Source: Procambarus clarkii (taxonomy: Eukaryota; Arthropoda; Malacostraca; Decapoda; Cambaridae). From it: a stretch of DNA of 64,000 nucleotides. The notes beneath the pieces were generated by a model. That model had not been told where the DNA came from. It was given only the letters and a program-made list of their open reading frames with translations, and did no database searches. Shown here piece by piece: positions 1-64,000 of this stretch; positions within the stretch are counted from its first letter, which is position 1; each line of letters begins with the position of its first letter. The translations under genes and the position numbers were made by a program. The stretch is from contig NC_091185.1 of assembly GCF_040958095.1 (NCBI RefSeq), positions 19,386,218 through 19,450,217 of the forward strand. Reading direction: 5' to 3'.

Positions 1-144
1 AGGCTCATTGAAACAACAAGGGACCCAAGAGCTGCAAGCTTTCTTTTCCAGCGCCTCAGTGTGTCGATACAGAGGGGAAATGCGCACTGCATCCAGGGTT
101 CCTGCCCGCCATCTGAGGAGCTGGAGGAACTCGACAACCTATGA
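1..144 (+). pseudogene. C-terminal tail of an unidentified transposon-like ORF
   Basis: A reading frame is open from the first base through 47 codons and stops with TGA at 142-144. It includes the stretch FLFQRLSVSIQRGNA. The style resembles C-termini of decapod transposon proteins as I remember them, but I cannot name the family. The start lies outside the window. A polyadenylation signal follows about 50 bases downstream, as expected for the 3' end of an expressed element. Confidence 0.3.
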
Positions 145-193
145 TAACCATCTTTGTAACCCATATGTAACTCCTTTTTTGTAACAAAGTTCA

Positions 194-199
194 AATAAA
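194..199 (+). terminator. AATAAA polyadenylation signal
   Basis: AATAAA lies 50 bases after the stop of the open frame that enters from the left edge. It is plausibly the 3' end signal of that element. The hexamer is common by chance in AT-rich DNA. Confidence 0.35.
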
Positions 200-359
200 G
201 CATATATATATGTGTTCATACAAAAGAATGGGGGTGGTAGGAGAAGATAATATTAGTGTTCAGTGAGAAACCACAAGGTCTCCTCTGAATACTTTTTATT
301 TTCTTCTCCGAGGCTATGGGTCCCCACATTGGCACCAGAGGTGGTACCCTCACAAACTT

Positions 360-569
<210 letters not shown>

Positions 570-1022
570 CTAACAAGTCGATCCCCCTCTCTTTCTTACA
601 TGTATGGTCTTATAAAAACTCATAAGCCATATAATCCGGCAAGGCCGATTATTAGTTCAATTGGTTCGGCGGCTTATAAACTCTCTACGTGGTTAGTCAA
701 AGTTTTGTCCCCTATAGTTGGTACTATTTCCAACTCACACTTGACAAACAATGTGGACTTAGTTAATAAGCTATCCACACTGAATTTAAATTTTGATTTT
801 AAACTTATAAGTTTCGATGTGACCTCTTTATTCACTAAAGTTCCTGTTGATGATCTGTTAGAATTTCCACGTGAGGAACTGCCGAAATATAATTTGAGGT
901 TGCAGACCAATAAAGTATTGGAACTTATTAAATTGTGTATAAAAGACAATTATTTTAGTTTTAATGGAAAATGTTTCAAACAAACATTTGGTATGGCGAT
1001 GGGCAATCCCCTGTCCCCAGTT
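570..1022 (+). pseudogene. Penelope-like element reverse transcriptase, truncated
   Basis: The frame is open from inside the TA repeat and includes an ATG at 600. It carries the Penelope-clade motifs [38 protein letters not shown] and the box [13 protein letters not shown], in the usual order. The frame ends within a few codons of that box, so the FADD-type catalytic block, the thumb and any GIY-YIG nuclease are absent. The N-terminal part is replaced by the microsatellite. What remains is roughly fingers and palm A to B, about 140 residues of a protein usually longer than 600. It cannot be active. The 3' break abuts an unrelated antisense retroelement fragment. Confidence 0.85.
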
Positions 1023-1248
1023 TTAATGCATTCCACCTGTTAACTACTCTGACACTGAAAAAATTCTTTCTAATGTCTCATTCTTTCTAGTGGCTCATCT
1101 GGGAACTAAGTTTCCACCTGTGCACCCTTGTTTGTGTTCCACCCATGCTAAAGACTTTGTCTTTGTCCACTCTGTCAATTACCCTGATAATTTTGTAGGT
1201 GGTTATCATGTCTCCCCCTTCCTCTTTTGTTTTCCAGAGACATAAGGT
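1022..1248 (-). pseudogene. Non-LTR RT C-terminal block, antisense fragment
   Basis: The minus strand reads GDMITTYKIIRVIDRVDKDK, then RVHRWKL, a stop, and then [16 protein letters not shown]. This is the conserved C-terminal region of a common arthropod non-LTR (CR1/Jockey-like) reverse transcriptase. There is an in-frame stop after SSQMSH and a frameshift near 1235. The fragment is wedged between the Penelope remnant and the LTR of element A. It is the same kind of sequence as the tail expected after 37556, but it is not contiguous with that copy. Confidence 0.75.
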
Positions 1249-1257
1249 TAAACTCCC

Positions 1258-1862
1258 AGGGGAAATATTATAATTTATTAATAAGATTTAATTAATAATT
1301 ACCCTGATTGGATGACTCGCTAGATATCTAAGTGGTATTCCTAAATCTATTATTACTAGATAACAATAGCTAGATAGAATTGAAATCAAATAAAGAACAC
1401 TTCCCTTATTGTAGCCAAAAAAAAACATGCTGATGATAAAAGCTCTTTATATCCCATAACACTGTGTCCGGAGGAAAAATTGAGGAGTGGCTAGACTTGT
1501 CCACGTTAAATTTAATATAGTGTCCGCCTCTCCCTCCCACATCGGTTGTTCTTCAGATTCGTTTTATCAGGAAGTGGAAAGAGAGTTTATATTTAATCTA
1601 TTTTAGTACTCATAATTGAGGTGGTTCAAGGGAAATGTTTTAATGATGTTTACAGTGCAGAGACTGCAGTTTTAAGAAGAATTCTCAATATTATTAACTG
1701 GTTAATTTGATGATGAAATATTGCAATGATATCCCCATTTTCTTCCAAGGAAATTTCCACTGGAGCCTCATTTTCTATGAATGATTTGTTAGAACAAAAC
1801 AGCAGTAAAGTTATCTGCCTTTTGTATTAAATGTTAGTAAAATGATTTCGATTTTTCTGACA
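1258..1862 (-). mobile_element. 3' LTR of BEL-like element A (truncated)
   Basis: The block repeats in the same orientation at 7332-7572 plus 11238-11295. On the minus strand it begins TGTCAGAAAAATCG, matching the TGTCGGAAAATCCGACA start of the element B LTR at 44455. It continues with weak but collinear similarity to B (for example GGGATATCATT). The distal part corresponding to the TGTGGGGAAAACTG end at 6865 is missing, so the outer target duplication cannot be read. Divergence from its partner indicates an old insertion. Confidence 0.7.
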
Positions 1863-2379
1863 TACTTCTGGGGGAGGGGGGGGGCGGAACATGGGTCGAA
1901 GTCCAATATTTAGAACTGACGAACACCGTTACTCCTCAGAATTATTAGATTAATTTGATGTTAGTAGTTAGTAATGACATTTGTGTGTGTCAGCTCGTAC
2001 AGGACAAATGACCCATACTAGAGTTGCATGGGATGGAAGTCTTTAGGCGATTTCATTTCTTGGCTAACTCTTGTGAGGCAAAATTTCTACCCTAACTACG
2101 TTATATTTAACCCAGAGGACTGAATATGATCAATTACTACAGTCAAGTATGATTCTGGGATTGCAGTGGAATCAGTGACATTAGTCACAGTGACTTGAAG
2201 CTTGTTCAGGTTACTTGTCACTGATTAGCCCCTGAAGTCCTTGGAATACAACTCGATTAAATAATAAATGTATCAATGTCAGTCATCATATTTATAGTCA
2301 GCTATGCTCCTTTGTGCTTATTTGCTAGCTAGGAACCCCAATATATTCACCTGAGTTACAGGCTTTAATTGTAGAGCAT
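1863..2379 (-). other. 3' untranslated region of element A
   Basis: No coding potential. Minus-strand sequence between about 2100 and 2300 is collinear with 48530-48840 of element B (shared words around GTCACTGATT and a GTCACTGTGAC-like motif). It includes a G-rich run at 1870-1886 next to the LTR edge. It is read as the 3' UTR of an LTR element that has no pol region. Confidence 0.55.
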
Positions 2380-3860
2380 TTGCTACTTTTTTATTGACAA
2401 ATCTTCTCTGGGTTCCCTGGTCGAACAGCCCTCTGGTATAGACCCTGGCGGTCTTATTTTAGATGTTAAGTTGGGCAGTAAGCAAAGTTTCATTACTTTG
2501 CAACTTTGTCTATAGGACACTGATTTTCTGTTGTACCTTTCAGTACTGTACTGTGGTGGGAATGTCATCTACCACCTTCGGATTTGGAGACTATTTTCAT
2601 GTTTGCACAGTGATGCATGGTGCTTACGTCTTCTACACTTGTTGCAGGTGTTTAGTTGGGTTTCACAGTGGTCGATGTTGTGTGATTTGAGACACGTTGG
2701 GCATTTCCTCAATTCATCGAGTCTGTTAACACGAGTGTCTCAATCAGGATAAATGGTACAATGGTAGGTTGAATGTTTCTTTTTTTTTGCAAGACAAACA
2801 TGTCCCCCAACCAACCACACGCTTGGGAGTTACCTCTTTGGGTGAACTAGCAACTTGGATGAATCCGCTGCAGAAGTGCCCCTCACTGCCATATTTTCTC
2901 TACCTTGATGTCGAAGTAATTAGTTGATACTTATTTGGGGTATTTGTTTTACCCTTTAATTTACAATTATTTACTATTTCTGAACATTCGCAGGAGGCTT
3001 TAACTTCCTCATTTGCTCGTCGTTTGTCTATGTCAGAACGTAAACCTTCAGAGATGTCCTGTACTCCTAGTATGAGATTATTGTTATGTGTGCATAATTC
3101 ATCGAGTATATCACTGGATAGTTTTCATTGAATGACTACTTTGGTCATCCACTCAGCAGTGGTTAATTCAACCTTAAAACTGAATTTTCTTAATAGTTAC
3201 TCAAACTTCTAGCTGAAGGCTTATAAAATTTGCTGTCTGATCAGGTTGAGGTAAGTCCAGCAGTTGTAGTACTAGATATATGACCGCTTTCTCGTTGTAA
3301 GCATTATCCCTAGGACTAGCAGATAAATGCTGTCACTATTTCTATTTAAATTTTCTATTTCTGATTCAGCTTCACCATTAATTTCGGTTTGGAACCACGG
3401 TAAGTCAGTAGCCTCAGATATCGAGTTTTCAGAATTCACAGAGAATGTGGATAAATTATCTGAGAATTGCTAAATTTCTGGTTGTATAATATTGGATGAA
3501 GCTGTAATGGATTATTGATTTATACTTATTTGCTCTTGGCATTGAATAATTTTACCCGGACGTTCTTGGAACTCCTCAAATTGTGCCGTTTGGGCAAAGT
3601 GATGTTTATTTGGTCAAGGTGCGTATTTTGTTGGTCGAGGCATTGAACATAATTATTCGCTGCCTCTGTAGCCCTTATTTGTTTTTGATTGACCACTTCT
3701 ATGTGGCTTTCAAGTACTTTGGGTGTCATATATGACTGGATTAACTACTCACAATTGTTCAGTTGTTTAGTCACATGTTCTTGGTAACGTAGGTATGTTC
3801 CACGGTAAAACTTACTATTACTAGACATTTCAACTGTTGTACTGGCTGCTGAGTTCTGTC
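2380..3860 (-). pseudogene. Decayed BEL-like gag of element A
   Basis: Minus-strand translation in shifting frames follows the gag of elements B and C. It shows an N-terminal HVTKQLNNCE block near 3780 and a WMTKVVIQ.KLSSDIL segment near 3130. Zinc knuckles (CPTCLKSHNIDHC, then CNKCRRRKHHASLC) lie near 2640-2740. A protease-like region with the EGCSTREPREDLSIKK shadow frame follows near 2400. Many stops and frameshifts are present. No reverse transcriptase or integrase follows downstream toward the LTR at 1862. The order and strand fit an element transcribed leftward. Confidence 0.7.
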
Positions 3861-4613
3861 TTATTGACCCCATAAATTCGTAATGGAAATAACTAGGATA
3901 TTGGTTTGCTCATAAATTGTGAGCAAACACTGATGGTAAAATTTGCAATCACTGGGATAAAATCCTACCTCCTTGGGAGGTTAGCACATAAAAATAATAT
4001 ATGCATAATCATTCACAAATGATTTTAGTGGTAATCAGTGTCACTAGAAGTACCTAAAGGTTAGCTCCTCAAAATCCCCCCTGGTTGGTGTAGACACTAA
4101 TTAACACTCAAAGGTGCAGTGATTATAGGTAAACAATTATAAAAAAGGTAGATAATTATTGATACACAACAACTTGTGCTGGTATAAATCATCCTAAATA
4201 GGGTTTGCACAATTAATTAATGGGGCTAGTTGTTCAATAATTAGTACAAATAGTCAATGGTAATTAATACTACCCTGTATTGGACTGGCCATAAGTAAAT
4301 ATTATACAGTGAAAACTAGTGCAATAAATTTAATTGGGGTTATATTTTACGTGTTAAATAATTGTCTATTCAAGAGAATTTATATACACAATTGGTGTTG
4401 TTAGCCTCTTATTAACTTCTAGTATAATTTGGAAGAATTAAATCCTTTATTAGTCACTTCGCAAAATTAAACACCACAAATTTCAAGTGAGGTTTCAAAT
4501 TTCAAGTTCAACTCATTGAAACACAGCCACAATTTGGGTGGTTTTAATTTAAGCGGTAACACTCCGCGGTTATAACATTCCACGAATTTGGTGGTTAACT
4601 CCATCAGGCGGCA

Positions 4614-6713
4614 TTGAAATTGAAATTGAAATTGAAATAAGTTTATTGAGGTAAAATACACACAAAGGGATGAGGTAGCTCAAGCTATTCTCACCCCGTT
4701 CAGTACAATGTGTTAGTACATACATAGACACACATCACAAACAATAAACCTGTTACCAAACATTCTGAGATAAACATGTACATTTCCTCCTTCACAAGTA
4801 GTATGGTATCAGACGTACACAAATACTTTTATGACCTAGTTATACGGATAATTCAACAAAATATTACAGTCTTGGTGCAAAATTCTTATATCTCTCAAGA
4901 ATATCATCAACCTTTCCTTTGTGACACATCCAGGCTATTTGCTCAGGAACAGTCCTTATCTCAGTGTTTCTATATACATTAATCAACGGACAATCAAGAA
5001 CATAATGGGCAAGGGTGTGAGACCTTAACATACCACATAGTTTACACTTCGTGTCATTATCATGAACACCTATCCCATATTCCCAGTAATATTTGTACCC
5101 AAGCCTGAGCCGCATGTACACAGAGTCACTCCAAGCATTTCTCCTTTTACCATAAGTGAAATGGGTGTTTTGACTCACATACATGTAGTGTTGCATGGTT
5201 AGACGTCTCTCATACATTATCCCTCTCCTCTCCACTCCTGCCTGTGCCTGAATATTTCTGATTTTGCTTCTTATTTGTCTCATTGTGAATTCCCATTCAA
5301 TGTCAATTTGTGGTTTTGATGTGGCACGTTTGGCAAAGTCATCCGCCACCTCGTTGAGCACTATTCCAACATGAGATGGAATCCACATGAATTTCACACT
5401 ATGACCTTTCAGCTGTATCTCAGTTATTCTTCTCTTACAATCCTCAACTATAGACATGAAGACTGGGTTTCGACTGTTTAAGGACTCCAGTGCTCCTCGG
5501 CTATCGACAAATACAAAAACATTTTTGTCGTCATGACGTACTTCCTCCAAACACGCCAGAATGGCCTGCAGTTCAGCTTGTGTGGATGATATATAATTAC
5601 TAAGCCGGAGTTCAATTATCCTGTCCACAGTCCCAAACTCCGTATATTCCCTTATTAGGACACCACACCCTGCCCTGCCATCCTCCGCCACCGACCCGTC
5701 GCAATATACATGTAAACTGTTGCCTCTTGGTAACCGAGATATCATGCTTCCATACAAACACCGTAATTGTCCCGGTTCATGATGAATCTTTTTCACCTTG
5801 AGGGGTACAATTTCGACGTCTATTTTCTGTACTTTCCAGGGAGCAGACATATTACACTGTCGAGAGGGTTTACAGCAGTCAAGTACATCGTATTCCCTGA
5901 GGTCATGAGCTAATCCCCTCGTGTAGCGTGTCTCCCTCAGTTTCCTGGAAGTGTGTACGTCACTCAAGCAGGTCTGAACGCTCTCAAACAGCTTATCCCC
6001 TCCTTTTCTCCGCATGAAACGAATAGCTACTCTAGTGTTAATGTCACGGACTCTATCACACACACTCTGTAAATTTAATTCCATTCTCATTATTCAATCA
6101 TTGCATTTCTTTGACATCCAAGAATAATCCTCATAGCCTCGTTCTGTATCAGGTCTATTTTTTGAATTCTGCCTTGGCCTGTGTAAGACAAAACGGGTGC
6201 TGCGTAGTCTATCAGGGACCGAACAGTGCTTATGTATAACATCCGTAAGATAGGTACCCCAACACCTTTACCAGAAAAAGCCAGTGCTTTTAGAGGATGC
6301 AGACGGGCTTTACATAAGGTGCTGATATGATTTACTTCAGCATTTTTACTCTCACATGTGTATCCAACATACATGCCCAGATACTTGTACTTCTGAACAC
6401 GGCTCAGTTCCACACCATTTAGAGTAAGTGTTATATTTCTTCGTTTCCTATACTCATATTTGGTTTTATCTGCATTTATAACTAAGCCTAACTTGTGACA
6501 GGTTGTACCAAGTATGTTAAGAGCAGTTTGAATTTTGTTCCCAGAAGTGCCTTGTATAAGAATGTCATCAGCATATATGATCGTCGTGACCCCTGGAGGA
6601 TACATCTCCGATGCTAATCTGTTCATTAATACATTGAATAAGGTGGGACTTAATACTCCCCCTTGTGGGGTACCTAACTGAAACCTCCGTTCCTCAGACA
6701 TCATGAGGCTCAT
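4614..6713 (-). mobile_element. 5'-truncated RNase H-type non-LTR retrotransposon
   Basis: The 3' end is defined on the minus strand by AATAAA at 4642-4647, followed by four TTTCAA units (4614-4637), a typical simple-repeat tail. Coding sequence begins abruptly at about 6713, inside the RT palm, so the 5' part is missing, as usual for target-primed insertions. It lies in the leader of element A. RNase H plus a C-terminal CCHC places it in the I/R1/LOA-like group (family knowledge, not a search). Confidence 0.8.
4864..6713 (-). pseudogene. RT palm plus RNase H of the truncated non-LTR element
   Basis: Two overlapping minus-strand frames belong to one protein. The first (6713-6090, 207 aa) starts at FQLGTPQGGVLSP and has the catalytic YADD at residues 47-50, followed by thumb sequence. 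The second (6090-4864, 408 aa) has an RNase H domain with D131 (CDGS), E173 (TQAEL), D196 (VDSRGAL) and D250 after PSHVGI. It ends with a zinc-knuckle-like C349-C352-H-C367. The frames meet at TAATG. Removing one base of shift joins MIE to IMRMEL smoothly, so I read a 1-nt deletion rather than a coupled stop-start. The endonuclease and ORF1 are absent. Catalytic residues are otherwise preserved, suggesting a fairly recent copy. Confidence 0.85.
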
Positions 6714-6864
6714 GAGCTTGTCTTGTGACTGACTATTTGTTTATAATATATTGTTTACTGATTTATTAAGTCTGTTTATTCTGCTAATTATTTAGTAAAT
6801 TATTTATGGCACTAGATGTTATTATTGATCATAAATATGATCTAGGTACGAAGGAACATTAATG

Positions 6865-7572
6865 TGGGGAAAACTGACTTGTGGGATTATTTATTTATTT
6901 ACAATTTATATTTATATAGTGATTTATTTCTTATGTAAATTTATTTATCTTGATAATAGACTGTATGATGTTTAAAGTGGACTGTATGAGCTTATTCCCA
7001 CAAATCATTTCCAACACATTCTAAGCAGTTTATTAAATGATATAGTCTATCAATCAAAATTATTGATAAGTAGAGATTCACTACAGTATTAAGACCACAT
7101 ATATTAGTAAATAAAATTATAATACAGGTTATCGGCATAGTTGTTATGGCCTGGTCAACCAGATATGAACATGGATGAACACACCAACTGATACTCCTTG
7201 TGAGTGAGGCTGGTGGTACATGTTACCTGTTGTACCAGGTAGCTAGTGCTAATTCTTCTTTCCCTTCAATTACACCTGTCAAAGGGCAATCACAATAATA
7301 ATCGTAAACTATATATATATGACAGCTATGTCAGGGGAAATATTATAATTTATTAAATAAGATTTAATTAATAATTACCCTGATTGGGTGGCTCGTTAGA
7401 GTTGTAACCAGTATTCCTTAATCTATTATTGGCTAAATTCTATTTAGCCAACAATAGCTAAATAGAATTGAATTCATATTAAGATCACTTCACTTATGGT
7501 AGACGAAGAACGTGCTGATGATGGGAGCTCTTTACATCCCATAACACTTTATATAGAGGGAAAATTGTGGTA
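6865..7572 (-). mobile_element. 5' LTR of element A, proximal part
   Basis: On the minus strand the LTR ends at 6865 with CCCCACA, matching the CCCACA end of the B LTR. The neighbouring TTATTTATTTACAATTTATA (6880s) parallels the AT-rich end of B. 7332-7572 repeats 1258-1485. The LTR is interrupted at about 7573 by inserted sequence and resumes at 11238. Confidence 0.65.
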
Positions 7573-9545
7573 CGTCTTGGAGCTCCAGCGAGACTTTGTT
7601 TATGTTGTTGTTGTTGAGTTAGGGGCGACGACGATCGTGGGATCGGATGCACCCCGGCGTACCCGTGAAGGGTGAATTGCGAAGCCAGGAAAGGCGAAAC
7701 GGAAAGCCAAAACGCGAAACGAGTAACGCCAAGCACTAGAAACTAATATGCCACACGGCAAAGAAAAGCACAAAGGGAGAGGCAGAAGCACATAATATAA
7801 CAGGGCAAACAAACAGCCAGAGGGGCACACAGCATGTCATAGAGCAAATACACAGGAAATCAGAGCACATACTTGCCCGGGAACCGTACATTAAACACCT
7901 CCCAAAACACCCATTGCAAAGGGTCCCGTCCATCCACCGGGGACGCCATAACATCTGGAACCGGGGCAACAAACACCTGCAAACTGGGGACCCAGATGGT
8001 AGTACACATGAGGCGAGAAGTCGCTACTCGCCCCCACAGGAAGGGAACTTGTCCACCATGAAAGTACTCCGGTCCGTCAGACAGCAGTAACTCGGCAATC
8101 TTCGACCAGTGACCCGGCGGCATCACAGACGCCGGCAACACGTCCCCCAGGGCCCCAACGCGCACCCGCACCACAGGGGTACCCGCGGCCCCGGGCACAC
8201 CACCAGACGACAGCAGGGAACCCGGATGGCGCGCATCCTTCCGTAACGTCACCACCAGGCCACGCCCAGCACCCAGCACGTCCACACCATCCCTGGCAGC
8301 GGAAGCCACCACCCCTCACTCTTGAGAGTCTCCTGGTGGAGAAAGAACCGAAGGCACGTCCGAGACACAGGCACCTGCACCAGCAGACACATGAACCTCC
8401 GCCACCACGAACCGCGGAGACATCGACGCATCCGTATCCACCCCTTCAATACCCGAAGACCTGCAGTCACTGAAGTCACCAACGTTGGCCCTGGCAGAAG
8501 ACGAACGCCGGGAACGTTTGGGCACCGGCCGGATATCGTCAGAGCCAGTAAGTGACCAAGAAACACGGGTACCACGAGCCGGATGAACCGACGCCCGACA
8601 CAGAACGGCAGCAGCCTCCACCACAGGGGGGAACCGGGCCACACACGGCAGGAGGCTCCGCAGCCACCCCAGCACCCAGCACTTCCGGGACCCGAGTCAC
8701 GGACACAGGGCCAGGCGCAGCATCAGAAGACGAGGGAGAAGACAGCGACGTCACACAGGGAGCTCCAGGAAGGCCCACGGGAGCAGCTGGGACAGCGACA
8801 GGATCAGGCAGACCAACCGACGGTACCGCAATACCCGGAGGAGGGACGGCAACAACTGGAGGAATGTCAGGCGCCGCCAGGGGAGCTGCAGCAGCAAACG
8901 GGACGCGCACCTCCTCATCAACATCACCGGAGACTGCCTCCATAGGGAGCGGCGGGAAATCCTTGTCGTGGAACAAGTTGACAGGAGCAGCTGGGGCCTC
9001 AGAGCACCCGGCAGCCTGATGCCCCAACAGGACACACCAGAAACAGGTACGAGGCTGCCGGGCATAATACACCCGGACGTAGTATCCCATAAACCGGACA
9101 GAAGAAGGTATATCCGACCGCAGGCGCATCCCCAACGTGCGAATGTTTGTTCGCCTCCCAGCATACCGCCCCGAGGAGAGCGTGTTCACCCGCATGCTGA
9201 AAACAGTACCAAACCCTCCGAAGTAACGCCGGAGGAGGTCATCAGGGAACTCCAGGGGCGCCCCATGGACACTGACATAAGTCAGGGCACCACTGCGGTC
9301 CGAAATCGCCACAGACCCGGCATCATCTGGCAACGGCAACGTACGTCCCTCGAACCGACGGAGAGAAGTCCCGGTACTCCTCCTCCCCCACGGACTTAAT
9401 AACAACCCGATGGGCCGTAACTAGCTCCACACCGTAGATAGCTTAAACCGGGATACGAAGCATGTCACACATCACCATCTCGATGGTCGTATAACCAGCC
9501 TTACAAGTGAGCTCCAGGCCCACGGAGTTAAGTGTCGCGCTAGGG
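7573..9545 (-). mobile_element. GC-rich non-LTR element fragment (ORF1 region and 3' tail)
   Basis: This block is conspicuously GC-rich against AT-rich surroundings. On the minus strand it ends with (CAA)n at about 7601-7615, a plausible 3' tail. It contains only an ORF1-like gag and a short 3' region, so ORF2 (endonuclease/RT) has been lost. It sits inside the LTR of element A and is bounded on the right by piggyBac copy 1. Confidence 0.6.
7860..9545 (-). pseudogene. Non-LTR ORF1 (gag-like, CCHC) with frameshifts
   Basis: Minus-strand reading from about 9540 gives VGLELTCKAGYTTIEMVM, a stop, and AIYGVELVTAHRVV. The main frame (9405-8539, 288 aa) then has TLPLPDDAGSVAISDRSGAL, PSSVRFMGYYVRVYYARQPR and a zinc knuckle CFWCVLLGHQAAGC. 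A long Pro/Ala/Val-rich linker follows, and the reading continues in other frames to 7860 (SPVDGRDPLQWVFWEVF). This is the RNA-binding ORF1 protein of an arthropod non-LTR family. I count at least one nonsense codon (near 9450) and two frameshifts (near 8540 and 8312). The long plus-strand frames opposite are GC-rich shadows. Confidence 0.7.
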
Positions 9546-11237
9546 GCGGGGCGTGCGAGTTGCCGCGAATATATTTTCGTTCATTTTTTGTGCACAGTTC
9601 CCAATACAATTTAATTGTTTTTACGTGCCAATCCAATGTATAATGAACACGAACACTATATTATGCCAGTAGAACATTCGTACTGTCCGTAGACACTGTG
9701 TTACATGCATCACAAACAAGTTCACTTATCCTGCACAATTTCCAATGTATCATGTCTAATATATTTATATTTACACTTTATATATACACTGTACAGTATC
9801 ACACACTATATACAGACACCATAAACACACTCAGTACTCCGCGAGTGTGTGATATGCTGCAAAACAGCCAACGGCGCAGAGTGGCACCTTGCACTCCACG
9901 CACCAGGTGCTGATGCATCTTCGTTTTTGTTCTCTGCAGGTAGTGTTCCTGCATACTATACACGCACGTTTACTTTTCTCACATGATGCTGTGCCTGGCA
10001 TATACTCGAGCATATGTACTCAGAAGTTCTAATTACCCCTCAATCTGTCTGGAGCTGCGTGTGGCATTGTTGCTTGCACCCCGTGCGGTACAACGGAGTG
10101 CAAGCAACAATGCCATACTTTACTAGCAGCTGTGACACAACACCAGCACTGAATGTACGTATAGACTGTCTCCTGCCAGATTTTACTAGGTACATATTGA
10201 AGCAGTTGAGCACTGGCGATGGAACAAGGCTGTCTTTGCTCCAATAATCCTGGATGACAGCTTTCTCAGAGTGCTTCATCATCATGGTGAGTGCCAGAAA
10301 CATGTACATTTCGTCGATTGTCGTGTCCTTCCATCGCGTGAGGCGTGAGGCAGGTAAAAAGCCGTCGTCTATGAGGCTGTGAGCGAACCTGTTTGTCTCA
10401 GTCACAAGATGCGTCATGAATACATTGTCAAAATATGCCAGGAAATATTCCATGTCTGCCATATCGTCACCGCTATATGGGAATAATGGTGTAACACCAA
10501 CATCGCTATCATCAAACGTTGTTATTTGAGGGACAAATGTGGCGCAATCCTCCCACACAAGTACACCAGGGGGTTTGGTGTTAGCGCCAACACCATGGCC
10601 AATACCACCACGAGCACCAAGAACACGGCTTCGTCATCTGCTGCTGCTGCTGGAGCTGCGTGAGGGTATGCTAGGCACTGAGGCAGATTTACGTACTGTA
10701 GGCCTACCACGAATAAATGATGTTGAGGGGCCACTGTCGTTGTTGTCCACATGCTGTGAGACATGCTGCCGCCTGCCGCGGCGTGTTGCTGAGGCAACAA
10801 ATCCCCGCCTGGTAACACCACTGCTGCTCGTACTCGGGTCGTCCACACTACTTGTATCGAAGCCAATGTCACTGAAGCCCGAAAAAGATTCGTCACATGT
10901 ACTGTCGCTGAATAAACTACTAGCATCGGGGGACATACATGGTGGTGGTGATGATAACGGTGTTGACCCAGGGCGGCGAGGCGCATGTACTGTACACGCT
11001 CGCCACATCTTCCAATTCCGTCTCTCCCTCACTCATATCAGATCTCTGAGTAAGGTCTTTCTCTGGATCATAGTCTAGGTCATCCTCCATAGCACCGTCA
11101 TCAAACAAAATATTGCGTATTTCCTCCTCGGAGAGTCGTTTTCCATGACCGCGGGTCACTGTGGAGCGGAAGCTCCATGAGGATGCGTCAGACATGGTTG
11201 CTGCTGTGAAACTGAGGTTCCCCACAGCAGCGGGGCA
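9546..11237 (-). mobile_element. piggyBac-family transposon copy 1, internally deleted
   Basis: Collinear with copy 2 (about 18905-21420) at both ends. The 3' region shares GAGTTGCC and the AATATATTTTxG run near 9555-9580. The 5' region shares CAGACATGGTTGCT and a GCGGGG edge near 11190-11237. It is inserted within the LTR of element A beside the GC-rich non-LTR fragment. I could not find the TTAA duplication expected for piggyBac, so the outer limits are approximate. Confidence 0.7.
9831..11195 (-). pseudogene. piggyBac transposase, copy 1, catalytic core deleted
   Basis: The minus-strand start at 11195 gives MSDASSWSFRSTVTRGHGKR with an acidic, Ser-rich N-terminal region, frameshifted near 11030. 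The piggyBac DDE_Tnp_1_7 N-terminal block follows: YFLAYFDNVFMTHLVTETNR, DEMYMFLALTMMMKHSEK and DYWSKDSLVPSP. Next comes an abrupt jump at about 10205-10213 to VLNCFNMYLVKSGRRQSIRT and a Cys-rich C-terminal finger (CIVCRNTTCREQKRR, CVECKVPLCAVGC). Against copy 2 the deletion is about 838 bp and removes all three catalytic Asp regions. It is non-functional as an enzyme, although the C-terminal Cys-rich DNA-binding domain is better preserved than in copy 2. Confidence 0.8.
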
Positions 11238-11295
11238 TGCAATATTATCTGCCTATTGTATTAAATGTTAATATATGGTGTCGGTTTTTCCGACA
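11238..11295 (-). mobile_element. 5' LTR of element A, distal part after nested insertions
   Basis: TTATCTGCC-TATTGTATTAAATGTTA and the terminal TTTTTCCGACA repeat the edge of the left LTR at 1810-1862. On the minus strand it starts TGTCGGAAAAACC. About 300 bases present in the left LTR (1486-1790) are missing between the two right-hand parts. The nested DNA (7573-11237) therefore came with, or was followed by, a deletion. Confidence 0.6.
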
Positions 11296-12993
11296 GACAC
11301 CTTGTAATTGTTTCGTCTGTATGATAAGCAATAAATATTGTTGTCAATTAATATATTTATTGAAGTGTTAATTATAATTGCTTCTTGACTGTTTGAGTGC
11401 CAGTGGGATTAACATAAACTAAATGATTGTAAACTGTCTGAGTGACAGTGTGATTAACGTAAACTAAGTGATTGTTGGCTGTCTGTGTGACAGAGTGATT
11501 AATATAAGGTTGTTAACTAATTGATTGATTGTTAACTGTCTGAGTGACAGTGTGATTAACTAGGGTGTTAAATAATTGATGTAGAGTTGACTGAGGGACA
11601 AAGTGACAAACATAAATTAATTAAGTGTTAATTAATTCATTGTGCTTTAATGTCTTGGTAACATTATTAAAGTAAAGTTAATACGTGTTATTGTGACTGC
11701 CTTGGTGACAGTGTCCTTTGTATTAATTTACGTGTGTTAATTTTATGAGTAGTTGAAGTGTTCTGGTACTGCCAGTGGCGATTGCAGTAATTGCAGTGTT
11801 CACGAAGTGTTCAGTTAGTTCACTATTGTTCATGTCCTGTCTAGTGGGTCGACACTGTAGTGTTGTTTACACCTGTCATAGTGGTGGGAACAGAGTACTG
11901 CTGCGAGGTGGTGTTTTAGTCAGTTGTTGAGATGACACTCTTGAGTAACGTAACGAACGTGGGGTCACCCTGTATTAGTTGGTAAATTGTTGAATAAACC
12001 TATTTTTGCCTTTGATGTCATTCCTCATTTTGAAGTACTTCCCCCACTATTCATCTAAATTGCTACTTGACATTGTCACTAATTTGAATTGACTCGGGAT
12101 CCAGCCCAGAGCCTCAAGCACTGAATATAAAATTCGGTGTGAGGACCCAATTCCTACCTGCTAGATTTGCTTGCAAGCAAGTTGCAGAGTGAATGCTCTA
12201 AGTGTGGAAGGTCTGGTATTACTTGTGCAGTAGCAGACCATTTCTGGCCTTCATCTCCACCTGGAATACCTAGACCTTGGCGTCTTGCTCACGCCTCCGA
12301 AGTGTATTCCTTTGTTGAAAGCAAACATTCAAATCCACATCTCAATAACCAGTACCCTCACATCTATCGCCCAACGTGGAGCTAGAGAGGCTGGCAGGAA
12401 GGTAAAATCTCACAATATTCTTTGCCTTTTTTTAGAGAATGTATAAATTAAACATTTTAATTTCTCCTAATAAGGAAAGTTTCTAAATAGTGGGATAGAT
12501 GTTGTGATTCTTCTTTGTAATACATTGAAGGTAAATTTATCTTTATTCTAAATTACTGTAAATAAAAATGAATTGTATTATCTAAATGGTAGCTAAGAAG
12601 GGCAAGATAAAGCTGAAGAATAACCATAGTTGTCTTACTGCTAACACTTAAAAATGAGAATTCGAATATACTGTTTGTCTTATTTTGAGCAATTATACAA
12701 TGATTTCTTGGATTAAGAACCCACATAATCATGTCATCTATTTTCTTTGCATTTCCTTTGCTGGACAATTTCAATATTGTCCAGCCGATATTTATTAACC
12801 TATGTTCAGAGCTTAATATATATAGACATTATTTAATCTTGATATGCCAAGGTTTTGTCCAATTTGAAGTGAAAATTTGAATTATATAGTAGAGAGATAG
12901 AAGTTATGGATCATATGGCTTACAGGTTATAGCTTGAAGGGCAAATGAAAGGGAGCTGCAAACGTTCAATAAAAAGAATCCTGAGATGAACTA
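11296..12993. other. Unrecognised non-coding stretch with a hairpin-bearing repeat
   Basis: 11370-11570 holds about four degenerate units of roughly 55-60 bp. Each is centred on CTGTCTGAGTGACAG (a 5-bp stem with a 5-base loop) followed by GTGATTAAC. 11600-12060 is AT-rich without coding. 12060-12993 has no open frame I can assign; a 72-codon plus frame at 12167 has no recognisable features. The first part could be the 3' UTR of another LTR element into which element A inserted. Confidence 0.4.
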
Positions 12994-13323
12994 GATCAAA
13001 TCTACACTGATGGGTCATCTAATCTTGTCAATTACAGGGCTGGTGCAGCATACACTGAAATTAGGAATAATGCCTTTCAACGCAGAAATGAAGAAAAATC
13101 ATGTATTGAGAACTCCTCTTCAACGCAAGCAGAGCTAACGGTATTGTTATGGCGTTAAGATTCCTTGAACGAAAAAATAATAGTACAGTGATCTGCACTG
13201 ATTCAAAAGCAGCGCTACAAAGCCTAAGTAAAAATCGACAGAAAATCTTGCGATAGCGCTGAAATCAAGAGAGCTGTGAGGGGTACTAACCAACCAGGGA
13301 AGAGTCGTCAAGTTTCTGTGGAT
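12994..13323 (+). pseudogene. RNase H domain remnant of a non-LTR element
   Basis: The plus strand reads DQIYTDGSSNLVNYRAGAAY, then SSSTQAEL. After a frameshift near 13150 it reads ALRFLERKNNSTVICTDSKA and AALQSL, then (another frame) NQGRVVKFLW. These are the D, E and D catalytic blocks of a type I RNase H in the order found in I/LOA-like non-LTR elements. The frame breaks before the PSHVG motif. It may belong to the same family as the C-terminal fragment at 25908-26318, but 12.6 kb separate them. Confidence 0.75.
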
Positions 13324-13980
13324 TATTAGAAATATGTGTAGAATAATAAACCCTACGTTGACTTAGGAAAATACTATTTGTCAAATATAAATACTTGTTA
13401 TTAAAAGATTTCCATGTTTTGCAACCACATGATAACGTAAGATTTTAAGGGTTGACAAATGTTAATCTTTTTGTTTGAGAAGCTGTTCACTTGAGACAGT
13501 TAAGTAAGTCCCAGCTGTGTCTGGGTACAGGTGACAGGATGAACACCCCAGAGGATTTTCTTCCTACTGGGGAGTGTTATTCATGCTGCTATGGCGGTGA
13601 GTACACTCACAGGATGAGTGGCACTTCCCAATAAACTCGCCCCTCAGGGCAAAATTTTAAATATCCCCAGAGGGTATGCCGTCAGTTTAAATCACCCTAA
13701 AGAAGCAGAGAATCTGGTAAAGAGTTCAACAGGCGTTTAAGATCAGGAAGGGAATTTGGGACATTTGAGGGGGAGAGATGCGGAACAGACTGTATTCCAT
13801 TTACTCATAAAGATACAGGCCGAAGAACACAAAATGAGTGACTGAAATATCTGGAGAACGAAGGGAATATCATGACGGATCAAGAGAGCAGTAGAGGTAT
13901 GGGCAACAGCAACAGTTGCAGGGGAAAAGACAAAGGAATAACCACGGAAGCGATCAGGACGAGCGCCAAGCATCGGCTCC
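13324..13980. other. Non-coding, unrecognised
   Basis: Moderately AT-rich DNA with no frame I can support. An AATAAA at about 13630 and CT-rich words may be the 3' UTR of a retroelement. Confidence 0.3.
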
Positions 13981-13999
13981 TGGAGACGAACACAAAGCA

Positions 14000-15130
14000 G
14001 TGAAAACTGCGTGATCAGAAGTGGGAGTTCATGGAAGTTGGCATAAAAAACACGAATATTTCATTGAGAAACAAACAGAGAAAAGAGAGAGAACAGAAAC
14101 AGAGATAACAAAGTAGAAACAAAGGCAGAGTAGACTAAGTAAGATCAGGATCAGTGAGATCGGGGTGACAGGGCATAGGCAAAGCTAGCAAAGATAATCA
14201 AGGCAAGGGAGCGGGAGGACGGACCTGAGGCGGACTGACAGAGTCTGGAGCGGAGGAGGCATCGGAGAGGGGTTGTCAAGAGAATCGGGGGCAGGAAGGA
14301 CTGAAACAAGAGAGAGCACCGGGTGAAGGGCGGCATCCAAGAGAGGATCAAGGACCAAGGGAATCTCCATAGCAGGGACAGGTAACTGTAACTGAAATGG
14401 GAGGGGAAGCAGGGATAACGTCGAAGTCAGAAGGTAAGGAATATATTGAAACCTACTTACCGGCCGGGGAGGAGCTAGACTTACGTTTCTGATGTAGAGA
14501 GACAGGCGTACCATCAGCAATGTACCGGGCGACAGCTTCGATAGTTTCAACAGAAGGAGAATGGGAGGGGCCAACATGAAGAACACTGTGAGGAGGATGG
14601 ACAAGACCCGAACAGACAGGCGGCGAGGAGGGCCAAGAGACAGAGGGGAGAGCTGAGAAGGAGTGGGGCGAGAAGGGAAAGAGGACACAGGAGACGAAGA
14701 AGACAGAGAAAGGAGGAAACACCAGAAGGAGAACCAAGAGAAAAACCCTCTGGGCCAGAACGCAAATGAGCAAATTAGGTGGTGGTGGAGGTGTCGGATC
14801 CAAGGCCTGGAAACAGTTGCGAAACTGAGAAAACGGGAAAGGGCGAAAAGAAGGGCAACGCAACACACGAGCATAAAACATGCCAGAGAAAGAGGGAAGA
14901 CTCCGAACCTGGCGCGTAGCCTCAGAAAAAGATAAATGATAACGATGTTTGAAATTGACGATGGCTTGCTTCTTCAAAATTGTAGTGCACACATTCGCGG
15001 GAGAAAGCAGGGTGGGTGTCATAGCAATTGTTTCAGTGAGCTTGGGAAGAAGAGCACTCCATCTTAGAATGACCCGAGGCTCCACACAAGGGGCATAGAC
15101 ACCTCACTTATGCACCTGAAGGTTCTATGC
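14000..15130 (-). pseudogene. Non-LTR ORF1 with zinc knuckle, frameshifted
   Basis: On the minus strand near 15100 the sequence reads CPLCGASGHSKMEC, a CCHC knuckle. A second Cys/His stretch and, in the next frame, KKQAIVNFKHRYHLSFSEAT then RQVRSLPSFSGMFYARVLR follow (15000-14870). This pattern is typical of the C-terminal half of ORF1 proteins in crustacean non-LTR elements. A Ser/Pro/Leu-rich low-complexity region follows to about 14000. At least one stop and a frameshift separate the knuckle from the FKHRYHLSFSEA block. The long hydrophobic minus frames at 14185-14874 are alternative readings of this CT-rich region, not membrane proteins. Confidence 0.6.
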
Positions 15131-15900
15131 CCAAATTTCCATCACCTGCTGCAGAGGAGAGGAGAGGAGAGGGGCTGTGCTCCTGAATGGAGCATCTGGC
15201 ACCAGCAAAAATGACAGAAGATGGAAGGGACTTGAAACTTGAAAATGTCCATAGAGCTGGCAAGCTCTATGTGAGATGAGAGTGAGATGGAAGAACGGGG
15301 CGAGGATGCAGAAATTTTGGGCGAGGAACGAGAAACGAGGCGAAGACGGGAGAAGAAAGATCGGCGGCCCAACCACCGCGGATTTGAACTTGAGAAAAGT
15401 GCAGTAGAACTGAGTAGGGCGTCAGTTGCACTGACGCCCTACTCAGGGCGTCAGTGCAACTAACGCCCTGAGTAGCACAGCACAGAGGGGGCTGGGCTCG
15501 CAAGCAGCTGGCAGTTGATGGTAGTTAAAAGTTGATGTTCGGTGTTGGTGGTACAGCGTTTCATTGGTGGTCTTCTTTTTTCTTGATAATTTCAGCAAAC
15601 TTGGATCGTTGGTCTTCTTCTTGGGCTTATTAGTCTTCTTGGTGGTCTGGCTTCGTGTTGTCATTGTGGTGCTATCGTTGGAGGTTGATGGTGTAGTGCC
15701 GTGAAGGAAATTGGCAGTTGAATAGTGGCATTTCCGTGAAGGTGGAGATGGTGTTCCGACCGAGACTTTCTCATCCGAAGATATTGGGTGAATCAAACAG
15801 CAGAGGTGGTGGATCTTGGAGGCTGAATTCTGGATGGTTGAATAACAGCATCAGATCTTGATGCAGGTGTAAAAGGTTCCGTGGATGGAGCAGATGGTGA
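15131..15900 (-). pseudogene. ORF1 low-complexity region, related to 21420-21874
   Basis: The minus-strand frame 15796-15443 contains STSNDSTTMTTRSQTTKKTN and Lys-rich sequence. It resembles ATSNDSLTVSTRSKTNKHAR at 21874-21680. The DNA at 15295-15375 (GGGGCGAGGATGCAGAAAT and GCCCAACCACCG) recurs at 21465-21555, so these are two copies of the same family. No frame spans the region. The strong palindrome at 15416-15469 interrupts it. Confidence 0.5.
15416..15469. repeat. Double palindrome: 25-bp inverted repeat with self-palindromic arms
   Basis: Arm 1 (15416-15440) and arm 2 (15445-15469) are inverted copies with 24 of 25 matches across a 4-base spacer ACTC. Each arm is itself a hairpin, GGGCGTCAGT-TGC-ACTGACGCCC, so the DNA could form one long or two short hairpins. 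Confidence 0.9.
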
Positions 15901-16169
15901 TGTATTAGAAGGCGTCGGCTTTTGGGTTGCTTCCGTTGCAGGTGCGGGTGTTGCAGCTGCAGTGGGTGTGGCGGCGTTTACAGTAATGTCCAAGACCGGG
16001 CCAGCTAGAAAAGAACTCGTGGCTGAAGTAGAGGCGGTGTAAACTAAATTGGGTACAGTGAAGGTAGGGAAACCATTCCCAGTGTAGAGGATATTCAGAA
16101 TCCTCACATATTCCTGGGGGGTTAGAACCAGCAATCATACTAGCCACAGTTATCAGAGAGTATACTTCG

Positions 16170-16661
16170 CTATACAATGATTGGTCGGGGTGAGATGATA
16201 ATGGTGATAGCTGATTCAGTGAGGTGCTGGTGTTTTTTTTTATGTGTAGATAGAATAATGGGAATTCTTGGTGAAAATGCTGCATTTCTGGATAGTCTGT
16301 TGCACGTGTTAGTTTGATGGGAGTACTCATAGCACCGGAAGCACTGGTTGACGTTGTAGAATCTTTCCTTCTTCACTCGGAATGATGGGATGTAGATTCC
16401 GTAACAGAAAAATTCATCAGTGGTAACCTTGGTAGTCTGAATCACGGTAGTGAAGGTGACTTTTAAGGTGCGGCTGTTGCAGATCAGAGTTTCATATACG
16501 CTCAAGCCTGGGTATTCTATCTCGATGTACTCCGGGATGTCTCCAGCGTCATCTGCTTCACGTACCTGTTCCATGATACACTGGTTGAGCTCACTGACAA
16601 AGACAGACTGTGCAGCAAGGAGCTGTCGTGGGAAGTTGAGATTGTGGGAAATTTTACCCAC
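16170..16661 (-). pseudogene. Non-LTR ORF1 (gag) N-terminal part with CCHC knuckle
   Basis: This 163-aa minus frame reads RTLKVTFTTVIQTTKVTTDE and FCYGIYIPSFRVKKERFYN, then a zinc knuckle CFRCYEYSHQTNTC (C-x2-C-x4-H-x4-C) near 16350. This is the usual order in crustacean non-LTR ORF1 proteins: a KVTF strand, a YIPSxR segment, then the knuckle. Sequence after the knuckle decays to poly-A/T at 16230. The frame continues into a Thr/Pro/Ala-rich segment (16134-15793). No associated ORF2 was found on this side. Confidence 0.6.
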
Positions 16662-17804
16662 TATATCAACATTATTGTATAAGAACTGTATTATTTCTTT
16701 ATAATATCAAAATCATATCAGAATCACTTCAGATTCATGAAAGTGTTAATTAAAATACTACATCTGGATCCTACATGACAATATCACTAGGATCACGTAC
16801 ACCAAAGGGCCCATGGGTCCTACGTGACTTTGTGCATGATTTCTCATGGATCTAGAAAGTTCGACAAGAACTTAATTAATTAAAAACTATTGGAACATCA
16901 ATCGATTTCTTGTGAGGATTAAATCAAATCCTTAATAAGAATCAATAGTACTATCAAGTAATATCAATAATCTTTAAATCTTATATCTAATTATATTATA
17001 ATCATATTATATCTCAATGATATGTTTGGACAGTAAAAAATAATCAATAAATATTCATTGAAGTCTACCTCACTCAACGAGCATGGTAGGCGATGGCTGG
17101 GAGAGAAGCGCCCACAACCGCCCGAGGCCAGATCATTTGTTTACATGAACAGTGCACATATGTGACGGTGCCTTTGGAACATTTTCAGTAAAGGACACCC
17201 CCTACTAACTTATCATTATTACCAATGATTACTCTCTAGAAACTGAGGGAGTACCTAGACTACATATATGTAGGGAAAATTCCTAGTACTTTATCTAAAT
17301 ACGAGTGAAGAGAGTGGCTGATAACAGACACCGCCTCCACCATTGCACCACACCTAATCTTATCCTACTGCAAATGCAACTAAGGACATAATCAACTAGC
17401 AAAGCTACCAGAATATTAAACAGCAAAGCTGTGACATAAAATATAGTGCCTAAGCTCTTCATGAGAGAAAATCCAGTCTGGCAACTTGTCAGATGGCACT
17501 GGCACTCACATTAGATAAACCATAAGTGTATTGAGTGTTATTGTAGTGTGTTGATTGGCATGCTTGTATAACCTTAACCACTGTGCTGCTCGCCTTCCAA
17601 ATACGGCATTCCCCCCCCCCCCCCCCCCTGTGCGCAGGAAATAAATTCTCGGGATTTTTTTTTTATTTTTAAAAGTTAAAACCCTTCCTTGATTACGGAA
17701 ATGTGAGCAAAAACTCAAAATTGTACTTACTTTGGCTGCAATGGGGGTCCGTAAATTGGCGCGTGGCGTCATCAATCCCTGGTCGCCCGTGGCGTACGCT
17801 CCCA
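16662..17804. other. AT-rich non-coding stretch with an 18-base poly-C tract
   Basis: No supportable ORF. 16700-17050 is very AT-rich. A pure C run lies at 17611-17628; the Gly-rich frame opposite it is an artefact. The segment 17740-17812 immediately precedes the hAT insertion and is continuous with 18901 onward if that insertion is removed. Confidence 0.4.
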
Positions 17805-17812
17805 GGGGCCAG
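17805..17812. repeat. 8-bp target-site duplication, left copy
   Basis: GGGGCCAG here is repeated exactly at 18901-18908, on either side of the hAT-like element. Eight bases is the hAT superfamily signature. Confidence 0.9.
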
Positions 17813-18080
17813 CAGGGTTGCCAGATCCAAATTGCTAAAAGTAGCGAGCTGACGGTCAAAAAGTAGCGAATTTGCAAGTAGAGTAGCCCAATTTTTTGTT
17901 TAGTCAAATCGAATCAAATCAAATGTTTATTCAGGTAAAAGTACATACATACAAGATGAGTTACAAACATAATGTTAGATTTCTAGATAGCGACAGTACA
18001 TACAGACAGACGACATTCAAATTTAGTAAGTTTATCTTCTTTCTTTGATAGAACAGACTTGATGCTCATCTGCTAATGAC

Positions 18081-18281
18081 TTACCTCCGATATATTTTTC
18101 TGTGTTTTAATGTTTCACTGTGTTTCTTTAAACCACTTCTGTGAGCTCTTATCTCAGTTCTACAAACTTTACAATATGCCTTATTTCCATCTTCTTTCAC
18201 TTCAGCCAACCACTTTTCAAATACGGGATCCTTAAGCCAGGACATCTGAAACGCTTTCTGGTATTTAGACCACTTCCCCAT
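18081..18281 (-). pseudogene. TTF/BED-like zinc finger remnant of a hAT transposase
   Basis: A 66-codon minus frame reads KYQKAFQMSWLKDPVFEKWL, then AYCKVCRTEIRAHRSGLKKH and SETLKH. The spacing C-x2-C-x11-H-x5-H, with the WLKDP lead-in, is that of the TTF-type fingers found at the N-terminus of hAT-like proteins. A stop follows at YRR and no downstream transposase domain is present. It starts with ATG at 18281 inside the hAT borders, supporting origin from the parent transposase. Confidence 0.7.
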
Positions 18282-18499
18282 TTTTCACTTCTTTATCTTA
18301 ACAATTAAGCAAATTCTAAAAGTAACAGCCGTAACTTCTTTTCTATATGCGGTAACTTGTGTCGAACTATCCTTCTGGAGGTCAGAGCCACACTAACAAT
18401 GCAAGCATAGATGAAGCTGCCAAGTTCACTGTATGCTAATCCGCTCTAACGACAGTCATTTGATTCTTGGAAACACCTAAAGAGAAACCTAATATTTAC

Positions 18500-18660
18500 A
18501 GTAGGCAACAGTGGGAGGTCACTTAACATAGACAGTACCCGGGATGAAGTATTAATGACAATTAAGGTTGGGAAATCTATAGCCCCTGGGGAGGATTGTC
18601 TTGCCTTGCGGTTACTTTTTCTTTGGGAAGTTCCTAGGATCAACGTCCCCAGGGGGTCGG
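18500..18660 (+). pseudogene. Non-LTR RT fragment inside the hAT element
   Basis: The plus strand reads DSTRDEVLMTIKVGKSIAPG and EDCLALRLLF, the conserved block around motif 1-2 of arthropod non-LTR reverse transcriptases (consensus style APGEDG). It is open for about 40 codons only. Whether it was captured by the hAT element or inserted later cannot be told here. Confidence 0.6.
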
Positions 18661-18900
18661 TCGCTGACCTGGCCTCCTGCGGTAAGTGGTCTATTCAATC
18701 AAGCTGTTGGACGCGGCTGTGATTTGTACACATGACATTATAAAAAGCATAAAAATCATCATTGAGTTTCTTAACATTAATAGCCCAACTTGTTTTTAAA
18801 GTAGCCCAAAAAGTCGCAAGTAGCGAAATTAAAAATTTGGGAGCGCGGGGCTCTGAAAAGTACCCCAATTCGCTACTTGTAGGCCAATCTGGCATCCCAG

Positions 18901-18908
18901 GGGGCCAG
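18901..18908. repeat. 8-bp target-site duplication, right copy
   Basis: GGGGCCAG, identical to 17805-17812. Confidence 0.9.
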
Positions 18909-19206
18909 TAGCGCGCCCGGTTCAAGATGCACGAGTTGCCACAAATATATTTTTGATCATTTTTTGCTCATAGTTACAAATACATTTGTTTTGTTTTTTC
19001 TTGCCAATCCTATGTATAAAGAAGACGTACACTATATTATGGCAGTAGAGCATCCGTACTGTCCAAAGACACTGTGTTACGTGCATCACACATGTGTTCA
19101 CATATCTTGCACATATTTCCAATGTATCATGCTAATTTATGTATATTTACAATTTATTTACACACTGTACAGTATTACACACTATATACACACACCATAA
19201 ACACTC

Positions 19207-21384
19207 TCAGAACTCCGTGAGTGTGTGATATGCTACGAAATAGTCAACCGGGCATAGTGGAACCTTGCACTCAACGCACCAGGTGCTGATGCATCTTCAC
19301 TTTTGTTCTCTTCGGGTAGTGTTCTTGCGTACTATACAGGCACGTTTACCCTTTTCATGTGATGCTGTGCCTGGCATATACTCGAGCATGTGGACACTGA
19401 ACATCTCGTTACCCCTCAGTCTGTCGGGAGCTGCGTGTGGCATTGTTGTTTGCACCCCACGCGGTGCAACAGAGCCCTCCTTGCCATACTTTACGAGCAG
19501 TTGTGACACAACAGCAACACTGAATGTCCGTATTGGCGGTCTCCTGCTTGATTTTACCAGATACATATTGAAGCAGTTGAGCACTACAACATCTATTAGG
19601 TGGAAAAAGAGCTTTTTCGTCCTCATCACAGATTTCCGCACGCACTTGATGGCACCGAGCATCATGTGACATTTATCTACTAGGCGCATGTTCACGTTGT
19701 AGTCTATGACACAATCTGGTTTATATATGGGAAAGCGCGTTTGAAAGTGGACTTTGCAACTGTCCAATATGGCACCGGTGTGAATTGTAGCCAGCATATT
19801 CACCTCGCGTCTGTCCCTCCACCGCACTGAGAGCATATTGTCATACTTGCTCAGCTGGCAATCACCCACTGCAATACCCATGCCAAACACTGGCATTTGC
19901 TTCCTGTGGACCATCACAGTGCCATATACGCCAGTGTTGTGGGCAAGGAGGTATCTGATCAACAAGGGGCTGGTATATTAGTTGTCCGTGAACAGTATAT
20001 GCCCCTTGTTCAGCAACGGTTCCATCAGGGTTTTGACGACACTGCCGGAGAACCCGTGTTCATCTTGAGCTGGTATGTCGACGTCTGTACCTGAATACAG
20101 TATCATGTCCAGGACGATACCAATCTCACAGTCGCACAACACGAAATACTTGAGTGGCACTTTGATGTCACCAATCCAATTCGGTGGTGCTTTGATGGGA
20201 TGTACTGCTTGAATGCCAGTCGCCCCTTGAACAGTACAAGCGATTCGTCGATCACCACATTCTGTGCAGGTGCAAAATAATCACGGAACTTGCCTCTCAT
20301 GTCACTGAATACCTTCCGGACCTTCCAAAGTCTGTCGTGTCTGTCCTCATTTGCATTATTTTCGAAATGCAGGCACCTGAAAAGCAACAGGAACCTGTCA
20401 CGAGACATGTACTGTTGAACACGGGTGATGGAATAAAGCCGTCTTTACTCCAATAATCCTGGAGGACGTGTTTCTCGGAGTGTTTCACCATCATGCTCAG
20501 TGTGAGAAACATGTACATTTCGTCCATTGTGGTGTCCTTGCACCGTGTCAGGCGAGAGGCAGGTAAAATGCCGGCGTCTATGAGGCTGTGAGCGTATCTG
20601 TTTGTCTCAGTCACAAAATGGGTCATGAATTTGTTATCAAAATACGCCAGGAAATACTCTGTTTCTGCCATATCATCACCTGTATACGGGAATAATGGTA
20701 TCACACCAACATCGCTACCATCAAACGTTGGTATTTGTGGAACAAATGTGGCACAATCCTCCCACACAAGTACACCAGGGGGTTTGGTTTTAGCGCCAAC
20801 ACCACGGCCAACACCACCACGAGCACCAGAAACACAGCTACATCGTCTGGTGCTGGAGCTGGGTGTTGATATGGTCGTCAACACTACTTGTATCGGAGCT
20901 TATGTCACTGAAGCCTGAGAAAGATTCATCGCAAGTACTATCACTGAATAAGCTTGCGTCAGAGGACTCACATGGTGGTGGTGATGATTACAGTGTTGAC
21001 CCAGGGAGACGAGGCAGGCCGGGCGAATTCATTTCATTGGAATTCATTTAGTGTTGTGGTGGAGGCTGACTCCATACACAGTTTCAAATGTAGATATGAT
21101 AGAGCCCAGTAGGCTCAGGAATCTGTACACCAGTTGATTGACAGTTGAGAGGCGGGACCAAAGAGCCAGAGCTCAACCCCCGCAAACGCAACTAGGTGAG
21201 TACACGCTCGTGACATCATCCACCTCAGTCTATCCCTCACTCATATCAGACCTCTGTGTCAGGTCTTTATCTGGAACATTATCTAAGTCATCATACAAAT
21301 GTCGCGTATTCCCTCCTCAGAGAGTCGTTTTCCATGACCGCGGGTGACCGTGGAGTGGGAGCTCGTAGACGATGCATCAGACAT
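19207..21384 (-). pseudogene. piggyBac transposase, copy 2
   Basis: It starts MSDASSTSSHSTVTRGHGKR (minus, 21384) and would end HTLTEF-stop at 19207. Recognisable parts are ETNRYAHSLID, DEMYMFLTLSMMVKH and DYWSKDGFIPSP. The catalytic blocks carry Asp in VVIDESLVLFKGR (20247-20249), FTDN (19984-19986) and VIDYNVNM (19702-19704). All three Asp are retained. Disruptions are a nonsense TAA right after FTDN (19978-19980, same frame as downstream), a frameshift near 20180, a scrambled stretch near 20400-20440, several early stops and an inserted retroelement tail. The C-terminal Cys-rich domain is damaged (CIVRKNTTRREQK-stop). It is dead, but it is the better template for the family. Confidence 0.85.
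21020..21208 (+). mobile_element. 5'-truncated non-LTR 3' end inserted in piggyBac copy 2
   Basis: Absent from copy 1 at the same place (near 10985). The plus strand reads FSVVVEADSIHSFKCRYDRA and stops at TAG 21110-21112. It then has a GC-rich 3' UTR ending near GTGAGTAC. The VVEADSIHSFK terminus is what I remember as the end of a widespread decapod RT family. Only the last 25 codons were copied, a typical abortive target-primed insertion. Confidence 0.65.
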
Positions 21385-21420
21385 GGTTGCTTCTTTTAAA
21401 CGGAGGCTCCCCATGGCCGC

Positions 21421-22880
21421 GGGGTTCCGGTTTCAAGACCCTAGAGCAGGCAAGCAGGGGGTTGAAGACAGGGGCGAGGATGCAGAAATCTTGAGCAAGG
21501 AACTGGAGACGAGGTGAAGAGGGGAGATGAAAGATCGGAGGCCCAACCACCGTGGGTAAGAATTGCAGCTGATGCTGCTGTTTGGTGGTAGAGTGGAGTT
21601 CTCATGGGTGCTCGCTAATGTGTCTTGTAGGAGGCAGGGCTTCTCGTCGCGGTGTTCTTTTCAGCTTTGCGTTGGTGTTCTACTGATTCCTTGATTTACT
21701 CGGGCGCAGATCGTCGGTGTTTTTCTTCTTCCCAGGCCTCCTGGCGTGTTTGTTGGTCTTGCTTCGTGTTGATACGGTGAGGCTATCGTTGGAGGTAGCT
21801 TCCAGCCGGAAATCTTCAGTTGTGTAGGGCTGCTTCAGTGGAACCCCCCACGGGGCATGCTGTGATTTTTTCAAGATGGCGGATGATCACTGGGGCCCTC
21901 AGGCATTTATTTTGTACCCGCGTCACCGCCCGCCAGTTTTTAATGGAACCTTAAAAATATAAATACCCGTAGGCGCGTTGCGCACCCTACGTCAAGTGCT
22001 TGCAGGTTCGTGGTACAGTTCAGTGGTTAATCTATTCAATAAGTCTATTTGGCGTTACACTGTGGGACAACGCCCCAGATTTCAGTAAGTTTTGATTAAT
22101 TTTTTAGCAACTGAATCTTTTCAATACTATCTGGACACTCATTCATTCAGTCTTTCAATGCTATGTGGACACTCAGTCATTGAAAGTTCTTCAATGCTAT
22201 GTGGACACTCAGTCATTGAAAATCAGTCAATGATTGACTGAATCTCTTTATATAAACTGAATATATCTGCATAATAAATTGAATATATCTGTATATATAA
22301 TTGATCATATACATTAAGTTAACCATAGCAAACTAAGTTATCTTTAATTTATCATATAAGTTTATCATATTGAATATAAATATGATTAACTGAAAACTTT
22401 ACTGTAAATATGATTCTTGCACCTAGATTCCAGTGCACTTGGACTACATTTAAGGTCCTTTGATTGCATATTTACATATATTGTACCTCTTTAATACAAA
22501 TTGTTGTGTTTATTAGTATGTGAATATTGGCTATTGTAATTAAAGTGCTAGGCTGGACTATGTACATGTTTAGATCCTTGTGATTTAGTATAGAACCAGT
22601 GTTCAGTTATAGAACTGAGTTATTGAATCTTATCCTTGTATTAACAATACATAGTGATGTGATGAATTGTATGCAGGAGGATTGTAGATCTCCAATCAAC
22701 TTCTTCATTCACTCTTAGGAGGACAACCTGCCCCTTACAGCCCAGTCTGTCATTAGGACTAGAGGAGCTAAGATTTACAACCCTAGCTAGGGACTTTAGT
22801 TGTATTAATTTTGCATACAGTAATTTTTAATTTAGTACAGTACAAGTCCTAAGTAGTTCTCATATATCAATCCCAGCAAC
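21421..22880 (-). other. ORF1-like remnant, then AT-rich DNA with a short tandem repeat
   Basis: 21465-21874 (minus) resembles 15295-15796, with ATSNDSLTVSTRSKTNKHAR in the 64-codon frame 21874-21680. From about 21950 the DNA is AT-rich and non-coding. 22116-22224 holds three tandem units of about 37 bp (TTCAATGCTATGTGGACACT core). No gene is supported here. Confidence 0.45.
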
Positions 22881-22889
22881 TTTCCCACA

Positions 22890-23720
22890 GAGATGGAGGT
22901 GATGCCGTGTGCGAAGCAGATATTCGTGATGTATCAGTTTGTCGACGTCATGCTCGCTAAAGTTGAATACAAAGTCAGTGCCTTGTTGGCTGATATCGTT
23001 AGGTGTTGCTTCCCTGACGTCCTTAAGTAGCTTCAGAAGGGTGGTCTTGGAGAATGCATGCTCATCGAGGGGTGTTCCCTGGACCTAGTAGCGTTTGTGA
23101 CACATGGTAGTGGGAGCAAGAATAGTCTGGATAGTGCTCTGATCGCCGATTCACATCATTGGAGAAGGCCTTCCGTCTCATCCCAGTATAAGACACCAGG
23201 CTGGGAGTGGGGTCTGACTGTCTAGAGTGAAGTGCAGGTCGATAATCTCATGGAAAGGACCTACTATCAAACGTGACCTTCACAACGCGAAGAGGCTGAC
23301 GACGACGACGACCACGAGGGGCGTCCAGTAAATGTATTTATCTGGCGGATAGAATGGCCTTGAGCCTCAAGGACATATTTAATATCTTTGTGACAGTCTT
23401 TCAGTTCCCTGTCACCAGTCGCAACACTGTGCTGGAGGAGAAATGCTTGCATTTAATGCCAATGTTTGCATTTAACGGGGCATTTTTGAAGATCCGAACA
23501 GTGGTCTCCCCAATGCAGGACAAAGAAGCCAAGCGGTCAGCCACTTTCCAAGAAGGGGCTGCAGCAACACAGGTACCAGTATGGGTGGGGTTAAAAGTGA
23601 AAATTGTATCCACCGAATCAACAAGGTGTTTATGGAGGAATAAATTATCAGGACGAGTAGGGTCACATTACTAAGATCAAAATACTCAGTCCACATAACA
23701 GGACCAAACAAAGCCTGGAA
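22890..23720 (-). pseudogene. Non-LTR ORF1 (gag) fragments
   Basis: From high to low coordinates the minus strand reads VDTIFTFNPTHTGTCVAAAP, RLASLSCIGETTVRIFKNAP, RQINTFTGRP and VVKVTFDSRSFP (23640-23250), in shifting frames. Another run then reads DEHAFSKTTLLKLLKDVREA and TPNDISQQGTDFVFNFSEHD, then VDKL (23070-22900). These are successive blocks of a crustacean non-LTR gag. The last block normally precedes the first, so two copies or a rearrangement are involved. No zinc knuckle or ORF2 follows. Confidence 0.5.
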
Positions 23721-24480
23721 AGTATTCGACTGGGAAGGAATCATGCATGTGTAAGTGCGGAGGTGACGGCGCCGAGCACCCCTGGGAACAGAGGGGGTAA
23801 AAGGTCCAGTGGTGACAATGAGAGATGCATTCACTCGAGGTGATGAGGTGGTCACTACTTGGGCTTGGGGGGTTCAACCCCGACACAGAGGTGGGAGGGG
23901 AGCAGAGAAAGTCAGTCGGAAGAATCAGAAAAGTAGCATGGTCAGGGTTCAATGTAGTGGGGCTATAGAGCCTGTCCTTCCAGCACTGTCCGACTCGGGA
24001 GCCTGGTTGCCTACCCCACGAGTCTGAGAAGTTAAAGGAGGGTTCAGAAAATGCATAAAAATGAACAGGAATAATTCATCCATGAACAAGCACCATACCC
24101 ACCATGGACCCACAATTAGAGGATAGGACACCATACAAGATGGGTGTCCCACCACCACCTTACGAGCCGTCAGTCCGTCAAGATCTGGCTCAGCAATGAA
24201 GACAATGTTTGACAATAAAAGCGTCCCCCTCGCTCGATAGCTTTAGGTACCACAGTTCTATGGGTGAGTGAGTGTACCTCCCCAAACACCCGGCGTCAAA
24301 ACAGAATAAGACATCAGAAAGAACAATCAAGAATGGCAAAAAGTTGGAAGGAAGGGAACAATCTGAAAGGAGAAGAGATTGGAAGGTAAAACGAAACACG
24401 AGGAATAGGAAAACTCTACCAGCAAAATTGGAAAGGACAGCAGCTGGAACATAAGGCTTCAAAAATCAAGAGGACAAGTC
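23721..24480 (-). other. GC-richer stretch, likely retroelement-derived, unrecognised
   Basis: Minus frames of 70-127 codons (such as 23952-23686 and 24462-24190) are Ser/Pro- or Leu-rich and overlap one another. I see no domain. Composition matches the neighbouring gag remains, so decayed transposon DNA is likely. Confidence 0.3.
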
Positions 24481-25907
24481 GGCCCAAAGAGCATCACAAT
24501 CCGGCAGCTGCCCACTAAGCCCCCCTCTCGACGGTAACAGGCTGGAAAGAGTGGGGGATCTCGAAAAGCAGTGTTGCAAAGTTTAACACCTCCCCTTCCC
24601 CCCTATTCCATGATAGAGACTTTTGACTGCGACTGTACATATTCATACTGTATAATGAACAGTATTTTGGAGGTTATATTAAATTATGTAAAAATATGAA
24701 CAAGAAATATTTTTGAAGACAGTTTAGTTAATGCATATTTATCATTGATACAAAATGTTAATTTTAAAATGACATCATTATCATGGTTGGTATGTAAGAA
24801 TTTATTTAAATCCCTAAGAGGAAAAAAGTATATATTTGTTTATTTTCAATTGAATAAACTTAGTAATATGTCAAATACTGTTACATTTATTGTATAGTGA
24901 AAGGTATTTATTTTTGGATAAGGAGTTAACTGTTTATACATTAACTATGGTTAATATGTAAAAAATTATATATATAAACATAGTAGAAAATTTATTTTTT
25001 ATGCGAGTTATGGAAATTATTTCAATTTTGATGTAGAATTAAACCATTGTTTTTCTTATTAATATAACAATGAAGATAAAATTTTAATAATTTTTGTTTT
25101 TCTTAAGTGCCATTTAAATACTGTAAAATAAAGAACTGTAAAATCTAACTCAATATTAATCGGCACTTGCTCGTAATCCCACCTGATTTGTATAGGTTTT
25201 GTACGTCATTGCACTCAAACATTCAGAACTGTGTTGATTCCAGAAACTGGAAATATTTTAGTGCTTTCATTAACCGACAATAATTGCACATGTCACATGT
25301 CATTTCTGCTAGTTAGATTTTGCATTCTTTGCATATGGGAGATCACAAACTGGAATTATTTAATACTAGATGGGGCATTTGGCGGTGCTCAGTTTGACTA
25401 CCAAAAAGGTTTGCCATTCAAGTGCTGGGAGCACCCAGGATACAAGTCCTTCACCGAACCTGGCCTTGTCCCTGCAGGAAGTGAGGTAGCTCAATCACTT
25501 CCTAGTTTCCTTGCTGGGGTGTCCCTGGACACAGAAACTCAGGGCTTTCCAAATCGAGCTACCCAACATAAAGGTATGGTGGATTTAAATCCCCCAGTCT
25601 AGTACCTTCACTATACTTGTGTGGTGCACAGTAACTCTCCCAACACAACACAATAAAAGAATGGAGGGGAGCAAGTAAACACATTAAAAACTGATGGATT
25701 TACTCACTGGTAATCTACACTGGCCATAGACAAAAATCTTCCACAAAAATCGTTAAATGGCAACACTCCGGCAATTAATAAATCTGGCAACTCTTCACTG
25801 TCCCCCCCCCCTCTCAAAAAATATGATCTCTGATTTTCCTTATTCAATATATTACTGTAATGAGTCCCCATAGCACTTAACACATAAATCAAGGTTAACA
25901 CCTAGTA
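24481..25907. other. AT-rich non-coding stretch with one unexplained 123-codon frame
   Basis: 24600-25200 is strongly AT-rich without structure. A plus frame 25231-25602 encodes 123 residues, including FKCWEHPGYKSFTEPGLVPA. I see no domain and no upstream signals, and codon content is not distinctive. It is probably chance or a decayed repeat. A C-rich run lies at 25801-25812. Confidence 0.25.
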
Positions 25908-26318
25908 CAGATTAAGAAAGTAATTCGAAATAGAGCAATGCAAAAGATGTACAGTGACCACAACACAGCAGTTTCAACATCAGGATCTGCGGGTTGATAC
26001 AAGAATTCAACCAACTACAAACCACTTAGTTTCATGAAAGGGAGCAGTAGAACAACAGAAGTACACTTACATCGCAACAGGCTTGGATACCCATGTGCAT
26101 GGGAAATAGGCTTACAGGTTCCTGAAGATGAGAGGAAATGTCAGCAATGTGGAGAAATGCCAGACAGACCACTGGAATATTATCTAACATAGTGAAGAGT
26201 TACAAATCCATTAAAATTTCAACTTAGATTCAACAGAACAGAAGTTGTTAAACACGTGGGACAAAATCTTACTGAAGCGACCATACGAGTCATAAATACT
26301 CATACTCCGCCCAAGTAA
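25908..26318 (+). pseudogene. C-terminus of an RNase H-type non-LTR element
   Basis: The plus strand reads QIKKVIRNRAMQKMYSDHNT, then a stop (TGA, probably a former Trp). It continues KPLSFMKGSSRTTEVHLHRN, RLGYPCAWEIGL and a Cys motif KCQQCGEMPDRPLEYYL. A frameshift near 26190 leads to VVKHVGQNLTEATIRVINTH and TPPK-stop (TAA 26316-26318). It parallels the tail of the element at 4864-6090 (LRLGYKYYWEYGIG, CKLCG). It could be the other half of the RNase H remnant at 12994-13323. Confidence 0.7.
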
Positions 26319-28453
26319 AACAGAAACAAGCAACAATTAGTGGGCCAGCCAGAGGCTTAGGGCCCGCGCAGGAATATCCATGCATAAAAAAATCTATGTA
26401 CAACCTTACCTAAGGGGAAAATGGGAAGGCAAAATTATCTACCTTATCCGAATCAAACAGGTAGTACATTCCAAGTTGCGATAATAGGCTCCCTGTAGAT
26501 CCAGGATCAGGCCATCTGATTGCTCGTTCCATGCAAGGCACTGCCCTTACACCATATATGTTCCTCCCTCGACGACACATTGAGACTCTGATAGTCTTGC
26601 TCTCCCAAACTGACCACTCAACACACCGGTCCACCACCAAACCCTAGTCTCGTCGCTGGGTAAACGATTGTCACGTTTCTGCAGACAAGGACTTCCCCCA
26701 CACAGCTGCGAACATGCGCGGCCTGCAGGATGTACTAGACTCCTACTAGCGCCGCTTCCGAAGTACTCAGGTCACTTCGACTTCTGGCCCCTGGTGTCTA
26801 CCTCACATCAGCGAAATTCTGCCCAAGATACTCCGGTAGGAGATGACAGGTCTTCCTTGTCGTCGGTGAACGTAAGTTGGCCAAGTTGTACCCTCTGGAG
26901 GCCTATACGTCTCCCTGACAGGTGAGCTCACGAGCTCACATTTAGTCACCTCAGGATAATGTAAGCTAGTCCATCTCCTTCTACACCTTCAAGCAAAGAT
27001 TCGTGACGACATGCAACGTCACGCCTAGGGCGCAACGCTATTGGTCAATTTCGCCAAGCCCCTGCCGCTGGCCAATCACGTCCCGGCTGAGCTGCTCCCA
27101 TAATGTATCTGGAGCCCCGCCCTTCTGGGTGGCAAAACTCTTCTTTCCCTGGGTCTGCTCTGTTATATTTATCATGGAGTAGATGCTTGAAGCCCCATCC
27201 CAAACGAACAAAAATTGCAATTTCCCTCAAATTCCCCATCAGGCTTCCTCCTAAGTGTATAAAATTATCTCTCAATTTCCACTAGCTACGTACAAATAGG
27301 GAATCATGACTCTTATATGTGGGAAGTAGGGGGAATAAAGGACTAAACTCTGTTACAGAAACCCCCTCCCCTTAAAATAAGTCATAGTGAGTGAATAGCT
27401 AGAGAGGGCAATCGGTGGTCTTGCTCCCTCCATCCCTGACGTGCCTTTCCTCCAGTCAGTAACGTGGCTGGAACCACCTTGCCAGTCACTCACATCATTC
27501 CTCCACCTTGCAGAGGCCCGGGTGAAGTTGAGGTTCCCGTAACACATATAGGGGGACCTTCCATCGCATCCCAGAGTCCGCCGCCACGAGTCATTACAAC
27601 CATAAGGCCTAGTGCATGCAGTGCCCCCACCACGTCGTGCACTCAGAGGTACTCCTGCACTCCACTGGCGTCCTACAGGTACTCATCGCTTCCCTCTCAC
27701 CTTCCTCTCTTCGCCAATCTTCTCTTTTCTCATATAAGGGCGTTGTCGCTTCACAGTGACACCATATACCTGTCTTTCATCCAGTAACTTCCGCTCTTCC
27801 ACACTAGGATTTTGAGTGGCCCTTGTGCACCTCATGCTAGGCTGGCGCCTACCATCTGTATACCTCTTCCTGCCCTTCTTCCCCGGACCATTTAAATAAA
27901 ATCAATACCACTTCTCTCGGCAAACATTCTTACCTCTCCAAGGTCTCTCCCCTGTAGGAACCTTCCTAAGTTCGTAGTCGGGTCCAGCCTCCTTACTGTA
28001 GCTCACCTCGCTACTGTGATTCCCCTTATCCATACCATTATTCACCTGGCTGGCGTAGGGTACGGTGCATCATGGCTCCCCCTCGCTGCCCCTCACAGAT
28101 GCTCGGTTCACCCACTGAGCGCACCTTATTCACACTTACAGGTGGAGGGAGTGCGGCCCTGAAGATCTTCCATTACCTCTGGCGCCTGTACTGCTGCTCC
28201 TCACCACTCCTCCACATGTAACATTAGCCTTAGTCACTGGTCTTCGTCGGGGTTCTCCATGACCTCCGCCGACCCCTCTGCACCCTCACCTTTGTCATCC
28301 TCTCTGGCAACGTTTATCATCGGTGCGGACGGCTCCCATACTACTGGCTGTGTTGCCCGACACCTCACCTGGCACTATTACACCCCTGCCTCACACGTTG
28401 GGCCTCCTGGGCAGTATTCTACCACCACCCACTACCATCTGGATGGATAAGAT
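26319..28453. other. Unrecognised stretch of moderate GC content
   Basis: CT-rich on the plus strand with no frame longer than about 107 codons and no recognisable domain. It contains the promoter-like patch at 27035-27180. A host exon cannot be excluded but nothing supports one. Confidence 0.3.
27035..27180. promoter_or_regulatory. Promoter-like cluster of CCAAT, GC and TATA-like boxes
   Basis: Within 145 bases there is an inverted CCAAT box (ATTGGTC near 27040), a direct CCAAT (GGCCAATCACG near 27070), a GC box (CCCCGCCC near 27115) and a TATA-like TTATATTTAT near 27163. No gene is evident on either side within 1 kb. The call rests on motif density only. Confidence 0.25.
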
Positions 28454-28581
28454 AGGGTTATGTAAGGTTAGGTTAGGTAAGGTAAAAATAGGTTAATGTT
28501 CGGTTAAGGCCAGGTTAAGGTTAGGTTTAGGTTAAGGCTATGTTAAGGTTAAGTTTAGGTTAGGTTTAGGTTAGATTTAAG
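28454..28581. repeat. Interstitial telomere-like repeat, degenerate GGTTA/TTAGG
   Basis: About 128 bases of GGTTAGGTTAGG, GGTTAAGGTTAGG and TTTAGGTTAGG variants. The arthropod telomere unit is TTAGG. The array is short and degenerate, so it is an interstitial or simple-sequence derivative rather than a chromosome end. Confidence 0.8.
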
Positions 28582-28859
28582 TTGTGGGATTTATTGACTC
28601 CCTCAGTACAGAATATGATTCTAAGAATTTTAAAAGTAAAATAAACTTATGATTTACATAAACTAATCTATAGAGCAAAAATAAATCTTAGCGTCTGTTG
28701 TTGGGAGTAGAAGTAGTACGTTTCTGTGGTTCCTAGGAAGACCATGCTGTAAGGTTCCTTAGGTGATGCTGTGTTACTGACATAGACCGGGAAGTAATGG
28801 TGCTACTTTCATTTATCTGTCAGATAATAAATCTCATAAATATAATGGTAAAATTATAT

Positions 28860-29095
28860 TTATATACTTAATAAGTATAATGTTATATAATTAATAAGTA
28901 TAATTTATATAATTAATAATAATAATAAGTATAATAATAATAATAAGTATAATAATAATAATAAGTAATAAGTATATAATAATAAGTAATAAGTAATAAT
29001 AATAATAAGTAATATGTATTAATAATAATAATAAGTATAATGTTATATAATTAATAAGTATAATTTATATAATTAATAAGTATAAGATAAGTATA
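28860..29095. repeat. AT-rich compound repeat (AATAATAAGT)n
   Basis: Low-complexity run of AATAAT and AAGTATAAT units. A 47-base block (AAGTATAATGTTATATAATT and on) occurs at about 28870 and again at about 29030, bracketing the simple repeat. Confidence 0.85.
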
Positions 29096-31015
29096 ATGCA
29101 GCATGCACTGATATCATTTATGTATTATTTTAGCCTAACCTTTTAATTCTGATATCCTGATTTAATTCTTTCATTTCTTTAATTTATAATATGAATAATA
29201 TTATAAACAATTATTTGATAGTTATTTTAATTCTTATTATTGTGATTTTATCTATTGCAAAATGTATGCTTTATCATATCTTTAAACAAGTGCAAATCTT
29301 TCAAATATTAATTATCCTAGTTATTTATATTTCGTTAAGTGGGCAGTATTTTTCACTTACTGAGTTGGGATTAAAAGCCCATAATATGACAGGCTTCCTA
29401 AAAGAAATTTTAGTGAAACGCAAATATCTTGATATGGATTCATGACAAAATTAATGTTACCACTGGCCGTTTCCTTAACTTAGAGTAGGAATCCGGGTGT
29501 CCAAAGTCTTAAGATCACTATTAAGACTTTGTATTGTTCTCTCAGCAGACTGGTCACTGTATTTTGATTTTGTTAACTGATTAAGTGGTGTTTAGTGCAA
29601 TGCGTCTGGCTCCTTCAGCTAATGACGTCAGGTGTCGCCGATGGCTGCTGATGTGGTGTCGATGTGGACCCACATCCCATTTCTCTTTATTATTTCATAT
29701 CACTTTAAAGTTTTAGGCACGCTCATTTCCTTTTATAAAGAGTGTGTCGTATAGGGTTCATTTTATGCTTACGTTTATATCGCCATATTAAGGTCAACAG
29801 GTATTAAACTGCTAAATATCTCTTAGCTGAATGCCTTTGGTGTCTGTGTTGGGTTTGATCACCAAGGCGCCACAAAACATGGAGACTGTACCTATCATTT
29901 ACAAGCAACTTATTAGAGACTTTAAAAATGCAGCAACCATCTTCCATCTCTGATGCCAACGTCCTTTTACTAAGTGACTTCTAGAAGGACCAGTCGGACC
30001 AGATTTAAAAGGAGGGATGAATTTGCTCTGAAATGTGGTTTAACCAATTTACCAGGGGAGAATACTTTGAATCGATAAGGCTGCTTACAGGAACACATGG
30101 ACTAATAGCACAAAACACATGATCACCAATAATAAAATATATAAATGCGAAAATTCACTAAACACCCTAAACCTAATTAAATTCGTTTATTAACATACAT
30201 ACATGTTACTGTACTTATTACCTTAATGATTTCTTAGAGGCAATGAATGTTAACTGTGGTTTACTATCACTGCACTTAATTCAACAGACGTTTCCTTAAA
30301 TTCCACAAGAACTGGCCAGATGTTATGTCTACCTCTGGCGGGGAGAGATGGTCTTCACCTTACTGACGCCAAAACCACACTGATCTAAACTGTCATCAAA
30401 ACCTGTGAGGCTGAACTTGGCTCTCTGCCAAACTAATTTTCAAAGATAATTAAAAAGCTAGACATATGCACTTGGTCACTAAAGTGACTGAATCCCTATT
30501 CCCAACTGATGGTAAATTACATAGACCATTGACCAAGGGTACTCTCAATTACCCTACTGGATAAAAACATGAATGTCTCTAATTTAAATGAACTAACAAA
30601 CCCAGGTAGTAGATAGCAATTACCTCTGCTGAGGCCTCTACTTGGCTAGGGTGTCAAGCGTGTCACTAAACTACCAGACAAACTAGTTCTTATGCTAACT
30701 GACTCATATGCCTGTAGTCAAGTAAGAGTGGTTGACTTTTTTACTCAAATTGATGTATTAACAAAGGTCCCTGAGCATATTAAATACAATATTGAGTCAT
30801 AACAGGGATTTCTTTAATTTAATGAATTAAACTGAAAGGAAAACTGTGACAATATTGCATGCATCACTCCCCCGCTAATACCCTTGGGGATGAACCCTTC
30901 CCAACTTTCCAGGTAGAAACTACACTCTGAATGAAGAAACTATATTACCCATGTATACAATACAATACATTTAATACAAGATATATAAGCTTCTTTATAA
31001 GCAGCTAAACTGTTA
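29096..31015. other. AT-rich non-coding stretch, unrecognised
   Basis: The only long frame (29191-29445, 84 codons, Ile/Leu-rich) is explained by AT-rich composition. The rest shows no domain, RNA gene or strong repeat. Confidence 0.3.
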
Positions 31016-31260
31016 CAGTCCAGGACGAACCCAAACCTTGTCACTTGATAACGGTCCAGGACGGACCCAAACCTTGTCACTTGATAACAGTCCAGGACGG
31101 ACCCAAACCTTGTCACTTGATAACGGTCTAGGACAGACCTAAACCTCGTCACTTGATAACGGTCCAGGATGGACCCAAACCTTGTCACTTGATAACAGTC
31201 CAGGACGGACCCAAATCTCGTCACTTGATAACGGTCCAGGATGGAGCCAAATTCGTCACT
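31016..31260. repeat. 36-bp minisatellite, about 6.8 copies
   Basis: The unit runs from CxGTCCAGGACGGACCCAAA to CTTGTCACTTGATAA. The units alternate between CAGTCC and CGGTCC starts in places and differ by 0-4 bases. The 36-base period keeps one minus frame open (VTRFGSVLDRYQ repeats), which is not evidence of a gene. Confidence 0.95.
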
Positions 31261-32294
31261 GAAGAGAGACACACTGTAGATCGCTTCACAGGACTTATTG
31301 AGTAAGGTAAATAAGATTGTTCTGAAGCACCGAGGTCCTACCCTGTTTTAGGTCTGTGAGATACTGGGGCAGCCACTTGAGAGCGAGCCTGCCGGCTCTA
31401 TAGGAAATGACGTCAGAGGCTTAGCTGCCTCTGCGATTGGGGATGCTGGGGTGCACACGCTAGGACACGAGTGCACCAAGGTGCACAGGTCCTAGATTCT
31501 GTAATTGTTTCATGAATACATATTTTGTTTAGAGTCTATGTGTACAGTAGGCTCTCAGCTTTCCAGTGAGGCTACAATGGCCGTCGTAGCCAAGCTGTGA
31601 GTAGAGATGCGAACATTAGCGTGTTTTTATGTAAAAGTGTGTAGAGGAAAGCGTAGAGGCTGCGGGCAGGTACCCAATGGCCGGCCGCGCTGCTTCAGTG
31701 AAACGGCTGGGAGCTGTGACGTCACGAGACCATCCAGGGTCAAGTAACGAGGGGAAGCTTTGTGATTTGACAAGACATTCTAGGCCTCTGGCGCGCTGCG
31801 CTGGGATTGGTGGATTCAAGACAGAGAGGGTACCTTGGATGACATGTTGTCTTGTGGTTCGGCCAAACTACGTGAAACGCCGTCTGTAGCAACATTCAGG
31901 TAACTCAGTTATCCTCATACCATCAGTGCAGGTCCGCCGAAAGAGATTCAGAATCCGGAATCGTGTACCATTATCAACCTATATAGCTGAACAAAAGCAT
32001 ACAACTGACATTTATGACCTCGTAAACAAAGGTGCATTTCAGATGACATTCTAATAATTATTATATAAACCTAGTCATCATGTTAATAAACCTAATGGTT
32101 GCCAGACCTTACCAGTATCCAACCCACCTTCTACTCACATGATCTCTTCTCCTGCTAAACCTATGTTGATAAACCACTGTTGGGGATACAACACCCCTGT
32201 AATGTAATTAATAAGTCTTCAGTGGGTGTGAGGAGATCAACTCCTGATAGTAGGTTTTGTACTTATTGTAAGAGAAGAGGTCTTTTTAACCATA
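31261..32294. other. Non-coding, with GC-rich CRE/CCAAT-containing patch
   Basis: 31390-31830 is GC-richer. It contains TGACGTCA-type motifs (near 31406 and 31718) and CCAAT/ATTGG words (31675, 31805). No ORF is supported. It may be a promoter or LTR, but no partner repeat was found in the window. Confidence 0.25.
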
Positions 32295-32385
32295 TTATGA
32301 CACAGTCGATGAAGGCGCGTCTGGGATCCTCTCGGACGTAGGTTCGAACCCTCATCACGGCCCTTGTGGATTTGTTCATAACACC
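32295..32385 (+). repeat. tRNA-derived SINE fragment
   Basis: A canonical RNA polymerase III B box GGTTCGAACC is at 32341-32350. It is followed by the CACGGCCCTTGTGGATTTGT sequence that I recall downstream of the tRNA-like head in decapod SINEs. An A-box-like region (CACAGTCGATGAAGGCGCG) lies 40 bases upstream. It is not a functional tRNA: the arms do not pair properly. Confidence 0.55.
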
Positions 32386-33969
32386 TCCTATTTACTGTCA
32401 AGTAGGAATAAAGAGATGCAAGCACCTGGTTGACGCACAAAGAAGGTGAGTAGAAGCAAGAAGGGTCTACAAAGACGATATGCAACTGGTGCCACCTTGA
32501 AGGCCAGATTTCACACATAATAATAAGTTAGTATGTTATTATGCTTTATTTTATTATATGCCATATAAATACATTGCCCAATGGAAATATTTCTTATGTC
32601 CCTTTGTACAAAAAGCTGACACCTCTTTTTTTTGTGTGTGTGTTTCTTTTTTTCTCTCTCTCCTTTATTTATACGCGAATTTTCTTGGGACTTCTACATC
32701 TTGGAGAATTCATATCCCATGCCAAGCATGTGAAGTTGGAACGAAATTGGTCAACAAGTTAATCAGCCACAGGTGGCAGAAATTGTAACTTTCCATTTTT
32801 TGGGGGCCGGTTTATTTACAGATTTCAAACTCTATTCTTTTTGTTTAATTAGGATGTATTGATGAATGAGGACCAGATGAGGGCCTTATCACTTATATAT
32901 GGGCAATAAAGTTACTTTAATATATATGTTTCGTTATAAGAACACAAGAATGAAGCTAACCGCAGAAGGCTTATTGACCCATTCGAGGCAACTCCTGTTT
33001 ATATGTCTAACCAAGGGCTAGACAGTAAAGGGGGCCCAGTGTCTGTTTTACAGTTATCCCTAACTTATGCCTATATTTTGATTTTTTTCTTGACTTAATT
33101 TTCAATATATATTGACCTACAACTTTCACATATTCGAGTTCGAATACCAGGCAATATTTATTTACACATACAATAAAATTTATGTCAATTACTTCAACTT
33201 CAATTATCCCTAAAACAGGAATTTCTACTTTGAGACAGAATACAAAATTCTGTTTCTGACCGATTCTCACCATTTTTACATATTATGTGTAAAGGTCTTA
33301 GTTCTAAGGTGTCCTTTGAATTGTTAGTCATAAAGCCATAACGTTTGGAGTTATAAATATTTTGCGTATAAATTTGGCACATTTGGATGGCCACATTCAA
33401 CAAATGTTTTAGAGTAAACTATACTCTTAAACAATAATTTACCCCAAGGATTATGCCATTATGAACGTTATGCCATTCTGAGACCATAATGAATAACACA
33501 ACAATTGGTGACATGATAAGATATTAGTTACTAATTTGAAGTTGTGATTTTTTTCCTTTTTCTTTAACTTTTTTTCCTGTTCATGGTATGATGATTCATT
33601 GGGAAATGTTGGAGCATTTACTATGAAGATTATGCACAAAAAATTTAGGGCGTTCGAGGAAGTTTCGGTGAACATGCATCGAGCCCGTTAACAGTGATCC
33701 AAGCTAAGAGGAAAAGTCTTTTACTAGATGTTGGTTTCCAACCAATCATTTATGTAGGAGTGTTGATTGAATGTAATACTCATGTGAATCTTGATAAATG
33801 TGGTGATTATAGTATGATCAAATGTATTGATAGGAGAGTGAAGTCCATCTCATGTATGCAGGTGGACAGAATAAGACTGTGCCCTGGAGGGATAAATGAG
33901 CTGCAAATTCCAGAGGTGCAGGTGTGAATACCTTGAAGTGTACAGTGTGGTGTAGGAGGGAAGGGAAAT
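32386..33969. other. AT-rich non-coding stretch
   Basis: Contains a T-rich tract with TG and CT dinucleotides near 32625-32665. No coding or RNA feature is supported; ORFs of 60-90 codons are chance. Confidence 0.3.
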
Positions 33970-34116
33970 ATCAGGGGAAAGCGCCAAGCCATTACGACTA
34001 TATAGCACTTTGAAGGGGTCAGGATAAGGATTTGGGATGGGACGGTGGGAAGGAATGGTGCCAAACCACCTGGACGGTCGGGGATTGAACGCCGACTTGA
34101 ATGAAGCGAGACCGTC
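33970..34116 (-). repeat. tRNA-derived SINE, body and B-box half
   Basis: The minus strand carries a B-box-like GGCGTTCAATC (plus 34083-34093) and a downstream body I recognise from decapod SINEs (around GGATAAGGATTTGGGATGGG on plus). The sequence is cut at 34116 and resumes at 35119 after a solo LTR. Joined, the tRNA-like head reads through with correct A to B box spacing. Confidence 0.65.
34112..34116. repeat. 5-bp target-site duplication (left)
   Basis: CCGTC, repeated at 35119-35123 around the solo LTR. Confidence 0.8.
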
Positions 34117-35118
34117 TGTTACGAACCCGGATCCAGGGTCCGAGCACGGAGCAGTAACGACCACGCCATCTGTGGGTCAGCTCCCGAAACCCCCGCCAAA
34201 CGGACGACGAATACCGGCCATAAGGGCCAGTTTCCAGTCCTGTTCAGCGCTCCACACAGCCGTTGCTGACCTCTGGTGAGGTGGTGCTCAGACTACAACG
34301 CCATCTATGAAGTGGATGTGTCGGGCGTTTGTGTCTGAGCCTGTAAGTGAGGTGTTTTAGTGTCCCAGTTATTGATGACGTGTCTGCTTACAGAGTCGAC
34401 CTGGGACTGCAGTGATGGGGGTTGAGTCAGTCTACCCGAGGCAGCCAGTCTCCATACCTTGAACTTTGCTGCAGCAGTTGTGAAGTCGTCCCCCTGGAAG
34501 AACACTGTGGTGTGTTAGTCTGCCAGTGACGTAGCAGTAAAAGGATTACCCGGGACCGACTGTTGGAGACGATCATCCACTGGGGTATTGAGGACAGGAG
34601 CGTGATTTGTGGTGTCACACGAGGCTCCTGTCTAGGGCGTACCCCTTATATCGTTCGTGGAGTGGCCTGACCAGCCTTGCTGTTCCGGAACCTGCCAGCA
34701 GACCAGCTGGACGTGTGGTTGACGGCCTCCATGGCGGTGCCCCCAGTGGACCTGTGATTTGGCTGACCTGTGGCCAGGGTAGGCTCAGCTTCTCAGAAGG
34801 ATTCGTTGTGAGGCCACGAAGAAGCACCAAGGACTTAGCACCGAGCGTCTGGATCCAGAGTCTTCAGCAGAAGACCACGATTGTGGATTAATCCCCTTGT
34901 ATAGTGTTAATACCCCTCCCCCTGTGTACTCTTTTTATATATTTATTTGGTGATGGTAATTATAGTCTTAAGTTCTTAACTTTCTTTCCCTTCACCCTTT
35001 AAGTTATTTGCGTCACGGATCACATCCCTTGAAAGCCACTACTGGCTTGGGGTCGGATATAACTTCCTCTAACAACATCAGAGTAAGAACCCCGTTGCGT
35101 CCCGAGAGGGCCGTAACA
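34117..35118. mobile_element. Solo LTR, 1002 bp
   Basis: It begins TGTTACG and ends CGTAACA (perfect 7-bp terminal inverted repeat, TG...CA) between exact CCGTC duplications inside a SINE. Internal sequence is GC-rich at the left and AT-rich near 34920-34990 (TTTTTATATATTTATT). It has no long ORF and no second copy in the window. This is the product expected from LTR-LTR recombination of a full element. The family is not identified, and it is unrelated in sequence to elements A-C. Confidence 0.85.
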
Positions 35119-35175
35119 CCGTCGCTCTATCATATCATTCAACCCAAGTGGTTGGACTAGTGGTGCAGAAAGTGA
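35119..35175 (-). repeat. tRNA-derived SINE, A-box half
   Basis: The minus strand reads ACCACTTGGGTTGAATGATA then TGATAGAGCGACGG, an A-box-like tRNA 5' half. It begins with the CCGTC target duplication and completes the SINE interrupted at 34116. Confidence 0.65.
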
Positions 35176-36359
35176 TAAGAGAAAGGAACTTTTTATAGTT
35201 TCCACAGGTGTGAGTATTCACATGTTAGAAATATTATGTTAAATTTTGAAATTTGGCTAAATAAATTGAGATTGTGTTTTTTTTGTCATAAGGTGATGTA
35301 CCTTGTTATATACTATGGTCTTGATTTCTTGCATGTTTCTGAGATGTTGAATATGTACTTGCATTTTAGTGGGCTTAAACTTTTTTCATGTTGGGTTTTA
35401 GGTTGTACTCTTGTAATTATGACGATTGTTGCCAACTTTTCTATGATAGCCTCCTTGCCGTTTCCAGTACTAACTTCTCTACTACCTTTTAGCAAAAATG
35501 AAATTAATCTTCAATTAATTAATTTTTTCTGGGAAGAGAAGGCATGTTACGAACCAGGAAATTACTTTGCTCTCACAGATAGATTTACATATTTTATATA
35601 TATTTGTATGCTGCTATATTATGTTTATGATAGGATGTGGCAGTATTGAATAGTGTATGAGAGAGCAGGAGCTAGCCTGAACGGGTCTATATCAGATAAC
35701 ATTTTTTCGTGTGAGAGAGAGGACTTGTGTCCATCGATTGGTTATGTTGACAGTCTGTGTATTTTTAGAATGCTATTATATTTCTTAATTAAACTTTATA
35801 TTATGGTTAATAGTATGGCAGAATGTGTAATACTATAACAGGGTGATTGCATCTGTTTGAGAGTGGTTACTTCCATATGTAGTGTATTAGTCAAGAGTTA
35901 GATGCTTGGTAACCCTGTGAGTGAGAGAGGGAGTGTGTACATGCTAGCAGCGTGTGGCCTCAGACGCTGGTGGGAGATGGTGCTGGAAATATCTCTTTTT
36001 ATTAAGTTAAGTCGGATATTCTTTTGTTCTTTTCCTTGATTTGATAAACGTATCTGTGTATACAAGATGCCCTATGATTGAGCCATAATCTTATGTTTAT
36101 ATATATTACGTCGAGTGTCATAACTGGAGTGGAGATAATTTTTGTCAGATGTAAGAATGTATTAATATTATAAGTTTATACTTTTACTTGTGTTTGTGTC
36201 CCTCTCTTAGTAACTTACTGGTGATTGTATTGTTGCATCACAGGGATTTTAGAATTATACCACTGGAAATAGTAAAACGTGTTAGGCCTGAATATAAAGT
36301 TATTCCTGTGTCAGGTACGAGCCAAGTTAAAAAACGGGGTGTGTAACATAATCTTCCCC
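35176..36359. other. AT-rich non-coding stretch
   Basis: One plus frame of 137 codons (35236-35649) is rich in Leu, Phe, Tyr and Ile, as expected of AT-rich DNA. It shows no domain and no paired signals. Nothing else is recognised. Confidence 0.3.
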
Positions 36360-37556
36360 CCCAAAAAAGCAGAAATCAGAGGACTTGCATACTGAAAGGG
36401 AAATTATGAGGAGATGAGAAAATACAAAGAACTCAGAACTAAGTCCATACAAGACATGATGGACTATGTCACCCAAAAGTGTCAGGAGGTACTAAACAGG
36501 TTTATCCGGACCCAAAAGAAAAAAATGAGAAGCAAAGGAAGAATCCGTGGTTTAATAAGGCATGTATGGAAGCAAAGGAACTGAACAAATGGGTGTGGAG
36601 GACCTTCGGAAATAACAGAACACCAGAAAGCAGAGAGAGAGAGATACCAGAGAACCAGGAATGAGTATGTCAGTGTGAGAAGAGAAGCAGAGTGACAGTA
36701 TGAAAATAATATAGCAAATAAAGCCAAGACCGAACCGAAACTTCTCCAAAGTCACATCGGGAAGAAAACAAAAGTGAAAGTACAGGTGATGAAACCTAGA
36801 ACGGGTGAGGACCGGTACACGGAGAATGACAAAAAGGTGTGTGAAGGACTCAACAAGAAATTTCATGAGGTCTTCACAATTGAAGAAGGTAACGTCCTTG
36901 AGGTAGAAGAGGTGGCAGTAAACCTGGCGGCCTTGGAAGAGTTCAAAATGACAAGAGATCAAGTTAAGAGGCATGTGTTGGATCTGGACATGAGAAAAGC
37001 TGTTGGTCCAGACGGAATCTCACTGTGGGTACCGAAAGAGTGAAGAAGTACAATGTTTGCTGATAATGCAAAACTCTGAGAAGGATTAAGACAGAGGACA
37101 GCATGTGGCTTCAAGAAGACCTGGACAAACAGAAGGATTTGTCAAACAAATAGCTGTTAGAGTTCAACCAGAGCAAATGTAATGTAATTAAAATAGGTGT
37201 AGAGAACAGGGTGTCCAGATACAAAGTACAATTTGGGAGGAAATTCTTCTAGAAGCAGATAAAAATACCTGTGTTGATATCACGCCAGACCTGTACTCCG
37301 AAGCCCATATCAAGAGGATAACAAGAGCGGCATATGCCAGGTTGGCCAAAACAAGAACAGCCTTTAGAAACTTGTGTAAGAAACCATTCAGAACCTTGTA
37401 TTCCACATTTGTCAGACCAATGCTGATGTACGCAGCTCCAACATGGAGTCCATATCTCGCCAAGTATAAGAGTAAATTGGAGAAGGTACAGAGGTTTGCC
37501 ACCAGACTAGTACCCAAACTTAGGAGTATGAGCTACGAGGTCCTGTTGTCAGCAAC
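36360..37556 (+). pseudogene. Non-LTR retrotransposon D: RT fragments with internal deletion
   Basis: The plus strand, in shifting frames, reads NPWFNKACMEAKELNKWVWR, YENNIANKAKTEPKLLQSHI, MTRDQVKRHVLDLDMRKAVG and PDGISLWVPKE (to 37043). It then jumps directly to FADNAKL (37056-37067) and DSMWLQEDLDKQKDLSNK. It ends with TAFRNLCKKPFRTLYSTFVR and LEKVQRFATRLVPKLRSMSY. Most of the RT palm (several hundred residues) is missing between 37043 and 37050. The catalytic FADD has become FADN. The C-terminus is cut at 37556 where element F begins. It is a CR1/Jockey-like family common in decapods as I recall. Confidence 0.8.
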
Positions 37557-37977
37557 AGGACCCCAAGGTCCCCAAATCTGTTGGTATTACAAATGGGCTA
37601 CCTGTAAGCATGGGGAATCGGGAAGAACAAATGGAACATGTAAATACGATCACCCTAGAAAGTGCAGAAACCTCCTCAATACAGGTAAATGTACCAAAAG
37701 CTGTGAATTCTTTCACCCAGAAATTTGCAAGAACTCTTTGGACAGGAAAGAGTGCTTCAATGCTGAATGTCCAGCTTTCCATAAAAGAGGTACCAGGCGA
37801 ATAAAACCGACAGACTACCACTATGAAAACAGCCAATACTCCATCGACCGGGATAATTTTTTAGCAAGAGGAAGAGGAGAAGAATGGCTCAAAGTGACCA
37901 GACTCTACCACCAACTCGGTCAAATGCTAGAGAGGACACAAACACAGTGGCCTCCTTACCAGAGCCTCAGATATTAA
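37557..37977 (+). pseudogene. ORF1 of element F, C-terminal part with CCCH zinc fingers
   Basis: In frame it reads ICWYYKWATCKHGESGRTNG, CKYDHPRKC, CTKSCEFFHPEICKN and CFNAECPAFHKRG. These are three consecutive CCCH-like fingers, a nucleic-acid-binding module seen in ORF1 of some crustacean non-LTR elements. The N-terminal part is missing because the element is truncated at 37556; an upstream frame continues only by chance into element D. Its stop at 37977 lies 94 bases beyond the ATG of ORF2 (37884), in a different frame, so the two ORFs overlap. Confidence 0.75.
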
Positions 37978-40900
37978 CACCAATTAAAGCATCCAGCACT
38001 TCCACTAACACGATAACATCATTTATATTTGCCAACATCCAGGGTATAAAAACACGCAAATTCAACAAAGTTCACTTTATAGATGGTCTCCTTCATGAGG
38101 TAAATGCAGTGTTTGCAGCTCTAACGGAAACTCACACAAAGGACCACCTTGATGGTGAAATATGGATCTCAGAGTACAATCTTTTCAGATGTGATAGGAA
38201 ACACCGGCTGCAGGGTGGGGTCAGCCTCTACATCAAAGACACACTCATCTGTACTGAGCTGCTAAACACCTCAAATGATATGGTGGAAGTGCTGATAGTC
38301 AAAATAGAGATCCTAAATGTAGTTGTTGTCCTTGTATATAAGTCACCGGAGGCAAACCCTCAGCAGTTTAAAGACCAACTAATGAAAATAGAACACTGCT
38401 TGGAAAACCTCACAAATCCAGCTCCGAACATCATCCTGCTTGGAGACTTCAACCTACGGCACCTGAAATGGAAGCACCTGGCTAATACAGTAATATCAGA
38501 AAGAATACCAGGAAGTAGCCTATATGAACAGGCACATGCAAATGACCTGCTACGGATGTGCGACAGGTTTGCCTTAAACCAGCAAATAGTAAAACCAACT
38601 AGGAAGGAAAATACGCTGGACCTCATTTTCACTAATAATGATGAATTGATCGGGAACATAATGATTACAAATACCTGTTACTCAGATCACAACTTAATTG
38701 AAGTTCTGACAACCATGGGGAATGGAACTTCAAAACCAGTCCAGATTCCCGGTGGAGGAGATTTCAGCAAATTCAACTTCAATAATAAACAGATAAACTG
38801 GGAGCGAATAAACCAGGACTTCACAGAAATAAACTGGGAAGAACAGCTAGAAAATGCAAACCTGAACCAGTGCCTGGAAAAAATAAGCTCAGTAGCACTA
38901 GAAATATGTTCAAACCGAAAACCCCTAAGAAAAAAGAGGAAGAGATGCAGATTGAAACGGGAACGTCGTTCCCTATATAGGCGAAGAAAACGAATCGCGG
39001 AACAACTTGAGAGTCGCACCCTATCTCAAGAACGGCGAATAAGGTTAGGTAGAGAAATAGAAACAATTGAACTCAAGCTACAAGAATCATACAAAACCCA
39101 GGAGAGGCAAAGAGAGCAAAAGGCCATCAGTGAAATAGAGAGAAATCCGAAATATTTTTTCTCCTATGCAAAATCAAGATCAAAAACCACATCTAGTATC
39201 GGGCCCCTGCGAAAGGGAGATGAAACTTTCACCGATGACAACAAAGAAATGAGCGAGTTACTGAGGAAGCAGTACGACTCTGTTTTCAGCGAGCCATTAA
39301 ACGCACTAAAGATTGATAACCCAAATGAATTTTTCATGGATATGATACCGACATCAAATCATATATCAGACGTCGCCCTATTCCCACTAGATTTTGAAGA
39401 AGCCATAAACAGTATGCCTATGCACTCTGCACCAGGCCCGGATTCTTGGAACTCCATATTCATCATGAACTGTAAAAAACCACTATCGCAGGCCCTTCAC
39501 ATTCTGTGGAGACAAAGCCTAGATACTGGCGTTATCCCTGACATACTAAAAACAGCAGAGATAGCACCACTCCATAAAGGAGGAAATAAGGCAGAGGCAA
39601 AAAATTACAGACCGATAGCATTAACATCGCACATCATAAAAAATTTTGAGAGAGTGCTAAGAAGTAAGATCACAAAATACATGGAATCACAGCATCTCCA
39701 TAGCCCCGACAACATGGTTTCAGAACAGGGCGCTCTTGCCTGTCGCAGTTGCTGGACCACTATGATATGGCATTAGATGCTATGGAAGACAAACAAAACG
39801 CTGATGTAATTTACACAAATTTCGCAAAAGCTTTTGATAAATGTGACCATGGTGTTATTGCACATAAAATGCGTTCAAAAGGAATTACCGGGAAAATAGG
39901 CAGATGGATCTGCAATTTCCTGACTAACAGAACCCAATGTGTAATAGTCAACAAAATAAATTCCAGCCCATCAACCGTGAAGAGCTCAGTCCCCCAGGGT
40001 ACTGTGCTTGCTCCAGTACTTTTTCTCATCCTCATATCGGACATAGACAAGAACACAACCTTTAGCACTGTATCATCCTTTGCAGTTGACACTAGGATTT
40101 TCATGAGAGTTGGCAACATAGAGGACACGGCAAACCTCCAATCAGATGTAGATCAGGTCTTTCTATGGGCTACAGAAAATAATATGGTGTTTAACGAGGA
40201 TAAGTTCCAGCTTATGCGCTACGGAAAAATTGAAAATATAAAAACAGAAACCGCGTACAAAACTCAGGCAAATCATAACATAGAACGAAAAGGCAATGTA
40301 AAGGATCTGGGTGTACTCATGTCGGAAGACCTTACCTTTAAAGAACACAATAAAGTAGCCGTCACAACTGCAAGAAAAATGACAGGTTGGATAACAAGAA
40401 CTTTTCACACTAGAGATGCTATACCGATGATGATACTTTTCAAAACACTTGTGCTCTCTAGAGTGGAGTACTGCTGCACAATGACAGCCCCTTTCAAAGC
40501 TAGAGAAATTGCTGACCTGGAGAGCGTGCAGAGATCCTTTACTGTTAGAATCCACTCAGTAAAACATCTAAATTACTGAGACCGACTAAAGAGCCTAAAT
40601 CTGTACTCCCTTGAGCGCAGGCGGGAGAGATACATAATAATTTACCCGTGGACAATAATTGAGGGGCTGGTCCCAAACCTGCACACAGAAATAACATCAC
40701 ATGAGACCAGAAGACATGGCAGGATGTGCAGAATACCCCCGTTGAAAAGCAGAGGAGCAACAGGTACTCTGAGAGAGAACTCTATCAACATCAGAGGCCC
40801 GAGACTGTTCAACACGCTTCCACTACACATAAGGGGCATAACTGGCCGACCCTTCACAGTGTTCAAGAGAGAACTGGATAAGCACCTACAAAGGATATCT

Positions 40901-41014
40901 GCTCAACCAGGCTGTGACTCATACGTCAGGCTGCAGGCAGCCGCGTCTAACAGCCTGGTTGATCAGTCCAGCAACCAGGAGGCCTGGTCGACGACCGGGC
41001 CGCGGGGACGCTAA
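37884..41014 (+). pseudogene. ORF2 of element F: endonuclease-reverse transcriptase, disrupted
   Basis: The ATG at 37884 opens 610 intact codons. An APE-type endonuclease (about residues 45-275) shows NIQG (51), ETH (82), GGVSLYIKD (111), GDFN (187-190), LDLIFTN (245) and SDHN (267). A basic linker follows. The RT starts near residue 470, with APGPDSWN, PLHKGG and NYRPIALTS. A frameshift near 39710 moves the RT to another frame, which resumes HGFRTGRSCLSQLLDHYDM (from 39713). It continues with FAKAFDKCDHG, SSVPQGTVLAPVLFL and a mutated catalytic FAVD (GTT at 40085-40087 in place of the usual Asp). A TGA at 40577-40579 interrupts before DRLKSLNLYSLERRRERY; the frame then stays open to TAA 41014. 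There are three independent lesions, so it is inactive. Confidence 0.85.
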
Positions 41015-41049
41015 GCCCCGGAAGCACCTCAAGGTAACCTCAAGGTAAG

Positions 41050-41150
41050 GTAGTCAGCTATCACGGGCGCCTTCCTGGGGGTGGAGGCCTGGTCAAGGAC
41101 CGGGCCGCGAAGTCACTAAAGCCTCGAAATCAACTCAAGATAACCTCAAG
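41050..41150 (+). mobile_element. Second 3'-end fragment of an F-like non-LTR element
   Basis: GTGGAGGCCTGGTCAAGGAC with CGGGCCGC, and the terminal AACTCAAGATAACCTCAAGA, are diverged versions of 40977-41049. Only the last hundred bases of the second element are present. It is joined to the tail of the first on one side and to the minisatellite on the other. Confidence 0.75.
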
Positions 41151-42365
41151 ACGAGACAACAGGACACGTAGCGTCATTACTACTACAGTTGTCAACAACA
41201 GGACACGTAGCGCCACTACTACTACTACCGTAGTCTACAACAGAACATGTAGCGTCACTACTACTACTACTGTTGTCATCAACAGGTCTTGTAGCGTCAC
41301 TACTAATACTGTTGTCTACAACAGGACACATAGCACCACTCTACTACTGTTGTCATCAGCAGGACATGTAGTGCCACTACTTCTACTATTGTTGTCATCA
41401 ACAGGACACGTAGCGTCACTACTACTACTGTTGTCATCAACAGGACACGTAGCGTCACTACTACTACTACTGTTTTCTACAACAGAACACGTAGCGTCAC
41501 TACTACTACTGATGACATCAACAGGACACATAGCATCACTCCTGCTAGTGTTATCTATAACAGAACACGTAGCTTCACTACTACTACTACTGTTGTCAAC
41601 AACAGGACACGTAGCACCTCTTCTACTACTGTTTCAACAACAGGACACGTAGCACTACTGCTACTACTGCAACTGTTGTCAACAACAGGACACGTAGCAC
41701 TACTACTACTACTATTATCAACATTGGACAAATAGCGCCACTACTACTACTGTTCTCAACAATAGGACACGTAGCACTCCTACTACTACTGTTGTCAAAA
41801 TTGGACACGTAACGCCACTACTAGTATTGTTGTCAACAATAGGACACGTAGCGCCACTACTACTCCTATTGTCAACAACAGGACATGTAGCACCACTACT
41901 ATTACTGTTGTCAACAAAAGGACACGTAGCGCCACTACTACTACTGATGACATCAACAGGACACATAGCATCACTCCTGCTAGTGTTATCTATAACAGGA
42001 CACGTAGCTTCACTACTACTACTGTTGTCATCAACAGAACACGTAGCGTCACTACTACTACTACTGTTGTCAACAACAGGACACGTAGCACTACTACTAC
42101 TACTATTATATACATTGGACAAATAGCGCCACTACTACTACTGTTCTCAACAACAGGACACATAGCATCACTCCTGCTAGTGTTATCTATAACAGGACAC
42201 GTAGCTTCACTTCTACTACTGTTGTCATCAACAGAACACGTAGCGTCACTACTACTACTACTGTTGTCAACAACAGGACACGTAGCACCACTACTACTAC
42301 TGTTGTCAACAATAGGACATGTGGCACTCCTACTACTACTGTTATGGCACTCCTATTACAGAACT
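41151..42365. repeat. 36/39-bp minisatellite, left block
   Basis: Units of the form GTTGTCAACAACAGGACACG plus TAGCGCCACTACTACTACT, 36 or 39 bases long according to the number of CTA triplets. About 32 units. The units interchange GTCAACAACAGG with GTCATCAACAGG and GTCTACAACAGA variants. Because the periods are multiples of three, frames on both strands stay open. The block ends degenerately at the truncated LTR of element C. Confidence 0.95.
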
Positions 42366-42985
42366 GTACTGTAAGTACAGTTCTGCCTCCTTCCGGCTCT
42401 GCACGTGTCCGCGTACCGACTGTCTACCGACTGCAGGGGATGGCGTCCCTCCTACCCACGCCGAGTCGACGTTCATAACACAAATTATTGTCTTGAACAT
42501 TAATATTTCTCGCATTCGCGCTTGAAACTCTAAAGACTGGACGGGTTTATTATTTAGAGGAACGAAATATTATTATTTAACTATTTAAGAATAGTAAATA
42601 TATAAGGGAGAGGAATTAATGTCTTCCCATGGCATTCATTGATGACGTTAACACTATCGCGAGGTAGACGGTATAATTCTAACGCTCTATTCGGCTTTTA
42701 GTTAGAGAACAATTCGTCTGCAATCAGTTGTCATACAGAATGCTTTAATTATGGAGAATCGTATTTAATTCTCACACAAATTTAATATAATGTGTTTTAC
42801 TGTAAAGAAATCTGACGCAATACTGGCGTCAGGTGACGTGAGAATTCTAGCCTTATGCACAGATGAATTATTAGTACAGGAGAATTCTACGAGTTGTTAA
42901 TTTTACTTACTACAATATTAAGTATGGTTAGTAATAAGTAATGAGAATACAACAATGCTGTATTCGATGTTGGAAATATCCAGCA
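42366..42985 (-). mobile_element. 3' LTR of BEL-like element C, truncated
   Basis: It repeats 55671-56290 base for base in length (620) with few differences, in the same orientation. On the minus strand it starts TGCTGGATATTTCC at 42985 and is cut at 42366, where about 990 bases of the full 1610-bp LTR are missing. The cut abuts the minisatellite. At the break AGAACTGTACT (42360-42370) and AGTACAGTTCT (42374-42384) form an 11-bp perfect inverted repeat. Confidence 0.8.
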
Positions 42986-44454
42986 TAACTCCGGGGGGGG
43001 GATTCCCAGGGTCGCAGTGTACTGTGTTGTACTGACCTATCCCGAAGTGATATTAAGATTAATACATTAGTATGTTAGTATGTTAGTATGTTAGTACACA
43101 CATAACGAACGTCCCGGATTTATCAAGGACTTACAAGAACTTGAGTCTTGCTATTTACATGTCAACTGAAACATGTTGTTTGTAGCCTACACAATATTTA
43201 TAGTATTCAACTCTCGCAATTTAAACTAACAGAATCTACGGTGATGCGATATCCTGGGCCATAGTGACATGTAATGTTTTGTTACGTGATATCACATCGT
43301 AGCATCATCACAGTTTTCTCAGTGGGAGGTGAAGGAAATTACTCTTGTTCAGAGTTGTAATAGGCTTGCAGTTTCCCTTAGTGGAAACATGCATGAAATA
43401 TTGAAACATTAAATGATTAAGTTATCGGTAATCAGGAACACTCTAAAGCTCACAATAAACTCAACAACTAGGGTCGCAGTGACATGTAATGGTGTATTAC
43501 GTAGCTGCTGAATCGTAGGTAAACTCAGAATAAGTTCCTAAGAACTGATAACACTATTGTATGATTATACAGTAAAGTGTTATTAGTCATTTAAGATCAA
43601 GGAGACTATGACACTACAGTAAGGTCACTGTCTAGGGTCGCTGTGACTTGTAACTATTGAGTTACTAGACAATAACATCACGCAGCATCATGATCACCTC
43701 AAATTCAAATGAGGAAATTTAATTAAATGTGCACTGCCGTGCAGTAGTCATGCTGACTGATGGTACAACTAATTTGCTAACTAGCTAAAATAATAGAAAG
43801 TTAGAGAACTGAAAAGTTTATTCATTAAATCAAGGAAAATTCTGAGTCGACAGTGAGATTAGTAGCCTAGTCATTCTGACTTATGAGCTAATTAAATGGC
43901 AGCTCATAGGCTTGACACTGTAAACTGGTTAGTACGAAATCACCTTTACATGAATTTGAGTTTATTAAATCAGTCTCTATAAGTATAGTCAACTGTAATT
44001 AATGGTGAGTACAGATTAGGCTAGTACTCAGTTGACACTACTAAAGTCTCTAAACCTACCTAAATAAATGGTTTGAATTTCTAACCTACCTAAGTAAGGG
44101 ACTAAGCTAAATGTGAGCAAAAATGTACACAAATTAACATGGTGAGCAGTATTGAGCTCATTAACAGGTCGAGCTATATTAAACTCGTGAACATGGTGAG
44201 CTGTATTGAGCTCGTCAGCAGTGCTGACAGGGTGAGTTACAGTGAACTCGTCAACAGTGTTGACAAAGTGAGCTACATTGAGCTCGTTAGCTGGTGCTAA
44301 CAGGGTGAGCTGCATGGAGCTCGTTAGCTAGTGCTAACAGGGTGAGTTGCAGTGAACTCGTCAACAGTGTTGACAGGGTGAGCTACAGTGAGCTCGTTCG
44401 CTGGTGCTAACAGGGTGAGCTGCATGGAGCTCGTTAGCTGGTGCTAACAGAGTG
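42986..44454 (-). other. 3' untranslated region of element C, distal part
   Basis: No ORF. A motif GGGTCGC-A/T-GTGAC-A/T-TGTAA recurs at about 43008, 43261 (diverged), 43471 and 43635, roughly 160-230 bases apart. A C-rich (minus) run at 42992-43000 is next to the LTR. The hairpin array begins at about 44138. Confidence 0.6.
44138..44454. repeat. Tandem hairpin array (36-37 bp units), left part
   Basis: About nine units of GGGTGAGCTACATTGAGCTC plus GTTAGCTGGTGCTAACA and variants. Each unit has two short inverted repeats (GAGCT/AGCTC and GTTAGC/GCTAAC). The variants change both arms together. The array is interrupted by element B and continues at 50086. Confidence 0.9.
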
Positions 44455-45446
44455 TGTCGGAAAATCCGACACCATTTAATATATCATACAGACAGATAAT
44501 AATTGCTGCTGTATTACCAACAAGTTACCCATGGAAAACGTAACTTGTAGTGGAATTACCGTCTAAAGAAAACGGGATATCATCACCACATACCATTATA
44601 AATTCACCAGCTATTCTGCTGGGAATTATTCTTAAATACATTAGTCTTTGGACTTTACCATCATAAACCATCTCATATAAATTAACTTAATTATCAATAT
44701 TAAAGTAGAGTAAATGTGACCCTTCTATCACTTTCTGTCATGTGGACAATGTAAGCCAGGCGTCAGGGAGGAAGGAGGGCAGCCATTGTTGATACTAGAC
44801 CAGAGGCTCACGGGAGCAAATGCGGCTCCTGTTAATTTTACTTGGACGTAGTGTTATGGAAACCAAGGGTGTACCATTTTCAACACGCTGTCAACAAATC
44901 AAGTTAAGTGTTCTTTCCGAAACCCGTTTATTTTCATTTATGGCCATTAATGTCATTATATAGGGTGAGCCGGTTAGAGCACGTGGGAGCCTCAAACTAA
45001 AGGTAATTAAGCCAGGTCTTTAAGGTTCCATGTATAGTGTTTTCTCTGATATAGCTTGTCATATATAGAACCTGGCTTCACAGCTAGCGCCCTTTTGACA
45101 GGTCAAGACGAGGAAGCAAGATTTTGTGCACCAGTTACTGGGTGATGGAAGCTACCTCAAAGAGGATAATTTGGTGTCTACACCCTAGTTATACCTGGTG
45201 GACTAACCTGCTGTACTATAAGATAAGGAACCTTTTCAATGTATGTAGTTAATACTGTAGTTTGATTGGCTGCATATATATTAATTTAATAAACCCCCCC
45301 TAATGTGTAGAAGATCGATTTGTGAGATTATTGCAGAAATACAGTCCACTTATCATTATACAAATTGCTATCGAAGTATATAAATTAACGTAAATATAAA
45401 TTCATATAAATTAAATAAATATAAATCTCACAGGTCGGTTCCCACA
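44455..45446 (+). mobile_element. 5' LTR of BEL-like element B (992 bp)
   Basis: It starts TGTCGGAAAATCCGACA and ends GGTTCCCACA. It matches 49074-50085 almost throughout, apart from a replaced segment at about 44961-45003. Flanks are GAGTG on the left and GGGTG on the right of the element, a 5-bp duplication with one difference. Promoter and polyadenylation signals were not resolved. Confidence 0.93.
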
Positions 45447-45449
45447 ATA

Positions 45450-45524
45450 TTTGGTCATCTTCGAACCGGATGACGGATTATTTGATCCTTTGAACCCACA
45501 TTTGGTCATCTTAGTACCGGATGA
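45450..45524 (+). promoter_or_regulatory. Primer-binding motif of element B, duplicated
   Basis: Three bases after the LTR, TTTGGTCATCTTCGAACCGG (45450) resembles the sequence after the 5' LTR of many Pao/BEL elements as I remember them. It recurs at 45501 as TTTGGTCATCTTAGTACCGG. Element C has TTATGGTCCTTCGAACCGG at the equivalent site (minus, 54680). The TGG start fits a tRNA 3' CCA primer; the tRNA is not identified. Confidence 0.5.
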
Positions 45525-46400
45525 ACCAGTTAACCAGTGGATTCATTAAATATACTAGTGCAGTGTGATTTAAACAAAGGCCAGCCAGTCATAGACGGCG
45601 GCGTTGACTCGTGCGAGTTCACGAGCCCCGCTCAGTTCAGATCAGCCTTTGTCAGCGGTTTCATGCACACCCACAGATATTTGGTGGCGTGTTATTTCGT
45701 GAAATGACAGCGCTAATATTGAAGCCAGCCAAATTAGTGACTGTGTCTTCGCGATATTGTTCACGGATTTCGTGGTGTTAAATTTCGCGAGAGATTATCC
45801 ACGAATTTTGTGGACTTTATTTCGCGAGGTCACTAATAATATTTAATACTTCTTGATAATATTAGAAGTTTCATAGAGGCTAATTAAGAGGCTATTATCA
45901 ATAATTGTGTATATTATTTCTCCAAAATAGAGAATTATTTAATATATATTGCACTAGTGATCACAGTATAATATATACTAATTGCCAACCCACAACAGGG
46001 TAGGATACTGACTAGTTGAACTATTATTGTTCATCCTAGTCCCATTATTACTATAGTCAGTTGTACTATATTGAACAACCTAACACCATTAACGAATGGT
46101 CCAGACCCTATTTTGGGTGTAATTTTTATCAACTCGAGTTGAGTTGTATATATAATAATTTACTTATGATCATTACACCTTTGAGTGATTAATTAGTGTC
46201 TCTACCATCCTAGGGTGATATAGAAGAGCTAACCTAAAGGTACTTCCAGTGACACTGGTTTATCACTCAAATCATTAGTGTGTATGATTGTATATATATA
46301 ATGTGTATTAATTTTAAGTGCTAACCTCTAGTAGAGGTAGGATTATTGCCTAGTGAGTGCAGAATTTACCCTAGGCTACCATTAGTGTTTGTTCAGTATT

Positions 46401-48376
46401 ATGAGCAGCCCAAGTACAAGTCCCACAAGGCTTCACCAACTAGCCAGTATGGATAATGCAGGGAGAATGAAAAGAACCCTTGCAGGCTTAAAGGCCACTT
46501 AACAAGACAGATCAAGAAATGTGAAGATTTGTCACAACAATCAACAGTTGATTATGCTGACCTGGAAAGCTATTATCAAGCAGCTGCAGGTAAATTTGAG
46601 CAAATCAAATGTCAAATAGCAACATATGTGGCTGAACTTGCCAACACCAATTTATCAGAAACAGTAATAGACGACATTATGGTTGATCTTGCGAATTATG
46701 AAGATCACACTCAGGCCACGTTACACCCTTATGTTAAATTAATTGCCCAGAACAAGGCAACAGCAACAACAACAACAGTTGCATCTAATACGAGTCAAGC
46801 AGAAGCTCGACTCCCTCCAATTAATTTACCCACTTTCTCAGGAAAAGATGAGGAAGATTGGGACGAATTTTGGAACAAATTCGTTGACCTTGTAGACTCA
46901 AAACAATCTTTACCAAAGAGTAGTAAATTCTCTTATTTGCAAGGCCAATTATCAGGTGAGGCTAAAACAGTAGTATCCCATCTGAGATTAACTAATGACG
47001 GCTATGATCTGGCAGTACAACTCCTCAAGGATAATTATGCTGATCCAGAAGTAAGAACATCACATTTAGTTCATGAGCTGTTGCATTTACCCCCACCGGA
47101 GGCTTCAGCTGATTCACTCCAAGTCTTCAAGCTGGAGGTAGAATCATTGATCAATGCCCTCAGCCTGACAGCAGATACAAACGGGGCTGAGTGGGTCTTG
47201 AAAATAATTGTCCAGGAGAAAATACCTAGGGACATATTGAGACAAATGAGTGCTCATTACAATAAAAGCATCTTATCCATGAGTGAAATATCTGGAGGTT
47301 TAAAGTCAGTAGTTCATCAATTACGAACACATGACAAATTAAAACCACCAAGTAAACCCTCAGAAACCAATAATAGTAAACCACAGAGTACCAAAGGTAC
47401 TCCAAATCAAGCTAGACAATATAATTCAACACCAAAGTGGAACAGTGGCAGTGTGGGCGTATATGCAGTGGGACCCTCCAAGCCTATAGTTACTGTGTCA
47501 CCCAAGAACGTGACACCAAAGGGTACTGGAAGCTATGGAACATGTTTGTTCTGCAATGAGAAACATTCAATGTACCACTGCTCTAATTATCCTGATAGTG
47601 ATGCCCGTGGTGAGCGACTCAAAGATTTGCAACATTGCACGAGGTGCCTCAGGAAACATAACATCAAGGATTGTGATACCCAATTACACACCTGTAATAG
47701 GTGTAACAAAGGTCAGCACCATGCAGCATTGTGCAGAGACACCAAAACAACGTCTCCAAACCCCAAGGTGGAAGATAGCATTCCCACCTCAGTACAGTAC
47801 TGCAAGGTGCAACCAACAAAGAGTGTCCAATCGGCAAAGTCTAAAGGTAATACGACTTTGCCTACTGCCCAAATTACCATCCTGAATAAGAGGGCCAAGG
47901 TCCATACCCGTGGGTTGTTTGACCAAGGATCCCAGAGAACATTTGTCACTAAAAAGTTGGCAGATGAACTACAATTAAGGCCTGTAGCCCAAACGTCATT
48001 CAACATCTCAAGGTTTGTAACAGATGCAGGACCTCAAGTCTACCAGGTGGTACAACCATCAGTACGCTTAGGCAGGTACGTCTGTCGAGTACAAGCCATT
48101 GTGGTGGACAAAATACCAGTAGACCTACAAGTTCAAGGTCTGAGAGCAACAGCCAAATTCCTGAGAAATAGAGGAATAAAATTGGCAGATAATATTAAGT
48201 CTGATCACCTCACCGACTTCGGTCTCCTTGTAGGGACAGACTATTGTCATCGATTCATCGGTAGCCCTACTAAATATCAGGGTATAACCATGTTAAACTC
48301 TGCAGGAGGTAAATTACTCTCAGGCCCAGTATCAAGCCTGAGGAGACCTATGCCTGCAGATAAACAATACCAATAG
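46401..48376 (+). CDS. gag: Gag-protease polyprotein of element B (BEL/Pao type), one frameshift
   Basis: The likely start is ATG 46401 (MSSPSTSPTRLHQLAS...LAGLK). One base is missing near 46494, after which the frame GHLTRQIKKCEDLSQQ runs to TAG 48376. From the CTT/TTG region the frame is 615 codons. There is a DUF1759-like gag core (about residues 95-270 of the long frame: LPTFSGKDEEDWDEFWNKF, YLQGQLSGEAKTVV). Three Cys/His knuckles follow at 339-402 (CLFCNEKHSMYHC, CTRCLRKHNIKDC, CNRCNKGQHHAALC). A retropepsin-like segment comes last, with GLFDQGSQRTFVT (Asp 465), the DQGSQ form usual in BEL. The frame ends soon after the protease. No RT, RNase H or integrase follows in the 700 bases before the 3' LTR. 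Confidence 0.88.
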
Positions 48377-49073
48377 AAATCTAAATTTGTCTGCTGATTA
48401 TATTTCTCCAGTAGCATTATACTAAGGAGATTACAGCTGACTATAGTAACAGAGGTTGATGTTAGTATCATCATTTAAAGCTGAAGATGAGTTCATGAGG
48501 CCTCAGTGGCAAATCAGTGAACAGTAGCCTAAAACAGCTACAAGTCACTGCGACCAATGTCACTGAACCCACTGCAGTCTCAGAACCATACTTTACTTTA
48601 ATGATGAGCTATTCAATTTTCTGAATCAATTAACTAAATTAAACCCCAATAAATCTGATGACTGATTTGATACATTTATTATTTAATCAAGATGTATTCC
48701 ATGGGCCTCAGTGTTTATATATCAGTGACCAGTTACCTGAACAAACTTCAAGTTATATCTAATGTCACTGATCTCACTGCAGTCCCTGAATCATACTTGA
48801 CTGTAGTACTTGATCACATTCAGTCTTCTGGGTTAAATAATATGTAATAAGGCTTGAATATTAGCCTTTCAAGAGTTAACAGGGAAATGAAATCGCATTA
48901 GACTTCTAACCCCTGCAACTCTAGTACGGGACATCCGTCCTGTACGAACAGACGCACAAATGTGTGATTACAAACTACTAACATCAAATTAATCTAATAA
49001 TTCGAAGGAGGAGTATCGGTGTTCGTCTGTTCTAAATAGGACTTCGACCCGTGAGCAGCCCCCTGGGGAATTA
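48377..49073 (+). other. 3' untranslated region of element B
   Basis: No coding. It contains TACAAGTCACTGCGACC near 48539, the inverse of the motif repeated in the 3' UTR of element C, and a diverged copy near 48750. It ends with CCCCCTGGGGAATTA directly before the LTR. Confidence 0.7.
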
Positions 49074-50085
49074 TGTCGGAAAATCCGACACCGTTTAATA
49101 TATCATACAGACAGATAATAATTGCTGCTGTATTACCAACAAGTTACCCATAGAAAACGTAACTTGTAGTGGAATTACCGTCTAAAGAAAACGGGATATC
49201 ATCACCACATACCATTATAAATTCACCAGCTATTCTGCTGGGAATTATTCTTAAATACATTAGTCTTTGGACTTTACCATCATAAACCATCTCATATAAA
49301 TTAACTTAATTATCAATATTAAAGTAGAGTAAATGTGACCCTTCTATCACTTTCTGTCATGTGGACAATGTAAGCCAGGCGTCAGGGAGGAAGGAGGGCA
49401 GCCATTGTTGATACTAGACCAGAGGCTCACGGGAGCAAATGCGGCTCCTGTTAATTTTACTTGGACGTAGTGTTATGGAAACCAAGGGTGTACCATTTTC
49501 AACACGCTGTCAACAAATCAAGTTAAGTGTTCTTTCCGAAACCCGTTTATTTTCATTTATGGCCATTAATGTCATTAATAGGGTGTTTTATATCAGAGAA
49601 AACACTATACATGGAACCTTAAAGACCTGGTAATTAAGCCAGGTCTTTAAGGTTCCATGTATAGTGTTTTCTCTGATATAGCTTGTCATATATAGAACCT
49701 GGCTTCACAGCTAGCGCCCTTTTGACAGGTCAAGACGAGGAAGCAAGATTTTGTGCACCAGTTACTGGGTGATGGAAGCTACCTCAAAGAGGATAATTTG
49801 GTGTTTACGCCCTAGTTATACCTGGTGGACTAACCTGCTGTACTATAAGATAAGGAACCTTTTCAATGTATGTAGTTAATACTGTAGTTTGATTGGCTGC
49901 ATATATATTAATTTAATAAACCCCCCCCCCCTAATGTGTAGAAGATCGATTTGTGAGATTATGAGATTATTGCAGAAATACAGTCCACTTATCATTATAC
50001 AAATTGCTATCGAAGTATATAAATTAACGTAAATATAAATTCATATAAATTAAATAAATATAAATCTCACAGGTCGGTTCCCACA
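49074..50085 (+). mobile_element. 3' LTR of element B (1012 bp)
   Basis: Near-identical to the 5' LTR. Differences are a few substitutions, a longer C run near 49920, a short ATGAGATT duplication near 49960, and a segment at 49579-49630 turned into the inverted copy of 49639-49680. The small number of point differences implies recent insertion. Confidence 0.93.
49589..49680. repeat. Perfect 42-bp inverted repeat in one LTR only
   Basis: Left arm 49589-49630, spacer TAATTAAG, right arm 49639-49680; the arms are perfect reverse complements. The right arm is also present in the 5' LTR (45012-45053). There the left arm position (44961-45003) has unrelated sequence starting TAGGGTGAGCCGG. Confidence 0.95.
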
Positions 50086-50465
50086 GGGTGAGCTGCATGG
50101 AGCTCGTTAACAGTTAACAGGGTGAGTTACATGGAACTCGTCAACAGTGTTGACAGGGTGAGCTACATTGAGCTCGTTAGCTGGTGCTAACAGGGTGAGC
50201 TACATGGAACTCGTTAACAGTTAACAGGGTGAGTTACATAGAACTCGTCAACAGTGTTGACAGGGTGAGCTACAGTGAGCTCGTTAGCTGGTGCTAACAG
50301 GGTGAGCTACATGGAGCTCGTTAACAGTTAACAGGGTGAGTTACATTGAACTCGTCAACAGTGTTGACAGGGTGAGCTACAGTGAGCTCGTTAGCTGGTG
50401 CTAACAGGGTGAGCTACATGGAGCTCGTTAACCGTTAACAGGTTGAGTTCAGTGAACTCGAATTA
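50086..50465. repeat. Tandem hairpin array, right part
   Basis: About ten more 36-37 bp units continuing 44138-44454 across the B insertion. They are arranged as higher-order triplets of the GTTAAC, GTCAAC and GTTAGC stem types. The order is regular: a unit with GTTAACAGTTAAC, then GTCAACAGTGTTGAC, then GTTAGCTGGTGCTAAC. Confidence 0.92.
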
Positions 50466-51260
50466 ACGAGGTGGAGTTTTGTCATTCAGTTATCATGGCG
50501 AGCAATATTAAGCTCGTGCGCATGGTGAACGAGCACTCATATTATTACGTTAATTCTAAGGTGAGCTATGTTAAGCTCATGAAGCATGTTAATTAACAAT
50601 GCTAATGTTTAACGGTAATGCATTAAACATATTAGTTCTCTGGAAATTCACTTACATATTAGTAAGTTTGCAAGTTTGTTCGTGTTGCGCTCCTACACTA
50701 AATAAGCAGAAACGAAAGAAAAACAACTCAACAATTAATGCAAGTATTTATCACTAATTCTTAGTGCAGAAAACATGGTATTAAGAAGGTTTTCTTGGCA
50801 AACCTTTAAGCGCAAGTATAGTGGACCAGTGGTCCTAGTGAATTTGTAATTAAATTCAGGAAATGCCAGTGGCATTAAGTGCTAGATTCTCTAGCCTAAC
50901 ATTATTAATTCCTAGGGGGTACTAGATTCTCTAGCCCAACATTACAATTTAACTAGGAAGACTGAGTGTGGTCAATTACTACTTGTCGAGAATAATTCTA
51001 GGTCTGCAGTGAATTCAATGGTTTGGTCGCTGTGACTTGTACTTGTTTGAGTACGGACCCTTGGTTTTCACTGAGAGCTATGAAACATCTCGGCGAGTAT
51101 CAACTGTACTACATTCAATCTGAGTTTATTACTCAGCTGCGTTTCTCCTTTTAGCTTGTTGCTGGAGAATTGATTTACTGCTGACTAATTTATTTTTGTT
51201 GGCAGGTTTAGGCTTGTTCACATTCAGAACTTTACCAGTAAGTAAGTAGCCTCCTGCAGA
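50466..51260 (-). other. 3' untranslated region of element C, proximal part
   Basis: AT-rich, no ORF. It contains GGTCGCTGTGACTTGTA near 51027, the same motif as in the distal part and, inverted, in element B. Confidence 0.6.
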
Positions 51261-53453
51261 TTAAAGCATATTCATTCCCAATCGTTTAACATGTCCAGTT
51301 ATGAACTGGTAATAGTAGTCGGCTCTTACTAGTACATCTACATTGTTAAGGCGGTCAGACATTAACTTGTTGTCAGCCAAATTAATTTCACGTTCCAGCA
51401 GGAAGTGGGCTGTGTACCCCAGACCTTTAATATGTAAGTCTAAAGGTATTTGATCTACAACAATGGCTTGGACAGCCTTGGCTTGACTACCTAGTCGTAC
51501 AAGCGGCTGAACTACTGTGTATTCATGGGTTCCTCGATTTATCATGGACCCTGACAAGTTTAATTTTACCTGTCCTATTGATTGTAAATTAAGTGCCTCT
51601 ACTGCCCTTTGAGTAATGAAAGTTCTCTGGGAACCTTGATCGAATAGTCCACGTATGGTGATCTTGGTTCCTCTGTTCTTCACTTGAAGTTGGGCAGTAG
51701 GCAAAGCAGCATCCACTTGAGATGCTTGTGAAGTTACGCTGTACACATCTCGCACCTTGCAGCACTGTACTTGTGTAGATTCTCTACGTCCTATTCTAGG
51801 ATTGACATAATTAGTCCTAACTAATTTGCACAGTGCAGCATGATGCTTGCCCCTTCTACACCTGTTGCAGGTGTTCAGTGGGGTGTCACAGCTGTTAACA
51901 TTATGTGGTTTGAGACACCTAGTACATTTGTGTAACTGTTTGAGTCGTCTGACTCTGGTGTCTCTATTAGGATAATTAGTACATTTGTACAGAGAATGTT
52001 TTTGGTTGCAAAACAAGCATATTCCCCATCCTACAGATCGTTTAGGGGTTACCGGTTTAGGTAAAACAGTATTTGCAGGTGGTGATGGTTTTGCTGCTTG
52101 CATTTGCTTGTTATTTATTCTCTTGTGAGTACTTGGTGTACTCTGGGGAACCATTAACAGGTTCTTGGGAGTGCTCTTTGGACTATTAGGTCTCTTAGGA
52201 GCACCTGTGGAGCTCTTAGGCCTCACTGATGAATCAGTGTTTGACTGATTCTGGTTACATGGATTATTAGCACCTTGGTTACCTAGTGACAGTGTCACTT
52301 TAGGAGTTTCAGGCAAGGAAACTGATGTAGGTACAGTTTTGGTGCATTCAGATTTAGCATTAATTGCCTGGTCTGCTGTATGATTGCTCATATTACGCAA
52401 ACCTGTAAATATATCCTGCATTGACAGGGTATTACCATTCTGGCATACATATAGTTTATTAAGTGTGTCACCAGACAATTTTCTTTGGATGATAATTTTA
52501 GTCATCCACTCAGTAGTTGGGTGATCCACCTCTTTACTGAAAGAATTTATTAGTGACTCAAGCTGAAAACTAAAAGTTTGTAAAGAGTCAACTAATTGCT
52601 CTGGTGAAGATAAATTTAATAATTGGTGCACAAGGTTTATAATAGTCTTCTCATTGTTAGCACTTGCTTTAGAAGGCTGTTGTGAGCAATTGTGACCATT
52701 ACTTGTGTTGCTTAAGGCTTCTTGCTTAGCCTCAGTTTTGATTACAGCTTCGGCTGCTGCTGCAGCATTAGCTTTATCATTTTCTGGTTCAGATCCACTG
52801 ATCATTGCAGTTTCACTTGTTTCATCGGCAGCTTCACTTGTTTCTCTGGGTTCTGGTGATAAGCTAGTTAATTCAGTAGCATTATGTATCGAACTTATAG
52901 AATCCAGGGAACATTGAGAAGAGTGGTCTGAAATTTGATCAGACTCTGTGAACAAATCATCACATGAAGCTGTATTAGATGAGAGGTTAGAAAATGAAGG
53001 TTGATCTTCAGTTGTTGATCCTGTATAGTGATCAGCATTGATTAGAGGATTCTCCTCGTCTTGATTTAGCTCAAGTATTTCATCTGAGCTGAGTGTTAAC
53101 TTGGATACAGGTCTATTAATGATCTGATCCACCCACTCGGGAATATCTTGCTTCGCAAGCACCTCCTTATATCGGTCTAAACTGGTTTGAACAGAATGTT
53201 CATAGTTATAGAGATCAGATTCTGTTAGACGTAAGTGGTCTGAGACAGTATGACCGGCTTGGAGTATATTCCTGTGGGACTCGATTACAGTCTTGATATA
53301 GTCATATTTTTGGGTGGCAATCCTTATGGAACTTGCTAGTCTATAGACGTCACCTGGGTCAGTTTCGACACAGAAATGACATTTCATAAGCAGTTTTCCT
53401 AAAGGACCTTGAAGAGCTGTCAAGAATCTTGCATTCCTTTCTAAAGGATTCAT
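51261..53453 (-). CDS. gag: Gag-protease polyprotein of element C (730 aa, intact)
   Basis: ATG at 53453, stop at 51261, no internal lesion. Residues 1-130 are a helical-looking N-terminus. Residues 130-270 are acidic, Ser/Glu/Ala-rich, where element B instead has its DUF1759-like core. Residues 273-360 (INLVHQLLNLSSPEQLVDSL, EWMTKIIIQRKLSGDTLNKL) align with B residues 178-265. A Pro/Lys/Asn-rich linker precedes Cys/His knuckles at 479-542 (CLFCNQKHSLYKC, CTRCLKPHNVNSC, CNRCRRGKHHAALC). The protease segment is GLFDQGSQRTFIT with Asp 605. The protein is expected to form particles and bind RNA in the cytoplasm. No pol gene follows in about 2.6 kb (after removing element B) before the LTR. Confidence 0.88.
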   Translation of the reverse strand: MNPLERNARFLTALQGPLGKLLMKCHFCVETDPGDVYRLASSIRIATQKYDYIKTVIESHRNILQAGHTVSDHLRLTESDLYNYEHSVQTSLDRYKEVLAKQDIPEWVDQIINRPVSKLTLSSDEILELNQDEENPLINADHYTGSTTEDQPSFSNLSSNTASCDDLFTESDQISDHSSQCSLDSISSIHNATELTSLSPEPRETSEAADETSETAMISGSEPENDKANAAAAAEAVIKTEAKQEALSNTSNGHNCSQQPSKASANNEKTIINLVHQLLNLSSPEQLVDSLQTFSFQLESLINSFSKEVDHPTTEWMTKIIIQRKLSGDTLNKLYVCQNGNTLSMQDIFTGLRNMSNHTADQAINAKSECTKTVPTSVSLPETPKVTLSLGNQGANNPCNQNQSNTDSSVRPKSSTGAPKRPNSPKSTPKNLLMVPQSTPSTHKRINNKQMQAAKPSPPANTVLPKPVTPKRSVGWGICLFCNQKHSLYKCTNYPNRDTRVRRLKQLHKCTRCLKPHNVNSCDTPLNTCNRCRRGKHHAALCKLVRTNYVNPRIGRRESTQVQCCKVRDVYSVTSQASQVDAALPTAQLQVKNRGTKITIRGLFDQGSQRTFITQRAVEALNLQSIGQVKLNLSGSMINRGTHEYTVVQPLVRLGSQAKAVQAIVVDQIPLDLHIKGLGYTAHFLLEREINLADNKLMSDRLNNVDVLVRADYYYQFITGHVKRLGMNML

Positions 53454-54680
53454 TCTTGCGGTAAATTGAGCCTGATAGGGCTTATGTAGCTAGTGGTATA
53501 GCTATAGTGTCTGCTCCTTGATGCAGAGCAGGTATAATTATTGACAGCCTGATAGGGCTTATATAGCTAGTGGTATAGCTATAGTGTCTGCTCCTTGATG
53601 TAGAGCAGGTATAAGTATTGACAGCCTAATATTTCTTGAGGCTGGTTGTAATTTACCTCATTTAGAGGTTAGCTACCTACCTAATAATAAGCAACTAAAA
53701 TTTGAGTGGTACCTTGGTCTCACTACAGGTGTTCCTCAGCTTAGCTCTTCTAAATCAGCCTCGGATGGGTAGTGGACTTACAGCAACACTCAAAAACATA
53801 CATAGAAATATGCAATAAAATAATTACACAATAAATGGTTAATCCCACCCTTGATAGGGTCAGCACAAAAGAATAATATATATGTCACTAACTAGCTCAA
53901 GCCTAGTCGTGAGAATTTCTACTTGAGAAACTACAACTATATTTAGTCTGTGCTTGTGCCAAATTCAACACAATCACAGCCTAAATTGCTACCTACCTAA
54001 GGTTGGCAAAGATTATATTATGGTGCAGTAATGTGCAAATAATTGTGCTGTGTTTTTGGGTTTTTTGTATTTTATATAATATTCACTTGTGTAATTATGT
54101 GTATAAGAAATTAAATGAACACAAAGGAATTAATTGTGTTTGGCAAGTATTCTACTGCCGTAAATATTATCTAACTCCTGAATGTACTCCTAATTGTGGA
54201 ATAAATATTATCAGGATTAGTAATGATTAACTAGTATGAGATCAGTAATTTATATTAGTATACTGGATCCCTAAATGTTAATGATCCACTGACTTGAGTG
54301 AATCAGTAATTATAACATGGATTCAGGCTATAATGGACAGTCTGCTGACAGCCATATATTGAAGCATTGGTATAGCCTAAATGGTTAACACTTAATTGGT
54401 GTTAGTGATTAATATAAGGTTATGAGCTGTTGCTCTTGGTGACCTATGGATTCTACTTCAGTATGAAGTGTAGGTCTAAATGTTGTGGGTAATTGGCTAT
54501 GACCCACTAAAGCTATGTATAAGGTAGCTGTTAGTGTGATCTAGACTAACTGATGTGTTACACTGTTAGTTGACACAATTAATTAAATAGTTAGTCTAGC
54601 TTCTATCACACAAGGATTAGTTATTAATGGTTAATATTTTAATTATAAATTTAATGCCTATCCGGTTCGAAGGACCATAA
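53454..54680 (-). other. 5' leader of element C
   Basis: Non-coding, about 1.2 kb. It contains a 77-bp tandem duplication (53470-53623). Next to the LTR, the minus strand reads TTATGGTCCTTCGAACCGG, the presumed primer-binding site. Confidence 0.65.
53470..53623. repeat. 77-bp direct tandem duplication
   Basis: Two units starting GCCTGATAGGGCTTAT at 53470 and 53547, differing at about four positions, followed by the first bases of a third. They lie just upstream of the gag ATG (minus strand). Confidence 0.93.
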
Positions 54681-56290
54681 TGTGGGATATTTGGGCTTGA
54701 TTCTGATTAATTAATAATTAAAATAGTAAATTAAATTACGAAGGACCACCCGCTTTTCAAGGAAAGAGGGAAACTGAGAATTTCAGATCATTAGATAAAA
54801 TTCTAGAGAAAACCAGTGACTATGGATATAACTAGAAAGTATGATCATAAGAATAATTAATGGGCTGTATTATTAAAGAAACCAAACCTCAAACACCTAC
54901 ATTAGGGGGTTATTACTGGAGGTCAGTACGTCCAGGAATCAGTGTGGTTCGTTCACTAATTCAATTAATAATAATCTAATCCTATAAATAATGCTGAATA
55001 TAATATTATTCATATAAAGAAGAACATGAATATGAGCATAGCAATGAATTACAGTAAATCACACATTATGTTGAAACATTCTGAATGTATCAAATTGCTA
55101 GAATATGGGAAAAAGAAATAAGCCTTAGCTGGTAGTAGGTTCCTTTAGATAACCCTGGAAGTCCTCTTAATCTCCAAGTCTGGTACACTGACGAATGGCA
55201 CGGTTAACATGAAGAAGACAACGTGAGGAATTCGTCTCTCGAGCTGCAAGATAAATAACTACCAGTAGCAATTGATTTAACTACTCAATTCATATTCAAG
55301 ATTATTGATATCTACAGATGGAATTCTAATCACCTGTTATTAGGTGTTATCTCGCCGCGTGACGCGCAATCACCCCGCTATTATTGAACCTGTAAATGAT
55401 GCATCAAATAAAGGGTACTTAGCTGTGGGCACTGTATAAATATTAAGATTGCCGTAATTTCGCATCCCAGGCTCCGGTGAACCTATCCTGGATTGATGCG
55501 TTTCAAGCTGGCTGATCACGTGTCGTCAGGAAAGAAGTCTAGGGTCCCTCCTTTAACACCAGCACTAGTTGAAGATATTATCTGCAAGGTCGTTCACGCC
55601 TCACAGTGGCGGCTTTCATCTGCGGATGAATAACACCTGCCCGATTTGCTGGGCAATGGCGTCGTTTTGAGTACGGTAAGTACAGTTTTGCCTCCTTCCG
55701 GCTCTGCACGTGTCCGCGTACCGACTGTCTACCGACTGCAGGGGATGGCGTCCCTCCTACCCACGCCGAGTCGACGTTCATAACACAAATTATTGTCTTG
55801 AACATTAATATTTCTCGCATTCGCGCTTGAAACTCTAAAGACTGGACGGGTTTATTATTTAGAGGAACGAAATATTATTATTTAACTATTTAAGAATAGT
55901 AAATATATAAGGGAGAGGAATTAATGTCTCCCCATGGCATTCATTGATGACGTTAACACTATCGCGAGGTAGACGGTATAATTCTAACGCTCTATTCGGC
56001 TTTTAGTTAGAGAACAATACGTCTGCAATCAGTTGTCATACAGAATGCTTTAATTATGGAGAATCGTATTTAATTCTCACACAAATTGAATATAATGTGT
56101 TTTACTGTAAAGAAATCTGACGCAATACTGGCGTCAGGTGACGTGAGAATTCTAGCCTAATACACAGATGAATTATTAGTACAGGAGAATTCTACGAGTT
56201 GTTAATTTTACTTACTACAATATTAAGTATGGTTAGTAATAAGTAATGAGAATACAACAATGCTGTATTCGATGTTGGAAATATCCAACA
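54681..56290 (-). mobile_element. 5' LTR of element C (1610 bp)
   Basis: On the minus strand it starts TGTTGGATATTTCC at 56290 and ends ATATCCCACA at 54681, next to the primer-binding motif. The U3-side 620 bases are repeated at 42366-42985. The rest is supported by the terminal CCCACA shared with the B LTR and by position. It adjoins the minisatellite directly. Confidence 0.75.
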
Positions 56291-59200
56291 ACTACTATTG
56301 TTGTCAACAACATGACACGTAGCGCCACTACTACTACTGTTGTCAACAACAGGACACGTAGCACCCCTACTACTACTGTTGTCAACAACAGGACACGTAG
56401 GGCCACTACTACTACTAATGTCAACAGCAGGACACGTAGCACCCCTACTACTAATGTTGTCAACAACAGGACATGTGGCATCCCTACTACTACGGTTATC
56501 AACAACGGGACACGTAGCATCCCTACTACTACTGTTGTCAACATTGGAAACGTAGCGCCACTACTACTACTGTTGTCAACAATACGACACGTTGCGCCAC
56601 TACTTCTCCTGTTGTCAACAAAAGGACAAGTAGCACATCTTCTACTACTGTTTCATCAACAGGACACGTAGCATCTCTACTAATACTGTTGTCATCAACA
56701 GAACACGTAGCGCCTCTACTACTACCGTTGTCTTCAACAGAACACGTAGCGTCACTACTACTACTGTTCTCATCAACACGACACATAGCGTCACTACTAC
56801 TACTGTTGTCTACAACAGAACATGTAGCGTAACTACTACTATTGTTGTAATCAACAGGACACGAAACATCTTTACTACTCTTCTTGTAAACAATAGGACA
56901 CGTAGCGTCACTACTACTGCTACTGTTGTTATCAACAGCACACATAGTGTCACTTCTACTTCTGTTGTCAACAACAGGACACGTACCGCCATTACTACTA
57001 ATGTTGTAATCAACAGGACATGTAATGTCACTACTACTACTGTTGTCAACAACAGGACACATAGCGCCACTACTATTACTGTTGTCTACTGCAGGACACG
57101 TAGCGCCACTACTACTGCTGTTGTCAACAATAGGACACGTAACGCCACTACTACTACTACTGTTGTCATCAACATGACACGCAGCGCCACTACTACTACT
57201 GTTGTCAACAACAGGACACGTAGCACCTCTTCTACTACTATTTCATCAACAGGACACGTAGCATCACTACTATTACTGTTGTCATCAACAGGACACGTAA
57301 CATCACTACTACTACCATTGTCTAAAACAGAACACGTAGCGTCACTACTACTACTGTTGTCCACAACAGGACACATAGCGCCACTACTACTACTGTTGTC
57401 AACAACAGAACACGTAGCGTCACTACTACTACTGTTGTCAACAACAGGACACGTAGCTCCAGTACTACTACTGTTGTCAACAACAGGACACGTAGCACCC
57501 CTACTACTACTGTTGTCAACAACAGGACACGAAGCGCCACTACAACTACTGTTGTCAACAACAGGACACTTAGCACCGCTACTACTACTTCTGTTGTCAA
57601 CAACAGGACACGTAGCGCCACTACTACTACTGTTGTCAACAACAGTACACTTAGCACCGCTACTACTACTACTGTTGTCAACAACAGGACACGTAGCACT
57701 TTTTCCACTACTGTTTCATCAGCAGGACCCGTAGCATCACTACTATTACTGTTGTCATCAACAGGACACGTAGCATCACTACTACTACCATTGTCTACAA
57801 CAGAAAACGTAGCGTCACTACTACTATTGTTGTCAACAACAGGACATGTTGCGTCACTATTACTATTGTTGTCAACAATACACGTAGCGCCACTACTACT
57901 ACTGTTATCAACAACAGGACACGTAGCTCCCTTACTACAACTGTTGTCAACAACAGGACACGTAGCACCCCTACTACTACTGTTGTCAACAATACGACAC
58001 GAATCACCACTACTACTACTACCGTTGTCAACAACAGAACATGTAACGCCACTGCTACTCATGTTGTCAACAACAGGACACAGTGGCACCTCTTCTACTA
58101 CTGTTTCATCAACAGAACACTTAGTATCACTACTACTACTACTGTTGTCAACAACAGGACATGTAGCGCCACTACTACTGCTGTTGTCAACAACAGGACA
58201 CGTAGCGGCACTACTACTACTACAACTGTTGTCATCAACGGGACACGTAGCGCTATTACTACTGTTGCCATCAACAGGACACGTAGCGCCACTACTACTA
58301 CTACTACCATTGTCTACAACAGAACACATAACGTCACTACTACTACTGTTGTCATCAACAGAACATGTAGCGCCTCTTCTACTACTGTTTCAACAACAGG
58401 ACACGTAGCACTACTACTATTACTGTTCTCATCAACAGGACACGTGGCGCCACTATTACTACCGTTGTCAACAATAGGACGCATAGCACCGCTACTACTA
58501 CTGTTGTCTACAACAGGACACGTATCACCTCTTCTACTACTGTTTCCTCTACAGGACACGTAGCACCACTACTACTACTACTGTTGTCAACAACAAGACA
58601 CGTATTGCCATTACTACCAACGTTGTAATCAACAGGACAAGTAGCGTCACTACTACTATTGTTGTCAACAACAGGACGCGCAGCGCCACTACTACTACTG
58701 TTGTCATCAACAGGAAACGTAGTGTCACTACTACTGTTGTCAACAACAGGACACGTAGCGCCACTACTACTGCTGTTGTCTTCAACAGAACACGTCGCGA
58801 CACTACTACTACTGTTGTCATCAACCTAATACTTCGAGACACTATACTACTGTTGTCATCAACAGGACACGTAGTGCCACTGCTACTACTACTATTTCTG
58901 TTACCATCAACAGGACACGTAGCATCACTATTACTACTGTTTTCAACAACAGTTCACGTAGTTCCACTACTACTACGGTTGTCAACAACAGGACACATAG
59001 CACCCCTACTACTGTTGTCAACATTGGACACGTAGCGCCACTACTGCTACTGTTGTCAACAATAGGACAGGTAGCACCCCTACAACTACTGTTGTCAACA
59101 ATAGGCTACGTAGCTCTCCTACTACTACTGTTGTAAACAATAGGACACAAATCACCACTACTACAACTGTTGTCAACAATAGGACACGTAACATCACTAC

Positions 59201-61368
59201 TATTACTGTTGTTATCAACAGGACACGTAGCATCACTACTGCTTCTACCATTGTCTACAACAGAACACGTAGCGTCACTAATACTACTGTTGTCATCAAC
59301 AGGACACGTTGCACCCCTACTACTACTGTTTTCAACAACAGGACACGTAGAACCCCTACTACTACTGTTTTCAACAACAGTTCACGTAGTTCCACTACTA
59401 CTACTGATGTCAACATTGGACACGTAGCGCCACTACTACTACTGTTGTCAACAACAGGACACGTAACACCCCTACTACCACTATTGTTAACAACATGACA
59501 CTTAACGTCATTACTACTACTACTGTTGTGAACAACAGGACACATGACGTCACTACTGCTACTACTACTGTTGTCAACAACACTACACGTAGCTCAACTA
59601 CCAATACTGTTGTCAACAACAGGACACAGCGCCACTACTACTACTGTTGTCAACAACAGGACACGTTACACCACTACTAATAATGTTATCAACAACAGGA
59701 CACGTAGCGCCACAACAACTACTGTTGTCATCAACAGGACACATAGCATCACTACTACTACTGTTGTCTATAACAGAACACGTAGCGTCACTACTACTAC
59801 TGTTGTCATCAACAGAACACATAGTGCCACTACTACTACTACTGTTGTCAACAACAGGACACATAGCGCCACTACTACTACTGGTGTCACCAACAGGACA
59901 CAACATCACTACTACTACTACTACTGTTGTCAACAACAGGACACGTAGCGCCACTACTACTACTACTGTTGTCAACAACAGGACACATAGCGTCGCTACT
60001 ACTACTGTTGTCAACAACAGGACACAGCACCATTACTACTACTGTTGTCTACAACAGGACACTTAGCTTCACTTCAACAACTACTACTTTTGTTAACAAC
60101 AGGACACGTAGCGTCACTACTACTACTACTGTTGTCATCAACAGGATATGTAGCGTCACTGTTTCTTCTGTTGTCAACAACAGGACACGTAGCGTCACTA
60201 CTGCTACTGTTGTCATCAACAGTACACGTAGTGCCACAACTACTACTGTTGTCATCAACAGGACACGTAGCGTCTCTACTACTACTACTGTTGTCAACAA
60301 CAGGACACGTAGCGCCACTACTACTACTGTTGTCAACAACAGGACACGTAGTGTCACTACTCCTACTGTTGTCATCAACAGGACACGTAGCGTCATTCCT
60401 ACTACTGTTGTATACAACAGAATACTTTGCGTCACTACTGCTACTGTTGTCATCAACAGAACACGTAGCGTCACTACTACAACTGTTGCCAACAACAGGA
60501 CACGTAGGACCTTAATAACTACTACTATTACTTTTGTCAACAACAGGACACGTAGCACCACTACTACTACTGTTGTCAACAACAGGACACGTAGCGCCCC
60601 TACTACTACTGTTGTCAACAACAGGACACGTAGCACCCCTACTACTACTGTTGTCAACAACAAGACACGTAGCGCCCCTACTACTACTGTTGTCAACAAC
60701 AGGACACGTAGCACCCCTACTACTACTGTTGTCAACAACAGGACACGTAGCACCCCTACTACTACTGATGTCAACAACAGGACACGTAGCGCCACTACTA
60801 CAAATGTTGTCAACAACAGGACACGTAGCGCCACTACTAGTACTACTGTTGTCATGAACAGGACACATAGCGTCACTACTGTTACTGTTGTCATGAGCAA
60901 GGACACATAGCGTCACTACTATTACTGTTGTCAACAACAGGACACGTAACGTCATCGCTACTACTGTTGTCAACAACAGGACACGAAGCGTCACTGTTAC
61001 TACTGTTGTCAACAACAGGACACGTAGCATCACTGCTACTATTGTTGTCAACAACAGGACATCTAGCACTCTACTACTACTATTGATGTCATCAACAGGA
61101 CACGTAACATCATTACTACTACTGTTGTCAACAAGAGGACACGTAGCACCCCTACTACTATTTTTGTCAACAATAGGACACGAATCTCCACTACTACAAC
61201 CGTTGTCAACAACAGGACACGTAACGCTATTTCTACCCCTGTTGTAAACAACAGGACATGTAGTGCCATTACTACTTCTGTTGTCAACAACAGGACACGT
61301 AGCGCCACAACTACCCCTGTTGTAAACAACAGGACATGTACTGCCATTACTACTTCTGTTGTCAACAG
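56291..61368. repeat. 36/39-bp minisatellite, right block (about 5.1 kb)
   Basis: Continuation of the array at 41151-42365 with roughly 130 units. Unit variants include CAACAACAGGACACG, CATCAACAGGACACG and CTACAACAGAACACG, followed by TAGCGCCACTACTACTACT or TAGCACCCCTACTACTACT. Frames read VNNRTRSATTTT, LSTTGHVAPLLLL, LLTTVVVVALRVL and CPVVDNSSSSGAT; frames up to 335 codons are artefacts of the period. Local homogeneous runs (60530-60800) suggest recent amplification. Confidence 0.96.
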
Positions 61369-61639
61369 TGTTGATCAAAAACTAGCTATAAGTTCATCTA
61401 ATATCCCCATCTCACAAGATGGTTAGTCATACATAGCATCAGGAGAGAACATAAAGTGCGAGGCTCATCTATAAGCCTGCACTAGCAAACTCTGGCCACA
61501 GCATAAAAATATCTTCCAGAAACTCACACTAAGTAATTATCAAATCGTACCTTTAACGTTCTCATTATGTTCTACTGAGGTTCCAAGGGGTTGTCATAGC
61601 CAGGGGGTGGTAATGGGGGACGAGCTCCCATGACCTATA
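61369..61639. other. Non-coding junction between minisatellite and RTE-like element
   Basis: AT-rich, no ORF or repeat recognised. The exact 5' end of the following element lies somewhere near 61590-61650, where composition turns GC-rich. Confidence 0.4.
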
Positions 61640-62307
61640 AAATGCTCCTATACGGCATGCGTCTCAAATAGCCTCTGACAACCAAGTCCAACTCCTGGCC
61701 TGCACGGGTGGCTTAGTCTAAGTCCGGCGGAACTGCTTTTACCGACAGGAGAAGGGGCGAGGGCGTGCCTCTGGCGCCTTAAAACCAGCTGCTCCGGGTA
61801 GATGGGACTCGATAGCCTGGGAAGGCAGCCCATCTAGGGGAAGGAAAACCCTGATTTTAAACCTCCGCTGCCTTGCGGCCATACCCTTGTTTTGGGAAGG
61901 CTTCAGGAGTCAACCTCGAGGAAAAATCCGGAGTTGGAGCCCCTAAGGCAGTTCGTTGTTGACGTCGACCTCGTTCTGGCAGCTCCTGCGACGTTGCTGG
62001 AACCATGCGTATTGGCATTTGCCTCTCTATTGGATAATTTCAGCAACGTGGAGAGGGGGGACCTGCTGCATGGGTAACAGCTTCTCCTCCATATCTACCT
62101 ACCCAGGCTTTGCGCCCTGGAGAGGACACTCCAGCTTCGCCTCACAGCGTCGAACCAACACGGGAAGCGACAGTCTACCGGTTTTAAGTCTTCTGCTCGA
62201 TTGGCGAAGAGTGTGACGCCAGGGGTTGCTTCCGACGGTGGGAGGGGTCATCGCGCCCCACTGGGCAGCTACCGCCCGCCTCAAGCTGGGCAAACCCCAG
62301 CCAATAA
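61640..62307 (+). other. Probable 5' UTR of an RTE/APE-type non-LTR element
   Basis: GC-rich, many stops in all frames, in contrast to the open frame that follows. It is continuous in composition with the ORF. Sequence such as CTTAGTCTAAGTCCGGCGG and the CCCATCTAGGGGAAGG region fits the long 5' UTR I remember for this family. If so, the copy is full-length at its 5' end. Confidence 0.5.
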
Positions 62308-64000
62308 GGTGTTGCCTCGCCACGGTCCGTTAACCTCACTGGGTGCGTGGGGTTTAGGGTGAAAACTGACAAGCGGCCCGACAACTTTGCACCAAGCAAT
62401 ACCAAACCAAAGAAGAAAATATCAACTGCCCTAAAGCTGGGCACATGGAACGTCAGGACACTGACACCAGGTTTCTCTGACGACCTGCAAGAAATCAATG
62501 ACGCCCGAAAAACAGCAATCATCGATAGGGAGCTGAGCAAGCTGCAGATGGATATTGTTGCTCTCCAAGAGACCAGGCTCCCAGGATCAGGATCTGTGAG
62601 AGAGAGGACCTTCTCTTTCTTCTGGCAAGGAAAACCTCCAGATGAGACCAAAGAACATGGTGTGGGATTTGCCGTCAGGAATGCACTGTTGGGACACATT
62701 ATGCCACCGATGGGGGAAACCGAACGAATTCTGTCTCTGCAACTGTACTCCCAAACAGGACCAGTCAATGTAATTAGTGCATATGCACCAACCCTGACTT
62801 CTCCAGCAGAGGCAAAGGAAAAATTCTACGATGACCTCAACAGAGTCATAGCGAGAATCCCTGTAAAGGAGCCACTGTTCATCCTCGGCGACTTCAACGC
62901 CAGAGTGGGTGCCGAGCACAACATTTGGCCCACTTGCCTGGGTCAATTCGGCATAGGAAGGATGAATGAGAACGGGCAACGTCTGCTAGAACTCTGCTGC
63001 CTTCATGGTCTTTGTGTCACCAACACGTTCTTCGGCACAAAGCCTCAACACCGAGTATCTTGGAGACACCCCAGATCCAAGCACTGGCACCAGCTTGACC
63101 TGATTCTTACCAGGCGTGCAAGTCTACCCAGCGTCAAGATTACGCGTAGCTACCAGAGTGCTGTCTGTGACACCGACCACTCCCTGGTATGTAGCAGGGT
63201 CAAGATGCAACCAAAGAAGATTCATCACTCGAAAAAGGCGGGCAGACCTCGCATCGACACCACCAAGACCCGCAACCAGGACAAGGTGGAAGATTTTGCA
63301 CACGTGCTCGAGGAAGCTCTTCCTGGCCCAGCTGGGGTCACTGCCTGTAAAAGATGGAAGCACTTCAGAGACGCTGTGTTCAACGCTGCCATTTCCACCT
63401 TTGGCAAGAAGACCAGCAGGTCGGCAGACTGGTTCGAGGCTCACTCGGAAGAGATGACACCTGTAATCGAAGAGAAGAGAAACGCCTTGGCAGCCTACAA
63501 AGCCTGCCCAAGTCGGCGCAACTTACAGATCCTTCGGGCCGTCCGCTGCAAAGTGCAGCAGAGCGCCAGGCGATGTGCCAACAACTATTGGCTCCAGCTC
63601 TGCTCCCAGATACAGACTGCAGCGGATACAGGCAATGTAAGGGGAATGTATGACGGCATCAAGCAGGCCCTTGGCCCAATCCAGAGGAAGACCGCTCCTC
63701 TGAAATCTGCCACTGGCGAGGTGATTCAGGACCAGACACTGCAGCTGAAGCGCTGGGTCGAGCACTACTCTGAGCTATACGCCAGGGACAATGTGGTCAC
63801 CGAAGATGCCCTGAGCGCCATTGAGTGTCTGCCTGTGTTAATGGAGCTCGACAGTGAACCGACCATGGAAGAACTCAGCGATGCCCTAGACTCCCTTGCT
63901 TCTGGTAAAGCTCCTGGCAAAGATGGCATTCCTGCTGAGACCTTGAAGTGCTGCAGAGGTAGCCTGCTCATGGAGCTGCACGAAATTCTCTGCCTCTGCT
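62308..64000 (+). CDS. Endonuclease-reverse transcriptase of an RTE-like non-LTR element (partial, runs off the end)
   Basis: The frame is open for 564 codons from the TAA at 62305-62307 to the last base, with no stop. The first in-frame ATG is 62548, but conserved sequence begins earlier (LKLGTWNVRTL), so the true start is upstream or non-AUG. The APE endonuclease shows WNVRTL, ALQETRL (Glu), GVGFAVRN, ISAYAP, LGDFNARVG, SWRHPRSKHWHQLDLI and CDTDHSLV, all in canonical order with catalytic residues present. A basic linker leads to the RT start, SLASGKAPGKDGIPAETLK at about 63900. The HWHQLD and TRSYQSA style matches RTE-like elements often annotated as craniofacial development protein 2-like. 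There are no lesions in 1.7 kb, so it is potentially recent or active. Confidence 0.85.

What the first reader, a model, noticed from the sequence alone, without database searches (positions are those of the whole stretch)
44455..56290. Gag-protease-only BEL-like lineage with no pol gene
Two LTR elements in this window keep long gag-protease frames: B, about 650 codons with one shift, and C, 730 codons intact. The decayed relative A (1258-11295) has the same plan. In none of them does RT, RNase H or integrase follow: B has 0.7 kb and C about 2.6 kb of non-coding DNA between protease and 3' LTR. Large retrotransposon derivatives usually lose gag as well as pol, or keep gag alone as one-off deletions. 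Three diverged members with the same layout suggest a stable lineage that supplies its own capsid and protease and borrows pol in trans.
Basis: partly seen in the sequence, partly recalled or inferred. Interest (0 to 1): 0.75.

Follow-up and report, generated by a model that had tools for sequence, protein, structure and literature searches.

The report
Pol-less retrotransposons keeping gag and protease
Two young jumping genes, one nested inside the other, and an older decayed relative keep the gene for their particle proteins but have no copying enzyme; in its place lie folded, repeated RNA elements, which suggests a long-lived family that borrows another element's enzymes to move.

Summary
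Two BEL-type LTR elements (B nested inside C) are real, each with a long gag-protease frame and no pol, as described; a third, A, is decayed and fits. Corrections: C spans 42366-56290; C's Gag has no recognisable N-terminal half of the capsid domain, so "supplies its own capsid" is doubtful for C; the RT/RNase H inside A belongs to a nested non-LTR element.

Evidence favours a shared pol-less ancestor of B and C. They align from the protease end through the spacer, and again in the last 250 nt before the 3' LTR (0 of 500 shuffles each). Gag-pro was under purifying selection between them (omega 0.24 over 337 codons). Both moved recently. In place of pol lies a repeated ~130-nt module, several copies of which fold as a branched hairpin: exact GTCACWGCGAC occurs 4 times in 64 kb against 0.03 expected, each 2 nt after a hairpin whose paired bases change together.

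Not shown: the helper, particle formation, genome-wide copy structure (the genome search did not complete). Verdict: a probable stable non-autonomous gag-pro BEL lineage, working like plant TR-GAG elements, with a structured 3' RNA array.

The parts
44455..45446 (+). 5' LTR of B, TGTCGGAAAATCCGACA...CCCACA
45447..45471 (+). Primer-site-like stretch of B ending in TTCGAACCGGAT (exact copies in the window only here and in C)
   Evidence: role as primer site is recalled, not tested
46457..48376 (+). B gag-protease frame, 639 codons (DUF1759 + DUF1758); frame shift near the N terminus
48377..49073 (+). B 3' non-coding region, no pol
48486..48629 (+). RNA module Bm1; exact GTCACTGCGAC at 48544-48554
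48691..48837 (+). RNA module Bm2 (second apical hairpin lost)
49074..50085 (+). 3' LTR of B; 5-bp target duplication GAGTG/GGGTG at the flanks
54681..56290 (-). 5' LTR of C (proposed full extent; 55671-56290 is the part shared with the 3' copy)
54660..54680 (-). Primer-site-like stretch of C, TTATGGTCCTTCGAACCGGAT
   Evidence: role recalled, not tested
51261..53489 (-). C gag-protease frame, 742 codons; in place of the CA N-terminal half a Ser/Glu/Ala/Thr-rich stretch
50949..51091 (-). RNA module Cm1; GTCACAGCGAC at 51036-51026
50086..50460 (-). Tandem array of C (107-bp unit), right of B
44190..44454 (-). Same tandem array of C (110-bp unit), left of B
43803..43930 (-). RNA module Cm2
43582..43681 (-). 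RNA module Cm3; GTCACAGCGAC at 43647-43637
43403..43513 (-). RNA module Cm4; GTCACTGCGAC at 43483-43473
43257..43285 (-). Possible degraded module core (E 0.44, not significant alone)
42366..42985 (-). 3' LTR of C (probably cut short)
1258..11295 (-). Element A: decayed relative with nested elements; 5' LTR 11295 to 6863, leader 4484-3901, gag-pro 3505-2342, 3' region 2295-1880, 3' LTR from 1862
2107..2252 (-). RNA module Am (degraded)

Best explanation
B and C belong to a lineage of BEL/Pao-type LTR retrotransposons whose common ancestor had already lost pol. Full-length RNA made from the 5' LTR is translated into Gag-protease (frames, domains and selection are shown; expression is not). Reverse transcriptase, RNase H and integrase come from an autonomous BEL relative elsewhere in the genome that recognises the shared primer site and TG...CA LTR ends (inferred). 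The space of pol holds repeated RNA modules, several of which fold as branched hairpins (shown by sequence and prediction), most likely a signal on the genomic RNA for packaging, export or recruitment of the helper enzymes (inferred).
For: No pol domain in 28 of 28 stop-free 3' pieces and no further long ORF inside the elements. B and C align through protease end, spacer and first module (score 115 against shuffle mean 26.4; spacer alone 60 against 23.6) and in the last 250 nt before the 3' LTR (54 against 22.9), 0 of 500 shuffles each, so the same junction was probably inherited. Purifying selection between B and C: omega 0.24 over 337 codons (2dlnL 71.0), NC+PR 0.27 over 253 codons (51.5). 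Both copies are young: in B 26 of 30 LTR mismatches lie in one rearranged 43-bp block and 4 outside it, in C 8 of 620 differ, while dS between B and C is 1.6-2.1 by Nei-Gojobori, so the split is far older than either insertion. A-B identity is highest in the 3' non-coding region: 84.6% against 75.3% in NC-PR and 78.7% in the leader. RNA module: 4 exact motif sites against 0.03 expected, 4 of 4 with a 5-bp hairpin 2 nt upstream against 2796 of 127720 positions; a covariance model built from two C copies finds the B copy at E 1e-4 and a further C copy at 0.0035 (rough E-values).
Against: Only three copies seen, one decayed. The genome search did not complete, and three IMG/VR scans found no relative. 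Pfam finds no DUF1759 in C. Selection is not significant in the N-terminal coil (2dlnL 1.6), CA N-terminal part (3.4) or NC-PR linker (2.0); A-B changes fall nearly evenly over codon positions, 35/33/42. RNAalifold on the sequence-based alignment of the 7 modules found only 3 pairs, energy -0.21; 3 of 7 modules (Bm2, Am, Cm4) do not take the branched fold as minimum-energy structure, and the Bm1 core folded alone takes another form. Motif and hairpin criterion were chosen after seeing the copies. No helper identified.
Confidence: 0.7

Rival explanations
1. Independent deletion derivatives. B, C and A each lost pol separately from autonomous BEL families that carry the same 3' region.
For: A's junction differs from B's: the protease C-terminal half and a first module are not found. 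Repeated modules could mediate recurrent deletion.
Against: B and C share one contiguous stretch from protease end to module, so two separate deletions would have had to meet at the same place. B keeps two module copies and C at least four.
Confidence: 0.15
2. Pol-bearing master family. One autonomous family with this layout carries pol as a separate ORF downstream of a module, and pol-less copies are generated from it repeatedly and are short-lived.
For: Both insertions are young, as expected if a live family supplies them. The genome could not be searched.
Against: The module region and the last 250 nt before the 3' LTR are also homologous between B and C; A and B are colinear over 415 nt there. 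A non-coding gap between pro and pol would be unusual for BEL (recalled).
Confidence: 0.1
3. About the 3' modules only (compatible with either account of the lineage): they are decayed remnants of pol or simple repeats without function.
For: C's 3' region also carries a 107-110-bp tandem array and other repeats; Cm4 folds little better than shuffles (z -0.70, 44 of 200 as good) and Am and Bm2 only weakly (-1.24, -1.78); RNAalifold found almost nothing.
Against: No domain in 28 of 28 pieces. First-hairpin stems change sequence while keeping pairing, and the motif after them is kept.
Confidence: 0.2

Closest known systems
TR-GAG elements (plants)
   Same: LTR element with a Gag ORF and no pol; one such copy was seen to transpose in an Arabidopsis ddm1 mutant (PMC8704663, passages seen).
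   Different: The case read is Copia-type and Gag only; here BEL-type, Gag plus protease, not in a plant as far as element types tell (recalled), and with a structured 3' array.
HeT-A of Drosophila telomeres
   Same: Encodes Gag and no reverse transcriptase, yet persists using RT from elsewhere (recalled; one search gave a search listing only).
   Different: Non-LTR, telomere-specific (recalled).
Non-coding LTR elements with tandem repeats in Culex quinquefasciatus
   Same: Arthropod non-autonomous LTR elements with tandem repeats between the LTRs and no known master copy (PMC3286476, passages seen).
   Different: They lack coding sequence; B and C code for gag-protease.
Non-autonomous endogenous pararetroviruses of grasses
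   Same: Lineages with missing functions thought to be kept going by a partner, linked through shared non-coding regulatory sequences (PMC5491270, abstract and outline seen).
   Different: Plant pararetroviruses, not LTR elements (recalled); no partner has been found here.

Membership tests
BEL/Pao LTR retrotransposons | Gag with DUF1759 and protease with DUF1758 (association recalled) | tested here: met
   Met in B (E 1.9e-25 and 2.2e-6); C has DUF1758 only (9e-5)
BEL/Pao LTR retrotransposons | LTRs with TG...CA ends and a short target duplication | tested here: met
   B: TG...CA and 5 bp GAGTG/GGGTG with one difference; C's 3' end is unclear
BEL/Pao LTR retrotransposons | RT of the BEL clade | tested here: not met
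   No RT in the 3' pieces of A, B and C; the RT inside A's span looks non-LTR. Hence 'derived from BEL', not an autonomous member
TR-GAG (non-autonomous, gag-coding) | LTRs, gag frame, no pol | tested here: met
   C frame open over 742 codons, B over 639 with an N-terminal shift; no pol domain. Protease in addition
TR-GAG (non-autonomous, gag-coding) | Movement by proteins of an autonomous partner | not testable with these tools
   No partner sequence available; the genome search unanswered
LARD (large non-coding derivatives) | No coding capacity (recalled) | tested here: not met
   gag-pro frames, with purifying selection between B and C
Retrozymes / known structured RNAs | Rfam family match such as a hammerhead ribozyme | tested here: not met
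   Rfam scan of 42300-56400 at E up to 1 gave two miRNA matches below their gathering scores, both on an inverted repeat in B's 3' LTR, none on a module; A was not scanned

The most novel reading that the evidence does not exclude
B and C are one half of a split, two-component retrotransposon. The pol-less half provides Gag-protease and carries an array of branched RNA hairpins (the GTCACWGCGAC module) that took the place of pol and acts as the tag by which an unlinked helper's enzymes or particles pick up its RNA. C, without a normal capsid domain, may be a further step, depending on others for the shell too.
Probability: 0.3. Interest if true: 0.75.

Novelty: new variant of a known kind. Interest (0 to 1): 0.55.

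Why it matters
Pol-less elements are usually read as dead-end deletions (recalled). A lineage that keeps gag-pro under selection without pol, and keeps a repeated RNA structure in its place, would be an animal example of a stable division of labour between retroelements, and offers a concrete RNA motif with which to look for the helper. I did not find a gag-protease-only BEL lineage in my paper searches (listings and abstract starts; passages of PMC3286476, PMC3442997 and PMC8704663); the library lacks most subscription journals.

Tried and rejected
IMG/VR scans with the B protein, the B+C alignment and the protease alignment matched 1, 63 and 4 stretches by pattern, none a relative by tblastn. 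PHROGs: nothing for B. NCBIfam: nothing for B or C. PDB by sequence: none for the B+C profile up to E 0.1. AlphaFold of B gag-pro (mean pLDDT 39.4) and of the B capsid piece (47.1): helical in the capsid region but too uncertain to use; no fold search was run. RNAalifold on the sequence alignment did not find the structure; the hairpins were then tested by motif and hairpin counts and a covariance model from two copies. Motif and hairpin criterion were chosen after seeing the copies, so the counts are not blind; Bm1 and Cm4, found by a model built without them, are the more independent evidence. A short LTR for C (620 bp) was considered; the primer-site-like stretch 1 kb inside, next to CCCACA as in A and B, favours a 1.6-kb 5' LTR with a shortened 3' copy; unresolved. 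tRNA scan of the window: none (it uses the bacterial code). PMC3442997 (passages) treats decay of mosquito elements; 'gag' does not occur in it.

Full report
What is there. The stretch holds two nested LTR elements. B (44455-50085, + strand) has LTRs of 992 and 1012 bp and a 5-bp target duplication (GAGTG/GGGTG, one difference). C (42366-56290, - strand) was hit by B in a tandem array of 107-110-bp units that now lies on both sides of B. C itself lies in a 39-bp minisatellite (41156-42343 and 56291-61367). B's LTRs differ by 30 mismatches and 20 gap columns; 26 of the 30 mismatches fall in one 43-bp block (44959-45001), where the 3' LTR carries an inverted copy of its neighbour, and 4 lie outside. 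C's shared 620 bp differ at 8 sites. C being older than B agrees with the nesting.

Coding. B keeps 639 stop-free codons with DUF1759 and DUF1758; C keeps 742 with DUF1758 and no DUF1759. They are 40% identical over the main alignment (196 of 484). In B's residues 361-613 (zinc knuckles and protease) 127 of 253 codons give the same residue; in the CA N-terminal part only 13 of 62. In C this part is a Ser/Glu/Ala/Thr-rich stretch without a Pfam match up to E 10; the CA C-terminal part of C has no Pfam match either, but aligns with B. C's protein ends at a stop just after the protease; the frame then stays open for 43 more codons.

No pol. Apart from the two gag-pro frames, no ORF of 150 aa or more lies inside 42366-56290; one minisatellite frame overlaps the edge by 9 bp. 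All 28 of 28 stop-free sense pieces of 25 aa or more in the 3' regions of A, B and C were scanned against Pfam: none matched a retroelement domain, two gave chance matches at E 0.05 and 0.18. Antisense frames were printed but not scanned. RVT_1 and RNase H are found in A's span, but upstream of its gag; the 12 PDB sequences matched at E up to 0.001 are group II intron, retron, CRISPR-associated, R2 and similar enzymes, and the piece ends in a TTCAA-repeat tail: a nested non-LTR element.

Shared loss. Local alignment with dinucleotide shuffles: B spacer against C spacer (stop to motif) 60 against mean 23.6; B 48377-48640 against C 51260-50900, 115 against 26.4; B 48640-49073 against the same C stretch, 98 against 26.2; B 48377-49073 against C's left part, 104 against 36.4; last 250 nt, 54 against 22.9; each 0 of 500. 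The join between protease and non-coding DNA is therefore common to B and C. A agrees with B over 415 nt at its 3' end (82%), but its protease end and a first module are not found, so its junction is not informative.

Selection. Pairwise codon likelihood: omega 0.24 for CA-CTD+NC+PR (337 codons, 2dlnL 71.0), 0.27 for NC+PR (253; 51.5), 0.27 for PR (148; 28.0), 0.17 for NC (68; 22.9). CA-CTD alone is saturated at synonymous sites (84 codons, 2dlnL 22.5); the linker 284-355 gives 8.8 (72 codons). Not significant: N-terminal coil (85; 1.6), CA N-terminal part (62; 3.4), NC-PR linker (37; 2.0). Synonymous divergence of 1.6 to 2.1 (Nei-Gojobori), against LTR divergence near 1%, puts the B-C split far before either insertion. 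The shared join argues that this time passed without pol; selection before the loss cannot be taken out of the estimate if the join arose later. A-B changes in NC-PR lie nearly evenly over codon positions (35/33/42), as expected for a long-dead copy, and say nothing for selection.

The RNA module. A profile from four copies (one of A, two of B, one of C) found two more in C (E 6.7e-6 and 2.9e-5) before iteration; after iteration a seventh sense copy appeared, and because the module is nearly palindromic it also matched its own antisense. Folding z-scores: Bm1 -4.66, Bm2 -1.78, Am -1.24, Cm1 -2.99, Cm2 -2.25, Cm3 -2.89, Cm4 -0.70. Bm1, Cm1, Cm2 and Cm3 (4 of 7) take a branched form: basal stem, a first hairpin and a second GUC-loop-GAC hairpin; Bm2, Am and Cm4 do not. 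Shorter cores folded alone keep it in Cm1, Cm2 and Cm3, not in Bm1, Bm2, Am or Cm4. First-hairpin stems differ with pairing kept: GUAGC/GCUAC, GUACU/AGUAC, GUAAC/GUUAC, GUAAU/AUUAC. Exact GTCACWGCGAC: 4 sites on both strands of the window, 0.03 expected, all in sense in the B or C 3' regions; 4 of 4 have a 5-bp hairpin 2 nt upstream, against 5 of 286 at sites with 1-3 mismatches and 2796 of 127720 positions. The model built from Cm1 and Cm3 finds, besides these two, Bm1 (1e-4), Cm4 (0.0035), a further C site (0.44) and Am (0.99) among 18 matches up to E 10; of the other 12, one is Cm2 (9.8) and one the antisense of Am (7.6), the rest I take as chance (E-values are rough). RNAalifold on the plain alignment found 3 pairs only. 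Rfam has no match on a B or C module.

Ends. TTCGAACCGGAT occurs exactly only twice: 13 nt after B's LTR, and on C's strand at 54671-54660, 9 nt after a CCCACA like that ending B's LTR. A has a similar arrangement, CCCACA ending at 6863 followed by TTAATGTTCCTTCG. I therefore place C's 5' LTR end at 54681; its 3' LTR would then be shortened.

Reading. The simplest account is a BEL-derived lineage that lost pol once, kept gag-pro, and moves with another element's enzymes; the 3' array is the likely cis signal. What it works like: plant TR-GAG elements (PMC8704663, passages) and, more loosely, HeT-A (recalled). Whether it is BEL by the defining RT cannot be tested since there is none. The host is not known; an arthropod, perhaps a decapod, is a guess from recalled element types.

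Noticed in passing
49585-49680: B's 3' LTR holds a long inverted repeat absent from its 5' LTR (an inverted copy of the neighbouring ~40 nt), like a template switch during reverse transcription; Rfam gives miRNA matches below their gathering scores there.
   Followed up: partly
4612-6740 (-): Non-LTR retrotransposon piece with RT and RNase H and a TTCAA tail, inserted in A's leader.
   Followed up: partly
9556-11235 and 18932-21424: Two copies (77-86% alike by segment) of a DNA transposon; a frame of the second copy matches DDE_Tnp_1_7, piggyBac-type by recall.
   Followed up: no
41156-42343 and 56291-61367: 39-bp minisatellite on both sides of C, open in several frames over hundreds of codons.
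   Followed up: no
37192-40579 (+): Retroelement frames: an endonuclease domain in 37860-39776; an upstream frame has CCCH-like cysteine patterns by eye but no Pfam match.
   Followed up: no
53469-53622: 77-bp direct duplication at the start of C's gag frame, 96% alike.
   Followed up: no
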